In this document: one piece after another, positions 1 through 46,012 of the stretch
How the letters are laid out: each line of letters starts with the position of its first letter
Position numbering within the stretch: the stretch's first letter is position 1
IMG/VR virus record: IMGVR_UViG_3300005265_000012
Span: 1 to 46,012 of that record
Length of the DNA stretch: 46,012 bases
Strand: one strand, 5' to 3'
Source of the DNA: a virus
The notes under the pieces: generated by a model
Seen by the model: the letters and a program-made list of their open reading frames with translations, nothing else
What the model was told of the DNA's origin: nothing
Database searches by the model: none
Translations under genes and position numbers: made by a program

Positions 1-249
1 CGAGAAGAGAAAAGCTTCAAGAATCTCACACCCCAAACAAACTCCTGAAAAAACTCGGACTCTAGCTCTCGGTTTCTTCTTCTGCATCAAAACTTTCTCA
101 GAGGCCTTGAAATGAAGGTACAAGGATTGGGTTTTAGAAAGGGAAGGGCTTATAATCATCCAGTTTGGACCTTTGAGATAGAGCTTATCTCCAGACTCCC
201 AAATTCTATACCCTCCGTAGTAGAGATAGATGTTCTTTTTTACAGCCAT
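1..249 (-). CDS. Unknown protein, 3' end cut by window edge
   Basis: An open frame starts with ATG at 249 and stays open for 83 codons to base 1, so the C-terminus lies outside the window. The start is supported by GGAGG five bases upstream, placed inside the last codons of the ligase gene; the two genes overlap by ten bases. The protein begins MAVKKNIYLYYGGYRIWESG and is rich in Tyr, Lys and Ser, with two cysteines near residues 71 and 74. I do not recognise a family. The overlap and ribosome site suggest translational coupling to the ligase. It is the last visible gene of the operon. Confidence 0.6.
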   Translation of the reverse strand, partial: MAVKKNIYLYYGGYRIWESGDKLYLKGPNWMIISPSLSKTQSLYLHFKASEKVLMQKKKPRARVRVFSGVCLGCEILEAFLFS

Positions 250-1394
250 CCACTCCTCCAACGGACAAATTTGGCTTTGATCTTTCTCATGTCTATCACA
301 CAATCAGAAGCGTTCTTATCATGTCTGTATCTAATAAGGCTTGTGTGGTAAAGAAGGAGTTTCGGAGTCCACCCCATCGCTTTGACTTCAACCACAACGC
401 CAAGCATTTTGGGATTCAAAGAGCCGTCAGGGAGAGAGATTCTTCTCCTCACTACATCCGTTCCTGGGTTGACATGTCCTACAACAATTTCCCTGCCCTC
501 CTCGTCGTATGCAGAAATCTCCAAAGACCCTACAAGGCCGTCATATTTCTTCCCTGGCAAGGCTTTCTCTGAGCCTGTAATGAAGCAGTCATAGGTGTAG
601 TATCTTTTCATCTTCAGCATATGCCAAACTCTTCTGCCAGGCTCGTAGGGATGGTCTAAGTGGCGGAGCATTATGCCTTCTCCATCTCTAGCCACCACCT
701 GCTCGTAGAAAGCCTTCTTGTTATCTCGAACTATTGGAAGCAGGTGGACACCATGCTCACCCAAAACAGGAAACCTCTCCCAGATCTTCTGTAAGGCTTT
801 GTAGCGTCTCTCAAAGGGAGTGCGGTTCAAAAGCACATGTTTGAGTTTGATAAGGTCAAATATTCTCAAAGTTGGAGTTCCGTATTGGTCTTGAACTGCC
901 TTTGCTCGATCTGGTTTGGGGGAGACAATTGCTATCGTCATGAAGAGAGAGGATTCTATCTGCTTGTCCCCTGATTGAATAGACTCAGCTGCGTCAAACA
1001 CCAACTCCCCTACCATCACAGTGCCATCCAGCTCAGGGATGTAAAGGGATTTGATGTGAGGAAAGTTGTCAGTCCGCTCTATGAAGAGGCAAGTGACATC
1101 AGACCTTTTCCTGCCATCCAGTCTCGCCCCCCAAGGGCCTAGATGAAGCCTCATCATAACACCGTTCAGCTTCTCCATAGCCACCCACCTGTCACTGCTC
1201 AAGACCCTCTCCTGTTCCTCTTCCCCCAACTCATCGATCCTATGGGCAAGCATTACAGGAATTTGCTCTAAAGTGTTCTCGTCGGAATAGGCTCGTCCAA
1301 TGGCAGCCTGAAGATCAGCTGCTTTGAAAGAAGAGGGAGGAGGTTCCCCGTAGAGGTCTCTATACATCTCCCTCAGCTCCCTTACTGTTCTCAT
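240..1394 (-). CDS. ATP-dependent DNA ligase-like protein
   Basis: The 384-residue protein has the order of nucleotidyltransferase motifs expected for an ATP-dependent polynucleotide ligase. Motif I is EKLNG with candidate adenylated lysine K75, motif III is around VMVGELVF, motif IIIa is RIFDLIKL, motif IV is DGEGIMLRH and motif V is MLKMKRYYTYD, followed by a short OB-like tail. Motif I is atypical: most DNA ligases have KxDG, and here the Asp is Asn. Members of the family seal nicks by enzyme-AMP transfer, so a role in replication or repair is likely. The start has a GGGGAGG site. It lies with helicase, primase and DUF932 genes, which fits DNA metabolism. A second, larger ligase domain is encoded at 31664-35011. 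An RNA ligase role is possible because of the KxNG motif, but less likely. Confidence 0.82.
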   Translation of the reverse strand: MRTVRELREMYRDLYGEPPPSSFKAADLQAAIGRAYSDENTLEQIPVMLAHRIDELGEEEQERVLSSDRWVAMEKLNGVMMRLHLGPWGARLDGRKRSDVTCLFIERTDNFPHIKSLYIPELDGTVMVGELVFDAAESIQSGDKQIESSLFMTIAIVSPKPDRAKAVQDQYGTPTLRIFDLIKLKHVLLNRTPFERRYKALQKIWERFPVLGEHGVHLLPIVRDNKKAFYEQVVARDGEGIMLRHLDHPYEPGRRVWHMLKMKRYYTYDCFITGSEKALPGKKYDGLVGSLEISAYDEEGREIVVGHVNPGTDVVRRRISLPDGSLNPKMLGVVVEVKAMGWTPKLLLYHTSLIRYRHDKNASDCVIDMRKIKAKFVRWRSGWL

Positions 1395-1413
1395 TCTCTC
1401 ACCTCCCCTTTTC

Positions 1414-1479
1414 AGTTTCGCTTCTTAGACAGAAAACACTGGTAGGAGAAAAAAGATTCAAAGCTTGAAAAGCGAAACT
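1414..1479. repeat. 10-bp inverted repeat in the ligase leader
   Basis: AGTTTCGCTT at 1414-1423 is matched perfectly by its reverse complement AAGCGAAACT at 1470-1479, just upstream of the ligase ribosome site. Between the arms, on the transcribed strand, a short AT hairpin (TTCAA GCT TTGAA) is followed by a run of T. It could be a weak terminator/antiterminator, an RNA stability element or an operator. Only the repeat itself is seen; its function is inferred. Confidence 0.4.
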
Positions 1480-1485
1480 TCTTCC

Positions 1486-2460
1486 TCAACCATCATAAGC
1501 AGGTGCCTCCACATAGAGGCGCATCACGTTCCCAGCCTCTTCTTCTAGAGCCCTAGCAGCTGCCAAAGAAGTTAAGTCTTTAGCTTCGGAAGATATAATC
1601 TGAGCCAGATGGTATCTACTTATCTCTCCCTCAGCCTCTGCTTTCTCTAACCCCATCGCTATCAAGCGGGGAAGAGAAGCTCGGACCTTCCTTTCTGCCA
1701 GCTCCTCAAGGTAGGAGGAGACATGAACGGAAGTGTCCATCGACCAGCGAATCTGTCTTTCTCTTCTCTTTACTTCATTTTGATTCATAAGGACAGAAGG
1801 AGTGTTAATAACCACAGAATGAACCAGCTCTCGGGCCAGGTTGAGGAAGGAGACTTGAAAGAACGGAGAGCGACCAGTAGGAAGGCGTCGGGATTCCATC
1901 AACCCGTTTGCGCATACCTGAACGAAGAGGAGAGAGTCAACTCGAAAGTAACTAGCTCCAACCTCCGATGTTGTGAGGTCATAGCCAATGTAGACATTTT
2001 GAGGAAGCTTCAACTCCTTGTTGACAACCCTATAATGGAGAACAGGCTTGGTAATATCAGAGTCAGCCCCTTTTATCTCCCATCCAGAGGGGATTTGTTT
2101 TAAACATTCTTCTGTAGGAACATGAGTGTAGTCTATGCGAAGGGCTCCTACAACCTCAGGAATAGCGCCCTTCATTATACACAACCTAAGCTCTCTAGCA
2201 TGGTCAGGAGCCATGCCAATTGCATGGGCTAAAACCTTCCTTCTCAGCTCAGCGTGAAGCGTCTCATAGAAACCTCTAGGAATCTTGAAGAGTTTGAAAA
2301 GGTAGCGGGTAGGATATTCTCTAATAGGAAGCTCTTTGCCTTTGACATCTATAGTATTGTCTTCAAGATTCAAGTATCGTATGTCTGATGCTTGAAGATA
2401 AACCCATTGGAGCTGAGACCTCACCTCTTCCATTTCAGAAATAAGCAACGATTTACTCAT
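1486..2460 (-). CDS. DUF932-like phage protein
   Basis: This 324-residue protein starts at ATG with a clear AAAGGAGG site. The central stretch around residues 170-195 reads YDLTTSEVGASYFRVD then VQVCANGLM. This resembles the conserved core of DUF932 proteins, in which an (N)SETG-like segment is followed by a (V)CSNGL segment. DUF932 members are common in phages and mobile elements and have no settled biochemical role, although they are often found beside replication or recombination genes, as here. The C-terminal third is helical and charged. There is no signal peptide or membrane segment. The family assignment rests on two short motifs. Confidence 0.55.
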   Translation of the reverse strand: MSKSLLISEMEEVRSQLQWVYLQASDIRYLNLEDNTIDVKGKELPIREYPTRYLFKLFKIPRGFYETLHAELRRKVLAHAIGMAPDHARELRLCIMKGAIPEVVGALRIDYTHVPTEECLKQIPSGWEIKGADSDITKPVLHYRVVNKELKLPQNVYIGYDLTTSEVGASYFRVDSLLFVQVCANGLMESRRLPTGRSPFFQVSFLNLARELVHSVVINTPSVLMNQNEVKRRERQIRWSMDTSVHVSSYLEELAERKVRASLPRLIAMGLEKAEAEGEISRYHLAQIISSEAKDLTSLAAARALEEEAGNVMRLYVEAPAYDG

Positions 2461-2518
2461 AATTTGTTTCCTCCTTTTTCTTTTCCTCTTTTTGTGAACA
2501 AAAACGGAAAGATAAATT

Positions 2519-3208
2519 TCACAGCTTCAATTTTCTTTCCTTTGTTGAAAGTGTTTGTTCAGATTCTCCTGTCTCGTGCTCTCTCAGAAAAGAAGCTAAA
2601 GAGGCTGCCGTCTGCTCGACGAGAGGATAGAGGTCGACTTCAGGATTGTCTTTCTGCGTGCCCCAAGCCTCCTCAATCATGGAGGTAACGGAAGGTAGCC
2701 CCTCTTTCTCATAGAGACGAGCCAAGGCGTTGAAGAAAAGTTGTCTGTCTTTTAGTTCTGCATCCTTTATGCGGGATAGAAGAGCCTTAGCTTGTTGAGA
2801 GACTGTTCTTCTCCTACCATAGCGTCTCAAAAGGTAGGTGGCAGCAATTTCTCGGCTGCAGCCAGACTTCGCACATAGTAGGCGGACAGGCGTCCAACTC
2901 TCTCGGCAGACAAAGCAACATATTGAGTTTGATCTTCGGTAGTAGGCTGCGCTGGGGTGAGCGTCCATGTTGGCATGCCTCTCTGGAAAGGGGCAGCGAA
3001 TGGGTGTCACATCTTTCTTGACTTCAAAGTGAAGGATCTCATTCATTGGAATTTTGTTTGCTGCGGTTATTTTTCTTTTGAGTGAGTCATTTTCCCTTCT
3101 AGTCACCTCAGCTTTCTCCTCGACTTCATAGTGAAGGATATTATTCATTGGAATTTTGTTTGCCGTGGTTATTTTGCCTTCAAGCGAGTCATTTTCTCTT
3201 CTAGACAT
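2519..3208 (-). CDS. CHC2-type zinc-finger primase-like protein
   Basis: The 229-residue protein contains a DnaG-type zinc-binding segment: IRCPF, then HPSAAYY, then CCFVC (C-x2-C), followed by SREIAATYLLRRYG. This is the pattern of the primase CHC2 finger and its flanking helix. No TOPRIM catalytic domain is present, so it is either a stand-alone template-recognition subunit or a truncated primase whose catalytic part lies elsewhere. The N-terminus carries two near-identical 34-residue repeats just before the finger. I chose the ATG at 3208, directly after the helicase stop, because GGAGAAG lies six bases upstream; an in-frame ATG at 3229 has no ribosome site. The C-terminal half is helical and unassigned. 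Coupling to the helicase suggests a primase-helicase pair. Confidence 0.65.
   Translation of the reverse strand: MSRRENDSLEGKITTANKIPMNNILHYEVEEKAEVTRRENDSLKRKITAANKIPMNEILHFEVKKDVTPIRCPFPERHANMDAHPSAAYYRRSNSICCFVCRESWTPVRLLCAKSGCSREIAATYLLRRYGRRRTVSQQAKALLSRIKDAELKDRQLFFNALARLYEKEGLPSVTSMIEEAWGTQKDNPEVDLYPLVEQTAASLASFLREHETGESEQTLSTKERKLKL
3020..3202 (-). repeat. Tandem 102-bp repeat in primase N-terminus
   Basis: Bases 3122-3202 and 3020-3100 are two copies of a segment with a 102-base period, about 86% identical by eye. Each encodes RRENDSL...K-I-T-x-A-N-K-I-P-M-N-x-I-L-H-x-E-V. Differences are mostly third-position, so both copies are kept as protein. It is an in-frame duplication of the segment that precedes the CHC2 zinc finger. 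Confidence 0.85.
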
Positions 3209-3209
3209 C

Positions 3210-4448
3210 TCAATCTTCTCCAAACTCATCTATTTGTATGTCGCGAGAGGATGAGAAAGAAGACTTTGATTTGGTGTTGGTTACAACTCCAGTCTGTTGC
3301 ATGCGAAGAGTCTGTGGGTGAAGAGAAAGCTCTACAAATTTGGTAGGGTCATAGGGAAGTTCCCTTCGCTTGGAAACCCCCATGCGAGAGGTGAGATAGC
3401 CAGTTCGAAGAAGCCACATGACACCGTCTGGGGTGCGCTCAGACTCGTTGGTGTCAGCAAGGGCTCTCAAAGAGTAGTAGCCCGTTTCTTGAGCAGACCT
3501 GTATCCCTCTCGGTTGACTTGAGTCAGGCAAACGATAGAGGTGCGGGTGTTTTGTCCATATTTGAAAAGGGATTTTATAGCCTCTCCTATTTCATTGAAA
3601 AAGCGAGTGCTTCTGCTGTAGAGAAGACCCAAGTAGTCGATGAAGACCACAGAGATGTCAGAGTGCGCTCTAAGAAGAGAGAGGATCTCAGAAACCCCGT
3701 AGCCAGTAACCCGACGAACTTTGATGGAGGAGATGTCAGAGAGAAGGGATTTCAGATGGGATGTCTCGTCTGGAGAGAGCCTTCCAGTGAGGAGGCGCTC
3801 ATAGGAGAGAGTGGGAGACTTTTCAGCGGAGAGCATGCAGGCTAGCTTCCATTTGAGGCGGACTGGACTTGTTTCATTGCCGTCCCCTGGAAAGCCAGAG
3901 AGAAGCCACAACTCGCCCTCCAAGATTCCGCCTAGAGGCTCTAGTAGAGGAAAAGGAAGGAGGGAGAGATGAGAGCTGAGCGCTGCCGTCGGATCAATTT
4001 CCGATTCAGAAGCCGAAGGATCTAGAGAAGCTTCCATCTCAGAGAGAATCATGCGAGCTCCCTCAACACCTCCATAGTAGCGACCTCTACCGTCCCTGAA
4101 GCCTTCAGCAAGAGCTCTGATGGCGTCTTTCAACCCTCTCGCCAGCCTTCTTGCTTGATAGGATTGGATCAAAGATTCAACAGACCACGAGGTCTTTGAA
4201 AGTTGAGCGGCTCGGATGTAAGCTTCGACTATATCTCTTCGCTCCTGCTCAGAGAAGTCTCTCTCAACAAGAGCTCTCTTGAGAGAGTCTCGGTCAAGAG
4301 AAGTCCCGTTTTTCATGTAGTGAAATCTTGCTATAGAAAAGAGGTGAGAATAGGGGTAAGCAAAGACTTCAGGCCTCAAGCCTGAAACTTGAAGCCAACA
4401 GTCTGAGTCAGCTCGAAGGAGAGCCGACAAGATTTTAGTTTCTTCCAT
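3210..4448 (-). CDS. DnaB-like replicative helicase with degenerate Walker A
   Basis: The 412-residue protein has a DnaB-like N-terminal helical domain (EETKILSALL ... GLRPEVFAYPYSHLFSIARF) and a RecA-like C-terminal domain with Walker B VVFIDYLGLL, a DnaB-type CLTQVNREG segment, and ADTNESERTPDGVMWLLR matching the DnaB ESG...D.V..L.R region. The P-loop, at residues 185-194, reads GFPGDGNETS instead of GxPGxGKTS, so the catalytic lysine is missing. Removing three bases (ATG or TGA) around 3875-3877 would restore GDGKTS. Either this copy is a naturally altered ATPase, or there is an in-frame insertion or assembly error. It overlaps the small basic gene upstream and abuts the primase gene. The likely role is DNA unwinding at the phage fork, if it is active. 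Confidence 0.75.
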   Translation of the reverse strand: MEETKILSALLRADSDCWLQVSGLRPEVFAYPYSHLFSIARFHYMKNGTSLDRDSLKRALVERDFSEQERRDIVEAYIRAAQLSKTSWSVESLIQSYQARRLARGLKDAIRALAEGFRDGRGRYYGGVEGARMILSEMEASLDPSASESEIDPTAALSSHLSLLPFPLLEPLGGILEGELWLLSGFPGDGNETSPVRLKWKLACMLSAEKSPTLSYERLLTGRLSPDETSHLKSLLSDISSIKVRRVTGYGVSEILSLLRAHSDISVVFIDYLGLLYSRSTRFFNEIGEAIKSLFKYGQNTRTSIVCLTQVNREGYRSAQETGYYSLRALADTNESERTPDGVMWLLRTGYLTSRMGVSKRRELPYDPTKFVELSLHPQTLRMQQTGVVTNTKSKSSFSSSRDIQIDEFGED

Positions 4449-4632
4449 TTAAATTGAACCTTCTCCTCCTTTCTTTCTTTTTCATTTCCTCTTCATAGAT
4501 GTAAGCCTTGAGAGCCCCAATCTCTCTCTCCAACCATCCTGGTCTCCTGCCTGCATTCTTCTTGTGTTTGAAAGCGCAGAGGTTTCTATAGGCAACATAA
4601 GCTTCCTCCAAAGTCATCTTTCGGGTCTCCAC
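4435..4632 (-). CDS. Small basic protein of unknown function
   Basis: A 65-residue, lysine/arginine-rich protein starting at GTG with a GGAGG site seven bases upstream. Its stop overlaps the helicase start by 14 bases, which suggests translational coupling. It is almost entirely helical by composition, ending KKKERRRRFNLNGRN. I do not recognise a family. Its place directly before the helicase could suit a helicase-loader or DNA-binding role, but nothing in the sequence proves this. Confidence 0.55.
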   Translation of the reverse strand: METRKMTLEEAYVAYRNLCAFKHKKNAGRRPGWLEREIGALKAYIYEEEMKKKERRRRFNLNGRN

Positions 4633-4715
4633 TTTCTTTCCTCCTTATCTAAAAAAACAAAAGCGAAGCAGACGAGTTCACTGTCACTGTAATTTCAAAC
4701 CATTTTCAAAGAAGC

Positions 4716-5051
4716 TTAATAACCTCTAACCCCAAAGCGGAGCATGAAGAGTATCAACCCCCCAGTGACAGACAGCCCGCTCATAATGATAGCAACGATG
4801 ATAGGAAAAACCACAGATCGCTTCAAATCCCTAGCTTGGTTTATAAATTCCTCCATCGCTGCAATTCTAGCCCTCAGATTTTGCTGTCTATTAACCACCT
4901 GATCTAGCCGATCCATAGCTCTTTCTATAGATCGCCTCTCTCCCTCTCGATCTTCTCTGAGAATCTTCCAAACAGAGCGGAGCTGTTCCTCGATTCTAGC
5001 CACTGCTGTTTTCAACTCTAAAAGCTCATTTAAACACCTCTTCTCATCCAT
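4716..5051 (-). CDS. XhlA-like coiled-coil membrane protein
   Basis: About 111 residues, chosen from ATG at 5051 with a GGGGG-type site; an in-frame GTG at 5084 would add 11 residues and overlap the fibre gene. Residues 1-75 form a charged amphipathic coiled coil (LLELKTAVARIEEQLRSVWK ... MDRLDQVVNRQQNLRARIAAMEEF). They are followed by one hydrophobic span, VVFPIIVAIIMSGLSVTGGL, and a short cationic tail. This matches the layout of XhlA-type proteins, which are membrane anchored and usually sit in phage lysis cassettes next to holin or endolysin genes. It follows the tail genes, the usual place for lysis genes, but no endolysin is visible nearby. The family call rests on architecture only. 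Confidence 0.55.
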   Translation of the reverse strand: MDEKRCLNELLELKTAVARIEEQLRSVWKILREDREGERRSIERAMDRLDQVVNRQQNLRARIAAMEEFINQARDLKRSVVFPIIVAIIMSGLSVTGGLILFMLRFGVRGY

Positions 5052-5068
5052 TCCAGCCCCCTGCTTTG

Positions 5069-5683
5069 CTATACCTCCTGCCACCAGACATCGCAGGCCC
5101 AGTTTATAGTGGTAGATGCTGCTCCAGTAACTCGCACTCTAACATCGTTTCCACTAGTGTCAATCGTTGCGTTCCAACTTGAGTCAGACTCAACGGTGAG
5201 TTCGTCTAAAACTGAGCCTTGAATGGTCGCATCTCCACCTGCTCTATACACAAGAACCCTCCTGATGTAAGCAGCTCGGTTCGCACCATCAGCCTGCCTA
5301 GCCGCAATTCGAACTTCTAGTAAATAAGCTTTGTTGTCGTCCAGTGTCTTTGACCAGAGAGTTGTCTCAACATCATCTGTGGTTTGGACTGAGCTTTTAT
5401 CTACCCTATCGTGATCACTGCTAGAGCAAATGTCGTGCTGTCTGTCATGCTTCTTATCTACTGCATCTTGGATCTCAGTCTCGGTGAAAGAGGTGACTTC
5501 CCACTCACCCGAAGAGTGATCGTAAAACAGGAGCTTATCATCATCAGCAGCTTGAGGATTCCAGAGAGGATCAAACTTGGCAAACCAATCGTTTAGTTTT
5601 TCAAAGTCAGTGTTGTAGATGGCTTGCCAGTCCGTCTGCCCGTAGTCTGCCGTTTCCATACCAGTTGGTGTTAGGATTGACAT
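5069..5683 (-). CDS. Tail fibre / receptor-binding-type protein
   Basis: About 204 residues from ATG at 5683, which has AGGAGG five bases upstream; a TTG at 5701 is less likely. The N-terminus (DYGQTDWQAIYNTDFEKLND) is typical of short phage fibre proteins that attach to the tail tip. The middle is Asp/Thr/Ser-rich. The C-terminus is a beta-rich segment with repeated Thr, Val and Gly (ESDSSWNATI, VRVRVTGAASTTINW), as in fibre tip domains. It follows the tail-tip gene with a four-base overlap of the longer frame, so it is probably part of the distal tail. No catalytic motif is seen. The specific receptor is unknown. Confidence 0.6.
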   Translation of the reverse strand: MSILTPTGMETADYGQTDWQAIYNTDFEKLNDWFAKFDPLWNPQAADDDKLLFYDHSSGEWEVTSFTETEIQDAVDKKHDRQHDICSSSDHDRVDKSSVQTTDDVETTLWSKTLDDNKAYLLEVRIAARQADGANRAAYIRRVLVYRAGGDATIQGSVLDELTVESDSSWNATIDTSGNDVRVRVTGAASTTINWACDVWWQEV

Positions 5684-5697
5684 AGCTTCCTCCTTTC

Positions 5698-8616
5698 TCA
5701 AGAGACGTTTGTTATATATTGACCATCAGACGCTCCCACTGTGAGCTCTGTCTCTTCACTGAAGAAATTTCCTTCAAGGAGCTTCACTTTGAGGATGAAA
5801 GAGCCAGCCTGGTTGACCGTGAATGTGCAGGAGTTTCCATTGTTTTGCCAAGCATTGCTAGCCACTTTGTAGTAGAGGTCACCAACGAATTGGGGTGGAA
5901 ACTGGCAGACGCAGTTGTTCTCTGCTAACATGCCTGCCCCTGCTCTGACTTTGCGCACCTTGGGAGCACATTTCACCTCAACCTGAGTTCCAGAACGAGT
6001 GGCAACCACTCGTCCTATGCGAGGGGGTTTGAAAGCTTTGAGTTGAGGATCCACCTGTATTAGCAAAGCTCCTTCTAACCATTCTGATCCTCCAGCAGAG
6101 TATGGAACGCATTTGAGGTAGAATGTTGAGGAGCGGTTGATTGTTATAAGCTGATCTTTAAGCTGAAATACATAAACTGTTGCCCCTGCTGTGTGAGATT
6201 GTCTTTCCGTTCTCCGATATCCTCGTATCACACCTTTCAACCTATAACTATCTTCCCCCTCTGGCTCGTAGGTTTGAAAGGCCATAATCTCATCATCTAT
6301 CAAAACAAATCTGTTTGGAACAAACAAATCAGTTCGACTCACATTGTCAAACTGAGTCCAATCTTTATATGGTTTGAACAGCAACCCCACCTCATCGTCT
6401 ATCTCATTAGTGTCTTCAGGATAATCCTGTTGCAAAGTCCCTGCAACAGCAAACCTAGTAACCTTCCCTAAATAGTGAAAGTCATAAGGCTGGGAGGATA
6501 TGTAAACAGAAAAGCCTAGCTCCGCTCCTGTTTGTTTCGACGCCAACAGTAATATGTTTACTGCTTCTGGTAGACCTTCTTCATAAGGCAGCTCGTATGC
6601 TCTTACATAAAGCAGGGGTTCTAATTTCAACTCCCCTCCAGGAAGCTCTGGCCTTGATGGTGCCTTGCCTGCCTCTGCTTCTTTGGTTTGCTCTGTTCCT
6701 GCAGTGATTGGTCCTAAAGCTTGTTGGCCGTGCTGGACAGCCTCTATTTCTATATAGTTTTCACTGGGGTCTGGGTCTACTATCTTAATTATCCTAAAAT
6801 CACAGTCTACCCCATAGTCAGGGTATTTCACCCTAACTATATCCCCTGGCATCAGCATAGAATATTCACGGCTCAGACGACCACTCACATAAGCTCTTGG
6901 GAAGCTGTCCTGTCGGACTATACGCCAGAGGCGAGCCCAAGCTATGTTCAAATCCAAATATGCTGTCAAGTCTATTGTCTTCTCTCGTTGAAGAGCACCT
7001 TGCGCAAGGATAGCAGGGTTTTTCATGGCTATTGTCCTGACGGTGAAATCTCTTTCTTTGTCAACAAAGTTGGCTCGATAGTCGTTTGGGATTTCCCCCC
7101 AAAAAGGCCGCTGCAGCGTGAACTCCTTGAAATCTTCCTGCTGAATTGTCACAGTTGCAGCGTCAGTGTCCTTCAACGGTCTTATCCCTACCTTTCCATC
7201 AGGAGATAGCGTTAGAATAGTGTTGACGAATCCTAGCACATAATTTAACCACTCTCTAGCTTCTTTTTGAGAAGAGAGGACTATATTTATACCCCAAATC
7301 TTATATCCTTCTGCCCACGGTACTTCTTGGAATTTTTTCAAACAGCAATAAAGATTATACTTACTTCCTCCGTTCGCTGAGTCTAGTCGAGTGAAAGCCG
7401 TCACACAGCCAGCATAAGAACAACTCCAAGAAGGCCACATCTGAGCTATGCCAGTTGATATCTTTACACCTCCTGCTCCCAAAAGACTTAGAAGCTGTTT
7501 GGGAAACCAACCTTCAGTGGGAGACCATTCTTTATGCCACAATCCCGCCTCGCCTCCTACCAAATCCGTCCATAAAATATGGACATGTCCTCTCTTATCC
7601 ACAAATACCTTTACATTAAAAGCGTTATATACATCTTCAGGAATCCAACCATGAGGTGCAGGACATCCAACTGAGTATAAACGCAAAACTGTTGAAACTC
7701 CCTCACCTCCTACAATATTTCCTACAACCACATAACCATTTGTTCCTGGATAAGCCGCTATGTCGTTCAATCTAACGCTCAAGCCGCTCGGAACGCAGTA
7801 ATGATTGTAAGGAATAGAAGAGTAACCCATCTCTAAGTCAGACTGAGTCCAACCTCCTTGGCGTTTGTCAGCTACAGCAAAAGGAAAACAAGCACCAGTA
7901 TTCCAAGCATAACTAAAAACGGGCTTGCCATCATCAGTGACAGCTGCAGCCACTTCCAAGACATAGTGTTGTTCTTCTATCCAAGTTAAAGCTTCATTCC
8001 ATTTATAATAACTTGCAATTTGCCAGTTCGACTGCAACCATTCCAACTGCCCTGACGCAACTACAGCACGATTAACAAACAAAGCTCCACTACTAAGACC
8101 AACACTACTGCAACTACCTTTAACACCCACCCAAAGATAGCCGCCCCTTCCTACAGCCACTACAGGTTCTGACAACCCTACAACATTAAACCTTTTACCA
8201 TCACTTGGTCTAACTATTGTTATGCTTACACCCGTCGTCGGCCCCCAAACTCCATCTGGGGTTCTAACAATAAAACCTACTTCATGTTTCGCCACGCTAA
8301 CATCTTTTAGCTCAAAAAATACAATCAGGTTGCCAAGGCTGTCCGTTACTAACCCAGGATTCCCAATTCCTCTTCTACCAGGTTCTTCTTCAGTCGGTTC
8401 GTAGCTAGCCAACTCCAACTTCAAAGGCCAAGTTTTACCTCTATCGCTACTCTCAGCATACCAAAGACAAGGATGTGCTCCTCCAGCTTTTCTCTTAAGG
8501 TATGCCAAACAAAAAGTCCCATCTTTAAGTCTTACCAGCGTCTTAGAATAACTACCAGCCGTATAAGCCATGATTTCTTCACTATCATCTACAAGGTAAA
8601 GCTCCTTCTCAGCCAT
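5698..8616 (-). CDS. Tail-tip (J-like) protein, C-terminal part, fused to sialidase-like propeller
   Basis: A 972-residue protein in two parts. Residues 1 to about 430 look like a six-bladed sialidase/BNR-type beta-propeller, with a clear Asp-box SSDRGKTW at 56-63 and repeated beta-strand/Gly patterns such as DKRGHVHILWT. From about residue 436 the sequence becomes a phage tail-tip protein (Phage-tail_3/GTA megatron type): EGYKIWGINIVLSSQKEARE, SPDGKVGIRPL, a hub-like segment MLMPGDIVRVKYPDYG, then VLIDDEIMAFQTY ... LKGVIRGYRRTERQSHTAG and a C-terminal fibronectin-like beta domain. The 5' half of the tail-tip protein is the separate gene just upstream, whose stop abuts this start (TAAATG). 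The propeller probably binds or cuts a surface glycan; its catalytic residues could not be confirmed. Confidence 0.8.
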   Translation of the reverse strand: MAEKELYLVDDSEEIMAYTAGSYSKTLVRLKDGTFCLAYLKRKAGGAHPCLWYAESSDRGKTWPLKLELASYEPTEEEPGRRGIGNPGLVTDSLGNLIVFFELKDVSVAKHEVGFIVRTPDGVWGPTTGVSITIVRPSDGKRFNVVGLSEPVVAVGRGGYLWVGVKGSCSSVGLSSGALFVNRAVVASGQLEWLQSNWQIASYYKWNEALTWIEEQHYVLEVAAAVTDDGKPVFSYAWNTGACFPFAVADKRQGGWTQSDLEMGYSSIPYNHYCVPSGLSVRLNDIAAYPGTNGYVVVGNIVGGEGVSTVLRLYSVGCPAPHGWIPEDVYNAFNVKVFVDKRGHVHILWTDLVGGEAGLWHKEWSPTEGWFPKQLLSLLGAGGVKISTGIAQMWPSWSCSYAGCVTAFTRLDSANGGSKYNLYCCLKKFQEVPWAEGYKIWGINIVLSSQKEAREWLNYVLGFVNTILTLSPDGKVGIRPLKDTDAATVTIQQEDFKEFTLQRPFWGEIPNDYRANFVDKERDFTVRTIAMKNPAILAQGALQREKTIDLTAYLDLNIAWARLWRIVRQDSFPRAYVSGRLSREYSMLMPGDIVRVKYPDYGVDCDFRIIKIVDPDPSENYIEIEAVQHGQQALGPITAGTEQTKEAEAGKAPSRPELPGGELKLEPLLYVRAYELPYEEGLPEAVNILLLASKQTGAELGFSVYISSQPYDFHYLGKVTRFAVAGTLQQDYPEDTNEIDDEVGLLFKPYKDWTQFDNVSRTDLFVPNRFVLIDDEIMAFQTYEPEGEDSYRLKGVIRGYRRTERQSHTAGATVYVFQLKDQLITINRSSTFYLKCVPYSAGGSEWLEGALLIQVDPQLKAFKPPRIGRVVATRSGTQVEVKCAPKVRKVRAGAGMLAENNCVCQFPPQFVGDLYYKVASNAWQNNGNSCTFTVNQAGSFILKVKLLEGNFFSEETELTVGASDGQYITNVS

Positions 8617-9489
8617 TTAGCAATCCTCCCCTTTAAAATAGGCTGCTGCTTGTATGAAGGAATCTAAATCTATCTCACTCTGGTTAAATCCAACCTCATT
8701 TACTAGTAAGTCGTAAATCACAGCTGCTGGGTTTGCTCCATATTGTAGGTCTGCGTAGGGAAGGTCGTCAGGTAAGATGCGATGCACAACAAAATGCAAG
8801 TTGGGCAAATAGGTAGAATTGTAAGCCACCAAAGCTCTTTTCCAGAAGAGGTGAGCCCAACCCTTCAGAGGAGTTGCATACTCGCCTGGCTCAGTCGGAT
8901 AGTTAGAGTTTGTTCCATCATTCCATATTTCGTTTGAAGCCCAAGCCGAAGCTTCTCCCCATTCCTCTAGCTCTGGGTCTGTGACATCCCATAGGTTCTT
9001 GCCTCCCTGCTGTCCTACAACTTCAGCCACTTTTTTCTCGTTCTTGTAGAGAAGCAATATCTCTATTTTTCCTTTTGCTAACACCTGCCATATGTCTAGA
9101 TAGTATCTATAGCCTACTACATAATCGCCCCCGCCTCCACCACCACCTTTGCCGCCTTCTGCCTCCTCAGTAACCTCTTCAGCCTCAAGATTTCCAAACC
9201 AAACAATATTTGCTGGAATCTTCACCGTCCCGTAAACTACAGGAACAGGTGTAGCCTCGTTGGTTTGCGTGATCTGGAAGTCACTGACAGAGGCTGGCTT
9301 CATAGCCTCTTCGTTTCCTCCATATCTGACTGGAAACATGTAGCTGCCAATGGCTGCTCCGACAGTGAACGCCAAGCCAGCTGCTAGCAAACTTCCAGAA
9401 ATGTAATAAGCAGCACCTCCTACAGCTACTCCTATTATTAGCGGAATCGCAGCGTAGCCACACTCATTTTTTGTATAGCCTAAAAACAT
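8617..9489 (-). CDS. Tail-tip (J-like) protein, N-terminal part
   Basis: A 290-residue protein. After two Gly/Ala-rich hydrophobic helices (residues 10-50) it reads NEATPVPVVYGTVKIPANIVW, then YRYYLDIWQVLAKGKIEILLLY and later NPAAVIYDLLVNEVGF ... DLDSFIQAAAYFKGEDC. This is the N-terminal third of J-like/Phage-tail_3 baseplate proteins, which normally continue in the same chain into a segment like the one found 430 residues inside the next gene. A stop codon and a new ribosome site (GGGGAGG) divide it. A polyglycine stretch (about residues 112-120) forms a loop. It assembles at the tail tip with the Fe-S hub and the NlpC peptidase, judging by family and neighbours. Confidence 0.75.
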   Translation of the reverse strand: MFLGYTKNECGYAAIPLIIGVAVGGAAYYISGSLLAAGLAFTVGAAIGSYMFPVRYGGNEEAMKPASVSDFQITQTNEATPVPVVYGTVKIPANIVWFGNLEAEEVTEEAEGGKGGGGGGGDYVVGYRYYLDIWQVLAKGKIEILLLYKNEKKVAEVVGQQGGKNLWDVTDPELEEWGEASAWASNEIWNDGTNSNYPTEPGEYATPLKGWAHLFWKRALVAYNSTYLPNLHFVVHRILPDDLPYADLQYGANPAAVIYDLLVNEVGFNQSEIDLDSFIQAAAYFKGEDC

Positions 9490-9958
9490 GTCTTAAGCGC
9501 CTCCTCCAAAATCGTATTGGTCTTATTATCACTCCTGTTCTATACAGGACAGTGATCTGCTTCTCATCACCTAGATAGATCCCCACATGATTGCTGACAT
9601 CCAATTTTGTTAGTGCATACACCAAAACATCCCCTCGGTAGAAATTGTCCAAATCAGACAGCTCCTTCGCCTCTACACCATCTTTCAGAAGCTTCCAGTG
9701 TTTCTGAAAATAGTTTAAAACTAGCTCCTTTTTCATGTGCAAAGCCCAATCTCTGGGATAGTATGAGTAGGAAAGTTCTTTCAACACGCCCAGCTCCAAC
9801 AAAGACGCTCCCAATAAGAGAGCACAGTCCACACCTCTTTTCTTCACATGACACATATGCTTGTAGGGAGTGCCCAGCCATGATAGTAGAATGCGTTCAT
9901 ATCTTTTCCACTTCTCATCGTCAGCAAAGTAGTAGTTGTCTTTTATTTCATCCCCCAT
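9464..9958 (-). CDS. NlpC/P60 family tail peptidase
   Basis: The 164-residue protein has the fold markers of NlpC/P60 cysteine peptidases: SWLGTPYKH, then RGVDCALLLG with candidate nucleophile C45, and SNHVGIYLGD with candidate His H124. In siphophages such as lambda (gpK) and in GTAs (g14) this enzyme sits between the hub and tail-tip genes and cuts peptidoglycan during tail assembly or DNA entry. Its start overlaps the gpL-like gene upstream by 16 bases, and its end overlaps the next gene by 26, so translation is probably coupled. Length and position fit the family. Confidence 0.85.
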   Translation of the reverse strand: MGDEIKDNYYFADDEKWKRYERILLSWLGTPYKHMCHVKKRGVDCALLLGASLLELGVLKELSYSYYPRDWALHMKKELVLNYFQKHWKLLKDGVEAKELSDLDNFYRGDVLVYALTKLDVSNHVGIYLGDEKQITVLYRTGVIIRPIRFWRRRLRHVFRLYKK

Positions 9959-11337
9959 AGGACAGGATTCCTGCTAGGAATGTAAGGACAACCAAGGAAA
10001 TTAACTAGATTGTCAAACTTCTCTTTACATGTTTTCGGGCTCTTATCACACCCAGGATAAGCGGTAACAGTCTGACCATCCACAGGCTCAGAAAACGGGC
10101 ACTGGATTATCACATAGTTTTCCTTTGACTCCATCACCAGTCGGGACTCTCCCAAGAATTCCACAAATCCTCCCGTAAACCAGCCCTCGGGTTTTGCTGC
10201 AAATGCTGATGAATATAATGTCGTGTTCGTCTCGTCTGTAGTAACTTGTGCAGTTACTGCATAGCTCGCCTTGTTCACCCCACATCCACCATCAAAGAGA
10301 TTGTGATTGCAATAGCCTTGATACAAATCTTTGGGAATCAACACCTTGGCTTTAGCTCCCAATGGTGAAAAGCTTAAATACAACATGTCCTCTTTCATTG
10401 TTGCTGCAGTTGAATTACCAACGAATATAGTCTGAGCCTGTCCTGTTTCAATGTCCAACCGCAGCAGCTTGATTCTTGTGTCCACAGTGAGTTTGTTCAA
10501 CATCAGACGCATAAACTCTTCACCACACCTAGCGCACACATCCAAACGAGTATCCGCAAAAATGTCCAAGCCTCGCTCTAAGGTCGAGCGAGATATGGGC
10601 AGCCTAGCGTAAACATTCCCATTCCGCTCTATATCTTTCCAATAAGAAGTAACCCGAAACACCTCCCCTAACGCTTCAAACTCGTAAAGTTCTGCAAACG
10701 GGTTTGCAATGCCGCTGTAATCCTCATATTCTTGCACTAACTCTCGGAAGACCACTTCAGCCTTCGCCACAGCAGGATCTTTTTGGTAGTCATAAGCTAA
10801 AGTGTCCTCTTCAAACCTGACCAACACGAACCTGCTAAAGCACAATAAATCCTCGTCATTTATCTGCCTATCGACTGGAGACTCTAAAGTCAACACCTCA
10901 AGGTCTCCCTCCAGACCAATTGAAGCCACTTTTCTAACTACATTATCGCCATTTTTAAAACGGAACCATATCCGTTCATATCCTTGAAACGCCTCTTTAA
11001 AGTAACAGCGTGTTATTTTCACAGTTGTTGAGCCCGAGCTAACAGGCCCCGCCAGAGTGAAGTCCTTCTTCCATATCGGAAGCCAAAAGCGATTCAACCT
11101 TCCACACATCTGCTCGAAGAACTCAACCAACTCCTCCTGCTCTTCTTCTACTAGGTAGTAGGTATATTTTAAGATTAAACCCACACCCTCCACCATTCTT
11201 TTAGCCCGAACTGCTGTTCCTGGGAATTTGAAGAAACGAGCCACCTTTATGTGAGACAATGTCAAATCCTCCAGCAAAGCTGGCTCTTTCACGAGCTTTG
11301 CTGATACATCTCCTAACCCATCATACGAGTCTGCCAT
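9943..11337 (-). CDS. gpL/DUF2163-like tail hub with Fe-S cysteines
   Basis: The 464-residue protein has four cysteines with the spacing of the [4Fe-4S] ligands of lambda gpL: CNHNLFDGGC (C343 and C352, nine apart) and CDKSPKTC (C430 and C437, seven apart). The segment after them, FDNLVNFLGCPYIPSRNPVL, is typical of DUF2163 hub proteins, which end near a GxPxIP segment. The N-terminal 200 residues, with FWLPIWKKDF, look like a distal-tail/hub fold. The protein probably forms the hub between tail tube and tip. An extra pair, C268 and C271, is of unknown role. Start ATG has a GAGGAAG site. Gene order (tape measure, unknown, this, peptidase, tip) matches lambda and GTAs. Confidence 0.8.
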   Translation of the reverse strand: MADSYDGLGDVSAKLVKEPALLEDLTLSHIKVARFFKFPGTAVRAKRMVEGVGLILKYTYYLVEEEQEELVEFFEQMCGRLNRFWLPIWKKDFTLAGPVSSGSTTVKITRCYFKEAFQGYERIWFRFKNGDNVVRKVASIGLEGDLEVLTLESPVDRQINDEDLLCFSRFVLVRFEEDTLAYDYQKDPAVAKAEVVFRELVQEYEDYSGIANPFAELYEFEALGEVFRVTSYWKDIERNGNVYARLPISRSTLERGLDIFADTRLDVCARCGEEFMRLMLNKLTVDTRIKLLRLDIETGQAQTIFVGNSTAATMKEDMLYLSFSPLGAKAKVLIPKDLYQGYCNHNLFDGGCGVNKASYAVTAQVTTDETNTTLYSSAFAAKPEGWFTGGFVEFLGESRLVMESKENYVIIQCPFSEPVDGQTVTAYPGCDKSPKTCKEKFDNLVNFLGCPYIPSRNPVLWGMK

Positions 11338-11343
11338 GCTTCC

Positions 11344-11934
11344 TCACTCCTCTAGTTGCTCTTCAAACACTATCTTAGTCTCACCTACTTCTGGTAACGG
11401 AGGCGTCTCAGCGTAATCAACAACAAAACCTAACACCACTGGATATATCCCCGCATATGCTGACGGATAACTATTTGTGACCGCTTCTTTCAATATCAAT
11501 GCGTAATACTCAGTTGCTGGATTTACCACAATAGAATCCAGCTCAATCACCTCACCGTAATCCTCGTTCTCATTGTAAATCGCCACATACTTCGAGCGCT
11601 TCATGTTAGGTTTGTGGTGTGGATTCTCTTCTAACACTATAGTCGTTTGGCCTTGCAGGTCTCCTTCACCTTTTGGCTTCATCTTCTCAGATGGTATGGA
11701 AAGGTAACACTCATAGGATAAGTTGTAAACCTCTTTGAATTGCATCTGAACGCTGCTTAAAGTCTGTTTGAAGGAAACCTCTATTATTCTACGAAGCTTA
11801 TCATATAGCGCCCGTCTAGCCTCCTTCTCTTTGTCACTGCCAAAGCAAGCTGTTTGGAAAGAATATTTTACTCTAAGAGACAACTCGCCCCACAACCCTT
11901 CATGCAGCAAAATGGACTTCGCACTCTCTATCAT
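11344..11934 (-). CDS. Unknown tail protein
   Basis: A 196-residue protein whose ATG overlaps the tape-measure stop by four bases (ATGA). It lies between the tape measure and the Fe-S hub, the position of the distal tail protein in GTA-like modules. The N-terminal 70 residues are helical and basic. The rest is beta-rich with an acidic tail. I see no motif that allows a family call; the position suggests a distal-tail or tail-tip part. Confidence 0.65.
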   Translation of the reverse strand: MIESAKSILLHEGLWGELSLRVKYSFQTACFGSDKEKEARRALYDKLRRIIEVSFKQTLSSVQMQFKEVYNLSYECYLSIPSEKMKPKGEGDLQGQTTIVLEENPHHKPNMKRSKYVAIYNENEDYGEVIELDSIVVNPATEYYALILKEAVTNSYPSAYAGIYPVVLGFVVDYAETPPLPEVGETKIVFEEQLEE

Positions 11935-14900
11935 AACACCTCTCTAATTCTATACCTATTTCTTGCTATAACATTCAATATCACACGCTCCCCTACAGGA
12001 CTCGCTATAAAACCTTCCATGAGCTTGGGGTCAACCACATTGTTGATGGTTAAGTTGATGGGCTTTCCTTCCTCAGCTCCAGCTTTACTCAAAGCAGCAG
12101 CAAGGGACGACACCACCCCACCCTCCTGATAAGAGAGCCTTGGCCTCAGCGGAGTGATGATCGGTCTTCTTGTTAGGGTTGCAAGAGCTTTCAGAGGTTC
12201 GACTGGTAACAGTCCTTGATTTAGAGCAGCCATGAAAGACTCACCATATTTTCTGACGCTGCTGGTTTTTATAACCCACTCTCCTTCATGTGCCAGAATC
12301 GGAACAGCTTTGCTTCCCTTCACCGCTCCACCTTCCTGAGCCTTGGCTGCTCCCCCAACCTGGCCTCCTCCAGCTGCTTTTGGGATGGGGACGCCCATAG
12401 CAGTGAGAGCTTTAAAAGCTAGCCACTGCATCATCATTTGAATGACAGCAGAGATAAAAGACGCCACCATCTGTCTAATCACATCACCAAAACTCTTTCC
12501 AAAGGATTCTCCATATACAATCATGCGAGCAACCCCGTTTGCAAAAGTTTGAGTCATCTCGATCACCATGTTGGATACAGAAGTAGTCAAAGTGTTGAAA
12601 ACAGCTCCGCCCAAAGTCCCAAATCTTAACAAGGCTTCTGCACCTGTCTGGGATGCAGTCGCCACTCCTCCAGCTATAGAAGTGGTTAAGGCATTCCAGT
12701 AGCCTGACATTGATCGCCCCGCTTCTTCCGCTTGCTCAAGAGTAAGAACCTGTTGTTCAATCGAAGCCTGTATGATTTCCGTCTGCCTCTGCGCAGCCTC
12801 CTTAGCCGCCCCCTGTCTCGCCCTATAAGCAGTGATCAGCCTCTCTTGGTCTATAATCTCCTGCTCCACACCTCGGTGAGCTGCCTCAAAGAGAGTCATA
12901 TGAGCCTCAACCTCTTCTCTCACCGCCCTCGCAATCTCTCCGTGGAAGAGAGCCAGCTTTGACTGCTTCTCTCCTCTCTCTTCTATAAGCCTCAGAAGCC
13001 GAGTGTGGATGGCAGCCAGAGAGGTGTAGACCTCATGAAGCTCAGAGGCCTTTGCCTTTTCCTCTTCAGTGCCGTGAATGGTTGACTCTAAAGCAGAGGC
13101 TACACCCTGCATGAGGGATTCTAAAGTGTTGAGAGCCTGCTCGTAGTCTCCTAGAGAAGTCGTTGTCTCTGCCGTCTTCCTGCCTAGGGAAGTCATCAAG
13201 GTGTTATATCTCTCAATCACTGCGCTCAGAGCAGCAGCGGTGGAGGCAAGCAGGGTTTCTGTAGTCAAGAAGCGTCCTGTCTCTCTCTGCAGTTCAAGGA
13301 AGACATCCAAAGTGTTAACCACAGCTTTGAATTCCTGCTCTCTTATAGAAACTCGTTTTTGAGCTATCTCAAGGTTGGTGGAGTCTAGCTCAGCCTGTTT
13401 GGCTGTTGCGTCAAGCCCAGCCTTTTTCAACTCTTCCAAATCTCTCTCAAGTCTAGCCTTGCGGGCGAGGAGCTGATTCAACTCAAGAAGCTCCGAAGAC
13501 TCCCCTCTTCTTAAAGCCACTATCCTAGCAAGGGTGAACTCATGTTCTTGAGCTGCCTCTCGTTCAGCTTGCCTGGCTCGGATGAGGTCATAGGAAAGCT
13601 CTTTCAGTTTAGTCTCAAGCTGCACCTTCTTAGCAGCCCCTTTCAGCCCCTCCTTTTCCATCTCTCTTATTTGTAACTCCAAAGATTGTCTTTTGAGAAG
13701 GAGAGCCTCCACCTCACTGTGATATTTAGCTTCAGACACAGCGGCTTCTTTTTTAGCGACTTCCAGATCTCTCTGCCACTTCTTTCTCTGCTCAGCAGAC
13801 CGCACCTCTGCGTCAATAGTTGATCTCGCTGTAGTGAGGAATCTTTTCAAAGCAGCATGATAAGCACGAGCAGCTCTCAAAGCCTCAGCCGAGCGTTCCC
13901 CATGTTCTCTCACAGCCTCGTTGTAAGCCTTCACATAAGGAGAAAGGGAAGCGTAGCCAGCTTCTATCTCAGAGATCGCCTTCCGACCCATTTCTCCAAA
14001 GGTGGTGATGTTTCCAGCGGCATCTTTGATCTGGACTGTTCCCTCCTTCAAATTTAGCCCCAATCCCGCAAGCTCGTCTTTCATCTTTTTTATGGCTGCA
14101 AGGATGTCTGCTCCAGTGATTTGGTCTAAGGTTCTTCTTATCTTTGAAGCTTCCTCTCGGGCAATCTTCAAATCCTTCTGGAGTTTTTTAAATTTTTCAG
14201 AGAGCTCCGTAAGCCGTTCTTCACCCCACCCAAAGCGCCCAATCATACGCCTCTGATACTCCATGCGAAGAACCACATCTTCCATGGAAGACTTCAGAGA
14301 GCGAATCTTCTCTTCAGCCTCAGCAAGTTTCTGTTTGAGCTGTTTTTCTATGGCAAGGCCAGCCCTCATGGTTTGTTCCTCATACCAAGAGAGATACTCA
14401 AGATCAACAGCAATGATTTTGCCCTGCTCGTCAAAAGCTGCAGCAACACCTCCTATCGCCCTGTCAAGAGTCTGAGCGGCAGCTGCAGCCTCCTTGCTCT
14501 GCTCTCCATATTTTGCAATCGCCTCCCGCAGCTGGCCTATCAAGACGAGGTGGTTTTGTCTCTCCGCAAAGTTTTTGGCGAGCTCTTCTGTGTCTTCTTC
14601 TGTCTTGCGAGTGAGATAGACTGTAGCCCCTGCAGTCGCCCCAAGAGCAGCGGCAACCGCTAGGAGAAGCGGAGCGTAAGGTGCAATGGTCGCCCCGAAG
14701 AGGAGAGCCGCAGCCTGCGCCGCTGTGATTGCTGCTGCGAGGGAGAAGAAGACGGAGATGCCTCCTGCCGCTGCAGCTATAAGAGTTCTGATAGCTGGGT
14801 CTAGACTGGAAAGAGCCTTGAGCCAGTCATAAAGGCGAAGGACAGTCGCATCAAGGATGGGAAGAAAGGCCTCTCCTATAGCAGCTTTTAGGTCAGGAAT

Positions 14901-15629
14901 GACTCGAGTGGTTATGGAAGACATCACCTTGGCGGAGTCTTGCATAGATCGGACATAGGCACCACTTCTCTTCGCAGCCTCCTCATAAATGACATTGAGC
15001 ATGGCTATTCTTTTGTCCATAGATGTCAGCTCCGCTGCTGTCTTGCCTATTTGAGCCGCATAGGAAGAGTAGATTTCAGTGAGGCCTTTGACTATTCCAA
15101 ACTGCCTGAGAAGCCTTGGGAGTTGTTGGGCAATGGCAAGGGTGAGGATGTCAAAAGCCTCAGAAGAGCCCAGAGTGGTGCCAGCAGCCAAATCCTGAGC
15201 CGCCCTCGCCAGCTTCGTGACCTCAGTGAGCTCCATGCCCATCTGAATCCACCGAGTCATTGCCTCCCTAGCCTCTATGACAGAGATGCCCAGCCTTCTC
15301 ATTGCCTGCTCAGTCGCCTGAAGCTGAGACTGGGTGTAGAAGGCATTTTCTCCAACGACGCTGAGGGCAGTCGCCATAACATCTGCTCTTGCAGCAGCCA
15401 TCATCGTTTGTTTCGTGAAAGAGCCGATGGCAGCCGCTGCTGCACTGGTGGTAACTGCCTGAAGGACTTTTCCAAGAGTAGCAGCAGAGGAGGAGAGCTT
15501 GGTCATCTCCTTGTTGGTTTTGTCTGTTGCTGCTCCTATATCTTTGAGAGCGTTTTCAATGGAGCGGGCTGCGTTGATGAGCTCTCTAAATTCAACTGAG
15601 ACCTGATAGCGGATGTCTCCTACAATCAT
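11931..15629 (-). CDS. Tape measure protein
   Basis: A 1,232-residue, Ala-rich, mostly helical protein with long charged coiled coils (about 360-960). A hydrophobic segment lies near 285-345 (IAAAAGGISVFFSLAAAITA and following), and another Gly/Ala region at about 1050-1120. The N-terminal stretch (SIENALKDIGAATDKTNKEM ... VLQAVTTSAAAAAIGSFTKQ) is typical of tape measures. It fixes tail length, using the usual rule of about 0.15 nm per residue, so a tail of roughly 180 nm is predicted. It starts 15 bases after the frameshifted chaperone stop. No lysozyme or peptidase motif was seen inside it. Confidence 0.95.
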   Translation of the reverse strand: MIVGDIRYQVSVEFRELINAARSIENALKDIGAATDKTNKEMTKLSSSAATLGKVLQAVTTSAAAAAIGSFTKQTMMAAARADVMATALSVVGENAFYTQSQLQATEQAMRRLGISVIEAREAMTRWIQMGMELTEVTKLARAAQDLAAGTTLGSSEAFDILTLAIAQQLPRLLRQFGIVKGLTEIYSSYAAQIGKTAAELTSMDKRIAMLNVIYEEAAKRSGAYVRSMQDSAKVMSSITTRVIPDLKAAIGEAFLPILDATVLRLYDWLKALSSLDPAIRTLIAAAAGGISVFFSLAAAITAAQAAALLFGATIAPYAPLLLAVAAALGATAGATVYLTRKTEEDTEELAKNFAERQNHLVLIGQLREAIAKYGEQSKEAAAAAQTLDRAIGGVAAAFDEQGKIIAVDLEYLSWYEEQTMRAGLAIEKQLKQKLAEAEEKIRSLKSSMEDVVLRMEYQRRMIGRFGWGEERLTELSEKFKKLQKDLKIAREEASKIRRTLDQITGADILAAIKKMKDELAGLGLNLKEGTVQIKDAAGNITTFGEMGRKAISEIEAGYASLSPYVKAYNEAVREHGERSAEALRAARAYHAALKRFLTTARSTIDAEVRSAEQRKKWQRDLEVAKKEAAVSEAKYHSEVEALLLKRQSLELQIREMEKEGLKGAAKKVQLETKLKELSYDLIRARQAEREAAQEHEFTLARIVALRRGESSELLELNQLLARKARLERDLEELKKAGLDATAKQAELDSTNLEIAQKRVSIREQEFKAVVNTLDVFLELQRETGRFLTTETLLASTAAALSAVIERYNTLMTSLGRKTAETTTSLGDYEQALNTLESLMQGVASALESTIHGTEEEKAKASELHEVYTSLAAIHTRLLRLIEERGEKQSKLALFHGEIARAVREEVEAHMTLFEAAHRGVEQEIIDQERLITAYRARQGAAKEAAQRQTEIIQASIEQQVLTLEQAEEAGRSMSGYWNALTTSIAGGVATASQTGAEALLRFGTLGGAVFNTLTTSVSNMVIEMTQTFANGVARMIVYGESFGKSFGDVIRQMVASFISAVIQMMMQWLAFKALTAMGVPIPKAAGGGQVGGAAKAQEGGAVKGSKAVPILAHEGEWVIKTSSVRKYGESFMAALNQGLLPVEPLKALATLTRRPIITPLRPRLSYQEGGVVSSLAAALSKAGAEEGKPINLTINNVVDPKLMEGFIASPVGERVILNVIARNRYRIREVL

Positions 15630-15644
15630 TTCCTTTCCCCCTTC

Positions 15645-16378
15645 CTACAAGCCCGCCTTCTTCAAATAGGATTCATATTCTTTTCTTGTCATCGTTTTGA
15701 GTGGCTTGGGTGGTCTCGCCTTCTCCCTTCTAGGCTTTGGCTTCAGCGTCTCTTGTCTTTCTCGCAGGAGCTTGCTTCCCATAGCAAGGAGAGCCAGCTG
15801 TCCTGGGGTGTAGGTTTCCAACAGCTCTTTTAGTCCTATCCCCCATCCTTCGCAGAAGGAGGCATAGACGGCTGCTTGGGGGAGGTTGTCCTCGAAATCT
15901 CCTCTATCAATGCCATAACGCCTTGCAAGGGCTTCAATAAAAAATCCTCTTGACTCTGCACCTCCATTTGGACTTGTAGGAAGTGGAGAAGATCAGGGAG
16001 AGATGTATTCTCGCTGATCTGGTCAATTGTCCATTCATATCCATAGGCTTTGCTAAGGGCGGCCGCAGCCTCTAATAGAGAGTCTGCAATCTTGGAGTCC
16101 AAGTCGTAGAGAGAGTCTAAATGATCGCCCGCAGCCGCCAACGAGGACAGGTCTAGTTTGCCTTGTGAGTCTACCTTCAGCCCAAGCTTGAGAAGAGACC
16201 TAAGCCCCTTCCTTGCTGGCTTCATCCTCATGTTCACTTCTTTTGCATATTTTATGGGCATCGGCCTCACTTCTATCTCGACACCCATGAATCTCACCTT
16301 CCTCCCAGTGGGGAAGAGGATTTGATCTTCTAACTCTTCAGTTTTCTCTCGCTCAAGTCTCTCTCGATTCTCATCCAT
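15645..16378 (-). CDS. Tail assembly chaperone, long form by -1 frameshift
   Basis: This is the gpGT-like product. The ribosome reads the short chaperone frame to L147, slips back one base on T TTT TTA (15938-15944), and continues as IEALARRYGIDRGDFEDNLP to a stop at 15645. That adds 97 residues, 244 in all. The -1 frame is open, contains LPQAAVYASFCEGWGIGLKE and a basic C-terminus ending YLKKAGL, and looks much more protein-like than the zero-frame tail. Synthesis of G and GT forms by -1 slippage, just before the tape measure, is conserved in siphophages; the long form binds the tape measure and recruits tail tube protein. The stop is 15 bases before the tape-measure start, which also supports the frame. 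Confidence 0.85.
15836..16378 (-). CDS. Tail assembly chaperone, short form
   Basis: The unshifted 180-residue product, equivalent to lambda gpG. It begins MDENRERLEREKTEELEDQI and has a beta segment (KVRFMGVEIEVRPMPIKYAK) followed by helices, as in other tail chaperones. It lies between the tail tube gene and the tape measure. Residues 148-180 are low-complexity in the zero frame (SRTTSPKQPSMPPSAKDGG), as expected for a stretch that mainly has to hold the overlapping -1 frame. See the long form for the slip site. Confidence 0.85.
   Translation of the reverse strand: MDENRERLEREKTEELEDQILFPTGRKVRFMGVEIEVRPMPIKYAKEVNMRMKPARKGLRSLLKLGLKVDSQGKLDLSSLAAAGDHLDSLYDLDSKIADSLLEAAAALSKAYGYEWTIDQISENTSLPDLLHFLQVQMEVQSQEDFLLKPLQGVMALIEEISRTTSPKQPSMPPSAKDGG
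15938..15944 (-). other. Slippery heptamer for -1 frameshift
   Basis: On the coding strand the bases are T TTT TTA, in phase with zero-frame codons GAT TTT TTA. This is the same heptamer class as the HIV gag-pol slip site, which permits both tRNAs to re-pair after a one-base backward shift. I did not identify the downstream stimulator with confidence. Confidence 0.8.
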
Positions 16379-16397
16379 TTCGTCTACCTCTTTTAGT

Positions 16398-16994
16398 TTA
16401 GGATTCTGCTTCGAAGTAAACTCTTTCTCCTACTATCCTTTCATTTCCATGAGCTGAGCTGATGTAGCTATAAGCATCAAAGCCAAGAGCGATCTTGCCT
16501 GCATCATCAGGCCGTAGATTTTCAGTATATTCAGTCTTCGCAGAGACCTCTGGGAAATAGTGGACAACTTGAGTTCCATCTAGAAAGTCAGCAACACCAA
16601 GAAGAGCATATTTCTTCAGCTGAGTCCTTCCAAAAGGAGCTCTCGTGATGCCTGGCGTGCTGCACTCCTGCACATCCACCCCTAAAGCCTTGCTAACAAT
16701 TGCGTTAGACTTTCCATAGACAGAGATCGTCAGCTCGCCATCCACCCCAATGATTGCTTCGTATTGCAAGGCCTTCGGGAGGCCTAGCTTGAGTTGGTAT
16801 TTCTCCTTTCTGATAGTGATTGTAGGACTGTCCTCTACAACAGCCCCTAGATTGGTGAAGCCAGCTGGAGGAGTGTTGACATCAATCCTACCGCTACACG
16901 GATCCCATTCTTGAGGATAGTCGGCAATCAAGAGTTGCTCAATAGCTAGACTGACTTCTGCTTCAATGATTTCATTGTCATAGGTCTTGCCCAT
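16398..16994 (-). CDS. Major tail tube protein
   Basis: A 198-residue protein placed directly before the tail chaperone, where siphophages encode the tube subunit. The pattern FTNLGAVVEDSPTITIRKEK and VDGELTISVYGKS, with alternating beta strands and the small loop around KAL, fits the tail tube/Hcp-like fold, in which an early LG-x-V..E segment and strand pairs recur. Its start lies inside the last 17 bases of the large glycosyltransferase gene upstream, with GAGGTG eight bases before ATG. There is no added Ig-like domain. It should polymerise into the tail tube. Confidence 0.85.
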   Translation of the reverse strand: MGKTYDNEIIEAEVSLAIEQLLIADYPQEWDPCSGRIDVNTPPAGFTNLGAVVEDSPTITIRKEKYQLKLGLPKALQYEAIIGVDGELTISVYGKSNAIVSKALGVDVQECSTPGITRAPFGRTQLKKYALLGVADFLDGTQVVHYFPEVSAKTEYTENLRPDDAGKIALGFDAYSYISSAHGNERIVGERVYFEAES

Positions 16995-19740
16995 ATCCCA
17001 ACACCTCCTCTCTGTTTAGAGATTTTTCTAAGATATCACACTGCCTCTTCAAATAGTCTCGTAGCTCATCAACCGTCACAATCCAAAGCCCTTGCGGTTT
17101 CTCCTCTTCTCCTTCTAAGCTTATAGAAACACGCACTTTCACTGGTCTGGTCATTCTTCCTTCCGCCTCTAAAAGAAGTCTAGCCTCCGCCGCTCTAGCT
17201 AGACACTCTTGGTAGAGGTGGAAGAAGCTTTGAGCTGTAAGAGGATCCTCACGAGCTTTTTCTGAATTCTGTCTCCACAATTCAATTGCATCCAATAAAT
17301 ATTTCTTTCCCAAAGGCGTCAGCGCTCCTCTGTTCAGCCGTCTCTGCCATTTCTCAAGGCTTAATAAAGTTCTCATCATAAGATAGTTAGCAATTCTCCT
17401 TCTTGGGTTGCGCTTCAAATCTTTCTTCAGCAGAATCAAATTTCGTCCTAGTTTCATAGTCCTCTGAACCTCTGTCATATATCCATGATGAGCGATGACA
17501 ACATCCTTTACAAAACACACGGGAGTTATTGGTTTATTCAAAGATAAACCTACTTGCTCGTGGACGACTCCGTAAAAGCTATACTCAGGCCTGTTTTTAA
17601 AGAGGCGAACAGGAAGATCGCTTTTCGGCAAGCCCCACGCAGCGAAGTGGCGCTGTTCAATCGCATAGCCCTCAACAAGAGGAGAAGAGAGGTATTTAGG
17701 TAGGTTCTCAGAGCCGTGTAATTCTTCGTCCGCATCTATGTAAAGAATCCAGTCAGAGGTGGCCTTCACCTTTGCCTCGTTTCTCGCCCAAGCAAAGTTG
17801 AAAAGGCCATCGCCATCAGGATCTGAACTGATGTTAAAGACCTTGTCTGTGTATTGCTTACAAAGAGGGACAGTTCGATCAGTGCTGCCTGTGTCACATA
17901 TGATAAGCTCATCATAGATGGAGTTCAAAGAGTTTAGACAGCGAGGAAGATTTTGCTCTTCATTCTTCACAATCATAACAACAGCAAGTGAGCTTTTCGG
18001 TCTTGTCCTTGTCTTGTTAACATGAAAGTCTGGACAGCCAAAAGGGAAGAGACAAAGCGTAGGAGAGAGGTAGAAGGAGGTAACCCACATACCCCTGCCT
18101 TCACCTTTGTTCGTTCTCTGGTGAGTTATATAACGCATATGGAATTGATCTTGGTCTCTGAAAAGGGACTCCAACTCTAACTGCTCAAATTGACGGACTC
18201 CAAACCCCCAAGGACCTCTGGCTGTCACAATCACCATCTTGCCTCGAGGAAGTAGTAAAGACCGCCACCCATTCAGAGCCTCTTGATAGCTCTCAACAAT
18301 CTCCAGAGCGCAGTCTGCTATCAGGCAGTTGAATTTTTCTTTGGGATTGAGATGCCTGCCAGGCCAGTCTCCTTCATAGGAAGGGATTAGAGTGGTCACA
18401 TTCAAAGTCTTCTTTGAGGAGAGAGAAGAAGCCAGCAAATCAGCTCTCGGGCTGATGATGAGAATCCTTTCGCCAACAATTGACTTGGTAAGTTCTTTTA
18501 GTAGAAAAGTTTCGCCAGCAACTCTAGGGATTGATATCTTTTTGCGCCTCTTCTCTTTCTGCAAGAAGGATTTTGCAGAAAGCAAAATCTCACCATTATT
18601 AGCTATTTTTAATGCTCCTTCTATGTCATTGATGGAGAGGAGAGAGTCCACTATTCTCTTGTTGTTGGCTTTCCTCCTCTGATCAAAGAGATGTTGAATC
18701 CTCTCTAATCTTGAGTCTATTATTTTAGGCCAGTCATAAACTTCAGCCCTCTCCATCAGATCCTTCTGGAGGGCCTCGTATTTTGCAGGTGAGTTTAGCA
18801 AATCCTCAACAACAGCTATGAAGCGGTCTGCATAGTCCGCTCGGATGTGAGGAGTTCCTTTTATACGAAGCTCAGGAGGAAGGTATTCCTTCATTGCAAA
18901 GGCGTCAGAAGTAATGACAGGAGTGCCCGCCGCCATCGCCTCCACTGCGTTGATGCAAAAGACTTCAGGGTAGGAAGTGGGGTAGAGATAAAGTCTGGAA
19001 GCAGAAAGGGCTCGGTAGAAAGAGGGTTTAGAAAGAGAACCTAGGAGAGTCACCCCAGGGGTTCTCTCTGCCAGCCTCTTCATACGCAGGTGATAGGAGA
19101 GAATAGAAGGGGGAAGGCGGCCAGGCTCGATGTCATATCCAGCAATAAAAAGCCTAAGCCTAGGGTTTCTCCTCCACAGTCTAGGCCATATTTCAGTAAG
19201 AAGATAGCCAAGACCTCGTTCTGGTCTGGAAGCATAGATCAAAGAGTCTTCCTTTGGTCGTGTGTTAGATCTTATCTCAGAGATGGAGACGCCGTTTGGT
19301 GTGATCCATATCAGCTTTTCCAGCTCTGGTTGCACATGTAAATATTGTTTCTTGTGAAAGGAGGAAAGAAGCCAAATCTCATCAGCAGCCCAAACGGAAG
19401 AGCCTAGTTTAGGTTTTGTCTCCTCTGTGAGAATGTCGTGGCACACTAAAATTCTAAGCTTTGCTCTCTCCAAAAGAGGAAGAACATCCCAGTTTCTATA
19501 AACAAAGAAGACATCCCAATCACCACTTCTCAAAGGGCCTTCGCCTGCATGTAGAGGCTTATAAAGGACTCCGTTGAATTGAGAAGCCTTTCCACAGTCT
19601 GTGTAGACCGTGACATCATGACCTCGGTTCGCAAACTCCATAGCCGCATAGCAAAGAGAAGACTCAGAACCTCCCAAACCTTTTTCATACATGGTAGAAC
19701 CATCAAACGGAACAGAGTTCGTATAAAAACCTATTTTCAT
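16978..19740 (-). CDS. GT4 / methyltransferase-like / GT2 fusion protein
   Basis: A 920-residue protein with three parts. Residues 1-350 are a GT-B, GT4-type glycosyltransferase: GLGGSESSL, ITPNGVSI, SRPERGLGYLLTEIW, and the EVFCINAVEAMAAGTPVITS nucleotide-sugar motif. Residues about 420-560 look like a degraded class I methyltransferase (ERILIISPRADLLASSL, LIADCALEIVESYQEAL, LLPRGKMVIV). Residues 583-800 are a GT-A, GT2-type glycosyltransferase: LAVVMIVKNEEQNLPRCLNS, CDTGSTDRT, NFAWARNEA, YIDADEE with the D669-x-D671 metal site. The C-terminus is helical. It probably adds two sugars in sequence to one acceptor. The gene lies directly before the tail tube gene and overlaps it, so the tube or another virion protein is a plausible target. 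Confidence 0.85.
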   Translation of the reverse strand: MKIGFYTNSVPFDGSTMYEKGLGGSESSLCYAAMEFANRGHDVTVYTDCGKASQFNGVLYKPLHAGEGPLRSGDWDVFFVYRNWDVLPLLERAKLRILVCHDILTEETKPKLGSSVWAADEIWLLSSFHKKQYLHVQPELEKLIWITPNGVSISEIRSNTRPKEDSLIYASRPERGLGYLLTEIWPRLWRRNPRLRLFIAGYDIEPGRLPPSILSYHLRMKRLAERTPGVTLLGSLSKPSFYRALSASRLYLYPTSYPEVFCINAVEAMAAGTPVITSDAFAMKEYLPPELRIKGTPHIRADYADRFIAVVEDLLNSPAKYEALQKDLMERAEVYDWPKIIDSRLERIQHLFDQRRKANNKRIVDSLLSINDIEGALKIANNGEILLSAKSFLQKEKRRKKISIPRVAGETFLLKELTKSIVGERILIISPRADLLASSLSSKKTLNVTTLIPSYEGDWPGRHLNPKEKFNCLIADCALEIVESYQEALNGWRSLLLPRGKMVIVTARGPWGFGVRQFEQLELESLFRDQDQFHMRYITHQRTNKGEGRGMWVTSFYLSPTLCLFPFGCPDFHVNKTRTRPKSSLAVVMIVKNEEQNLPRCLNSLNSIYDELIICDTGSTDRTVPLCKQYTDKVFNISSDPDGDGLFNFAWARNEAKVKATSDWILYIDADEELHGSENLPKYLSSPLVEGYAIEQRHFAAWGLPKSDLPVRLFKNRPEYSFYGVVHEQVGLSLNKPITPVCFVKDVVIAHHGYMTEVQRTMKLGRNLILLKKDLKRNPRRRIANYLMMRTLLSLEKWQRRLNRGALTPLGKKYLLDAIELWRQNSEKAREDPLTAQSFFHLYQECLARAAEARLLLEAEGRMTRPVKVRVSISLEGEEEKPQGLWIVTVDELRDYLKRQCDILEKSLNREEVLGYGQDL

Positions 19741-21158
19741 AGCTTCGGTTTCCTCCTTCGTATAAGCCAGTCTATTATAGTATTTACAGTGCAGTTCTCA
19801 GAACCTATAGAAAGGGGAAGATACCAAGAGCAATGGGGAGGAGCCCAGCTGGTTTGAAAGCCAGCAGGAAATGGTTCTTTACTGTGAGTTACACCCTCCT
19901 CAGCCCAGAGCATTACTGTGTCTTTTCTGTAGTGAACAGCCAACATACCTATGCCAGAAGAGACAGCTACAACCAAAGAGCAGGATTTGAGGAGAGAGAG
20001 AAGCTGAGCTGAAGTAGTTTGGCCTATCATGGAGTCAGCTTGAAGGCCCCTGTGATAGGCTTGAAGATAGAAGTCCATGTCATCTCTCCCATGATAAGGA
20101 AGTTTCGTGCCAACCACAACGGGTCTCGAACCATAGAGAAGAGACAATTGGCGAGAGAGATTGACCCAATCTTCTATCGCCCAACTACCATCGTTCCATA
20201 TCTCGTTTGTATACCAACAACTCATGTAGAAGAGGACTTTAGGGGGAGGGCTGACAGGTAGCGGAGAAACAGGAAAAGAGGGATAAGACCAATTCGTCTC
20301 ATATTGAGGGAGAATGTTCTCCAACCTCTCCCCTCTTTCAAGAGGATGGTTGAAGAAAAGCAGGAAGTCTATGCCATCCCTGTTGTATTCCACTGAAGCC
20401 TGCACATAAGGATGGGAACGCCATGTTCTATATTCATAGGAGTCTACAAAAGGGACAGAAGCAACCAGAGCTCCAGCCCTTCTTGGAGGATGGTCGTTTA
20501 TGATCAGGTGAAGCTTGCACGGTCTTCTGCTGTTCTTCAGAGATTGAAGTTTGGTCAGAATCCAGTGGACATCGCCCAAGCCTGCAGGGACGCCCACAGA
20601 GACAATCTCTTCCTGAGTCGGGTCGGGTGTCGCCATAATAGTCTTGCCGTCAGAGAGAGGAGCGACAGTGATAGTTTTGTAGCCAGAGTCAGAGAGAAGA
20701 TTGATAATTTGCGTTGAAGTGAAAGTGCGAAGGAGCAAGTCCCCTCCCCTCCTTCCTCGGACTTCTATGAATAGACACCCAGACCGCTTGAGGAGTTTTC
20801 TCACCCTGAGAAGGTAGGCTTTGGGATCTAAAACTCGGTCGAGAAGAGCTCCCATATAAATGACGCCAAAGGAGTCGTTAGGGATGAAGTGGTTTGACAG
20901 CAAGTCTCCAAAAAAGACCCTCCGCTTCAAAGACTCAGGGACTGCATTATAGTCCAATTCTGTGCCTTTGGAGCCAGGGATTTGTTCAAGGAGATATCCA
21001 CAGCCACAGCCTATATGAAGGACAGATGGAAGAGGGTTCATATCTTTAATGCGACGGACTACCCATGCGTCTCCAAGAGTCCACACTCGTTGGTGGAAGA
21101 GGCCGTTTGTGTAGTGGGAGATTAGCTCATTAGAATCTATCATCTCTTCTTTCTCCAT
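19737..21158 (-). CDS. Methyltransferase / GT9-like glycosyltransferase fusion
   Basis: A 473-residue protein. Residues 40-170 are a class I SAM methyltransferase: VLHIGCGCGYLLEQI (motif I), GTELDY, FGVIYMGALLDRV, LKRSGCLFIEV. From about 190 it is a GT-B glycosyltransferase resembling the heptosyltransferase (GT9) family: GLGDVHWILTKL, then KVLFYMSCWYTNEIWNDGSW, and the C-terminal acceptor-domain pattern IGQTTSAQLLSLLKSCSLVV with VSSGIGMLAVHYRKDTVMLW. The GxGDxHW start is shared with the protein at 24425-25426, so the two GT9 halves are paralogues. The last four bases overlap the next glycosyltransferase gene, so the pair is coupled. The likely role is transfer and methylation of a sugar; the acceptor is unknown. 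Confidence 0.8.
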   Translation of the reverse strand: MEKEEMIDSNELISHYTNGLFHQRVWTLGDAWVVRRIKDMNPLPSVLHIGCGCGYLLEQIPGSKGTELDYNAVPESLKRRVFFGDLLSNHFIPNDSFGVIYMGALLDRVLDPKAYLLRVRKLLKRSGCLFIEVRGRRGGDLLLRTFTSTQIINLLSDSGYKTITVAPLSDGKTIMATPDPTQEEIVSVGVPAGLGDVHWILTKLQSLKNSRRPCKLHLIINDHPPRRAGALVASVPFVDSYEYRTWRSHPYVQASVEYNRDGIDFLLFFNHPLERGERLENILPQYETNWSYPSFPVSPLPVSPPPKVLFYMSCWYTNEIWNDGSWAIEDWVNLSRQLSLLYGSRPVVVGTKLPYHGRDDMDFYLQAYHRGLQADSMIGQTTSAQLLSLLKSCSLVVAVSSGIGMLAVHYRKDTVMLWAEEGVTHSKEPFPAGFQTSWAPPHCSWYLPLSIGSENCTVNTIIDWLIRRRKPKL

Positions 21159-21562
21159 TTTTCTCGCAGCAAGTTTTCATACTCTCTATGCGAGAGCATG
21201 TAGTTGAAAACTCTAGTGATAAACTTCCGACCTACACCTCCCTCCCTAGTCATCGGCTGAGCCGCAGAGACAGGGCCTAAGTTGTATTCGCCCTCATGCA
21301 TCTTCAACGCATAGGGAAGGTCTCCAGTCTTCACTCCCCCAAAGATTTTGGTTGTTTCCCCCTTCAGAGGGATAGGCCGAATGGAGCGGCGGAGGGCTCC
21401 AGTGAGAATGGGAGCGTTGAGCTTGCTCCGCCACGCTGCCTTCCGACTCAGCTCAGTCATCGCCTCTTCCAAATCGTTCCTGGTGAGAGACAAGAGGCGA
21501 GCAGTTCTTTTGAGAGCTCTTTCTAAGCCGTGTGCTTTCAAAGAGATTTGGACCCTCGCCAT
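21140..21562 (-). CDS. HK97 gp10-like tail completion / minor tail protein
   Basis: About 140 residues. The segment RKAAWRSKLNAPILTGALRR and the following YALKMHEGEY match the HK97-gp10-like family, in which an APx(D)TGxLRxSI stretch is followed by a Y...hE core. This family completes the head-tail neck next to the tail terminator. It sits after the tail terminator gene with a one-base overlap. Its end overlaps the methyltransferase/GT9 gene by 19 bases, so the sugar enzymes appear spliced in at this exact boundary. ATG at 21562 is preferred to the GTG one codon upstream. Confidence 0.8.
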   Translation of the reverse strand: MARVQISLKAHGLERALKRTARLLSLTRNDLEEAMTELSRKAAWRSKLNAPILTGALRRSIRPIPLKGETTKIFGGVKTGDLPYALKMHEGEYNLGPVSAAQPMTREGGVGRKFITRVFNYMLSHREYENLLREKWRKKR

Positions 21563-21963
21563 CACAGCCCCACTTGGTTTTTTGGCATCAAGTAGCGGAA
21601 GTTCAGAGGAATGATTACACGATGAACTTCGTCTAGATAGGAGGGGCCAGGAAGGGACTCAGGTTCTACTCTTCCTTGAATCGTCTCCCCTGTGGAGTCT
21701 TTTATCACATTGCATTCGTGATCAAGGACAGCAAAGACTTGCTTCGCTCTGTTCCAGCCTCCTTCGTAAGTGGCGCTTCTAACAAGGATTTGAAAGGTGG
21801 GAGACGCCACCACAGCCCCAGCTGCTTTAAAACCTCCAGTGGGATGAATGACAAGGAGGTCGTCAGGAGAGGCTGGACTTCTTCCTACAAAGATGTCAAC
21901 AGACAAGACGCCAAGACCTTGAGATTCTAAGTAGGAGGCTACACCGTTTGCAAGCTCAAGCAT
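21562..21963 (-). CDS. Tail terminator-like / minor capsid protein
   Basis: A 133-residue protein, length and position typical of siphophage tail terminators (gpU-like; phage minor capsid family). It starts LANGVASYLESQGLGVLSVD and has FQILVRSATYEGGWNRAKQV followed by a beta segment ending VIIPLNFRYL, the order of secondary structure seen in terminators. It lies between head-stopper and gp10-like genes. Strong AAAGGAGG site upstream. Expected to cap the tail tube and join it to the stopper. Confidence 0.7.
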   Translation of the reverse strand: MLELANGVASYLESQGLGVLSVDIFVGRSPASPDDLLVIHPTGGFKAAGAVVASPTFQILVRSATYEGGWNRAKQVFAVLDHECNVIKDSTGETIQGRVEPESLPGPSYLDEVHRVIIPLNFRYLMPKNQVGL

Positions 21964-21996
21964 AGGTTCGTTTCACCCTCCTTTCGTTCTGTTGCT

Positions 21997-22374
21997 TCAT
22001 GCTGTCGTCCTCACTGCATAAGCCACTTTACCAATCAGACCGCTGGCTGGATGGGCTAGAGGCTTGACTCGGACAACCCGAGCAGTCTCCAGCAGGAGCT
22101 CCCCTTGGACTGTTCTGCCGTTTTTGAAAAGGTCTCCAGTGGAAACGGCAGCGTCTGCTTTGAGGAAGAGCTTCCAGTCTGCTGTCACCACCTCGCCTGC
22201 AGGGGAGAGACTTATAGGCCTCTCTTTTGCTCCAGCTATGAAGCAGAAAAGTTCAGTGGAAGTGGGTGAGAAGGTCGGCTCGCCGTAGGGAGAGAGGGCA
22301 ATGGTCGGGTGGTGATCCACTCTGTGCCGAAGGTTGCGCTCATAGAGGAACTTCATTCTAAAGTTCAAGCTCAT
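21997..22374 (-). CDS. Head-tail stopper-like protein
   Basis: A 125-residue beta-rich protein in the gpFII/SPP1-gp16 position of the neck module, between connector and terminator. Sequence features that fit are KERPISLSPAGEVVTADWKL and ADAAVSTGDLFKNG, the strand-turn-strand layout of stoppers. Its ATG overlaps the connector stop (ATGA), with no separate ribosome site, so it depends on coupling. Function is inferred mainly from position. Confidence 0.65.
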   Translation of the reverse strand: MSLNFRMKFLYERNLRHRVDHHPTIALSPYGEPTFSPTSTELFCFIAGAKERPISLSPAGEVVTADWKLFLKADAAVSTGDLFKNGRTVQGELLLETARVVRVKPLAHPASGLIGKVAYAVRTTA

Positions 22375-23021
22375 CTAGAAGACACCCTGTTCGCATAAAC
22401 TTTGCGGAGAGTGTAGCGAGAGAGGATGGAAGTCAGAGAGTTTGGCATCTCTAATTCACTTCCTATTTGAGCATAGGTGATTGAATACTCCCCATTAAGA
22501 CTCTCAGATTTCACTCGACCCCTCATAGCCTCTTCACCTTCCATCAGCCTCAAAGTCAACATCGCCCCCGCTAGGATTATAGATCTGGGACAGTCAGACC
22601 AGCCCCAGTCTCCAGAGACTCTTATGTTTGAGTTGCCCCGAGGAAAGCAGAGGCAGGACACTTCTTTCCCCCATGTCAGCTGCTCCATGATAGAGCCCCA
22701 CAAAGAGGGGGTGGTTGGTTCTTTCAGGCGGAGGTGAGTTCTTCTCCAGATGATTCTGTCAGTCCAGTCGCTCCACTCTTCAGTAGTAGGCGAGTAGATT
22801 TCCACTGAGGTCATGTTTGCAAGAGAGGGGGAGAGTAGAAGAAGAACCTCCCCATTGCCGTTGAAGAGTTTCGCTTGGCCTTCCTCGAAATGAAAGATGT
22901 CTCCCGTCGTGTTGCAAATCATCTCATAAGCAGCCTCAACCGCAAAGGGGTCAATTGAGAGGTCTGGTCGAAAAGCCTCTGCTCTACTCTTGATATGTTG
23001 AGCTATGTCTTCATAAGTCAC
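22371..23021 (-). CDS. Head-tail connector (gp6-like adaptor)
   Basis: About 216 residues from GTG at 23021, which has GGAGG six bases upstream; a GTG at 23039 is the alternative. The N-terminal segment VTYEDIAQHIKSRAEAFRPD, the aromatic core EEWSDWTDRI and PRSIILAGAMLTLRLMEGEE fit head-tail adaptors that bind the portal. Position between the capsid region and the stopper supports this. No catalytic motif is seen. Confidence 0.65.
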   Translation of the reverse strand: MTYEDIAQHIKSRAEAFRPDLSIDPFAVEAAYEMICNTTGDIFHFEEGQAKLFNGNGEVLLLLSPSLANMTSVEIYSPTTEEWSDWTDRIIWRRTHLRLKEPTTPSLWGSIMEQLTWGKEVSCLCFPRGNSNIRVSGDWGWSDCPRSIILAGAMLTLRLMEGEEAMRGRVKSESLNGEYSITYAQIGSELEMPNSLTSILSRYTLRKVYANRVSSR

Positions 23022-23090
23022 AGACAACCTCCCTCTCACGCCTCCTTTTGGTAGCTCTCTCTAATAAAAGCTATATTGTCTTAGTAGTGT

Positions 23091-23390
23091 TCAGCCAGAA
23101 CTCGCTTGGTGGAGGGAGTAGATGATAGATCGTATGTCTTGAATTGCGTGTTTGAAGGCTCGGGGCTCAACCTTGGCCTCACCTGAATAGAAAGACTTTA
23201 TTCTTTCCTTGACCAAAGCTGGGTTAGCAAAAGAAAAGCGAACCCTCCCCTTCTCATCTACATGAACCTTGTCATAGTTGACACGACACAGTCTCAAGTA
23301 GGCGACCTCGTAGACATCAGAGAGTTCTACGACTTGCCCTTGTTCTTCTTTTCCAATTCGCTGTGTCATTTTTCTATCAGCCTGCGTCAT
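23091..23390 (-). CDS. Unknown small protein in head-tail module
   Basis: A 99-residue protein. I chose ATG at 23390 because GAGGAGG lies seven bases upstream; an upstream GTG at 23435 would overlap the preceding glycosyltransferase. It is hydrophilic, with a helical C-terminus (FKHAIQDIRSIIYSLHQASS). It lies between the sugar-enzyme block and the connector, where siphophages often encode a short connector-associated or decoration protein. No family was recognised. Confidence 0.55.
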   Translation of the reverse strand: MTQADRKMTQRIGKEEQGQVVELSDVYEVAYLRLCRVNYDKVHVDEKGRVRFSFANPALVKERIKSFYSGEAKVEPRAFKHAIQDIRSIIYSLHQASSG

Positions 23391-23419
23391 TGTTCTTCCT
23401 CCTCTTTGAGTTCCACTCG

Positions 23420-24412
23420 TCATTTTGATACACACTCCTCCACTATTTTGCGTAGTGAGGCTGCCCAGCGAGTTGCGCTAAAGTGAGCCCGCACATAGGA
23501 GCGGCCTCTCGCCCCCATCTCAGCTGCCGCCCCAGGGGAATTGACCAGATGCTCTAAACCACTAGCAAAGGCTTCAGGGCTCTCAGCAAGAATGTAGGAG
23601 CGATAGTTGTTTGCTTCGTCAAACCCCTCTTTGGGTGGAAGCATTATGGCAGGGATGCCCATGGCCATCAGCTCCAACTGTGCAAAAGAGGGTTGAGGAT
23701 TGGGCAGAGGAAAAAGGGCTGCAGAGTAGGCTTTGAGAGATGAAGGGTTGAAGATGTAACCCTTATTCATCTCTCCAAAGAAGTGGTTGTCACTGCCGTA
23801 GACATCTATGCGTTTGCAGTGCCTCTCCGTCAAAGCTTCAAAGATTTGTCTCGTCAGCTCTGCCCTGTCTTGATAGATGGATAGCTTCTGCATAAGACCG
23901 TTTCCATATAAGACGGCTCGGGAGTTGAAGGTGTAAGCGTGATTTTTAAAGTCTTGGGGAAGAAGGGCTATAGGGACAACATAGGAAGTCCCAAGATTCA
24001 TCCAAGTCGAAACCACTTTTTTCTTATATTCAGAGTTGAAGACAGCGTCGACCCCTGGGATGAGGGTCTTGAAGAAGTCTTGGGCTGCTTTGTCTTTGAT
24101 GTATGTGCCATGATTGTGCCATAGCAGTTTGGTCGGTTGCAGTAGCTGTGCCAGCCTGCACGTGCGAGGGTCATCTACAATTACCAAATCTGGGCAGCCA
24201 AATCGACTCTCCAAAGCAGACTTCAGATTGTCTCTCATGTCTCCCTCATCTCGGAAGACCAATTCCGTCGGACAGACTCGGGGCCATCTGAAGCCTAGAT
24301 AGCAGCCATTTTGGCCCGCCACTCTCGGGTTCACAATAGCTATGGAAGAGGCAAAGGCGAATCTGTAAAGGGCGTCAATACCTCCATGACAGCAGAATTT
24401 TAGAAGTCGCAT
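23420..24412 (-). CDS. GT4-like glycosyltransferase
   Basis: A 330-residue GT-B-type protein. LLWHNHGTYIKDKAAQDF and VDAVFNSEYKKKVVSTWMNL resemble the acceptor half of GT4 enzymes. FAQLELMAMGIPAIMLPPKE is the donor-binding motif of GT4 with the conserved E and G, and the C-terminus has the typical EMGARGRSYVRAHFS helix. Single-domain, unlike its neighbours. It is followed by the head-tail connector genes and preceded by a GT9-like gene, all co-directional. The likely role is transfer of a sugar from a nucleotide donor; donor and acceptor are unknown. Confidence 0.8.
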   Translation of the reverse strand: MRLLKFCCHGGIDALYRFAFASSIAIVNPRVAGQNGCYLGFRWPRVCPTELVFRDEGDMRDNLKSALESRFGCPDLVIVDDPRTCRLAQLLQPTKLLWHNHGTYIKDKAAQDFFKTLIPGVDAVFNSEYKKKVVSTWMNLGTSYVVPIALLPQDFKNHAYTFNSRAVLYGNGLMQKLSIYQDRAELTRQIFEALTERHCKRIDVYGSDNHFFGEMNKGYIFNPSSLKAYSAALFPLPNPQPSFAQLELMAMGIPAIMLPPKEGFDEANNYRSYILAESPEAFASGLEHLVNSPGAAAEMGARGRSYVRAHFSATRWAASLRKIVEECVSK

Positions 24413-24424
24413 TTCTTCTCCTCT

Positions 24425-25426
24425 TTATCTTGCCTTTAGCTTGCTGAGGGCTTGCCCTAAGATCTTTCTGAAGCCGTCAAAGTAGCACGCTGGAGTGTAG
24501 CCTGCAAGAGAAATCTTTTCAGAGGGAAGCCAAGATGTTCTCATTCTTTCTGGAAGGGGAGCCACACTGCCTGGTCCTGGCCAAAGAGCTAGGACATTGG
24601 CTCCTCTTGCCGCAGCCAGTATTGTAACGCCGCTGATAGAGCCTATGACAAGGCGAGCCCCTAAGAGAAGAGCCATGCATTGGGAGAAGGAGGTGCGGCC
24701 AATGAGATTTCTAAAGACGCCTCCCTCACTCTCCACCTCTTTAGCTTTCTCCTCATCACACTCCAAGCCGACAGCAAGACAATTGTAGCCCTTGAGCCTA
24801 CACCCTTTCACCAACATCGCCCACTCTTTGGAAGTCCACGGGCCAGCCCAAAACTGCTCTGCCAGCTTGTCTCCAAAGTAAAAGACAATATTGTCATGAG
24901 GTTTTGGAGTCGGGAGCCCCAAAGGATAGTTGTAGTCAACTTTTAAGTCTGGAAGCCAGTCCTCAATTCTTCCTCCTTTGAGGAGCACCACATTCGGGTC
25001 AAGAGCATAGTGAAAAGACTCGCCTTCAACAATGCCGTCAGGCCCCGTGCAAATCTCTTCTGCTCCAGCCTCATAAGCAACAACATCAGGATGCATCATA
25101 GCAAACTCTCTAGCCCTTCCTGCAGGTCGCCCAGAAACAGCTGCGTAGCGAAGGCGGGCTCTCGTGGCCCTGCAGGCGGAGAGGATGGCTCCTAGTTTGA
25201 GGAAGACCCAATGTAAGTCTCCTATCCCATCTCTCACATCTAAATTCAAAGTGTCTACCCCTCTGTTTCTGAGTCTGGCTGTCTCTACCACCTCTAGGTA
25301 GCGAGAGCATCTTGCATAGACCTCTGGAGGAAGATCCACAGGTTTGCGGTCTCTGATGATGGTGGGAATCTCTCCTTTCACTCGGACGCTTAGGCTTGTG
25401 ACGCCTTGTTTTAGCCTTACTAACAT
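24425..25426 (-). CDS. GT9-like glycosyltransferase with short N-terminal domain
   Basis: A 333-residue protein. Residues 1-50 form a small beta segment (VRLKQGVTSLSVRVKGEIPT, RKPVDLPPEV, YLEVVE) that is also found, weakly, at the start of the 502-residue neighbour. From 60 it is a GT9-like GT-B fold: RDGIGDLHWVFLKL, WAGPWTSKEWAMLVKGC, LIGRTSFSQCMALLLGARLV and IGSISGVTILAAARGANVLA. The GxGDxHW motif is shared with the 473-residue protein. GT9 enzymes such as heptosyltransferases transfer sugars to lipopolysaccharide, but phage homologues are uncharacterised. Good ribosome site. Its position between other sugar enzymes suggests one pathway. Confidence 0.75.
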   Translation of the reverse strand: MLVRLKQGVTSLSVRVKGEIPTIIRDRKPVDLPPEVYARCSRYLEVVETARLRNRGVDTLNLDVRDGIGDLHWVFLKLGAILSACRATRARLRYAAVSGRPAGRAREFAMMHPDVVAYEAGAEEICTGPDGIVEGESFHYALDPNVVLLKGGRIEDWLPDLKVDYNYPLGLPTPKPHDNIVFYFGDKLAEQFWAGPWTSKEWAMLVKGCRLKGYNCLAVGLECDEEKAKEVESEGGVFRNLIGRTSFSQCMALLLGARLVIGSISGVTILAAARGANVLALWPGPGSVAPLPERMRTSWLPSEKISLAGYTPACYFDGFRKILGQALSKLKAR

Positions 25427-26935
25427 TTACTTTTCCTCCTTTCTTTTTCTCTTCCTTGCAATCACAGTCAGCTTGCCTTGAATCGGTTTGAAAACGGAGA
25501 GTGTCTCCAGTCCATATACTCTTAGCATGTCAAGAAGAGTTTGTTCAGTGAAATAGAAGAGGTGCTGGAGGCGGCGGAAGTGTTTGGGCTGTTCAAAGGC
25601 AAGAGGAATTTCAACGATGAAGAGCCCTCCAAATTTTAGATGGGATAGCAGAAGAGGAAGCTCCTCACACAGATTGAGATGCTCAAGGACATCAGTGGCG
25701 ACCATGAGGTCAAAGAGTTGATCAGATGGAAGGTCTTCAACGAAGGAGTGGTCATTAGAGGGGTCGCCTGGTCCCAGAGTAGTGACTCGGTGGCCCTGAG
25801 CCTGGAGAAGAGTTTTGAGAGAAGGTCCCGCACTGCCTACCTCCAACCAAGAGGAGGGAGATTTGGGAAGCCATCTTCTCCATTGGTCGAGCCTAAGAGA
25901 AAAAACTTTGTCATCATGAGCCCGTCTCTTGTTGTAGGGAGTTTCGTTTTCAACAACCTGTCTCCACCCTTTGTCATAGAAAGAAGCGTAAAAGCGGCGA
26001 AGACCTAATGAGGTGAGTTTGACATCCTGTCTGACCGTGTTGCAGCGTGAGCAGCGGAGAAGGTGTTGGTTGTGGCTCACAAAGCGTTGGGCTCTGAGTT
26101 CACCACACCAGCAGCAAAGTCTGTGGGAAAGAGCAAGCTGAGCCCCTGAGATGTAGGAGGAAGGATCGTCTCGGTCAGGGTGGTGGACCTCTACAAAGTA
26201 GGAAGTGCGGTTTTTGGTCCATGTAGCCCCAAGAGGGATGATAGGGACTTGGAAAGCTCCTGCTACGGGGAGGGTGGAAGTCGCAACAGTCAACGCCAGA
26301 TCTGCTCTTTCAATGATGGGAAGCCAGGCCAGAGACTTGGTGCGGGGGATTGTTAAGACAGGAAGCCCACACGCTTGTTCAAGGAGAGAGGGCAGGGAAG
26401 AAGCTAGCTGTGAAGGGAGGGATCTTTCCTTTCGACTTGCATGTGGAGAGAAGATCAAGAAGCGATCAGGCAGAGAGTTCAGAGTGGAGAGCTTCTCCTC
26501 CTCGGTGGTGCAGAGGATGGGGAGTTTGAAGGGAAGATTGTTCAACCCCAATAAGCTTGCAAATTGGTCGGTTAGCTCAGGTCCTTGATGATCTAGAGCA
26601 GAGGAGAGTTCAAAGTCAGAGTCGGTGGCAGGATGAGTTCTAGAAGGCGGAAGAACTCTATAAAGAGGCTCGTCGTGGGGGGAGACGCCTAGAGAGAGAG
26701 TTGAAAAGTAGAGACAAGGCAACAGATAGACCTTGTCCCCAAGCCCTCCTCCAGTCATTTTGAGGCCCACAGCCTTGTGAGCAAAGCGGGGCAGAGGCTG
26801 GACATCAAAGTAGAGAGGGAGGCAATGAAGAGCTAGTAGAGGGAGGTCAACAGATTGTCCTCTCTTCATGAAGCCAGTCAAGGGGGAGAAATAGGTGGGA
26901 CAGTCCCGCAGAGTGAATCGAGCCATCTCTACCAC
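25427..26935 (-). CDS. GT9-like / zinc-ribbon / methyltransferase fusion
   Basis: A 502-residue protein. After a short N-terminal segment (RFTLRDCPTYFSPLTGFM ... GQSVDLP), residues 55-265 resemble a GT9-type glycosyltransferase: KMTGGGLGDKVYLL, FLIFSPHASRKERSLP, LTVATSTLPVAGAFQVPIIP. Residues 274-298 form a zinc-ribbon-like pair, CCWCG and RCSRC. Residues 355-495 are a class I methyltransferase (SSWLEVGSAGPSLKTLLQAQ, DLMVATDVLEHL, FGGLFIVEIPL). The ribbon plus methyltransferase resembles sugar C-methyltransferases that start with a Cys pair, so one activity may methylate a sugar that the other transfers. Start may be GTG 26935 or ATG 26926. Confidence 0.75.
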   Translation of the reverse strand: MVEMARFTLRDCPTYFSPLTGFMKRGQSVDLPLLALHCLPLYFDVQPLPRFAHKAVGLKMTGGGLGDKVYLLPCLYFSTLSLGVSPHDEPLYRVLPPSRTHPATDSDFELSSALDHQGPELTDQFASLLGLNNLPFKLPILCTTEEEKLSTLNSLPDRFLIFSPHASRKERSLPSQLASSLPSLLEQACGLPVLTIPRTKSLAWLPIIERADLALTVATSTLPVAGAFQVPIIPLGATWTKNRTSYFVEVHHPDRDDPSSYISGAQLALSHRLCCWCGELRAQRFVSHNQHLLRCSRCNTVRQDVKLTSLGLRRFYASFYDKGWRQVVENETPYNKRRAHDDKVFSLRLDQWRRWLPKSPSSWLEVGSAGPSLKTLLQAQGHRVTTLGPGDPSNDHSFVEDLPSDQLFDLMVATDVLEHLNLCEELPLLLSHLKFGGLFIVEIPLAFEQPKHFRRLQHLFYFTEQTLLDMLRVYGLETLSVFKPIQGKLTVIARKRKRKEEK

Positions 26936-26959
26936 TTGTCTCCCTTAACCCTCCTCTTT

Positions 26960-29155
26960 TTAGAGTTGCCAGAAAAATTCTGGATGTTTCTCTGCATAAG
27001 ATTTCACCTTTGCTGGTGAAGCGTTTATGTCAAATCCGTAGCGGAAGATCTGCGAGCGATGATATATCTTCTTTATTTCCCAGAGCTTCTGACAAAGTCC
27101 TCTTCTAAACATGAAGTCCCACCAAGTGTCAGGATGGTGTTTGTAGGTGTCAATGAAATTGTTGTCAGGCCATTTCCAACTCTTCATGCAGGGTTGACAG
27201 CCGTTGCGGCTGAGGCGTCCTGGGTCGTAGAGAGCGCACATAGGAATATTGTTGGTGCGAAAATATTGGAGGACTTCGTCAGGCTTCCAATGCCATATTG
27301 GCCACAGAATCCATTTCTTATCTCCCGAGTGAAAATAGAAATGTCCTTTTTGTAGCCAGACTAGCATGCGTTGCCGAGTGTTATGGGAGATGAAGCAGTT
27401 GGAAACATAGGTGTGAGAAGGTATAGTAGTGAAGTCTCCAAGAGGAAGATGAGTGGAGAGCTTTTCCACAAACTTGACTTCATCTATAAAGAGACGGTTT
27501 CGCCTCAGCCAATCCTTCACAGCAGGACTGCACCGTAGATAGCCTCGTTCGCATCTTTCCTCTGGAAGCCTTTTGTTTCTAGAAAGCCAATCGTTCCCCT
27601 TAACTTTTCCTAAAGGAGGAGTTATGTGAAGACTCCAAACTCCCCTCTTCTCGTCCCTGTTCCACCTGCGACAAGAGCGAGAGCACCAAAATCCAGACAA
27701 AAAGCACAGCTGCTGGATTTGTTCTGATGCCTTCTTGTTCGTAACATAAAGGCTCCAAAATTCTCCATCAGAATGTCCATCAGCTTGGATGCGACCGTAG
27801 AGATAGAAGGGGAAATACGCTCCACAGTTCTCAAAAAACCAGTCCCCTGCTTCCCCTTTGGTTGAGATTGCGTGGAAGAAGTCTTTAAGTTTGGCGGAGT
27901 TGTATATCAAGTCGAATGTTTTAAATGTCCTCCAACCTTTCGTTGTAGAAATGTATAGTTGCTTTGTGTGTTTAGGTTTGAGAATGGGAATAGCTTTAAA
28001 TACATTCCACATGTGCTCTCTAACCAGAGGGAAGTCGTCAGAAGAAACAGAAAAGGAAATGCCATCATGATACTTCCCTCCTTTTCCACGAAAGCTTCCA
28101 TTTCCATCAAAATAACCTACCAGCCAGGCCAGCTCAGGGGTCATTCTAGACGGCGTCGCAACCAGCCTGTCTTCTCGGGGCTGTATGTTCAGGGGGATGT
28201 CAGAGTCAAAAGTTCTTTTGCCTTCAATTAAAACAGGCTGACCTCGCTTCAAATCCTTCACCTGAGTCCATGTTAAAGAGGGAGTGGCCTCTCCTTGTAA
28301 GCCCGACACCGTTCGGACTCTGTGATGAGGGTGAGTTATAAGTTCAAGGCCAGAGAGGAGCTTTACCCTAAAGACTGGGCAGATGCCAGCGTTGACAGAT
28401 CGTTTCACAAGAGATAAGGAGTGACCGTCAGCAATGTATGTGCCAGCCTTGATTTTGTCCAAGCGGATGAGCCCTCTCTTAGTAGCACCGTAAGAGGAGC
28501 TCAGCAGCAGACATTCTTGAGCCATAAGCCCCATTGCAGTGCAGTCAGAGCCAACATATCTAGCATGGCGATCCATCGGAACTTTCTTCAAAACATCCGA
28601 ACATGCGCCACTTATGCGAGCCCTTGTTATAGCCAGAGCAGCCAATTCGTCTCCTCTTTTACGAGCGATGGCAGCATTGACCTTCCAAGTTCCTGGCATT
28701 GCAAAGCGGTCTCCTCCAAGAATTGGCCAGCCATGAGTCCTCGTCATCTGCCAGAAGGAAGTGGGAGCTTTGAGTCGGGTGTATTTTAAGTTGCGGAGTT
28801 TGGCGTAGAGGTCAACATAGGCTAAAGTCTCAGGCGGTTCCACGCCCGAGTCTACATAAACCACTTCCACCCTATCCATTACGCCTGCTCGAAGGGCTAT
28901 CTCTATGAGCAAGGTGCTGTCCTTCCCTCCACTCCAGCCTATGAGAATTCTTTTGACTTTGGTGATCGCCTCTCTCATAATTTGGGCGGAGAGAGCAAAC
29001 TTATCCTCAAGAGAGTAGGTTTGATACTCACCAAGAAGGTGCATCCTCTGTTTTATGCGAGTGGAGGATAAATAGCCATGGCGGGATTTGGGAGTGCCTC
29101 TTGAAGATCCAGGTTTTTTATTCCTAACTCTCAGCTGGACTGTGTCTTCTTTCAT
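26960..29155 (-). CDS. PAPS-reductase-like PP-loop protein interrupted by an intein
   Basis: The 731-residue precursor becomes a 353-residue protein after removal of a 378-residue intein. The extein is a PP-loop ATP pyrophosphatase of the PAPS reductase/adenylyl-sulfate type: IGWSGGKDSTLLIEIALRAG (SGGKDST at 75-81), YVDSGVEPPET, and GLMAQE/TRQRM, which is the family's GxxAxExxxR motif formed only after splicing. The C-terminal part has GCQPCMKSWKW, a Cys pair. Phage proteins of this family are common but their reaction is not settled; candidates are sulfur transfer to nucleic acid or to a sugar. It opens the sugar-enzyme block after a hairpin, so it may be expressed separately from the capsid gene. 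Confidence 0.85.
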   Translation of the reverse strand: MKEDTVQLRVRNKKPGSSRGTPKSRHGYLSSTRIKQRMHLLGEYQTYSLEDKFALSAQIMREAITKVKRILIGWSGGKDSTLLIEIALRAGVMDRVEVVYVDSGVEPPETLAYVDLYAKLRNLKYTRLKAPTSFWQMTRTHGWPILGGDRFAMPGTWKVNAAIARKRGDELAALAITRARISGACSDVLKKVPMDRHARYVGSDCTAMGLMAQECLLLSSSYGATKRGLIRLDKIKAGTYIADGHSLSLVKRSVNAGICPVFRVKLLSGLELITHPHHRVRTVSGLQGEATPSLTWTQVKDLKRGQPVLIEGKRTFDSDIPLNIQPREDRLVATPSRMTPELAWLVGYFDGNGSFRGKGGKYHDGISFSVSSDDFPLVREHMWNVFKAIPILKPKHTKQLYISTTKGWRTFKTFDLIYNSAKLKDFFHAISTKGEAGDWFFENCGAYFPFYLYGRIQADGHSDGEFWSLYVTNKKASEQIQQLCFLSGFWCSRSCRRWNRDEKRGVWSLHITPPLGKVKGNDWLSRNKRLPEERCERGYLRCSPAVKDWLRRNRLFIDEVKFVEKLSTHLPLGDFTTIPSHTYVSNCFISHNTRQRMLVWLQKGHFYFHSGDKKWILWPIWHWKPDEVLQYFRTNNIPMCALYDPGRLSRNGCQPCMKSWKWPDNNFIDTYKHHPDTWWDFMFRRGLCQKLWEIKKIYHRSQIFRYGFDINASPAKVKSYAEKHPEFFWQL
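27380..28513 (-). other. Intein with LAGLIDADG endonuclease (378 aa)
   Basis: The intein runs from C215 to N592 of the precursor. It shows the N-terminal nucleophile Cys, block B ELITHPHHRV (TxxH at 274-277), two LAGLIDADG motifs (LAWLVGYFDGNG 342-353 and LYGRIQADG 452-460, with candidate metal Asp D350 and D459), and C-terminal HTYVSNCFISHN followed by Thr as the first extein residue. It is inserted inside the conserved GxxAxExxxR motif of the host protein, a typical intein site. The endonuclease looks complete, so the intein may still be mobile. Confidence 0.9.
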
Positions 29156-29244
29156 ACCTTACCTCTTTGGTTCAATCTGATTCATTCTATATGGTAAACT
29201 CCAAAGAGAGTGCTCAATTCAAGGGCGGATGTTCAAAGTTGAAA

Positions 29245-29283
29245 GGGAGCCTACTTCCCTTTAATCAGTAGGAAGAGGCTCCC
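29245..29283 (-). terminator. Hairpin terminator after capsid gene
   Basis: Eight-base perfect arms GGGAGCCT/AGGCTCCC enclose an inner five-base stem CTTCC/GGAAG and an AT loop. On the minus strand it is followed by TTTCAACTTT; on the plus strand by TTCTTTCATTTT, so it may work in both directions. It begins about 25 bases after the capsid stop and sits before the PAPS-reductase gene. It probably ends, or reduces, transcription from the capsid gene. Confidence 0.6.
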
Positions 29284-29306
29284 TTCTTTCATTTTCCCTC
29301 ATCTTC

Positions 29307-30350
29307 TTACTCGCCATAGCCTTGAGGGGCATCTACCTTTACATTGGTAGCCAAGACCATGCAATTCTTGTTTTCTATTAGCGCATCAGTCTCAGAGTAG
29401 GTGGTGTTCTGCCATACATCCTCCCTAGGTTTGAATTCCCAATACATCTCCACATGCCTGCGGTAGATGTAGACCAAATTCTGAAGGTAGGTGAGAATTA
29501 TATAACCATGATTGCCTACAGTCCCTACAAGGTGGTCTTCAGGCATGAGAGGAGCCATAATCATAGGAATGCCAAAGGGAGCGACGCTCATGCCTTTGAT
29601 GACTTCATCTCCCAATGCAGTCTGTCTTTCTGCTAGCTTTGAAGTCCACCGAATGTTGAGCCTAGGCCCTACAATCCAGCGCAGGTCTGCTGGATTTTTG
29701 AGGTAGGGAGAAGGCATTGCCTCCAGCATGGCTTCAAAGAGCTTGACAGATATGTTTTTTGAGCCTGCATCAACAATGTGGCATGTAGGAGCTGTCATTG
29801 CTATTTTCAATATGCCATCGTTGCAGCGAAGCAGTGTTCTCTGCATGTCATTCGGATCTTCTGGCAGGTCAGTGTCTCCTTGAATCCAAAGGAGTTCGTA
29901 GTCAGTGGAAATTCGACGAGCAAAGGCTCGCATTAAGGTCTCCCTGAAGTCTCCTCTCGGCTCCTGCCCACCTTGAGGTTGCTTCGCAGGCGGAGGTGTT
30001 CCCCCTCTCATCTCAGACTCTATGTTCTCTAAGAGAGCCGTCATGTCTAAGTCAAAGGCAGAGCGAAGCCTCTCCATGCTGTATTCCACCTTGCCGAAGA
30101 CATTGCTCCAGTCCACCTCTTTGTGTGGAGTGGCTGCTGGAGTGGTGACGACAGAGCCTACATTCAAGGTGTCGATCTGACCTTTTGATCTGGTTTTTCC
30201 CTCATTGCGAACTTGGGAGAGAAGTGTTGAGTATTCCAAGGTCAAGTCTAAAAAGCGATCTGCCTGTTCTGGCTGCAAAATGCCCCCAGCCTCTAAGTGA
30301 GTGGTGGTGAGGGTTTTGAGGTATTCTTTTATGCGATCGTTAGCGCCCAT
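29307..30350 (-). CDS. Major capsid protein (HK97 fold)
   Basis: A 347-residue protein directly downstream of the protease-scaffold gene, the usual place for the HK97-type capsid protein. Segments that fit are the helical N-arm (DRIKEYLKTLTTTHLEAGGI), RTLLRCNDGILKIAMTAPT, LEAMPSPYLKNPADLRWIVG and GIPMIMAPLMPEDHLVGTVG, the P-domain and spine region common in these proteins. No protease site was confirmed, but cleavage of the N-arm is expected from the neighbouring protease. The terminator hairpin follows. It is a possible target of the sugar enzymes encoded next to it. Confidence 0.85.
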   Translation of the reverse strand: MGANDRIKEYLKTLTTTHLEAGGILQPEQADRFLDLTLEYSTLLSQVRNEGKTRSKGQIDTLNVGSVVTTPAATPHKEVDWSNVFGKVEYSMERLRSAFDLDMTALLENIESEMRGGTPPPAKQPQGGQEPRGDFRETLMRAFARRISTDYELLWIQGDTDLPEDPNDMQRTLLRCNDGILKIAMTAPTCHIVDAGSKNISVKLFEAMLEAMPSPYLKNPADLRWIVGPRLNIRWTSKLAERQTALGDEVIKGMSVAPFGIPMIMAPLMPEDHLVGTVGNHGYIILTYLQNLVYIYRRHVEMYWEFKPREDVWQNTTYSETDALIENKNCMVLATNVKVDAPQGYGE

Positions 30351-30374
30351 CTTCTAACCCCCTATTTTAATCTG

Positions 30375-31061
30375 CTAGAACGGAAAAACGCCCTTCCAAA
30401 AGCTCTTGTCAGAGCCTGGAATGGGAGAAGCATCAGATCTCCTTCCTGGAAATGCTTCCTCCAACTTCTTCAACCTTCCGTCCATGGATTTTGTTTGTTC
30501 CTCTCTAGTAACTTTCTCTTTCTCGACAATCTGTTTTATCGCCTCCACAGCATCTTTTACAGCCTTCACTCCCTTGGAGAGTTCCTCTGAAGAAAGAGAC
30601 ATAGCTTCCCCTACAGTTTTGCTTATAGTTTCAGGCAGACCCTCCGTTAAAGCTTTAGATACACCCTCCAAAGCAGCCACCCTCTTCTCCAGGTCGTCTA
30701 GTCTCTTCACGATACTAGCAAGTTGCTCAGCATAATAACCTTGATCAGGAGGAGGGGGATAGCCGTATTGAGCTCTCAGCTGCTCCTTGGCAAAGTCCAA
30801 AATGGCTTGAGTAGCCTTCCCTTTATCTTCATCAGACAAATTGGGAATGGATTCTATTATCTCCTTCAGACCCTCCTGTAGTTGTTGGTCATTAAGCTTC
30901 TGCGCCTCAGCCCCCTGGGCTCTTATATACGAGACAACCTTCTCCTTGACTTCATCTGGAATTGTCCAAGACTGAGGATCGTCTTGCTGTTGTTGAGAGA
31001 CTAAGTCTTTTATCGCATCCTGGAGGGATTTGATCATTTGAGCAATGTTTACTGTGCTCAT
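30375..31061 (-). CDS. Nested scaffold protein (internal start of the protease gene)
   Basis: An in-frame ATG at 31061 is preceded by AAGGGAGGAAAGCA, a strong ribosome site six bases from the start, right where the protease domain ends. It gives a 228-residue protein, MSTVNIAQMIKSLQDAIKDL..., composed only of the scaffold coiled coil. Nested protease/scaffold genes are known in lambda (C/Nu3) and other phages. The separate product would supply scaffold in excess of protease. Confidence 0.7.
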   Translation of the reverse strand: MSTVNIAQMIKSLQDAIKDLVSQQQQDDPQSWTIPDEVKEKVVSYIRAQGAEAQKLNDQQLQEGLKEIIESIPNLSDEDKGKATQAILDFAKEQLRAQYGYPPPPDQGYYAEQLASIVKRLDDLEKRVAALEGVSKALTEGLPETISKTVGEAMSLSSEELSKGVKAVKDAVEAIKQIVEKEKVTREEQTKSMDGRLKKLEEAFPGRRSDASPIPGSDKSFWKGVFPF

Positions 31062-31595
31062 TGCTTTCCTCCCTTCTAGAAAAGAATTAAATTTCTCGTA
31101 AGCATGAACAATAGCAGCAGCTGGATTGCACGGTAGTGCAGTCACGCTCACCTCGGGTATTAGCACGTCATCTATCTCGAAGATCTTCCTCCCATTTTCA
31201 TAAGTCCAATGACCCTCCTTGCCTCTGAGCCTCACAGACATCTTGGAAAGGATCTTTTCTTTTATTTTCGTCCAAATTACATCCTCAGTCTCAGAGATCA
31301 AGCCTTTCACCCAGAGCCCTTTGTCGTCATATCTAGCTGCGTGCACAACACCTATACAAAGGTCAGTGTCATGATTGTAGAAAATGGGAGAGCCTGGAAG
31401 AGAGCTAGCAACCTTCCTTAAACACTCGGAAGTAAGCCTCTCATCCTCCAAATCTATGTCAGTGGTGGTGCAGTAGCCTTCTATAAAGCGTCCAGCCTCT
31501 TCTCCTTCTGCTATCTTAAACGGCCAGAAAAAATCTACAAGAATAGAGGGAGTAGCCCCTTTTCCAGCCTCAGCAGCTACAACGGGAATCGGCAT
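30375..31595 (-). CDS. XkdF-like capsid maturation protease with C-terminal scaffold
   Basis: A 406-residue protein. Residues 15-165 resemble the prohead protease fold (XkdF/S78-like): IEGYCTTTDIDLEDERLTSE, PIFYNHD with candidate His H75, ILSKMSVRL with candidate Ser S120, and VLIPEVSVTALPCNPAA. Residues 180-406 are a helical scaffold with long coiled coils and a C-terminal SFWKGVFPF hook of the kind that contacts capsid protein. The gene has an excellent AAAGGAGG site. An internal start makes the scaffold alone (see nested entry). The enzyme should cut the scaffold and perhaps the capsid N-arm during head maturation. Confidence 0.82.
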   Translation of the reverse strand: MPIPVVAAEAGKGATPSILVDFFWPFKIAEGEEAGRFIEGYCTTTDIDLEDERLTSECLRKVASSLPGSPIFYNHDTDLCIGVVHAARYDDKGLWVKGLISETEDVIWTKIKEKILSKMSVRLRGKEGHWTYENGRKIFEIDDVLIPEVSVTALPCNPAAAIVHAYEKFNSFLEGRKAMSTVNIAQMIKSLQDAIKDLVSQQQQDDPQSWTIPDEVKEKVVSYIRAQGAEAQKLNDQQLQEGLKEIIESIPNLSDEDKGKATQAILDFAKEQLRAQYGYPPPPDQGYYAEQLASIVKRLDDLEKRVAALEGVSKALTEGLPETISKTVGEAMSLSSEELSKGVKAVKDAVEAIKQIVEKEKVTREEQTKSMDGRLKKLEEAFPGRRSDASPIPGSDKSFWKGVFPF

Positions 31596-31663
31596 TTTCT
31601 CCTCCTTTCTTCTTCAAACACTTACAAGAGAATGTCGTTCAATTCTAGGAGGCGTCCCCACCT

Positions 31664-34600
31664 TCATTTGCTCCACATCCCCCAAGGGTCAAATTTGGAA
31701 TTGGAGAGGGAGCCAGTGCTCTCTATGAAGCGGATGTATGAGCGAGGGATTTTGTCAGGGGAGGGAAAGGAGGGACTTCTCGCTCTGTGGGTAGCAACAA
31801 AGTAGCCGTTTTTGTCTCTACCTACAGAAACTCCCCTAAAGCGCCCCCCTTGGTGAGGATGAGTCAGCTCGTTTAGCCCAAGCTCCTCTACCTTCTTGTC
31901 AACCAAGGTGTATTTACCTATCTTTATCTCTTTTTCCGCCTCCTCTTCCTTCAAGGCAGTGGGAGTGCTGCCAGGATCAAGGAGGTGAAAGAGCCAGACT
32001 CTTTGCTCTCCTCCTGCTAGCTCTGGTTTCTGAAGCCGCAGCTCAGAGGGTTTCACGCCCACAACCATGAGCCAGCGGTTCTTGATGACTTGACCGTTGA
32101 GGAGGTAGAAGGCTGAGTGGTGGTCTTCAAAGACGGGGCCAGCTTCGTATGTGCCGTAGTCAGCAGCATACATCCAAGCAAAGTCTTCTTTTCCTGCTCC
32201 AGAGCCTCCAGCGGGGAGATAGGTGGGAGTTCCTATTCCTATGTCAAGCCATTTCTTGGAGCCTATGTTCATTGTGTAGTCTCCTGCCAGAGAGCCTCCT
32301 TGGAGGAGGTGATCTAGGAGTTTCTTCGCACAGTCAATGCACGCCTGAGCTGTGTAGCCGCTGCGGTCTGCTGGCCTCGGGCAGAGTTTGTTAGGGATGA
32401 AGAGAGTGTATTTGCAAAAGGCGTCGGTGCCTGGGATTTCAAAGCGGAGGTCGCCGTGGTAGTTTGTCCATGTGTGGACCTGGAAGGTCCATCTCCCTCT
32501 GTCTCCTCTTTGGATCAGCCCCATCCAGTCTTCAGCTTTGAGAGGCTTACCTTCTTCAGTTGAGGGTGTGGGATCTTTCACCTTCTTTTTGAACTTTGCA
32601 GCAGCCCTTTTCGCAGAGGAAGTGAGGAAGTCTAGGAAAGAAAGGAAGACGGATGTAGACTTTGACATGGTTTTGACGAGGGTGTCAAGATGGCGAGTGG
32701 TGCTGGGACAGTGTTTGTCTTTGCGAAGTTCTACAGGTCGGGGAAGGAGAAGAGAGTAAGTGCCGTCCTCGTTTTTCCAAGCTCTGTCAACTCGGATCTC
32801 TAGAATAGAGCCGACAGGAGCGTCTACGACAGTGGCCATGGAGTTGCCGCAGGAAACTTCTTCGCCGTTCGGTCCAGTCACAGCCAGTTCATAGACCCAT
32901 CGGGTGGGAGGGCCTCCAGCAATTTGATGTTTGCCTGTGACTTTGCACAAGACCTCGCTGACAACCTTGACTTTTGCCCAGTCAGCTGTGGTTTCTCCCC
33001 AGTGATATATAGTGTCTGCCTTGAACATCGCCCCCTCTGACCAGCTTGGTTTAGAGACTTGTTCTGCAGCAGAGAGAAATTGCTCCTTGGTTGTAACTGG
33101 GGCAGTGGGAAGGAGCTTCACATGCTTGAGTTGAGGGTTAGCTTTGAGGAAGAAGGCAAGAATCTCCCGCCGCTCAGAGTAGGTCTGAGTGTCAAGCCAT
33201 TCATGGTCAAGGCAAAGTATGTCATAGGCAAGGATGACAACGTTCTTCTCTCTCGGATCAACTCCTTTGGTCATGAAGATAGAAGCCAGCTCTTCTCTGG
33301 AAGCTATTTCTCCACTAGATTTTGCTAAGACAGCTTCACCATCTATCACACCTCCTCGGACAGTAAGCAGTTCCTGCTTCAAGGTGGGAAATTTGGAGGA
33401 GACATCATCGGGGGAGTCGCTTGCCCATATAGAATTTCCTTTTCCACAAAAATTCAATCGAACTCTAAATCCATCACATTTTTGCTCTACAAAAACTCGC
33501 CCTGTCTCTTTTACCTTCTCCTTGCCCCACTGATCCCAAGCCTCTTCAAAGGAGGAGAACTGAAGGGCAGGTTTGAGGGGTGGGAAATAAGAGCCGACTA
33601 TACGGGGTTTTTGTTTGATCTCCTCAGAAGACTTTAATGAAGAAGGCCAGTGAATCGTAGGGTTTGGCGCTCTGAGCAAGACTTTGTGGTAAAGAGGGAG
33701 GTAAGGGCCGTGAGGGCCTTCTGGTCTGTAAATGATCTCCAATTGGTCAGTGGGAAACCCCATGCGACGGAGATTGCTGGCAATTTGAGTCTCCAAATCC
33801 ATGTCTCTGTCTTTTCTTCTGACCAGGATGTCCCAATCATTTGGCTGTTTCCCCCCTTGCACCCCAGACCCTACAACGGAGACATAGTCTGGAATTGTCG
33901 TCAAACTGGGGAGAGAGGCAAGCGCCTGTAATTCTTTCGGTAGAGAGGGATAGGCACAGAGGATCGCCTCTCCCGTAGGGAGGAGGTCAACAGAATAGGG
34001 GAGAGGCGAGAGCCAGCTGCGAAGGTGGTATTCATTTTCCCATTCAATTTGATGATCTTCACATCTACCTTTACCTAAAGGAACCACATGGACAGACGCG
34101 TCTGAGGCAACCCTCAAGCACTGCTCTAAAACCTGTTTGGCGTTGTCCAAGTGTTCTATAGTGTGCAAAGAGCAAATAGTGTTGAAGGAGTTGTCAGGGC
34201 ATTGCTTGAGATAGTCGTAAATGTCAGAGCAAGTGGTTTGAAGCCCCCTGGCTTCACAAACCTTCAAAGCCCCCTCGTCAATGTCCACTCCTTCAGCATA
34301 ATAGCCCGAAGCCCCAAGGGAGTCTAGAAGATCGCCCCCAGAACAGCCCAGCTCTAGGACTCTAGGCCCAACTAGGTGTTTGAGTAAAGAGCCTGCTTCT
34401 ATGATCCACCCTGTGCGCCGAGGGTGAGTGTATAGCCAGCGGGAGAGAAGAGTCAAAGAAGAGGTCAGGTCTTTGAGGCTTTTCATTTCGTCGGGCAGAA
34501 AGTCATCCAAATCGTCCTGTTTCATATGGACGACATCTCTTCTCAACATCTCCTCAACAACCCTGCGGTGAAAGTCAATGATGTCTTGTTTGGTTTTTAT

Positions 34601-35011
34601 TTCCGAGCTCCATGGCTCAGACCCCTTGTCGGTCAATCGCCATATCTTGTGACAGGCGTAGTGATATTGTAAAAGAGCAGGAAGGGCAAGTGAAGAAAAG
34701 TCAGTGAGAGTCTTGTTTGATTCTGTTTGCTCACTTCTTTTTTTCAGATCAAGAGGCAGAGTTTCATCTAGCTCATCAACAATGCAGTGGCGGAAGCCTA
34801 GCTCAAACATCTTGCGAACTGTCTTAGCGTGTCTGCGAGAGACTTCTTCTAGAGTGATTTGCTCGCCCGTCTTTTGATCAACCATTGGTTTCCCTGAAGC
34901 TTTTATAGAAGCATACCAAGCATGAAAAATTCGGTGATCATCTAAAAGCTGTTTTCGCATTAGGGGTGTGAATTTTTCTGTAGGAGTTTGAACTAATGCT
35001 CTATAAGGCAC
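31664..35011 (-). CDS. Methyltransferase / nucleotidyltransferase / ATP ligase / LigD-phosphoesterase polyprotein
   Basis: A 1,115-residue protein with at least four parts. Residues 216-330: class I methyltransferase (RVLELGCSGGDLLDSLG, ICSLHTIEHLDNA). Residues 370-450: nucleotidyltransferase-like (SVVGSGVQGGKQPNDWDILV, with D392 and D394). Residues 500-770: ATP ligase with EQKCDG (K511), VIDGEAV, EGAMFK, WAKVK and an OB domain. Residues 840-980: phosphoesterase of the LigD type, VHTWTNYHGDLRFE, with the H-x5-H-x-D-x-R pattern (H846, H852, D854, R856) and DHH at 963. The N-terminal 200 residues (a twice-repeated acidic motif near 76-90 and 163-177) are unknown. Start GTG follows AAAGGAGG and lies six bases after the portal stop. 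Such a chain could cap, trim and seal nucleic-acid ends; its place between portal and protease is unusual. Confidence 0.85.
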   Translation of the reverse strand: MPYRALVQTPTEKFTPLMRKQLLDDHRIFHAWYASIKASGKPMVDQKTGEQITLEEVSRRHAKTVRKMFELGFRHCIVDELDETLPLDLKKRSEQTESNKTLTDFSSLALPALLQYHYACHKIWRLTDKGSEPWSSEIKTKQDIIDFHRRVVEEMLRRDVVHMKQDDLDDFLPDEMKSLKDLTSSLTLLSRWLYTHPRRTGWIIEAGSLLKHLVGPRVLELGCSGGDLLDSLGASGYYAEGVDIDEGALKVCEARGLQTTCSDIYDYLKQCPDNSFNTICSLHTIEHLDNAKQVLEQCLRVASDASVHVVPLGKGRCEDHQIEWENEYHLRSWLSPLPYSVDLLPTGEAILCAYPSLPKELQALASLPSLTTIPDYVSVVGSGVQGGKQPNDWDILVRRKDRDMDLETQIASNLRRMGFPTDQLEIIYRPEGPHGPYLPLYHKVLLRAPNPTIHWPSSLKSSEEIKQKPRIVGSYFPPLKPALQFSSFEEAWDQWGKEKVKETGRVFVEQKCDGFRVRLNFCGKGNSIWASDSPDDVSSKFPTLKQELLTVRGGVIDGEAVLAKSSGEIASREELASIFMTKGVDPREKNVVILAYDILCLDHEWLDTQTYSERREILAFFLKANPQLKHVKLLPTAPVTTKEQFLSAAEQVSKPSWSEGAMFKADTIYHWGETTADWAKVKVVSEVLCKVTGKHQIAGGPPTRWVYELAVTGPNGEEVSCGNSMATVVDAPVGSILEIRVDRAWKNEDGTYSLLLPRPVELRKDKHCPSTTRHLDTLVKTMSKSTSVFLSFLDFLTSSAKRAAAKFKKKVKDPTPSTEEGKPLKAEDWMGLIQRGDRGRWTFQVHTWTNYHGDLRFEIPGTDAFCKYTLFIPNKLCPRPADRSGYTAQACIDCAKKLLDHLLQGGSLAGDYTMNIGSKKWLDIGIGTPTYLPAGGSGAGKEDFAWMYAADYGTYEAGPVFEDHHSAFYLLNGQVIKNRWLMVVGVKPSELRLQKPELAGGEQRVWLFHLLDPGSTPTALKEEEAEKEIKIGKYTLVDKKVEELGLNELTHPHQGGRFRGVSVGRDKNGYFVATHRARSPSFPSPDKIPRSYIRFIESTGSLSNSKFDPWGMWSK

Positions 35012-35017
35012 GATAGC

Positions 35018-37087
35018 TTACCTCCTTTCTCCTCGCCTTCTTGGAACCAGCACACAACAACAATTCCCTCTGCACCGAGTAGATCCATCGCCAGGGAGAC
35101 AGGGAATCAGGTCAGGCTCATAAGGGCCTTCCATTGCCATTCTGATACAGTCAGGACATGTGTCTACATATCTAGGAACCCAATCAAGGACACAATCGTT
35201 CGTTTTGGCTACCTCCTTGGCGATGTGAGAGTCCAGCATCTTCATAGTACCAGCATAGAGAGAAGAGCGCCCTTTCAGCGGGGTGAGAATTTTGGTTAAA
35301 CCATCCCACAGCCGATCACCAGAGAGACCTACTCTGTAGAGAGCTCGGCCTCTCGTTTTCGCATCTGCCATCCAAGTGTTTTCCAAATATTCTGCAAAAG
35401 TGGCCTTCACCAGCCCACTAGCTTTTTCCAAATCTTCAACACTTATAGGATAACCCATTCTTTTAAAGCGCTCTCTTATCAGAGGGTAAAAGGATTTCAG
35501 GCCAGAGCCAAACCTGCCTCTTAAGTCAAGAGCTAAGTTGTTGATAAGCCTCGTATAGGCAGACAAAGTAGCAGGTCTTCTTTCCAACACCCTGTCCCAT
35601 GCTTTGAAGAAGGAGTCAGTCAAAGCCTCCCTCAATCCTATGTAAAAGTCAAAGTCTATTTGCTTCACAGACTCGTCAGAAGACATTCCCAACACCTCTT
35701 CTGGTGATGGAGAAGGAGCCCGTTCTGTTTTTCTAGGAGGAAGTCCAAGCTCTTCTCGAACCTCTTCTGGATCAAGGACACCCCATTGAACATAGTTAGC
35801 GTGGATTTTTGACTCGCTCTCTCTGTCTCTAAGCTCAGGAGGTTTGAACGCAAACACCCAATCCGTGATTCCAAAACCCATCTGGAGAAGTTTGTTTATC
35901 TTGCGAGCCACTTTGGCTTGTCGTGGCGTGACTATGCCATATTTGTAAGCTTCAAGCTGCATCAAATCCCGTCCTCCTCCTAGATGAGCCCCCTCTACAA
36001 GAGCTATCCTAGCAGGAGGAACACCATGGCTGATCAAAATGTCAATTCGAGCTTCCTTCTTGAAGTCTTCAGAGAAAAGTCTGCGGAGAGGTTCTTCAAG
36101 CTTTTGAAACTTGACTTGCACGTCTTTCCCAGGGACAGACATCACAAGGACATCTCCCCTTCCACGTTCGTGAGCAGCACGGAAGTATTCTTCAACAAGC
36201 TCCTGGTCTTCATCGCTCAACACTCCTCCAGAAACGACCACAGCGTATGCTGGAAGGGCAGGTCCTTTCAATCCCTTGAGAGCATAGTCTTCAAAGAGAG
36301 CTATAGCCACAATTGATGGAATCACTGGGATGTAGTCAGGAGCTCCATACCAAGGAGACAAAGAGTGGTAAAGAGAAAAAACAACGAGCTCGTTAGCTGC
36401 CTCTAAAGGACTCAAAAGAGGATTGGGTCTTCCAGTCAGGTCTTTCAAATTCCAATTGATAGTTCCATTCGTCCTAACTGCCTTGTGAGGAAACTCCTCG
36501 AAGTAGCGTGTCTCAATTCCCACTTTTTGCACCCAGCCTGTGTCTCCTTTCTTTTTGAAGAAGGAGTAGGAAGGAGCATGCCACAGTTTGACTGGTTCCC
36601 CTACCATGTTTCTAGAAACTTCTAGTATCCCAAACCCATAAGTCTCCATATCAATGAGAGCTCTTGATAATAGTTCTGAAAAGCCGTGCTCTGAACACTC
36701 TTCAAAAAAAGCTTCCGCCTTCTCCTTTTGTTTAGGGTCAGGATTCTCAATTCCTGGTTTGGCTTTTATAACATAGTCAGAACTCACATCATCAGCCTTC
36801 GCCCTACAACACCTAAGATGAACGGAAGAAACGTCCAGCAATAGAGACAAAGCATCAAGATCAAAACGGCGAGGCTCTAAGTCTCCTAAAGTGTAAACCT
36901 TTTCCTCTATCTGTTTAGATGCTGTGACCAAAACCGTCGACGCTGTCGGAGGACTAAACAAGGGAGACGACGGGACTGGAGTTATCCAAGTGAACTTTCC
37001 AGACTCCGTGACAGTCGCTTGAATAGTTGGAGTCTCAAAGTTCTTCCCGACCTCTTCTTCTCCAACTGATTTTCTTTTGTCTTCCGT
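35018..37087 (-). CDS. Portal protein with MuF-like C-terminus
   Basis: A phage portal of the PBSX/DUF935 type: EEKVYTLGDLEPRRFDLDAL at the start, LIDMETYGFGILEVSRN, FSLYHSLSPWYGAPDYIPVI, and LISHGVPPARIALVEGAHLG. The C-terminal 230 residues resemble the head morphogenesis (MuF) domain and end in a Cys cluster (DTCPDC, RCRGNCCC). The start is uncertain. Without a canonical codon the frame begins at TTG 36961, which has no ribosome site. GGAGG at 37093-37097 lies five bases before an in-frame ACG at 37087; it gives 42 more residues. I list the longer form. The portal is the dodecameric ring for DNA passage. Confidence 0.8.
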   Translation of the reverse strand, partial: TEDKRKSVGEEEVGKNFETPTIQATVTESGKFTWITPVPSSPLFSPPTASTVLVTASKQIEEKVYTLGDLEPRRFDLDALSLLLDVSSVHLRCCRAKADDVSSDYVIKAKPGIENPDPKQKEKAEAFFEECSEHGFSELLSRALIDMETYGFGILEVSRNMVGEPVKLWHAPSYSFFKKKGDTGWVQKVGIETRYFEEFPHKAVRTNGTINWNLKDLTGRPNPLLSPLEAANELVVFSLYHSLSPWYGAPDYIPVIPSIVAIALFEDYALKGLKGPALPAYAVVVSGGVLSDEDQELVEEYFRAAHERGRGDVLVMSVPGKDVQVKFQKLEEPLRRLFSEDFKKEARIDILISHGVPPARIALVEGAHLGGGRDLMQLEAYKYGIVTPRQAKVARKINKLLQMGFGITDWVFAFKPPELRDRESESKIHANYVQWGVLDPEEVREELGLPPRKTERAPSPSPEEVLGMSSDESVKQIDFDFYIGLREALTDSFFKAWDRVLERRPATLSAYTRLINNLALDLRGRFGSGLKSFYPLIRERFKRMGYPISVEDLEKASGLVKATFAEYLENTWMADAKTRGRALYRVGLSGDRLWDGLTKILTPLKGRSSLYAGTMKMLDSHIAKEVAKTNDCVLDWVPRYVDTCPDCIRMAMEGPYEPDLIPCLPGDGSTRCRGNCCCVLVPRRRGERR

Positions 37088-37104
37088 TTTTTCCTCCTTT
37101 GTCT

Positions 37105-38814
37105 TTAGTAAAACAGACCTTGGTGATACAAACTCATTCTCCTCCTAAGTTGAGTTTTCGTAGAAGGAGCAGGAGGTAGCCTAGATTGGGACGGCCCTTC
37201 AGGAGCTGTGACTGTCCTTCCAATAGAAGTCCTAACCGACACAGAGGAAGAGACCCCCATTGTCCTGCAGTGAAAGGTGACCCCTGCAACAGCATCAGTT
37301 ATATCTTTCTGCCCTCCTACAGTGTGGTCAATCTTTCCATTCGGAAGGACAACCAGACTGCGTGCACACTCTAAGTAGCCTTCCACAGGATATATATCAA
37401 TCAGGTCGTCGTAGTGGGCTTCCAACCAAGTCTCATAGCTGTGAGGGGTTCTGTCTACACTGTGAATACCTACAGAATAACCCCTTTTTGTTAGGATTTG
37501 TATAGAATCAGTGGAAGCAAACTGGTCAAAGGTTATATAACCAAAGCGAAAGCCTCTCCGAGCAAGTTCGTAGATTATCTCCCTAATTCGCCCCAAATCT
37601 ACAACCCCTCCAGTTCGTGGGTCTTCTACATAAACCAAATCTATGACAGTGAGGAAGCCCTCCTGATGTCCCATAGCCATTGCTGCCTTGTCTCTCTTCA
37701 ACCCCAAGTCAGTGTGGATGTAGTAGAGAAACCCAGGTTTGGGTTTCAACCACTCCGCTAGCCTACCTCCTGGAAGGACAGGATTCTTCCTAGAGGTGTT
37801 GACCCTAATCAAATCTAAACGAAGAACAAAAGATTTAGTAGATTGAATCAACACGCTAGCTCTATCTCTCAAAAACCTCCGAGGATTGCGGTCATAGGCT
37901 CTCTGAAAGCAAAGAGGAACATGCTTTATATCCTCTGGCTCAGTTTCAGGATCATAGCTATCCACAATACCGTATTCAGGAAGTCTTTCTGCCGTGCTTC
38001 GAGAGACCACAAAATAAGGAGCCCACTTACCAGGTTTGGCTTCCCAAAGGGCACGGCGAGTGGCGTAGCCGTGTTCTCCCATTTCCTTTACCGCTTCATA
38101 CCGTGTCTCTGCGAAGAGGCCTGAAGTTCGTGCAGAGGTGACAAGCTCTATCAACCCCCTGTCATCAAATCGGGTCTCTATCCTCTCAACAAGAGAGTGA
38201 TATACATTGGCAGCTTGATCTAAATCCTCTCCCTTCAAAGAGCGTTTGATATACCAAGCTTGCTCATCAGCGCAACCTAAAATAATGTTAAAACCTGTTG
38301 GAATAGTTTCTGCAGCCCCTCCAGAGAGAAGAAAGACATTTCCTGGAAACTTCAATATGGAAAGCCCCATCTCCTTTCTCTCAGTAGGAATACAATGTTT
38401 AGTGAACCACGGCAAATTGAAAATGTGCCTTTTGGCTTCCTCATAAACTATTTCTCTAGCCTGTAGTTGTCGCAGACTCATTATCACGATTCCTATAGGG
38501 CTGCCAGGAGCCAAGCCATACACCCTAGCAGGGTCTCGCAGATGAGTGAGCCAGTAAAGGGTGAGGACAATACTAAGATGGAGGAAAGTTGATTTTCCAG
38601 AACCAATCCCATCTATCTTTACCGCCTCGTTAACAGGATTTTCTAGAACTCTCTTCAAGTCGTATCGCACAGAAGGCCAAACGAATGAACCAAAAGGAAG
38701 AACGTTATCTAAAAACTCATCAACAGAAGGAAGGCGGTCATAAAAAACAGAAGACGCCACGCCTCGGGCTACCAGCTTGTCATAAACCCTGTTCAACCAC
38801 CAATATATCGCCAT
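37105..38814 (-). CDS. Terminase large subunit
   Basis: A 569-residue packaging motor. Walker A is DGIGSGKST (about 69-76), Walker B is ILGCADEQAWY (DE catalytic pair), and the nuclease part shows HTDLGLKRD, YITFDQFAST and GQKDITDAVAG. Start is ATG at 38814 with GGGAG eight bases upstream; a TTG one codon earlier is not needed. The C-terminal 50 residues are a Pro/Ser-rich linker and a basic end (SLYHQGLFY), longer than in many homologues and perhaps for portal docking. Order small terminase, large terminase, portal is standard. Confidence 0.93.
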   Translation of the reverse strand: MAIYWWLNRVYDKLVARGVASSVFYDRLPSVDEFLDNVLPFGSFVWPSVRYDLKRVLENPVNEAVKIDGIGSGKSTFLHLSIVLTLYWLTHLRDPARVYGLAPGSPIGIVIMSLRQLQAREIVYEEAKRHIFNLPWFTKHCIPTERKEMGLSILKFPGNVFLLSGGAAETIPTGFNIILGCADEQAWYIKRSLKGEDLDQAANVYHSLVERIETRFDDRGLIELVTSARTSGLFAETRYEAVKEMGEHGYATRRALWEAKPGKWAPYFVVSRSTAERLPEYGIVDSYDPETEPEDIKHVPLCFQRAYDRNPRRFLRDRASVLIQSTKSFVLRLDLIRVNTSRKNPVLPGGRLAEWLKPKPGFLYYIHTDLGLKRDKAAMAMGHQEGFLTVIDLVYVEDPRTGGVVDLGRIREIIYELARRGFRFGYITFDQFASTDSIQILTKRGYSVGIHSVDRTPHSYETWLEAHYDDLIDIYPVEGYLECARSLVVLPNGKIDHTVGGQKDITDAVAGVTFHCRTMGVSSSVSVRTSIGRTVTAPEGPSQSRLPPAPSTKTQLRRRMSLYHQGLFY

Positions 38815-38891
38815 CAAAGAGTCTCCCTCAGCTCCTCAACACTCAACGAGCTCGTCAGTTCAACGAGGAAACTGAAGTCAGAGATGGTTTC

Positions 38892-39713
38892 TTAGAAAAT
38901 AACAGTCTTCTCTACAGGGACAAGGCCTTTCATAGCATGGCTGGATTTGAAGAGATACAACCTATCTCCGCCAATATAACAAGCTGTCAGACCTGATGTA
39001 AAAGCAGGATCTTTGGCCGCTGGAAAAATGCAAAACATCCCGTCATCGCTGAGATGGCCTTTCACCAAATAAATCAAATTCCCCTCGTATTTGAAAAGAA
39101 GACGAGAGGACTTGAGAGTCTTAGAAGCCAACTCCAACCCTCGAATTCTTTTGAAAAGTTTGTTTATAGCAGCAGGGTAAGGAAAGAGTTTGATAGCCTC
39201 CTGTCTCATCTTCTCAATTTCCTGGCGCCGTTTGACCTCAGCTCTGCAAGTTTTCAGAAGAGAGCTTATATTAGGGCCAAAGATTCTTCGGAGGGTTTCT
39301 GTCACAGCTTGTCTCGTCAGTCCTTTGTTTTTTGCTCCAGCAGAGATTGACTCTCTACAGGAAAGAACATATTTTAACAGGACAAGAATGGATTGACCAT
39401 GAGTCTCCTGGAACCTCCAGTAGGTGAGTTCAGCTCCATCTGGTTGAACAGAGCCTTTATATTTGAGAACAATGTGGCGGGGTATTTTCAACATAGACGC
39501 CGCCTTACGGGTAGTGTAACCTCTCGCCAGTAGCCACATAACTTTAGCTCTCTTGTCGCTGGTGTTTATCCTATCCCTCCACCTAGTGAGTTCATCAGCA
39601 TAGGCACAAAGCTGATCGGGCACGGGAGGGCGTCCCGCTTCTATGGAAGAAACAATACAAGAAATAGTTCTCCTAAACAGTTCAGTGTCCATCATAGTTT
39701 CTTCTTTCTTCAT
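38892..39713 (-). CDS. Probable terminase small subunit / HTH DNA-binding protein
   Basis: A 273-residue protein. A helix-turn-helix-like segment lies at about 55-85 (AKVMWLLARGYTTRKAASML, then PRHIVLKYK) and a second one near 130-150 (NKGLTRQAVTETLRRIFG). The C-terminal third is beta-rich (LLFKYEGNLIYLVKGHL). It is directly before the large terminase, where the small subunit is expected, but it is longer than most and I did not see a clear family motif. It overlaps the DnaX-like gene (ATGA). It could instead be a regulator. Confidence 0.5.
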   Translation of the reverse strand: MKKEETMMDTELFRRTISCIVSSIEAGRPPVPDQLCAYADELTRWRDRINTSDKRAKVMWLLARGYTTRKAASMLKIPRHIVLKYKGSVQPDGAELTYWRFQETHGQSILVLLKYVLSCRESISAGAKNKGLTRQAVTETLRRIFGPNISSLLKTCRAEVKRRQEIEKMRQEAIKLFPYPAAINKLFKRIRGLELASKTLKSSRLLFKYEGNLIYLVKGHLSDDGMFCIFPAAKDPAFTSGLTACYIGGDRLYLFKSSHAMKGLVPVEKTVIF

Positions 39714-40717
39714 TCCTTCCTCCTCAAAGACAGTAGATCAAGCCATAGTCCTTTGAAGACTAGCAGAGGCTCAGCTCCTTTGCAAGCTCTCAAATATGAA
39801 GTCCATAGCACATCAACAAATCTGTCAGCCTTTCTCTCAGCAGAGAGATATTGAGAGCAGACAAGGTCAAGGATGTCCCGAAGCATGGACAGCGCCTGAA
39901 GGGAAGACAGACCTCTAATCTCTTGTTCAAAGCCAGGATAGTCTTGAGACAGCATGCAGCGAAGAACTCTTTTCACCTTCACTTTTGAAATGAACCAAGG
40001 TTCAGCCTCTAACATCTCCACGCCAATGGGAGAGTCTCCCGCTCTCAGGAAGAGTCTTTCTAAAACCATGAGAGCGTCTCGCATAGACCCCCCTGCGTGC
40101 CTGGCTATCGCCTTCATGACAGAGGCGTCGTAGCGATCATAGCCTTCCAGCTTCGCCACTTCACACAGCCTCTTAAATGTGTCCTCAACGGAAAGAGGAA
40201 CAAAATCAAGCCTCAAAGAGCGAGATATTACAGTAAAAGGAACTTTTTCAGGGCTGGTGGTGCACATTATTATATAACAGGTAGCAGGCGGTTCTTCCAA
40301 CAATCGAAGAAGGGCGTCAAACGCTTCATTTGACGCTGAGTGGACTTCATCTAAAATGAAAACTCTCGCCTTCCATGTAGGAACTACAGCAGCTTCTTGG
40401 ACTAATCTTCTCGCATCAGCTACCAACCCTTTGCTTCCCATGTCCTGCTCTATTATATCTGGGTGAGCGTGTGAGGAGAAAGCCCTACAAGACTTACACT
40501 TACCACATACAGAAGGAGAAGCATCACAGTTCAACGCCCTTGCAAAAATTCTAGCAAGCGTGGTTTTTCCTATACCATGCTGTCCAGTGAAAAGAAAAAC
40601 TTTGGGATGTCTTCGAGCTGCTGCCGCCTTAATTACCTCAACAGCAGCTCTTTGTCCTACAACCTCTTCAAAGGTAGAAGGTCTGTATTTAGTTGCAAGG
40701 CTTGTGTGAAAGCCCAT
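39710..40717 (-). CDS. dnaX: DnaX-like clamp loader ATPase
   Basis: A 335-residue protein closely resembling bacterial DNA polymerase III gamma/tau: ATKYRPSTFEEVVGQ, Walker A GQHGIGKTT (45-53), a zinc motif with C64, C71, C74 and C77, Walker B with DEVH (123-126), EAFDALLRLLEEPPATCYII, and sensor SRS (165-167). It lacks the long tau C-terminus, so it corresponds to gamma. Clamp loaders open the beta clamp and place it on primed DNA. Phages rarely carry dnaX; here it is in an operon with MazG and the methyltransferase. Strong GGGAGG ribosome site. Confidence 0.9.
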   Translation of the reverse strand: MGFHTSLATKYRPSTFEEVVGQRAAVEVIKAAAARRHPKVFLFTGQHGIGKTTLARIFARALNCDASPSVCGKCKSCRAFSSHAHPDIIEQDMGSKGLVADARRLVQEAAVVPTWKARVFILDEVHSASNEAFDALLRLLEEPPATCYIIMCTTSPEKVPFTVISRSLRLDFVPLSVEDTFKRLCEVAKLEGYDRYDASVMKAIARHAGGSMRDALMVLERLFLRAGDSPIGVEMLEAEPWFISKVKVKRVLRCMLSQDYPGFEQEIRGLSSLQALSMLRDILDLVCSQYLSAERKADRFVDVLWTSYLRACKGAEPLLVFKGLWLDLLSLRRKE

Positions 40718-40744
40718 CTTCTCCTCCCATTAAATTCAAGCCAG

Positions 40745-41101
40745 TCATTCCTCCTTCTTCATCAGCAGCGCAAGCCATTCTCTTCCCACTTTCCCCATCC
40801 AAAATTTGTCGTTGAAGCGTTTGCCGTGCAGGTAAGGCCTTCTCCTGTCAACCTCCATCCTTATTTTCACTCTTTCCTCTAAGTTAATGTTCAAAGAGTA
40901 AGCCAGATCCAAAACTCTGATCATTGCAGCAGCCAGCTCTTCAGCAAATCCTTCTGGGTCAGCATTCCTATAAGACTCCATAGCTCCAGAGAGCTCAGCG
41001 ACAATAAGCATGAGTTTCGATGGAACGTTAGTCCAGTCAGTGATAAAACCGTGCTCCTTTCTTATCTTAATTATATCGCCAGCAAGCTGCTCAAGCGTCA
41101 T
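40745..41101 (-). CDS. MazG-like nucleotide pyrophosphohydrolase
   Basis: A 118-residue protein with the MazG core: KLMLIVAELSGAMESYRNAD, FAEELAAAMIRVLDLAYSLN and a C-terminal RRRPYLHGKRF segment. The EEL...D residues fit the EExxE/ExxD metal site of the all-alpha NTP pyrophosphatases. These enzymes hydrolyse NTPs or (p)ppGpp-like nucleotides and are frequent in phages. The ATG lies inside the end of the adenine methyltransferase gene, an 11-base overlap, so translation is coupled. Confidence 0.75.
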   Translation of the reverse strand: MTLEQLAGDIIKIRKEHGFITDWTNVPSKLMLIVAELSGAMESYRNADPEGFAEELAAAMIRVLDLAYSLNINLEERVKIRMEVDRRRPYLHGKRFNDKFWMGKVGREWLALLMKKEE

Positions 41102-41978
41102 TTTTCAAGTCCCTCTCATCACTTCGTCCTCTCTTGTTTTTTTGGGAAAGGGCTCTTTGAGTTTGTTGAAGCCAGCCCACAGACTTGATAAGCAAGGTTT
41201 TATAAAGACTCAACTTTTTGCAAATCCTTTCAACTAACATCGCAAGCTGTTCTTCTGGAACGTCCTCCTCCGAAGTGGTATGAGAAAGGTAGCCATAAGA
41301 CTTTAGGATTTGAATAAGCTTCCCCCTCCCCGCCTCTCTTTTCTTCCCTCCTCTCCATACTACAACCACTGAAGGGAAGGGAGCTCCAGTGTCATGGCCA
41401 GAAAACTTCAACCTACCTCTAACAAAGCGAATTTCATCAGCTGGCATCACATACCTATGCCACCAATCAGTATCTGTGCGAGAGGGGAGAAGAGCAACGA
41501 CGGTTACTCCTCGCCTCGACTCTCTCACAGCCTTCTCCAACCACAATTGAATCTTCCTGCCGTAGGGAGGATTTAAAAAAACTGTGCCAAACCAAGGCTT
41601 CTCCAACCCTCCTTGCTCAAAGTAATTCGGACACTTGGCGTTCAGCTTGTTTCCACAGGGATCAAGAGTGAAGCGAAATTCTTTGTCCAGAGTCTTAAAG
41701 AAATGTTCAGGGGTCTCCCATTCCCCTGTAAGGGAGCTAAACATCAAACGCCTTATCTTTCTGAAGGGAGGCATCATCTTCACTCCCCTCTCATCCTGAA
41801 ATGAAGTGCTAGTTTTAGTCATCCTTCCTTGCCTCCTTATAGCACAACCTAACATCCTCAGAATTATGTCTTCAAGGAACACAAACCCCAACTTTCTATA
41901 GAAGTCTTCGCCTCGTATTATCTTAAAGTCTCCTACATCAGTAAAAGATTCGGCAAGCTCTTTACTATCAAACATCAC
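41091..41978 (-). CDS. Phage DNA N6-adenine methyltransferase
   Basis: A 295-residue protein. The core, residues 84-215, matches the phage Dam family: GEWETPEHFFKTLDKEFRFT, LDPCGN, TVFLNPPYGRKIQLWLEKA with the NPPY catalytic motif (136-139), VVALLPSRTDTDWWH and FVRGRLKFSG. It would methylate adenine N6 in DNA, perhaps to avoid host restriction. The first ATG has TAGGAGG nearby; an in-frame ATG at residue 68, with AGGGGAG, could give the more usual 228-residue size, and residues 1-67 match nothing I recognise. The C-terminus carries helices of unknown role. Confidence 0.87.
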   Translation of the reverse strand: MMFDSKELAESFTDVGDFKIIRGEDFYRKLGFVFLEDIILRMLGCAIRRQGRMTKTSTSFQDERGVKMMPPFRKIRRLMFSSLTGEWETPEHFFKTLDKEFRFTLDPCGNKLNAKCPNYFEQGGLEKPWFGTVFLNPPYGRKIQLWLEKAVRESRRGVTVVALLPSRTDTDWWHRYVMPADEIRFVRGRLKFSGHDTGAPFPSVVVVWRGGKKREAGRGKLIQILKSYGYLSHTTSEEDVPEEQLAMLVERICKKLSLYKTLLIKSVGWLQQTQRALSQKNKRGRSDERDLKNDA

Positions 41979-42150
41979 GCCTCCTAAAAATAACCCAACC
42001 TTAGAAGGGGAGTTCAGTAACCATCAACCGCCTTTCTCACCCCATAACCTCTCGGGTTGTGGCGTCAACCCCTCTCATACCCACAAACTACACCCCAACT
42101 CAAGCGCTCACCTCTACAGAGAGCCCTGTTTTTCTCTGTTTCTTCGTTTT

Positions 42151-42579
42151 CTACACCCTAGCGAGTTCTATCCTCTCCTTCAAAGCAAGCCACACGTTTG
42201 CACAGACTTCAGCTGGGTTTTCACTTCCTCTGACAGGCGGCATCCACATTACCTCAAAATCAGGATTAGAAGCGCTGTAGTAAACCACCCACAAATTGCT
42301 GTCCCGTGTTATAATCAACTCAAACTGAGACCCCTTCTCCCCTATCTTACCAGGTAGTCTCCCACCAATTTCGCTAAAAGTGGGAGCTTTGATGTAATCT
42401 TGGTGAGCCAGTGGAACGGGTCTTAATCTGAAGAAGCGCAGGCTCGCCAGTTCCGTCCTTTCCGCTGTCTTCATAACGAGCCAATACCACCCACCCCCAT
42501 CTTGTGGAAAACCCTGCTCTCTAAGTTTTTTGCAAACATCAAGAGAGGGGACTTCTCTTTCGGGGCTATATCCACCCAT
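42151..42579 (-). CDS. Unknown phage protein
   Basis: A 142-residue protein that begins EVPSLDVCKKLREQGFPQDG then GGWYWLV. Proteins of this shape, with a Leu-Cys-Leu(R) segment and FPQ near the start and a Trp/Tyr-rich middle, are frequent in phages and of unknown function. It is beta-rich with a helix at the end. It lies before the adenine methyltransferase, 172 bases away; that gap holds no convincing gene. I give no function. Confidence 0.65.
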   Translation of the reverse strand: MGGYSPEREVPSLDVCKKLREQGFPQDGGGWYWLVMKTAERTELASLRFFRLRPVPLAHQDYIKAPTFSEIGGRLPGKIGEKGSQFELIITRDSNLWVVYYSASNPDFEVMWMPPVRGSENPAEVCANVWLALKERIELARV

Positions 42580-42582
42580 ATG

Positions 42583-42822
42583 CTACTCCTCTAGCTGACA
42601 CACAACTATAAGCCTACCAAACGCCACTTTATACTTCCAGCAAGTACACCACACCCGACCTCTAACTAAAGTCCCAACATAAACACTACCTGCATACATG
42701 TCAACCTCCAGTGGCTCATAAGCCAGAGGGGCTCGGTGTTTTAACTTGCAAGTCTCATCCGAAAAATAGAGAATCGTCATATCATCCCTAACATGAACGC
42801 AATATAAAGACTTTCCATTCAT
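42583..42822 (-). CDS. Unknown small protein
   Basis: About 79 residues from ATG at 42822, which has AAAGGAGG eight bases upstream; a GTG at 42831 would overlap the next gene. It is beta-rich, with Cys at several positions (CVHV, CTCWKYK, VCQLEE). It is the first of four short genes with tight spacing. No family recognised. Confidence 0.6.
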   Translation of the reverse strand: MNGKSLYCVHVRDDMTILYFSDETCKLKHRAPLAYEPLEVDMYAGSVYVGTLVRGRVWCTCWKYKVAFGRLIVVCQLEE

Positions 42823-42827
42823 CCTTT

Positions 42828-43034
42828 TCACCTCCTTTCTCTGTTTATAGAGATGACATCTGTTCCAAGTTTCTGGGAAAAAACGATGTCTATATCTCCA
42901 AGCCTTCTTCCCCTATCTCGCTCTAAAACAGCTACCAGCACATCACTTTCCTCTGGATTCAAACCACCCTCACGAATAGTTTTTACCAAACAACCTAGTT
43001 TGGTTATCCTTTTTATTACATATCTTTCAAACAT
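42828..43034 (-). CDS. Unknown small protein
   Basis: A 68-residue protein starting MFERYVIKRI, with a strong GAGGGTGAG site. It is basic and likely alpha/beta. The stop is within the ribosome site of the following gene. No family recognised. Confidence 0.6.
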   Translation of the reverse strand: MFERYVIKRITKLGCLVKTIREGGLNPEESDVLVAVLERDRGRRLGDIDIVFSQKLGTDVISINRERR

Positions 43035-43043
43035 TTCTCACCC

Positions 43044-43262
43044 TCAAATCTTTGTTGTCATTCCTACAACCCTTACAAGGTCAAGCCCTTCCGCATCCAA
43101 CATTGACTCAGCCAAGTCTAATTGCCTGACAAACTCTGCTATCCTTGCTGCCTGGTCTTCAGCTTTAGATTCCGTATGAGATGAACCATAACGCCTAATA
43201 ACCCACAAAGCATCCCGACGAATGATCTCGTATTTGTCTAATACTACATTTTCTCCACCCAT
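43044..43262 (-). CDS. Unknown small protein
   Basis: A 72-residue protein from ATG at 43262, preceded by TTGGAGG; a TTG at 43274 is the longer option. It is helical, with charged residues and SKAEDQAARIAEFVRQLDLA in the middle. The spacing of ten bases from the next gene suggests one operon. No family recognised. Confidence 0.6.
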   Translation of the reverse strand: MGGENVVLDKYEIIRRDALWVIRRYGSSHTESKAEDQAARIAEFVRQLDLAESMLDAEGLDLVRVVGMTTKI

Positions 43263-43292
43263 TTTAACCTCCAAAGTTTTAAATGTATGATT

Positions 43293-43529
43293 CTACCCTT
43301 CAAAACTGCCTAAAAAACCCTTCAACTTCCTCATTAAACCTACAAATTGTGCCTCCGTCAACACGATCAATTCAGAAAACTGTCTTTTCTTGGTATATTC
43401 CCTCGCCTTCTTCCAAGCATCTTCAAAACCCTCTGCCTCAACTTTAAAGACATCCACTTGCTTCGTATCTGGGACACACCAAATTGCAACATATTTCGAA
43501 AGAGTAAGTTCTCTTTTCACTTTTTCCAT
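43293..43529 (-). CDS. Unknown small protein
   Basis: A 78-residue protein starting MEKVKRELTL with a weak AAAGG site. The pattern TKQVDVFKVEAEGFEDAWKK, then LSLIVLTEAQ-like strands, suggests a small alpha/beta fold. It follows a 230-base gap (43530-43759) in which I find no gene with a ribosome site. No family recognised. Confidence 0.55.
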   Translation of the reverse strand: MEKVKRELTLSKYVAIWCVPDTKQVDVFKVEAEGFEDAWKKAREYTKKRQFSELIVLTEAQFVGLMRKLKGFLGSFEG

Positions 43530-43759
43530 CCTTTATATCTTTTCGTTTCAAAGAGTAAACAAAACCAAAAGCCCTTCCGTTCAGCAAGCACTTGTCAATC
43601 CCAAGCGACCACATGTTAGACAGCTTTAGCACAGTTGAGATTTCTCTTTATTTAACACAGCTCAGGAAAAGACAGCTTCCTTTGACACCAGAAAGAGCCC
43701 CTACAGGATCTGAATGCAACGAGATCGTAGCTGTCATCAAACTGTCGTCTTCTTGTTCG

Positions 43760-43975
43760 TCAGTCTATACCCCATTTACCTTTCGCCCTTTCTTCAAGCG
43801 TTTTGGCTCTCTTTATATTTACATTCCCCGTAAGTATTCGCTTCTCACCATTAGCAAGCACATGAAACTTAACGCCACCCTTCCGAACTGATATCAAAAT
43901 AATAGTTCCTTCGGGAACGTTTTGAAGTAATTCACTTGCTAGGCGTCCAACTACATTTTTAATTTTACCGATCAC
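43760..43975 (-). CDS. Unknown small protein
   Basis: A 71-residue protein from GTG at 43975, which has GGAGG seven bases upstream; a TTG at 44002 would be the longer form with no ribosome site. It is alpha/beta, with a basic C-terminus (AKTLEERAKGKWGID). A candidate promoter lies about 40 bases upstream. No family recognised. Confidence 0.6.
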   Translation of the reverse strand: MIGKIKNVVGRLASELLQNVPEGTIILISVRKGGVKFHVLANGEKRILTGNVNIKRAKTLEERAKGKWGID

Positions 43976-44012
43976 TATGCATCCTCCAAAGCATCGCTCC
44001 AACTTTCCTTCG

Positions 44013-44040
44013 TTTATAAACCTTCTCTGCTGAGCATCAA
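44013..44040 (-). promoter_or_regulatory. Candidate sigma-70 promoter
   Basis: On the minus strand, TTGATG (44035-44040) and TATAAA (44013-44018) are separated by 16 bases, close to the bacterial consensus. It sits about 40 bases upstream of the short gene at 43975 and just downstream of a palindrome at 44060-44073. It may give the block of short genes its own transcript. Confidence 0.35.
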
Positions 44041-44056
44041 AAAACTACTTCCTGTT

Positions 44057-44134
44057 TTAGGGTGAATTCACCCATTTCACAACAACCCACCCTACTAACC
44101 ACAAAGCAAACACAAATCCAATAAATTCAACCAT
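44057..44134 (-). CDS. 25-residue membrane peptide
   Basis: A short frame overlaps the end of the preceding gene by eight bases. GGAGG lies five bases before ATG at 44134. It encodes 25 residues starting MVEF, with one hydrophobic span of about 16 (IGFVFALWLVGWVVV), then a basic/polar end KWVNSP and stop. Coupling and the ribosome site make it likely to be translated. It could be a small holin-like or regulatory membrane peptide; nothing more can be said. Confidence 0.55.
   Translation of the reverse strand: MVEFIGFVFALWLVGWVVVKWVNSP
44060..44073. repeat. Perfect 14-bp palindrome
   Basis: GGGTGAATTCACCC reads the same on both strands and overlaps the last codons of the 25-residue peptide. 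It lies about 20 bases upstream of the candidate promoter, so it could be an operator or a transcript-end hairpin. There is no T-run directly after it. Confidence 0.4.
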
Positions 44135-44651
44135 CATAGCCTCCAAAAATTGTTGGTGTGTTGTTCATATCCTTCATTTCTTCCTCGTCTCCCTCTTCCT
44201 CCATCACAACGCTTGTGTGATGTAGCCATTTAGTCAGTAGTTCCACATACCGTCGGGCTGCTTTTTTAGGTCTGATATAACCTCCAAACGCATGCCCTAA
44301 CATCTCCCCAAGGGTGGGGTAAAGCTCCATCCAAACCTCGGTGATGTGATCTAAATAATGTTGTAGTTCTTCCCTTCGTTCATAGGTGGCTGTGAAATAA
44401 GATTCTATTTGGTCTGGAGTGAGAGAGAGGAAATCATCTACTCCAAACGCCTGTGAACATCTACCACGAAGAGGGCAGCTGAACAGCGTCTTTGCGTTGG
44501 TCGCTTCATCAGCTACATCTGGCCCTCTTAACGCCGTAGCGTATGTCCACAATTTCAAAGGATCATGTCTCAATTCCTGGCCGATCTCCTGCCAGGTTTT
44601 TTCTAAGTTCGTCTTCTTTTTCTTTGAATCCTCCTTAGCTGTCTTGCTCAT
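44127..44651 (-). CDS. RGPD/CPLRGRC family protein, copy 1
   Basis: A 174-residue member of the tandem family in this window. It shows the family order: KTWQEIGQELRHDPLKLWTY, ALRGPD, FSCPLRGRCSQA, DDFLSL, HYLDHITEVWMELYPTLGEM, and AARRYVELLTKWLHHTSVV. The N-terminal 15 residues are Lys-rich; the C-terminus is acidic. The CPLRGRC pair of Cys six apart could bind metal or be structural. Closest to copy 3. The start ATG has GAGGAGG. No known function. Confidence 0.7.
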   Translation of the reverse strand: MSKTAKEDSKKKKTNLEKTWQEIGQELRHDPLKLWTYATALRGPDVADEATNAKTLFSCPLRGRCSQAFGVDDFLSLTPDQIESYFTATYERREELQHYLDHITEVWMELYPTLGEMLGHAFGGYIRPKKAARRYVELLTKWLHHTSVVMEEEGDEEEMKDMNNTPTIFGGYDG

Positions 44652-44681
44652 TTCAGCCTCCTCAACTTTCAGTTAACTCTA

Positions 44682-45236
44682 TTACTCTCGTGGCTTGTCT
44701 TTCCCTCCCATAAGGACACTTGAGCCTCGCAGCCACTTGATTATTAGCTCTGTATACCGACGAGCTGCCTTTTCAGGATCAATGCGACCTACAAACGCAT
44801 CCGTCAATAATTTTCCAAGCGGAGGATAGATTTCTAACCAGATTTCAGCGATATGAGATAAATAGTGGCGGAGTTCTCTATTCCGTTCGCAAGCATCTAT
44901 AAAACCAGCTTTAACCTCATCTGGACGGAGAGAAAGAAAGTCTCCCACATCAAGAGCTTGTAAACACCTGCCCCGTAAAGGGCAGGTGAATACTAATTTC
45001 ACGCTAGTTGCTTCTCTATAAGTGTCTGGACCCCTCATCACTGTGATATATGACCATAGCACCGAGAGGTCACAGCTTAACTCCTGAACAATATCCCACC
45101 AAGTCTTCTCTGAATTCGCAGTCCCTTCTTCCAAATCCTCTTCTCCAAATGTAAGCTTTGACATCTGCCCAAGCGTAGAAAAGATTGACGGCCGAGTCTC
45201 AACCTCATCTCGATCTTTTTTAGTTGACTCTCCCAT
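44682..45236 (-). CDS. RGPD/CPLRGRC family protein, copy 2
   Basis: A 184-residue paralogue with the order KTWWDIVQELSCDLSVLWSY, VMRGPD, FTCPLRGRCLQA, GDFLSL, HYLSHIAEIWLEIYPPLGKL, AARRYTELIIKWLRGSSVLM. Its N-terminus has a 50-residue charged extension containing a small piece of the same STLGQM...LTFGE pattern seen near the C-terminal part of the other copies. That may be a leftover of a recombination between copies. It begins MGESTKKD, matching the start of copy 3. Ribosome site AGGAGG. Function unknown. Confidence 0.7.
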   Translation of the reverse strand: MGESTKKDRDEVETRPSIFSTLGQMSKLTFGEEDLEEGTANSEKTWWDIVQELSCDLSVLWSYITVMRGPDTYREATSVKLVFTCPLRGRCLQALDVGDFLSLRPDEVKAGFIDACERNRELRHYLSHIAEIWLEIYPPLGKLLTDAFVGRIDPEKAARRYTELIIKWLRGSSVLMGGKDKPRE

Positions 45237-45278
45237 CTTGGCCTCCTAGGTTAAAATAATACAATATCTTTTCAATCG

Positions 45279-45740
45279 CTATTCGTCACCTATACCAACA
45301 ACACTCGTATGGTGTAGCCACTTGTTCAATAGATTTACATAAATTTGAGTAGCTTTCTTAGGTTTGATGTAGCCTCCAAATGTGAGCTTTAGCATCTCCC
45401 CAAGTGTAGGGAAGATTGCCAGCCAAGCCTCAACAACATGAAGCAAATAGTGCTGAAATTTCTCACTTTGCTTGCAGACGATCTCAAAACAAGCCTCAAT
45501 CTCATCTTGATCAAGAGCAAGAAAATCTTTCACATCCTGAGCTTGCGGGCATCTGCCTCGTAAAGGACAAGTAAACACCGCTTTCACATTGGCCACCCCT
45601 GTATCTACATCTGGACCCCTCAACGCTGTGACATACGACCACAAAGCTTTAGAATTATACCCCACCTCCTGCATGATGTCTTGCCATGTCCTTTCTGAAT
45701 TTGTAACCTCCTTTAAATCTTCTTTAGTTGAATCACCCAC
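45279..45740 (-). CDS. RGPD/CPLRGRC family protein, copy 3
   Basis: I chose GTG at 45740, giving 153 residues starting V(M)GDSTKEDL, because it has GAGGAGG and aligns with the start of copy 2 (MGESTKKD). An ATG at 45827 would give 182 residues but overlaps copy 4. Family order: RTWQDIMQEVGYNSKALWSY, ALRGPD, FTCPLRGRCPQA, KDFLAL, HYLLHVVEAWLAIFPTLGEM, FGGYIKPKKA, NKWLHHTSVV. Closest to copy 1. Function unknown. Confidence 0.7.
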   Translation of the reverse strand: MGDSTKEDLKEVTNSERTWQDIMQEVGYNSKALWSYVTALRGPDVDTGVANVKAVFTCPLRGRCPQAQDVKDFLALDQDEIEACFEIVCKQSEKFQHYLLHVVEAWLAIFPTLGEMLKLTFGGYIKPKKATQIYVNLLNKWLHHTSVVGIGDE

Positions 45741-45813
45741 CTTAGCCTCCTCTTTTAAACTAGTAAAATTTATTTTTATTCTTTCTTTATTCCAAGACTT
45801 AAAAGGAATCCGT

Positions 45814-46011
45814 TCACATCTTCGCAAGGCCTGTTTTATGGGTGCGTTCAGAACATCTCATAACAACATTTGGACTATGCAGCCACTCGTTGATTAGTTC
45901 CATATATCTTCTAACAACCTTTTTAATGTCAGCGCATCCGCCCTCAAGTAGCACCCCTAACAGAAGCCCTCCAAGCGACTGATAAAATGACAGCCACACT
46001 GCAACGATGTG
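45814..46011 (-). CDS. RGPD/CPLRGRC family protein, copy 4 (5' end cut by window edge)
   Basis: The frame is open to the right edge: HIVAVWLSFYQSLGGLLLGV, then DIKKVVRRYMELINEWLHSP. This aligns with HIAEIWLEIYPPLGKLLTDA ... AARRYTELIIKWLRGSSV of copy 2. Only the last 66 residues are inside the window; the RGPD and CPLRGRC parts must lie outside. A GTG at 45999 is only an internal codon. Confidence 0.65.
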   Translation of the reverse strand, partial: HIVAVWLSFYQSLGGLLLGVLLEGGCADIKKVVRRYMELINEWLHSPNVVMRCSERTHKTGLAKM

Positions 46012-46012
46012 A

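Follow-up and report, generated by a model that had tools for sequence, protein, structure and literature searches.

A J-type phage hub encoded as two chains around a probable Asp-box propeller

Phage host range is usually put down to swaps at the tips of fibres. The hub protein also gates DNA release in GTAs and related phages, and in the locus described here the swapped unit would sit inside this central hub, on either side of which the hub is encoded as a chain of its own.

Several described systems share part of this arrangement. J-type hubs with a large glycan-related domain in the same hub stretch are described for the megatrons of RcGTA (Rcc01698) and roseophage R4C, and in the account given in PMC10276861 the adhesin-like domain is separated from the central one by a mannanase-like peripheral domain. 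Megatrons differ from our locus in being one chain with an insert of another fold, located about 50 residues upstream, whereas here there are two chains and an Asp-box-type segment. In alignment the R4C megatron follows the first of these chains only to residue 236 (R4C residue 208), its own peripheral domain beginning at residue 212, and the GTA megatron model NF048004 yields 49.0 and 39.2 bits in our locus, compared with a curated cut-off of 800 bits. The 'evolved' Tal and Dit proteins of siphophages likewise carry an extra carbohydrate-related module in a hub-domain loop, but the description in PMC7291167 presents these modules as CBMs decorating hub or distal tail loops, with neither a split chain nor a propeller. 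Hub domains spread over two co-assembling polypeptides are described for lambda gpL/gpJ and RcGTA gp13/gp15 (PMC10721106), although there the division is placed at the level of the HDI/HDII insertion and not around an adhesion domain; our two chains would presumably co-assemble as well. Finally, phi11 Gp45 and other propeller-bearing receptor-binding proteins display a presumed glycan-binding β-propeller on a trimeric tail adhesin, but Gp45 is described as a separate five-blade receptor-binding protein outside the J hub (PMC4901313). No split hubs or propellers in J were recognised in the open-access literature, covered mostly at the level of titles and the starts of abstracts. In this context, the split hub around a probable propeller may be seen as a variant of the 'evolved Tal' hubs.

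We propose, with a probability of roughly 0.6, that the locus encodes a trimeric J-type hub as two chains, displaying an acquired Asp-box-type propeller that is probably a non-catalytic glycan binder. A foreign gene segment for such a propeller would have entered a hub domain at a loop between helix and strand, and a stop, a ribosome site and a start directly ahead of it would have put the propeller at the N-terminus of chain 2. The remainder of chain 2 would then co-fold with chain 1 into one J hub, from which the propeller would hang outside as a lateral adhesin, most likely binding a surface glycan, in a role comparable to that of the peripheral glycan-related domain of GTA and roseophage megatrons.

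Two genes and a break in the hub

The window analysed, a viral DNA stretch of 46,012 nucleotides, carries the hub in two adjoining genes on the minus strand. The first, g1 (8617-9489, 290 aa), encodes chain 1, the N-terminal part of a J/GTA-gp15-like hub according to its PHROG 1101 match, the alignment of homologues and the structural model; it closes with the helix pair NPAAVIYDLL...SFIQAAAYFKGEDC, and its C-terminal end reads ...DSFIQAAAYFKGEDC. The second, g2 (5698-8616, minus strand, 972 aa), encodes chain 2, in which an acquired segment precedes a C-terminal hub part identified by Pfam and PHROG matches. The TAA of g1 (8617-8619) and the ATG of g2 (8614-8616) adjoin in one shared frame as TAAATG (8614-8619, minus strand), and a Shine-Dalgarno GGAGG lies within the g1 coding sequence at 8625-8629 on the same strand, 8 nt before the g2 start. 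Its duplex energy of -10.1 kcal/mol ranks eighth among the 38 starts of the window, and the break with stop, ribosome site and start described in the first-pass annotation is borne out. An alternative genetic code was considered and ruled out, genes ending at TAA, TAG and TGA alike.

Since stop and start share one frame, readthrough would yield a single chain. The TAA may be read through, or reflect a sequencing or assembly error, leaving a single polypeptide of about 1263 residues from which the propeller loops out; the inserts that contigs L200 (495 aa) and L176 (199 aa) carry within unbroken chains, at a different loop of the hub, speak for such an arrangement. We consider it quite unlikely, because the ribosome site is of consensus strength and correctly spaced, GGAGG at a g2-like distance being found at just 4 of 261 internal in-frame ATGs, and because TAA is an ordinary stop codon that terminates 13 of the 38 genes. 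Furthermore, a second lineage of split hubs, discussed below, has 35 restarts no more than 60 nt from the stop, and these are spread over all three frames (14, 7 and 14); in that lineage, then, the chains are as a rule translated independently. Of the two-chain tail tip originally proposed, the encoding of the hub as two chains stands, and from this DNA arrangement we infer the two-chain state of the protein.

The hub itself can be followed across both genes. Consecutive parts of the PHROG 1101 profile are matched by g1 (profile positions 24-265, E 5.9e-31) and by g2 residues 442-845 (positions 268-661, E 3.4e-27), and the chain is therefore continuous in the PHROG 1101 family. As predicted, the J-like chain halts in g1 and resumes in g2 after extra residues, 440 in number: Pfam, PHROG and alignment evidence place the resumption (WGINIVLSS...) at g2 residues 441-972 (5701-7296, minus strand), and the Pfam models Phage-tail_3 and Rcc01698_C score above cut-off in the hub. 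Homologues are usually uninterrupted at this point, also in agreement with the initial claim. None of 15 aligned homologues has a residue opposite g2 1-430, and each of the 83 distinct contigs with a single-frame J across the junction, which form 60 clusters at 90% identity and 38 at 50%, separates the two halves by 0-9 aa. The other 18 of the 101 J-matching contigs do not span the junction, being cut contigs, weaker profile matches or cases with inserts or splits elsewhere. A single chain across the loop is thus usual, though not strictly defining, for J/GTA-gp15-like hubs, and the window departs from it. No close relatives were confirmed by single-protein scans of viral contigs, for which g1, the segment and the hub part of g2 served as queries.

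Another evolutionary order can be imagined, in which J was split first by a neutral gene fission and the propeller, serving elsewhere, was fused later to the second half. Propeller-less J splits do exist at another point in YuA, phiH2, Vibrio BA3 and similar phages. At the break point of the window, however, none of the 83 spanning contigs has a split or an insert, and the segment is placed exactly between both hub halves, which makes this order very improbable. Neither of the cases that would have spoken against an inserted propeller was encountered, namely relatives with the same split but no propeller (among the 83 spanning contigs) or a propeller intrinsic to all homologues (0 of 15 aligned).

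The structural model has the hub fold typical of this family. Its hub part mostly reaches pLDDT values of 80-95, with about 85-93 in the blocks on either side of the break, and VIA structural matches of the flanks include JBD30 J (Z 24.9), Chi (24.0), the GTA megatron (22.8, rmsd 2.9 over 335 residues), the R4C megatron (20.8) and lambda J (18.9). The modelled break lies between helix 212-224 and strand 673-675. The insertion site is accordingly placed by the model in a short helix-strand loop inside the hub domain, and not at a domain boundary as first suggested; alignment and model agree on an insertion in a hub-domain loop, as in evolved Tal proteins.

Origin, fold and role of the segment

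The acquired segment comprises g2 residues 1-440 (7297-8616, minus strand), delimited by alignment, profile comparison with hhalign and composition. Its codon usage is foreign: GC3 is 0.323 versus 0.416 and 0.422 in the flanks, the deviation from the genome's own codon usage is z = -7.07 with the next most extreme of the 37 other genes at -2.91, and none of 2565 equal-length coding windows has a GC3 as low. Together with the continuity of the homologues, this supports the view that the J-like hub has been interrupted by a domain of foreign origin. A change-point search of GC3 inside g1 and g2 does not single out the segment; its best solution is a GC3-rich C-terminal stretch, whose log-likelihood ratio of 8.9 was reached among 60 permutations. 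With tblastn the segment found no match in phages or plasmids, and a search run without a positive control found no relatives in 43 related virus records. Weak, scattered matches (E<=0.1) in 21 of 395 Thermodesulfobacteriota genomes are not counted as evidence.

The segment is a probable Asp-box (BNR-like) β-propeller. A stretch at g2 residues 20-104 (8305-8559, minus strand) matches BNR_2 proteins in hhalign with a probability of 92.6, compared with 1.2 for the best of 20 shuffles and 0.1 for a hub control; as the BNR matches were chosen from 395 genomes, the lowest per-genome E, 7.7e-5, amounts to about 0.03 over the whole search. Within it lies SSDRGKTW (g2 56-63; 8428-8451, minus strand), which fits the Asp-box motif S-x-D-x-G-x-T-W, a strict box arising by chance in 4 of 20,000 shuffles. 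It is the one strict box of the segment, in which Pfam and NCBIfam models give no hit at cut-off (Pfam BNR_4, below it, has E 0.13). By eye, seven G...W units are spaced 50-72 residues apart. A seven-fold repeat found no support from off-diagonal alignment of the segment (79 of 100 shuffles as good), from leave-one-out blade profiles (shuffle-like scores and a bad blade alignment) or from a gapless motif search run without shuffles. AlphaFold pLDDT is mostly 23-56 in the segment and 33.7 in a single-sequence model, and fold searches list no propeller in a part modelled too poorly to show one. Of the propeller first annotated, the Asp-box and some 85 residues of homology hold. The fold of the remainder and a set of seven blades were not confirmed: judged by sequence, propeller homology is limited to g2 residues 20-104, and beyond residue 104 the propeller fold is presumed.

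An R[ILVM]P motif, the RIP of sialidases, is absent from g2 1-440, with none at the homologous position, and no Asp occurs in the acid-base region, for what we take to be the positions of the motif and the catalytic residues. The Arg and Asp marking GH33 sialidases are both missing, and the suggested glycan cutting by a sialidase mechanism is for this reason unsupported. That the propeller is nevertheless an enzyme (a sialidase, another glycosidase or a polysaccharide lyase) cutting capsule or surface glycan seems unlikely to us, given these absences and the single strict Asp-box, although the partners of the segment are BNR_2 proteins and Asp-box propellers are described as characteristic of several glycosidase families (PMC2716378). 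No recognised CBM was found in the segment by Pfam searches. Binding of a surface glycan, with no catalysis of the sialidase type, is the most likely role of the propeller.

Split hubs in another J lineage

The window is an independent case of a split hub. A different loop is the split point in another J lineage, in 48 of the 54 contigs that have both flanks; there a variable insert of 62-637 residues (RCC1, kelch, Asp-box and others) closes one chain and the conserved chain comes next. Some contig pairs have flanks that are at least 90% (92-97%) identical around unrelated inserts. These observations indicate that hub splitting around an exchangeable adhesion domain recurs. Some contigs, moreover, encode two or three alternative N-chains per single C-chain (three in L153, two in L154/L155), and L147 and L148 hold two middle cassettes. 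Between the segment of the window and the Asp-box insert of L143 no homology was detected.

A broader interpretation, which we advance tentatively and hold slightly short of even odds, is that the split J hub with an inserted propeller is a recurrent two-part, sometimes three-part scaffold for a plug-in adhesion cassette, in which one chain stays constant, the propeller-bearing chain or middle piece is passed between phages, and in some phages tandem alternatives share one partner chain. The window would then represent an independent origin of this design in mirror image: its propeller belongs to the C-chain, and its break falls in another loop. If so, tail tips of different specificities, and even mixed trimers, could be assembled from one genome, a question that near-identical frameworks with unrelated inserts and tandem N-chains make directly testable. 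The gap between split-J halves also offers a place to find unannotated adhesion domains. By model and comparison, 'site C' of the split-hub lineage (L070/L115/L153) corresponds in the window to a vacant β-hairpin turn at about g2 residues 518-522 (7051-7065, minus strand).

A hub protein divided between two adjacent genes

The N-terminal part of a J-like tail hub is encoded by g1 (8617-9489, minus strand, 290 aa), which ends in DSFIQAAAYFKGEDC, and the remainder by g2 (5698-8616, minus strand, 972 aa), whose ATG directly follows the g1 TAA without a change of frame. The two genes match consecutive stretches of the 1405-position tail-protein family PHROG 1101, g1 its positions 24-265 and g2 442-845 its positions 268-661. 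A single family profile thus crosses the break, where the window has a stop and 440 additional residues; g2 also carries Pfam Phage-tail_3 at 468-612 and Rcc01698_C at 723-814. Gene positions, TAA/ATG and profile matches bear out the two genes proposed in the first-pass annotation. As the frame is shared, the g1 stop, a TAA as in 13 of the window's 38 genes, could, though less probably, be read through to give a single chain. The g2 ATG has a GGAGG 8 nt upstream with a duplex energy that ranks 8 among 38 gene starts, and a comparable GGAGG occurs at 4 of 261 internal in-frame ATGs in the window. Since this strong site is rare at internal ATGs, initiation of g2 independently of g1 is well supported by the sequence. 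The neighbouring gene at 9943-11337 (minus) matches PHROG 1082 and then PHROG 778, tail proteins that phiH2, BA3 and similar phages encode in separate genes; it is a fusion, the reverse of the J split.

The comparison set was drawn from IMG/VR, by scanning with the aligned upstream tail gene (best 80 of 413 relatives kept) and the aligned hub C-part (35 loci), from GTDB genomes (2 loci) and from named phages. All J matches, in 101 distinct contigs or phages, were inspected with profiles of both halves. The junction is spanned by a single frame in 83 of them, which form 60 clusters at 90% and 38 at 50% identity, always with the halves 0-9 residues apart, confirming that the chain is continuous in usual homologues. 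The window's split or insert at the junction was found in none of the 101. Outside the spanning count are 18: seven with the N side only (L014, L033, L046, L056, L061, L068, L083), others whose C profile match starts only at position 55-59 in an unchanged frame (L005, L078-L080, L085, L086), those with an upstream insert (L072, L074, L075) and those split at other points (L077, L115); the roseophage R4C (L090) was left out of the junction count. The nearest relatives, contigs L010, L041 and L020, are 36-37% identical in the hub C-part, and at the junction L010 reads ...AANYYASKN-WGLNIVLSR... against ...AAAYFKGEDC [440 aa] WGINIVLSS... in the window.

In an AlphaFold model of the readthrough protein with 36 homologues, the hub part is confident (pLDDT mostly 80-95), and its VIA Z is 24.9 with JBD30 J, 24.0 with Chi, 22.8 with the GTA megatron and 18.9 with lambda J. 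The break falls between helix 212-224 (g1 275-287) and strand 673-675 (g2 445-447), which the model places as a loop within a hub domain rather than at the domain boundary previously suggested; g1 and g2 would therefore need to complete one fold jointly. Profile similarity between g1 and the R4C megatron ends at g1 236 (R4C 208), and in its published domain list the adhesin-like domain ends at 211, followed by the mannanase-like peripheral domain (PMC10276861). A glycan-related domain is therefore already known in the corresponding stretch of a related hub, there as part of an unbroken chain and some 50 residues further upstream.

Origin and identity of the extra segment

The extra segment (g2 1-440) has a GC3 of 0.323, against 0.416 in g1 and 0.422 in the rest of g2. 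Given its amino acids, its codon usage deviates from that of other genes by z = -7.07 (next most extreme among 37 genes compared, -2.91), and none of 2565 equal-length coding windows is as extreme. A change-point search restricted to g1 and g2 did not pick it out, so the conclusion that the segment is foreign depends on the whole-genome comparison.

The segment reaches the cut-off of none of the Pfam, PHROG or NCBIfam models; its best sub-threshold matches are BNR_4 (E 0.13) and BNR/Asp-box proteins in the PDB (E 0.18). Among 395 Bacteroidota genomes searched, seven matched at E<=0.01, five of them over about query residues 11-25 to 101-102, and all three matched proteins that were scanned carry BNR_2. 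Profile comparison with six matched proteins aligned residues 20-104 at a probability of 92.6 (20 shuffles, at most 1.2; hub control, 0.1), and the strict Asp-box of the segment arose in 4 of 20,000 shuffles. Based on the BNR_2 profile match and the Asp-box, we accept that the first ~85 matched residues derive from an Asp-box-type β-propeller. The whole segment is probably a propeller; beyond the matched residues, internal-repeat tests and AlphaFold gave no confirmation. A sialidase is unlikely because both the R[ILVM]P motif and the Asp at the acid-base position are absent. The first-pass interpretation stands in its main point, an insertion with two chains; it is wrong on the domain boundary, and its proposal of glycan cutting is unsupported.

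Recurrent splits and exchanged inserts in another lineage

In two loci of the comparison set, from another J lineage, other propellers occur at a different hub loop, site C, the β-hairpin equivalent to about g2 518-522: an RCC1 propeller in contig L115 (Pfam WD40_RLD 1.7e-49) and a kelch-like insert in L070 (Kelch_6 0.0023, below cut-off). In both, the propeller is the end of its chain, and the hub continues in a separate one. After three more scans, seeded with this lineage and hence biased towards it, 54 distinct contigs covered both sides of site C, 48 split and six unsplit (L157, L158, L176, L200, L205, L220); 16 further contigs have one side only. In split hubs, the 57 complete inserts of at least 60 aa measure 62-637 aa, with a median of 356. 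Most of 46 representatives, one per 80% cluster, have no Pfam match at E<=0.01; the matches comprise RCC1-like (5), Kelch_6 (2), Sortilin-Vps10 (2) and single cases of BNR_2, CBM96, DUF285 and others. A restart no more than 60 nt from the stop is present in 35 of 49 scorable contigs, spread over all three frames (14, 7, 14). With starts picked by the energy of their ribosome site, 21 of these 35 reach -5 kcal/mol or better; the gap in the remaining 14 is 85-3244 nt. Such restarts point to ordinary separate genes, and frameshifting was rejected on these grounds. In L115, the first J piece is separated from the second by a 115-aa frame with CKCG...CPVC (4296-4640), possibly a mobile or accessory gene.

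Near-identical flanks surround unrelated inserts in three contig pairs: L164/L211 (identity 97.1% over 136 aa on the N side and 96.2% on the C side; inserts 36% over 25 aa, E 0.34), L174/L201 (94.9% and 98.6%; 27% over 236 aa, E 0.003) and L185/L186 (91.7% and 90.1%; E 0.16). Alternative versions also lie in tandem. L153 (1737-9380) has three J N-chains (740, 670 and 668 aa; frameworks 57-62% identical) before a single C-chain, one insert being RCC1-like and two carrying Asp-boxes by pattern. In L147 (2685-9392) and L148 (6578-10702) J is in three pieces and the middle piece with its insert occurs twice, in L147 once without a Pfam match and once as an Asp-box propeller, in L148 with one copy after the C-chain. 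L160 has an N-chain with an RCC1-like pattern and the start of a second reaching the contig end. Arrays seen in one contig may be assembly artefacts; L154 and L155 (both 3419-9395) are two contigs with identical N-chains, two in tandem before one C-chain, at 78% identity in the framework and 33% over 126 aa in the inserts.

J loops accept many insertions. Smaller unbroken inserts (roughly 60-200 aa) occur in several other loops (L047, L054, L055, L058, L072, L074, L075, L084, L116). L077 (9102-11283) has, at yet another loop upstream of an NPAxxIYDLL-like stretch, an insert that looks propeller-like by eye and has no Pfam match, and a chain break, which may be a frameshift error, within a second, jelly-roll-like insert (by eye).

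Known hubs, possible consequences and other genes

Carbohydrate modules are added to hubs in 'evolved' Dit/Tal proteins (PMC7291167) and megatrons (PMC7296036, PMC10276861), but the parts of these papers covered describe no such split. Lambda gpL/gpJ show that two chains can share hub domains (PMC10721106), and in phi11 Gp45, a separate protein, propellers are presumed to bind glycans (PMC4901313). The parts of the open-access literature covered yielded no description of a J split around an exchangeable propeller.

J hubs would form trimers at the tail end with inserted domains hanging outside. If the chain is cut where the insert lies, the adhesion domain would have a free end, and one partner could be exchanged or kept in several versions while the other stays constant; mixed trimers are speculation. 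In the window, g1 would be constant and g2 exchangeable, and in the site C lineage the N-chain would be exchangeable. Neither array nor swap of the window's own architecture was seen among the comparison contigs, and the recurrent split-and-swap pattern is of more interest than this single locus.

Elsewhere in the window, a glycosyltransferase and methyltransferase gene block between tail and head genes (16978-26935, minus) may have a role in modifying glycans on the virion or the host surface. The frame at 26960-29155 (minus) matches PAPS reductase in two stretches and contains a LAGLIDADG_3 domain, probably an intein in a PAPS reductase gene, and a 1115-aa frame (31664-35011, minus) joins an ATP-dependent DNA ligase domain to a MetW/Methyltransf_11-type methyltransferase domain.

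Follow-up and report, generated by a model that had tools for sequence, protein, structure and literature searches.

Glycosyltransferase and methyltransferase genes at two sites in the virion operon of a phage from IMG/VR

To our knowledge, glycosylated virions are on record for just a handful of cultured phages, mostly mycobacteriophages, where the sugars shield the particles from antibodies. SunS of SPbeta is an S-glycosyltransferase that modifies a polypeptide, its acceptor being a bacteriocin. GmaR is the O-GlcNAc transferase of Listeria flagellin and has TPR and anti-repressor parts (PMC3150276). In Corndog and cluster O, gp35–gp38 encode an O-methyltransferase, two glycosyltransferases (GTs) and a GlcNAc transferase, in the interval between portal and protease (PMC4351075), and a further paper lists glycosylated proteins in Corndog, Che8 and Myrna (PMC12363180, citing Freeman 2023). 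Systems in which a phage encodes virion glycosylation together with a methyltransferase are already known as a kind.

Here we describe a 46,012-base IMG/VR virus record, analysed over its whole length ('the window') and possibly a fragment, which, like phages of the Corndog/Che8 kind, carries phage-encoded GT and methyltransferase genes within its virion module. We report the domains of these enzymes, their positions in the operon and the link between one of them, a three-domain GT, and major capsid protein (MCP) genes across its viral family. We consider it probable (roughly two chances in three) that the two blocks of genes encode soluble enzymes with which the phage builds glycans on its own virion proteins, likeliest on the capsid subunit and perhaps also on the tail tube.

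The two blocks and their five enzymes

All virion genes of the window lie on the minus strand. The portal (35018–36961) and prohead protease (30375–31595; PHROG) are accompanied by the MCP (29307–30350; phrog_1623, E 5e-61), the candidate acceptor, which is ~27% identical to MCPs of Streptomyces and Vibrio phages. Then come a head–tail adaptor (22371–23039; phrog_442, E 1e-11), a connector (21562–21963; PHROG) and Neck1, a tail completion protein (21140–21565; phrog_5, E 5e-9). The tail-tube candidate and possible second acceptor (16398–16994), which had no family match in the PHROG search, is named from its position between block 2 and the tail assembly chaperone (15836–16378; a weak PHROG match, E 0.004). 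A tape-measure-like protein of 1,232 aa (11931–15629, also minus strand) is next to the tail tip genes.

Block 1 (23420–26935) occupies the interval between the MCP and adaptor genes, the latter forming its downstream border, and block 2 (16978–21158) lies between Neck1, its upstream border, and the tail-tube-position gene. The placement at virion-gene boundaries in the original prediction is thus borne out, with the tail tube assigned by position only. So is the description of the genes as co-directional and overlapping or tightly spaced: all five sugar-enzyme reading frames are open and on the minus strand, 16978–19740 and 19737–21158 overlap by 4 bases, 19737–21158 and Neck1 (21140–21565) overlap by 19 bases, 24425–25426 abuts the gene starting at 25427, and 12 bases separate 23420–24412 from 24425. 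The span 16978–29155 given in that prediction also includes an intein-bearing PAPS-reductase-like gene (26960–29155), which precedes block 1 and is not a sugar enzyme. That gene encodes an N-type ATP pyrophosphatase with an SGGKDS motif and an apparent intein with a LAGLIDADG domain, whose likely boundaries (C215 to N592; 27380–28513) would leave a host protein of 353 aa.

The largest enzyme, of 920 aa (16978–19740, minus strand; PF00534 E 2e-13, PF00535 E 2e-16), has full-length homology to 48 viral proteins. It consists of an N-terminal GT4 domain (residues ~1–350, with GGSE at 23 and E-x7-E at 259–267), a degenerate methyltransferase-like middle (~400–560), a GT2 domain (584–790, with DAD at 669–671) and a C-terminal tail. 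A family methyltransferase profile built without the window protein matches residues 464–558 only (E 1e-10), and in the alignment the second half of the domain is kept while the SAM-binding first half has shrunk to a short remnant. The methyltransferase-like domain in the original prediction is therefore, on this alignment, a real homologue, and probably one made inactive by loss of its SAM-binding half.

Block 2 is completed by a fusion of a methyltransferase (~40–137; PF13489 E 2e-5, below the curated cut-off) to a GT9-type domain (~186–470) in 19737–21158 (minus strand), whose C-terminal half matches PF01075 weakly (E 0.004, below cut-off) and is paralogous to 24425–25426 (27% identity, E 1.5e-17). 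The remaining three enzymes, all of block 1 and on the minus strand, are a GT4-type GT of 330 aa (23420–24412; PF13524 E 6e-8), a GT9-type GT of 333 aa with a short N-terminal extension (24425–25426; PF01075 E 2e-8, alone among the block genes above the curated cut-off) and a protein with a C-terminal methyltransferase at 357–480 (25427–26935; PF13489 E 2e-10). The N-terminal half of the last is GT9-like by eye only, with no PF01075 match even at E 10 and an hhalign P of 0.27. With Pfam E-values of 2e-5 to 2e-16, the list of GT4, GT2, GT9 and methyltransferase domains predicted for the five genes is not a chance reading, this GT9-like half excepted.

A three-member GT9 profile matches heptosyltransferase II (1psw, E 3e-7). 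When the MCP alone, the methyltransferase-GT9 protein or the GT9 pair served as query against viral contigs, each recovered at most one relative, and neither the methyltransferase-GT9 nor the GT9/methyltransferase protein gave anything useful in tblastn against INPHARED. The sole viral relative of the GT9 gene to emerge is on contig L096, where it begins 6 bases past an unrelated HK97-type MCP gene; the evidence for an N-terminal extension common to this protein and those of 24425 and 25427 is weak. None of the five enzymes has an apparent N-terminal transmembrane anchor or signal segment, and in the two GT9-type proteins hydrophobicity peaks within the GT9 core region.

Several other genes of the window are unusual in their own right. 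Between portal and protease, 31664–35011 encodes 1,115 aa with a methyltransferase (~199–313), a nucleotidyltransferase-like motif at 381 (by eye), an ATP-dependent DNA ligase domain (500–771) and a C-terminal phage domain, and its sole INPHARED match is the ligase of the ANMV-1 virus (26% over the ligase region). A second gene with an ATP-dependent DNA ligase domain (240–1394) is found in the same phage, and the two have no detectable BLAST similarity to each other. There are also a DnaX-like clamp-loader subunit (39710–40717; phrog_5846, E 1e-65) and three tandem paralogous genes (44127–45827), 48–56% identical and sharing a CPLRGRC motif, to which no function was assigned.

A viral three-domain family beside capsid genes

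With a six-row GT2 alignment as query against IMG/VR, we took the best 80 loci. A complete reading frame was present in 67 of these best 80 matches, and all but one of the 67 were long (934–1,622 aa, mostly 934–1,093 aa), with GT2 at residue 614–737 in 62 of the 66. These define a family of ~930–1,090 aa with the order GT4–methyltransferase–GT2. Across 49 aligned members, invariant residues are spread over the whole protein, from an early GGSE through to the GT2 DAD, and catalytic residues are kept at 25–31% identity; Pfam finds GT4 and GT2 in all 49 and the methyltransferase in 48, the exception being the window protein. The latter shares the N-terminal GT4 with GGSE and E-x7-E and the GT2 DxD near 600–700, but lacks the complete class I methyltransferase in the middle. 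Its branch in the family tree is long (1.32 vs a median of 0.31), which makes its placement unsure. The window gene is apparently a divergent member of a new enzyme family, inside a known kind of system: we found no description of the three-domain family in the literature searched, which omitted most subscription journals, and no INPHARED record covers at least 80% of a typical member used as query (L116). The expectation that so many fused domains would be new holds in part, as the three-domain fusion recurs in dozens of environmental phages and the Corndog cluster has already been described, while the two-site layout and the extra methyltransferase-GT9 fusion are unusual.

The genes adjoining the family include a TPR-GT9-like protein of ~440–476 aa, upstream of the three-domain GT in L161, L164 and L172 and downstream of it in L143 and L159. 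We considered whether the upstream gene in the former three corresponds to the window methyltransferase-GT9 protein and rejected this, as it is TPR-GT9-like and has no BLAST similarity to it. As the clade nearest the window has this neighbour, a GT9-type partner recurs without direct homology. In L103, a putative amidoligase (6539–7426; PF12224) directly follows the three-domain GT.

The family is linked to MCP genes. Thirty-six reading frames of 305–395 aa lie upstream of the GT; 29 match phrog_1005 and five phrog_1328, both major head proteins. Local profiles place an MCP gene 0.1–2.3 kb upstream, on the same strand, in 45 of 64 testable IMG/VR loci (7.8 expected, P ~3e-29), under a null of random placement on the same contigs that ignores conservation of gene order within phage groups. 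Contigs from one search are not independent, and a test on clusters collapsed at 50% identity, a partial correction, gave 22 of 26 against 6.0 expected (P ~4e-14). The original prediction had named relatives far from virion genes as evidence against it; the relatives mostly show the opposite. The link is not universal: for 19 loci of the 64 the flank contains no MCP, and other genes, such as SbcC or a transposase, adjoin some of these. Downstream, adaptor and Neck1 families are found in a minority of the reading frames scanned.

In other searches of the GT2 records, portal phrog_12 was found in one of 50 and HK97 capsid PF05065 in none, while searches for TerL and SU10_MCP were informative, but a distance to TerL of at most 12 kb, taken alone, was seen 13 times vs 10.3 expected, which is not significant (P 0.16).

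A single change on the GT tree splits the two MCP families, and in the phrog_1005-like group GT and MCP identities are correlated (Mantel r 0.62, with none of 5000 permutations as high). This congruence means that the GT has long been inherited together with the head module; it may reflect no more than that module being passed on as a unit, and is not in itself proof of the acceptor. The window's own three-domain gene lies outside the 0.1–2.3 kb range, ~9.6 kb downstream of the MCP gene, past the connector genes and on the tail side.

Phages with the window's MCP family differ from it at both sites. Streptomyces phage Faust and Vibrio phage PG28 share its MCP family and gene order, and have no annotated GT from MCP to adaptor or before the major tail protein. 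Likewise, a PF00535 search of 47 IMG/VR records of the MCP set found no same-strand GT2 between MCP and tail genes; where these records have a GT2 above cut-off, it is upstream or on the opposite strand (positions worked out by hand). As both sites lack GTs in phages of this MCP family, the blocks are most simply read as additions in the window lineage.

Possible targets of the enzymes

The closest solved relatives of the presumed initiating domain would suit a protein acceptor, as the best PDB matches of the GT2 family profile are GmaR (E 1e-45) and SunS (E 4e-31). The GT2 clade also includes LPS-core enzymes of the WaaE/LgtF type, and as these are absent from the PDB matches, the ranking is possibly biased to protein-modifying members. 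If the blocks decorate virion proteins, the GT2 of 16978–19740 would place the first sugar on a side chain of new, unassembled subunits in the cytosol, as GmaR and SunS do on theirs; its GT4 and the separate GT4 and GT9 enzymes would extend the chain, and the methyltransferases of 19737–21158 and 25427–26935 would methylate, and so cap, the glycan. The role of the degenerate methyltransferase of 16978–19740 may have passed to the overlapping methyltransferase-GT9 gene. We infer the order of these steps, the sugars and the acceptor; a soluble set encoded beside capsid genes is in keeping with subunits being modified before they assemble.

The presence of LPS-core enzymes in the GT2 clade makes a host-glycan target possible. 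Under this unlikely alternative, the enzymes alter, during infection, a surface glycan of the host (O-antigen, LPS core or wall polymer) so as to mask receptors or exclude superinfecting phages, and the late operon sets only their timing. GT9 relatives, too, include LPS enzymes, 1psw being the only solved GT9 match, and PHROG files these matches under morons and host takeover. Yet late-operon expression is ill-timed for exclusion, the linkage to MCP genes is stable across two MCP families, and the genes scanned include no membrane-anchored GtrA, GtrB or flippase partner, so that the serotype-conversion set (membrane GtrA and GtrB with an acceptor-specific Gtr) has no counterpart among the window genes scanned.

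The empty slots in phages of the same MCP family, and the 19 of 64 family loci away from a detected MCP, are also what would be expected of neutral cargo, that is, of sugar genes at tolerated points of the late operon that act on a non-virion target. The position by the MCP gene is, however, far above chance even at the cluster level, and catalytic residues have been kept across highly diverged members, and we regard this reading as slightly less likely still than a host-glycan target. Very improbable is glycosylation of modified DNA bases protecting the packaged genome: GTs of T4-like and other phages do this (Pyle 2024, as cited in PMC12619734) and the window has a DNA methyltransferase (41091–41978), but proteins or LPS are the substrates of the nearest GT relatives, the blocks lie beside the MCP and not replication genes, and no hydroxymethyl-base pathway gene is among those scanned, which is weak evidence because the record may be a fragment.

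Virion glycosylation, as originally predicted, is the best supported reading, through the MCP linkage of the relatives and through independent parallels in L096, ctxSa4 and Corndog, with host-glycan and DNA targets and neutral cargo as its rivals. More tentatively, and at somewhat less than even odds, the three-domain family beside MCP genes in many lineages builds a methylated capsid glycan in one polypeptide, and the window lineage has split these activities over head and tail sites. The family offers a clear test of this, because one gene product holds the presumed initiating, extending and capping activities. If the three-domain family acts in this way, virion glycosylation would be common in environmental tailed phages, many of which may then coat themselves in methylated sugars, with consequences for the stability and adhesion of the particles, for immune recognition and for the proteomic detection of MCPs.

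Comparison with known systems

The window GT2 resembles GmaR and SunS in its catalytic domain and sequence, whereas each of these has a single GT2 catalytic domain and a cellular or bacteriocin acceptor. The likeness of the window GT9 to heptosyltransferase II (WaaF, GT9) lies in the C-terminal nucleotide-sugar region and extends over ~90 residues only, and WaaF is a cellular LPS enzyme.

Closer in arrangement are ctKR88 and ctxSa4 (MW202524, MW202718), which, like the window, carry a GT fusion (in their case of 761 aa), GTs and methyltransferases, here between the MCP and head-completion genes. In the podovirus ctxSa4, a GT2-TPR-GT4 fusion comes two genes downstream of an SU10-type MCP and precedes further GT and methyltransferase genes; its domains are related to those of 16978–19740 (GT4 26%, E 3e-26; GT2 27%, E 2e-8). 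The two differ from the window in their reversed domain order, a fusion without methyltransferase, the SU10-type MCP and a single block.

GT2 relatives also occur on two small contigs (L003 and L004), by a terminase-like gene within a cluster of sugar genes that are, by eye, GDP-mannose dehydratase-like, fucosyltransferase-like, acetyltransferase-like and GT2.

Corndog and the window both have methyltransferase and GT genes within the virion operon. In contrast to the fused genes at two sites of the window, those of Corndog are separate, short and in one block, and the likeness between the two rests on gene content and position.

Follow-up and report, generated by a model that had tools for sequence, protein, structure and literature searches.

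A LigD-like multidomain protein in the head operon of an IMG/VR virus and its domain-shuffled relatives, with a possible role at viral DNA ends

What would a protein with several nucleic-acid enzyme domains be doing between the portal and capsid protease genes of a virus? The window analyzed here, the whole 46,012-nucleotide stretch of IMG/VR record IMGVR_UViG_3300005265_000012, encodes such a protein of 1,115 residues (Table 1), in which a preliminary description had read a methyltransferase, a nucleotidyltransferase (NTase), a ligase and a phosphoesterase (PE). The ORF is real, and it lies in the head operon as described, 6 bp from the end of the portal gene upstream and ~70 bp from the protease start downstream. 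PHROG scans of the neighbors return portal families upstream and protease and MCP families downstream. Since the protease matches Pfam Peptidase_S78, it is not of the XkdF type. The residues named earlier were correctly placed: K511 (in KCDG), G381, D392 and D394 (in GSG...DWD) and the histidine-rich PE motif. The four-domain reading is supported in its domain content, but LigD chemistry cannot be assumed and the NTase lacks a third carboxylate.

Table 1. Features of the multidomain protein gene and its neighbors in the window
Feature	Residues	Position	Strand	Support or remark
Multidomain protein HEL-HEL-MT-NT-LIG-OB-PE-CT (P0001)	1,115 aa	31664..35011	(-)	GTG start at 35011
Shine-Dalgarno GGAGG		35021..35025	(-)	9 nt before GTG; abuts portal stop TAA (35020-35018)
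Portal protein gene		35018..36961	(-)	Adjacent upstream (translationally); phrog_12 5.8e-16
HEL copy 1, helical, head-associated	20-82	34766..34954	(-)	Leave-one-out profile
HEL copy 2	112-169	34505..34678	(-)	Leave-one-out profile
Class I SAM methyltransferase, MetW/UbiG-like	192-355	33947..34438	(-)	Pfam MetW 1.3e-12; relatives L023, L033
Predicted minimal Pol-beta/MNT-like NTase; G381, D392, D394	375-445	33677..33889	(-)	Profile and model
ATP-dependent DNA-ligase nucleotidyltransferase domain; K511, E559, E659, K664, K680	492-682	32966..33538	(-)	
Ligase OB domain, motif-VI-like PRPVELRKDK	691-766	32714..32941	(-)	phrog_114 to residue 771
LigD-type PE domain	836-985	32057..32506	(-)	AF2 pLDDT mostly 75-95; Foldseek
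PE metal-site motif H846-x5-H852-x-D854-x-R856		32444..32476	(-)	
CT module (phrog_3666)	1046-1104	31700..31876	(-)	Also ends portal fragment in L042
Head maturation protease, Peptidase_S78		30375..31595	(-)	Directly downstream; phrog_80 2e-21; Pfam 4e-10
Major-capsid-type protein		29307..30350	(-)	phrog_1623 5e-61

Domain profiles were built excluding the window sequence and then run against the 1,115-residue protein; on its reversed sequence these leave-one-out profiles gave no matches. On sequence grounds the ligase assignment is secure, with a leave-one-out E of 6e-31, matches to Pfam PF01068 (6e-19) and NHEJ_ligase_lig (3e-14) and catalytic residues that are invariant in the family alignment (30/30). 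The ligase had been called complete from K511 to the OB domain; its catalytic core is indeed complete, and the OB domain is weaker by sequence (leave-one-out E 0.2). The PE is also weak when only its sequence is considered (leave-one-out E 0.09), although the PE region used alone as query matches a protein of the ANMV-1 virus (E 9e-4) and the PE profile search matches LigD-type PE only. An AF2 model of the PE was built from the family alignment, and its top seven Foldseek matches in the PDB are all LigD-type PEs (prob 1.0), the closest solved fold being that of archaeal LigD-type 3′-phosphoesterases (PDB 3p43, 3p4h, 5dmp). The reported LigD-type signature thus holds for both metal site and fold: H/H/D is invariant in 35 aligned copies and the Arg is present in all except ANMV-1. 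Two results had been named beforehand as counting against the assignments, lack of a PE or NTase fold and loss of the H/H/D/R residues in homologs, and neither was found.

The active site nevertheless departs from that of LigD. The positions of LigD His84 and Tyr88, both essential in the Pseudomonas aeruginosa enzyme (PMC8656161), are E/Q and W family-wide (HPxxY aligned to [EQ]PxxW), whereas the small archaeal 3′-phosphoesterases keep the LigD-type segment; the window PE is divergent in addition, with RGKS replaced. With these substitutions the LigD chemistry of the viral PE is not to be assumed, and the PE may have a changed activity or none.

The NTase is detected at E 2e-8 by a profile built without the window sequence, and its motif is well conserved in aligned copies (G381 35/35, D394 35/35, D392 33/35). 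Its assignment to a minimal Pol-beta/MNT-like fold is less firm and model-based: the model core has pLDDT mostly 76-94 with MNT NTases as best matches (E 0.03-0.06, prob 0.84-0.94), and the profile matches TdT/Pol beta in the PDB at E 0.26-0.7. The GG/GS motif and the DxD of the earlier reading therefore stand on this minimal fold, but the third catalytic carboxylate is not conserved (D, N, S, R, K or H in the copies, H in the window). Upstream, the proposed SAM methyltransferase is borne out by its Pfam match (1e-12), and the N-terminal ~200 residues, previously left unassigned, contain two copies of HEL, a helical head-operon module (E 2e-19, profile built without the window sequence). HEL also occurs within a Moorella phage head-protease gene; its profile gave no convincing match among solved structures.

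In sum of parts the protein resembles bacterial LigD, with which it shares an ATP ligase, an OB domain and the PE fold, the PE equivalents of His42/His48/Asp50 and Arg52 being kept. It differs from LigD in its domain order and head-operon location, and has a Pol-beta-like NTase instead of the AEP polymerase; no Pfam or NCBIfam match to an AEP primase-polymerase domain was found in the 1,115 residues. Ku was found in none of 22 viral records, which may be fragments, while a control genome was positive, so that classical NHEJ is not indicated. We rejected it on the lack of both AEP and Ku, and together with the replaced His84/Tyr88 this makes the protein LigD-like, not LigD. Mycobacteriophages Omega and Corndog, by comparison, carry a Ku gene, and their infection makes use of host LigD (PMC7719229).

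A viral scan with the protein alone returned no relatives, and profile queries were needed. Among 50,697 phage records the only relative is from ANMV-1, an uncultured ANME archaeal tailed virus: AJP62006 (KP703175, 'ATP-dependent DNA ligase') aligns collinearly by BLASTP over residues 362-982 in a single alignment (E=7e-32), which covers the NTase-ligase-OB-PE core, and likewise lies directly after the portal gene. Unlike the window protein, it has no methyltransferase and no HEL, carries a second PE-like domain and has Met in place of the PE Arg. A search of IMG/VR and archaeal MAG contigs recovered 99 non-redundant loci with shuffled domain versions, so the notion that the protein is unique to the window was rejected; two candidates (L012 and L049) were judged ordinary ligases and excluded from the family. 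The ligase is present at 85 of the 99 loci and apparently missing at 14, some of them truncated, and the NTase is present at 74. Portal, head protease, MCP or TerL genes flank 87 loci, as judged from short flanks only. At 31 loci the ORF continues into a C-terminal head protease of the XkdF type (Pfam PF14550, 2e-28 to 3e-18 in L035, L039, L045 and L047), whereas the window has a separate S78 gene. An ASCH/PUA-like module ends the portal proteins of L011 and L019. Members are annotated at best as 'DNA ligase'. Open-licence literature queried for ANMV-1 with ligase, LigD PE with phage portal, and XkdF with ligase yielded no description of the family, and the literature searched yielded no XkdF or S78 fusion to a ligase or PE; the family is apparently large, domain-shuffled and undescribed.

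The fusion of relatives to an XkdF head protease makes the link to the head stronger than the preliminary description could know. With about one third of the family fused directly to a capsid protease, the protein's probable task is the processing of viral DNA ends, inside the head or from it. We give about an even chance to the reading that it is a nucleic-acid end-processing polyprotein of the head operon, most likely carried within the head, whose targets would be the ends of viral DNA during packaging or upon entry; a role at one of these steps is a reasonable inference, even though head-operon position alone could be explained by late expression. End processing is favored because of the PE fold, the invariant ligase residues and the NTase profile matching TdT/Pol beta, and a functional unit because loci with split genes keep the same domains adjacent (L028, L029, L036, L042, L043). 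DNA is the favored substrate since the ligase matches DNA- and NHEJ-ligase models and relatives carry D12 (N6-adenine) DNA methylases. No proteomics or biochemistry on any family member was found in the literature searched.

In such a scheme the HEL and CT modules would tether the protein to the prohead via portal and protease, so that it is incorporated beside the portal and then freed by the head protease. During packaging or just after ejection it would act on ends and nicks of the viral genome, for end healing, circularisation or protection. The ligase-OB pair would seal nicks or join ends, the LigD-type PE fold(s) would bind, trim or sense 3′ ends, the NTase would add or sense nucleotides at the same end, and the methyltransferase, with the adenine methylases of relatives, would modify DNA. 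A bolder generalization, which we consider possible but hold tentatively, is that capsid-protease-linked end-joining polyproteins are widespread in viruses of archaea and probably bacteria. These would be Ku-independent, LigD-like machines inside the head, with a Pol-beta-type NTase where LigD has the AEP polymerase; once freed by the protease, they would be injected along with the genome, whose ends they would heal or circularise. If so, capsid assembly in many uncultured viruses would have end-joining-type chemistry as an integral part, and there would be a concrete route by which some linear viral genomes could be healed or circularised when they enter a cell, without any need for host NHEJ. 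The family also offers variants of the LigD PE active site and a pairing of PE with a Pol-beta-like NTase that occurs both with and without ligase; HEL is a candidate inner-head targeting module.

The gene could instead serve late-expressed repair of the packaging substrate, confined to the cell that produces the virus: nicks in concatemers would be sealed and their 3′ ends cleaned before or during translocation, with the protein held at the motor by HEL/CT and not ejected. Its position between portal and protease genes and the fit of ligase plus PE chemistry to nick repair agree with this, as does a second, separate ligase gene at 240-1394, near a DnaB-type gene. Given that gene, the head-operon ligase need not serve replication, and we judged it unlikely to be the replicative ligase. 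Fusion to the internal protease XkdF, however, points inside the prohead and not to an external motor, and the methylase and MBL-fold modules of relatives exceed what nick repair needs, so we regard producing-cell repair as rather unlikely.

Counter-defense delivered by the virion, with DNA modified or repaired against host restriction and nucleases and end joining as one of several activities, seems to us less likely still. The accessory enzymes around the core vary among relatives (D12 methylases, another SAM methyltransferase, MBL-fold and ASCH/PUA-like modules) and shuffling is strong, in keeping with this idea; methylases, however, occur at only about 11-15 of the 99 loci, and the core is ligase, PE and NTase. 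Polyvalent proteins (Iyer et al., 2017; PMC5512222) are likewise large, shuffled multi-enzyme proteins in a virion-gene context, described from portal-terminase phages as probably packaged. They are said to be scarce in archaeal viruses, which the present family includes. Text searches of the paper turned up no ASCH, XkdF or LigD, and a 'ligase' passage in it concerns RNA ligases. Polyvalent hallmarks (zincin peptidase, ArdC-N, PBECR, ART, methylase-SNF2) had no Pfam match in the window protein or the relatives scanned.

Repair of RNA, with the protein healing cuts that abortive-infection nucleases make in RNAs of the host or virus, is improbable in our view. A methylase, NTase, ligase and phosphoesterase together match the general syntax of RNA-repair systems. 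There is also a weak RNA_ligase match in L005, and 3′-ribonucleotides are a substrate of LigD PE (PMC8656161). Against this, the ligase has far better matches among DNA-ligase models, DNA adenine methylases occur in relatives, and the methyltransferase is not Hen1, a candidate prompted by DHQIEW and rejected as the relatives of this domain (L023, L033) do not conserve the DHxxEW stretch. A catalytically silent scaffold, with enzyme folds reused inside the head simply to bind DNA, would suit the second PE copies, which lack the metal site, and the lost His84/Tyr88 and NTase carboxylate but is very improbable, given the invariant ligase residues and a first-PE Arg present in 174 of the 176 copies that have the H/H/D site.

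The 1,115-residue window protein is encoded within the head operon, and the placement proposed in the preliminary description was borne out: a portal gene lies upstream and a head protease and capsid-type protein lie downstream. Each residue named there is also present at the number given. GGAGG, 9 nt ahead of the start codon, touches the portal stop codon.

Features of the window and the evidence or location noted for each
Feature	Position	Strand	Remark
Window protein ORF	35011 down to 31664	minus	1,115 aa, GTG start
Portal gene	upstream of window protein ORF		phrog_12, Pfam Phage_portal
Peptidase_S78 head protease	downstream of window protein ORF
Capsid-type protein	downstream of window protein ORF
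TerL seed	37105-38817		Walker-type motif
Stand-alone ATP-dependent ligase domain protein	240-1394	minus	Pfam 1e-13
DnaB-type helicase gene	3210-4448
Clamp-loader protein	39710-40717	minus	DnaX-like by sequence
Tail genes	5698-11337	minus	Rcc01698_C, BR0599, Gp84_N
PAPS-reductase-like protein	26960-29155	minus
Glycosyltransferase protein	16978-21158	minus	920 aa, GT1 and GT2 types

Pfam identified a class I SAM methyltransferase at residues 215-313 (MetW, 1e-12) and a DNA ligase nucleotidyltransferase domain at residues 500-682 (6e-19), while PHROGs extended the ligase match to residue 771 and matched phrog_3666, a 62-aa family with no function known, at residues 1054-1100. In a leave-out test, profiles of the window protein's relatives were built without the window sequence and run on the window protein, with its reversed sequence as a control. 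Two copies of an N-terminal module, HEL, were recovered at residues 21-75 and 113-162 (E 2e-19), together with the nucleotidyltransferase (2e-8) and the ligase (6e-31); the reversed protein gave zero matches to these profiles. HEL is probably helical, judging from its sequence pattern. The OB domain (0.2) and the phosphoesterase (PE; 0.09) were weak alone, thus their assignments lean on the collinear BLASTP alignment with the archaeal virus ANMV-1 (residues 362-982, 7e-32), the match of the PE region by itself to ANMV-1 (9e-4) and structure.

An AlphaFold2 model of residues 836-1115 supports the LigD-type PE fold that had been proposed from a motif. The model predicts a beta-rich fold across ~150 residues (pLDDT mostly 75-95), with the last 80 residues unreliable; because it was built with 34 family sequences, it says more about the fold of the family than about the window sequence by itself. 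Its top seven PDB matches were all LigD-type phosphoesterases, led by 3p43 (E=1.1e-5, TM 0.78 by target length, probability 1.00), with 3p4h, 5dmp, 3n9d, 3n9b and 2lj6 following in that order, and the subsequent match was noise. Independently of the model, the family PE sequence profile retrieved only these phosphoesterases from the PDB; where relatives carry a second PE-like domain, that domain matched 3p43 at 8e-9. The PE His, His and Asp are invariant across 35 aligned copies and the Arg is present in all except ANMV-1; in a wider set selected by H-x5-7-H-x-[DE], the Arg occurs in 174/176 copies. In LigD, His84 and Tyr88 are reported to be essential, as are His42, His48 and Asp50 (PMC8656161), whereas the viral family has E/Q at the His84 position and an invariant Trp at that of Tyr88. 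The viral site is thus a conserved variant for which LigD chemistry should not be assumed.

In the ligase, K511, G514, E559, R572, E659, G660, K664 and K680 are invariant in 30/30 copies, and the top-scoring models are DNA-ligase and NHEJ-ligase. The window's second, stand-alone ligase lies near the DnaB-type helicase gene. The nucleotidyltransferase keeps G381, D392 and D394 almost without exception in 35 copies, and its third carboxylate is not conserved. Its family profile first matched TdT and Pol beta (E 0.26-0.7), and the structures closest to its model were MNT antitoxin nucleotidyltransferases (E 0.03-0.06, probability 0.84-0.94). Assignment as a minimal Pol-beta-superfamily member is moderately supported. 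Two family loci (L025 and L043) encode tandem nucleotidyltransferases, the second missing the first Asp of DxD.

A search of 50,697 phage records gave a single core relative, that of ANMV-1, where it comes after a portal gene; profile scans of IMG/VR and archaeal MAG contigs yielded many more members. The family is rare in Halobacteriota genomes (6/393), as expected of a viral gene. After removal of near-duplicates, 99 loci had an intact PE site, and the following counts are approximate owing to home-made profiles and truncated contigs: the same locus carried a ligase in 85/99, a nucleotidyltransferase in 74/99, a second PE in 87/99, HEL in 53/99, an ASCH/PUA-like module (profile match 1wk2/2dp9 at 1e-3) in 41/99, an MBL-fold domain in 15/99 and a D12 adenine methylase in 11/99. 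Pfam confirmed the methylase and MBL domains in some members. These MBL-fold domains (Lactamase_B_2; residues 586-800 in L032 and 40-312 in L047) are possibly nucleases.

Domain order is shuffled. PE follows the ligase in the majority, one group reads NT-PE-PE-ligase-OB-XkdF, and the domains are separate adjacent genes at L023, L028, L029, L036, L042 and L043. Among the family loci found, HEL-HEL-MT-NT-LIG-OB-PE-CT occurs in this window only; the methyltransferase is again beside the nucleotidyltransferase at L023. At L033, L034, L039, L045 and L046, PE directly follows the nucleotidyltransferase and no ligase domain was detected at the locus, which suggests that these two domains can act as a pair. 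In the archaeal MAG contig L009 (2341-5849), unrelated ORFs separate the ligase part of the family gene from the PE part, which is an insertion or an assembly error.

The association with the virus head extends to most of the family. Portal, protease, MCP or TerL genes flank 87/99 loci, TerL being the least secure of these counts since its seed was picked by motif, without a family match of its own; PHROG scans of neighbor genes agree. In 31/99 loci an XkdF protease is the end of the family ORF itself (Pfam: L039 2e-28, L035 3e-28, L047 4e-26, L045 3e-18). The portals of L011 and L019 terminate in the ASCH-like module and the portal fragment of L042 in the window's C-terminal module, while the cultured Moorella phage MTATph1 carries HEL within a head-protease gene. 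ANMV-1 (L002, 5862-9368) further encodes a 1,168-aa cysteine-rich repeat protein ending in a MuF-like head-morphogenesis domain.

The most economical reading of the window protein is a head-targeted end-processing polyprotein, whose substrate would be the viral DNA, during packaging or on entry. It may work in part as LigD does; mycobacteriophages Omega and Corndog encode Ku and use host LigD for infection (PMC7719229). Filing it as LigD was rejected because three defining features, the AEP polymerase, the Ku partner and His84/Tyr88, are missing. Polyvalent proteins share a similar architecture and genomic context, but their hallmark domains are absent from the window protein, whose packaging in the virion, ejection and activity we infer. 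No description of the family was found in the open-licence literature searched.

Elsewhere in the window, the clamp-loader gene is just upstream of the packaging genes, and the tail genes are akin to those of gene-transfer agents and phiJL001-type siphoviruses. The PAPS-reductase-like domain is interrupted by a stretch matching LAGLIDADG homing endonucleases, likely an intein. The protein with two glycosyltransferase domains adjoins a methyltransferase-like protein.
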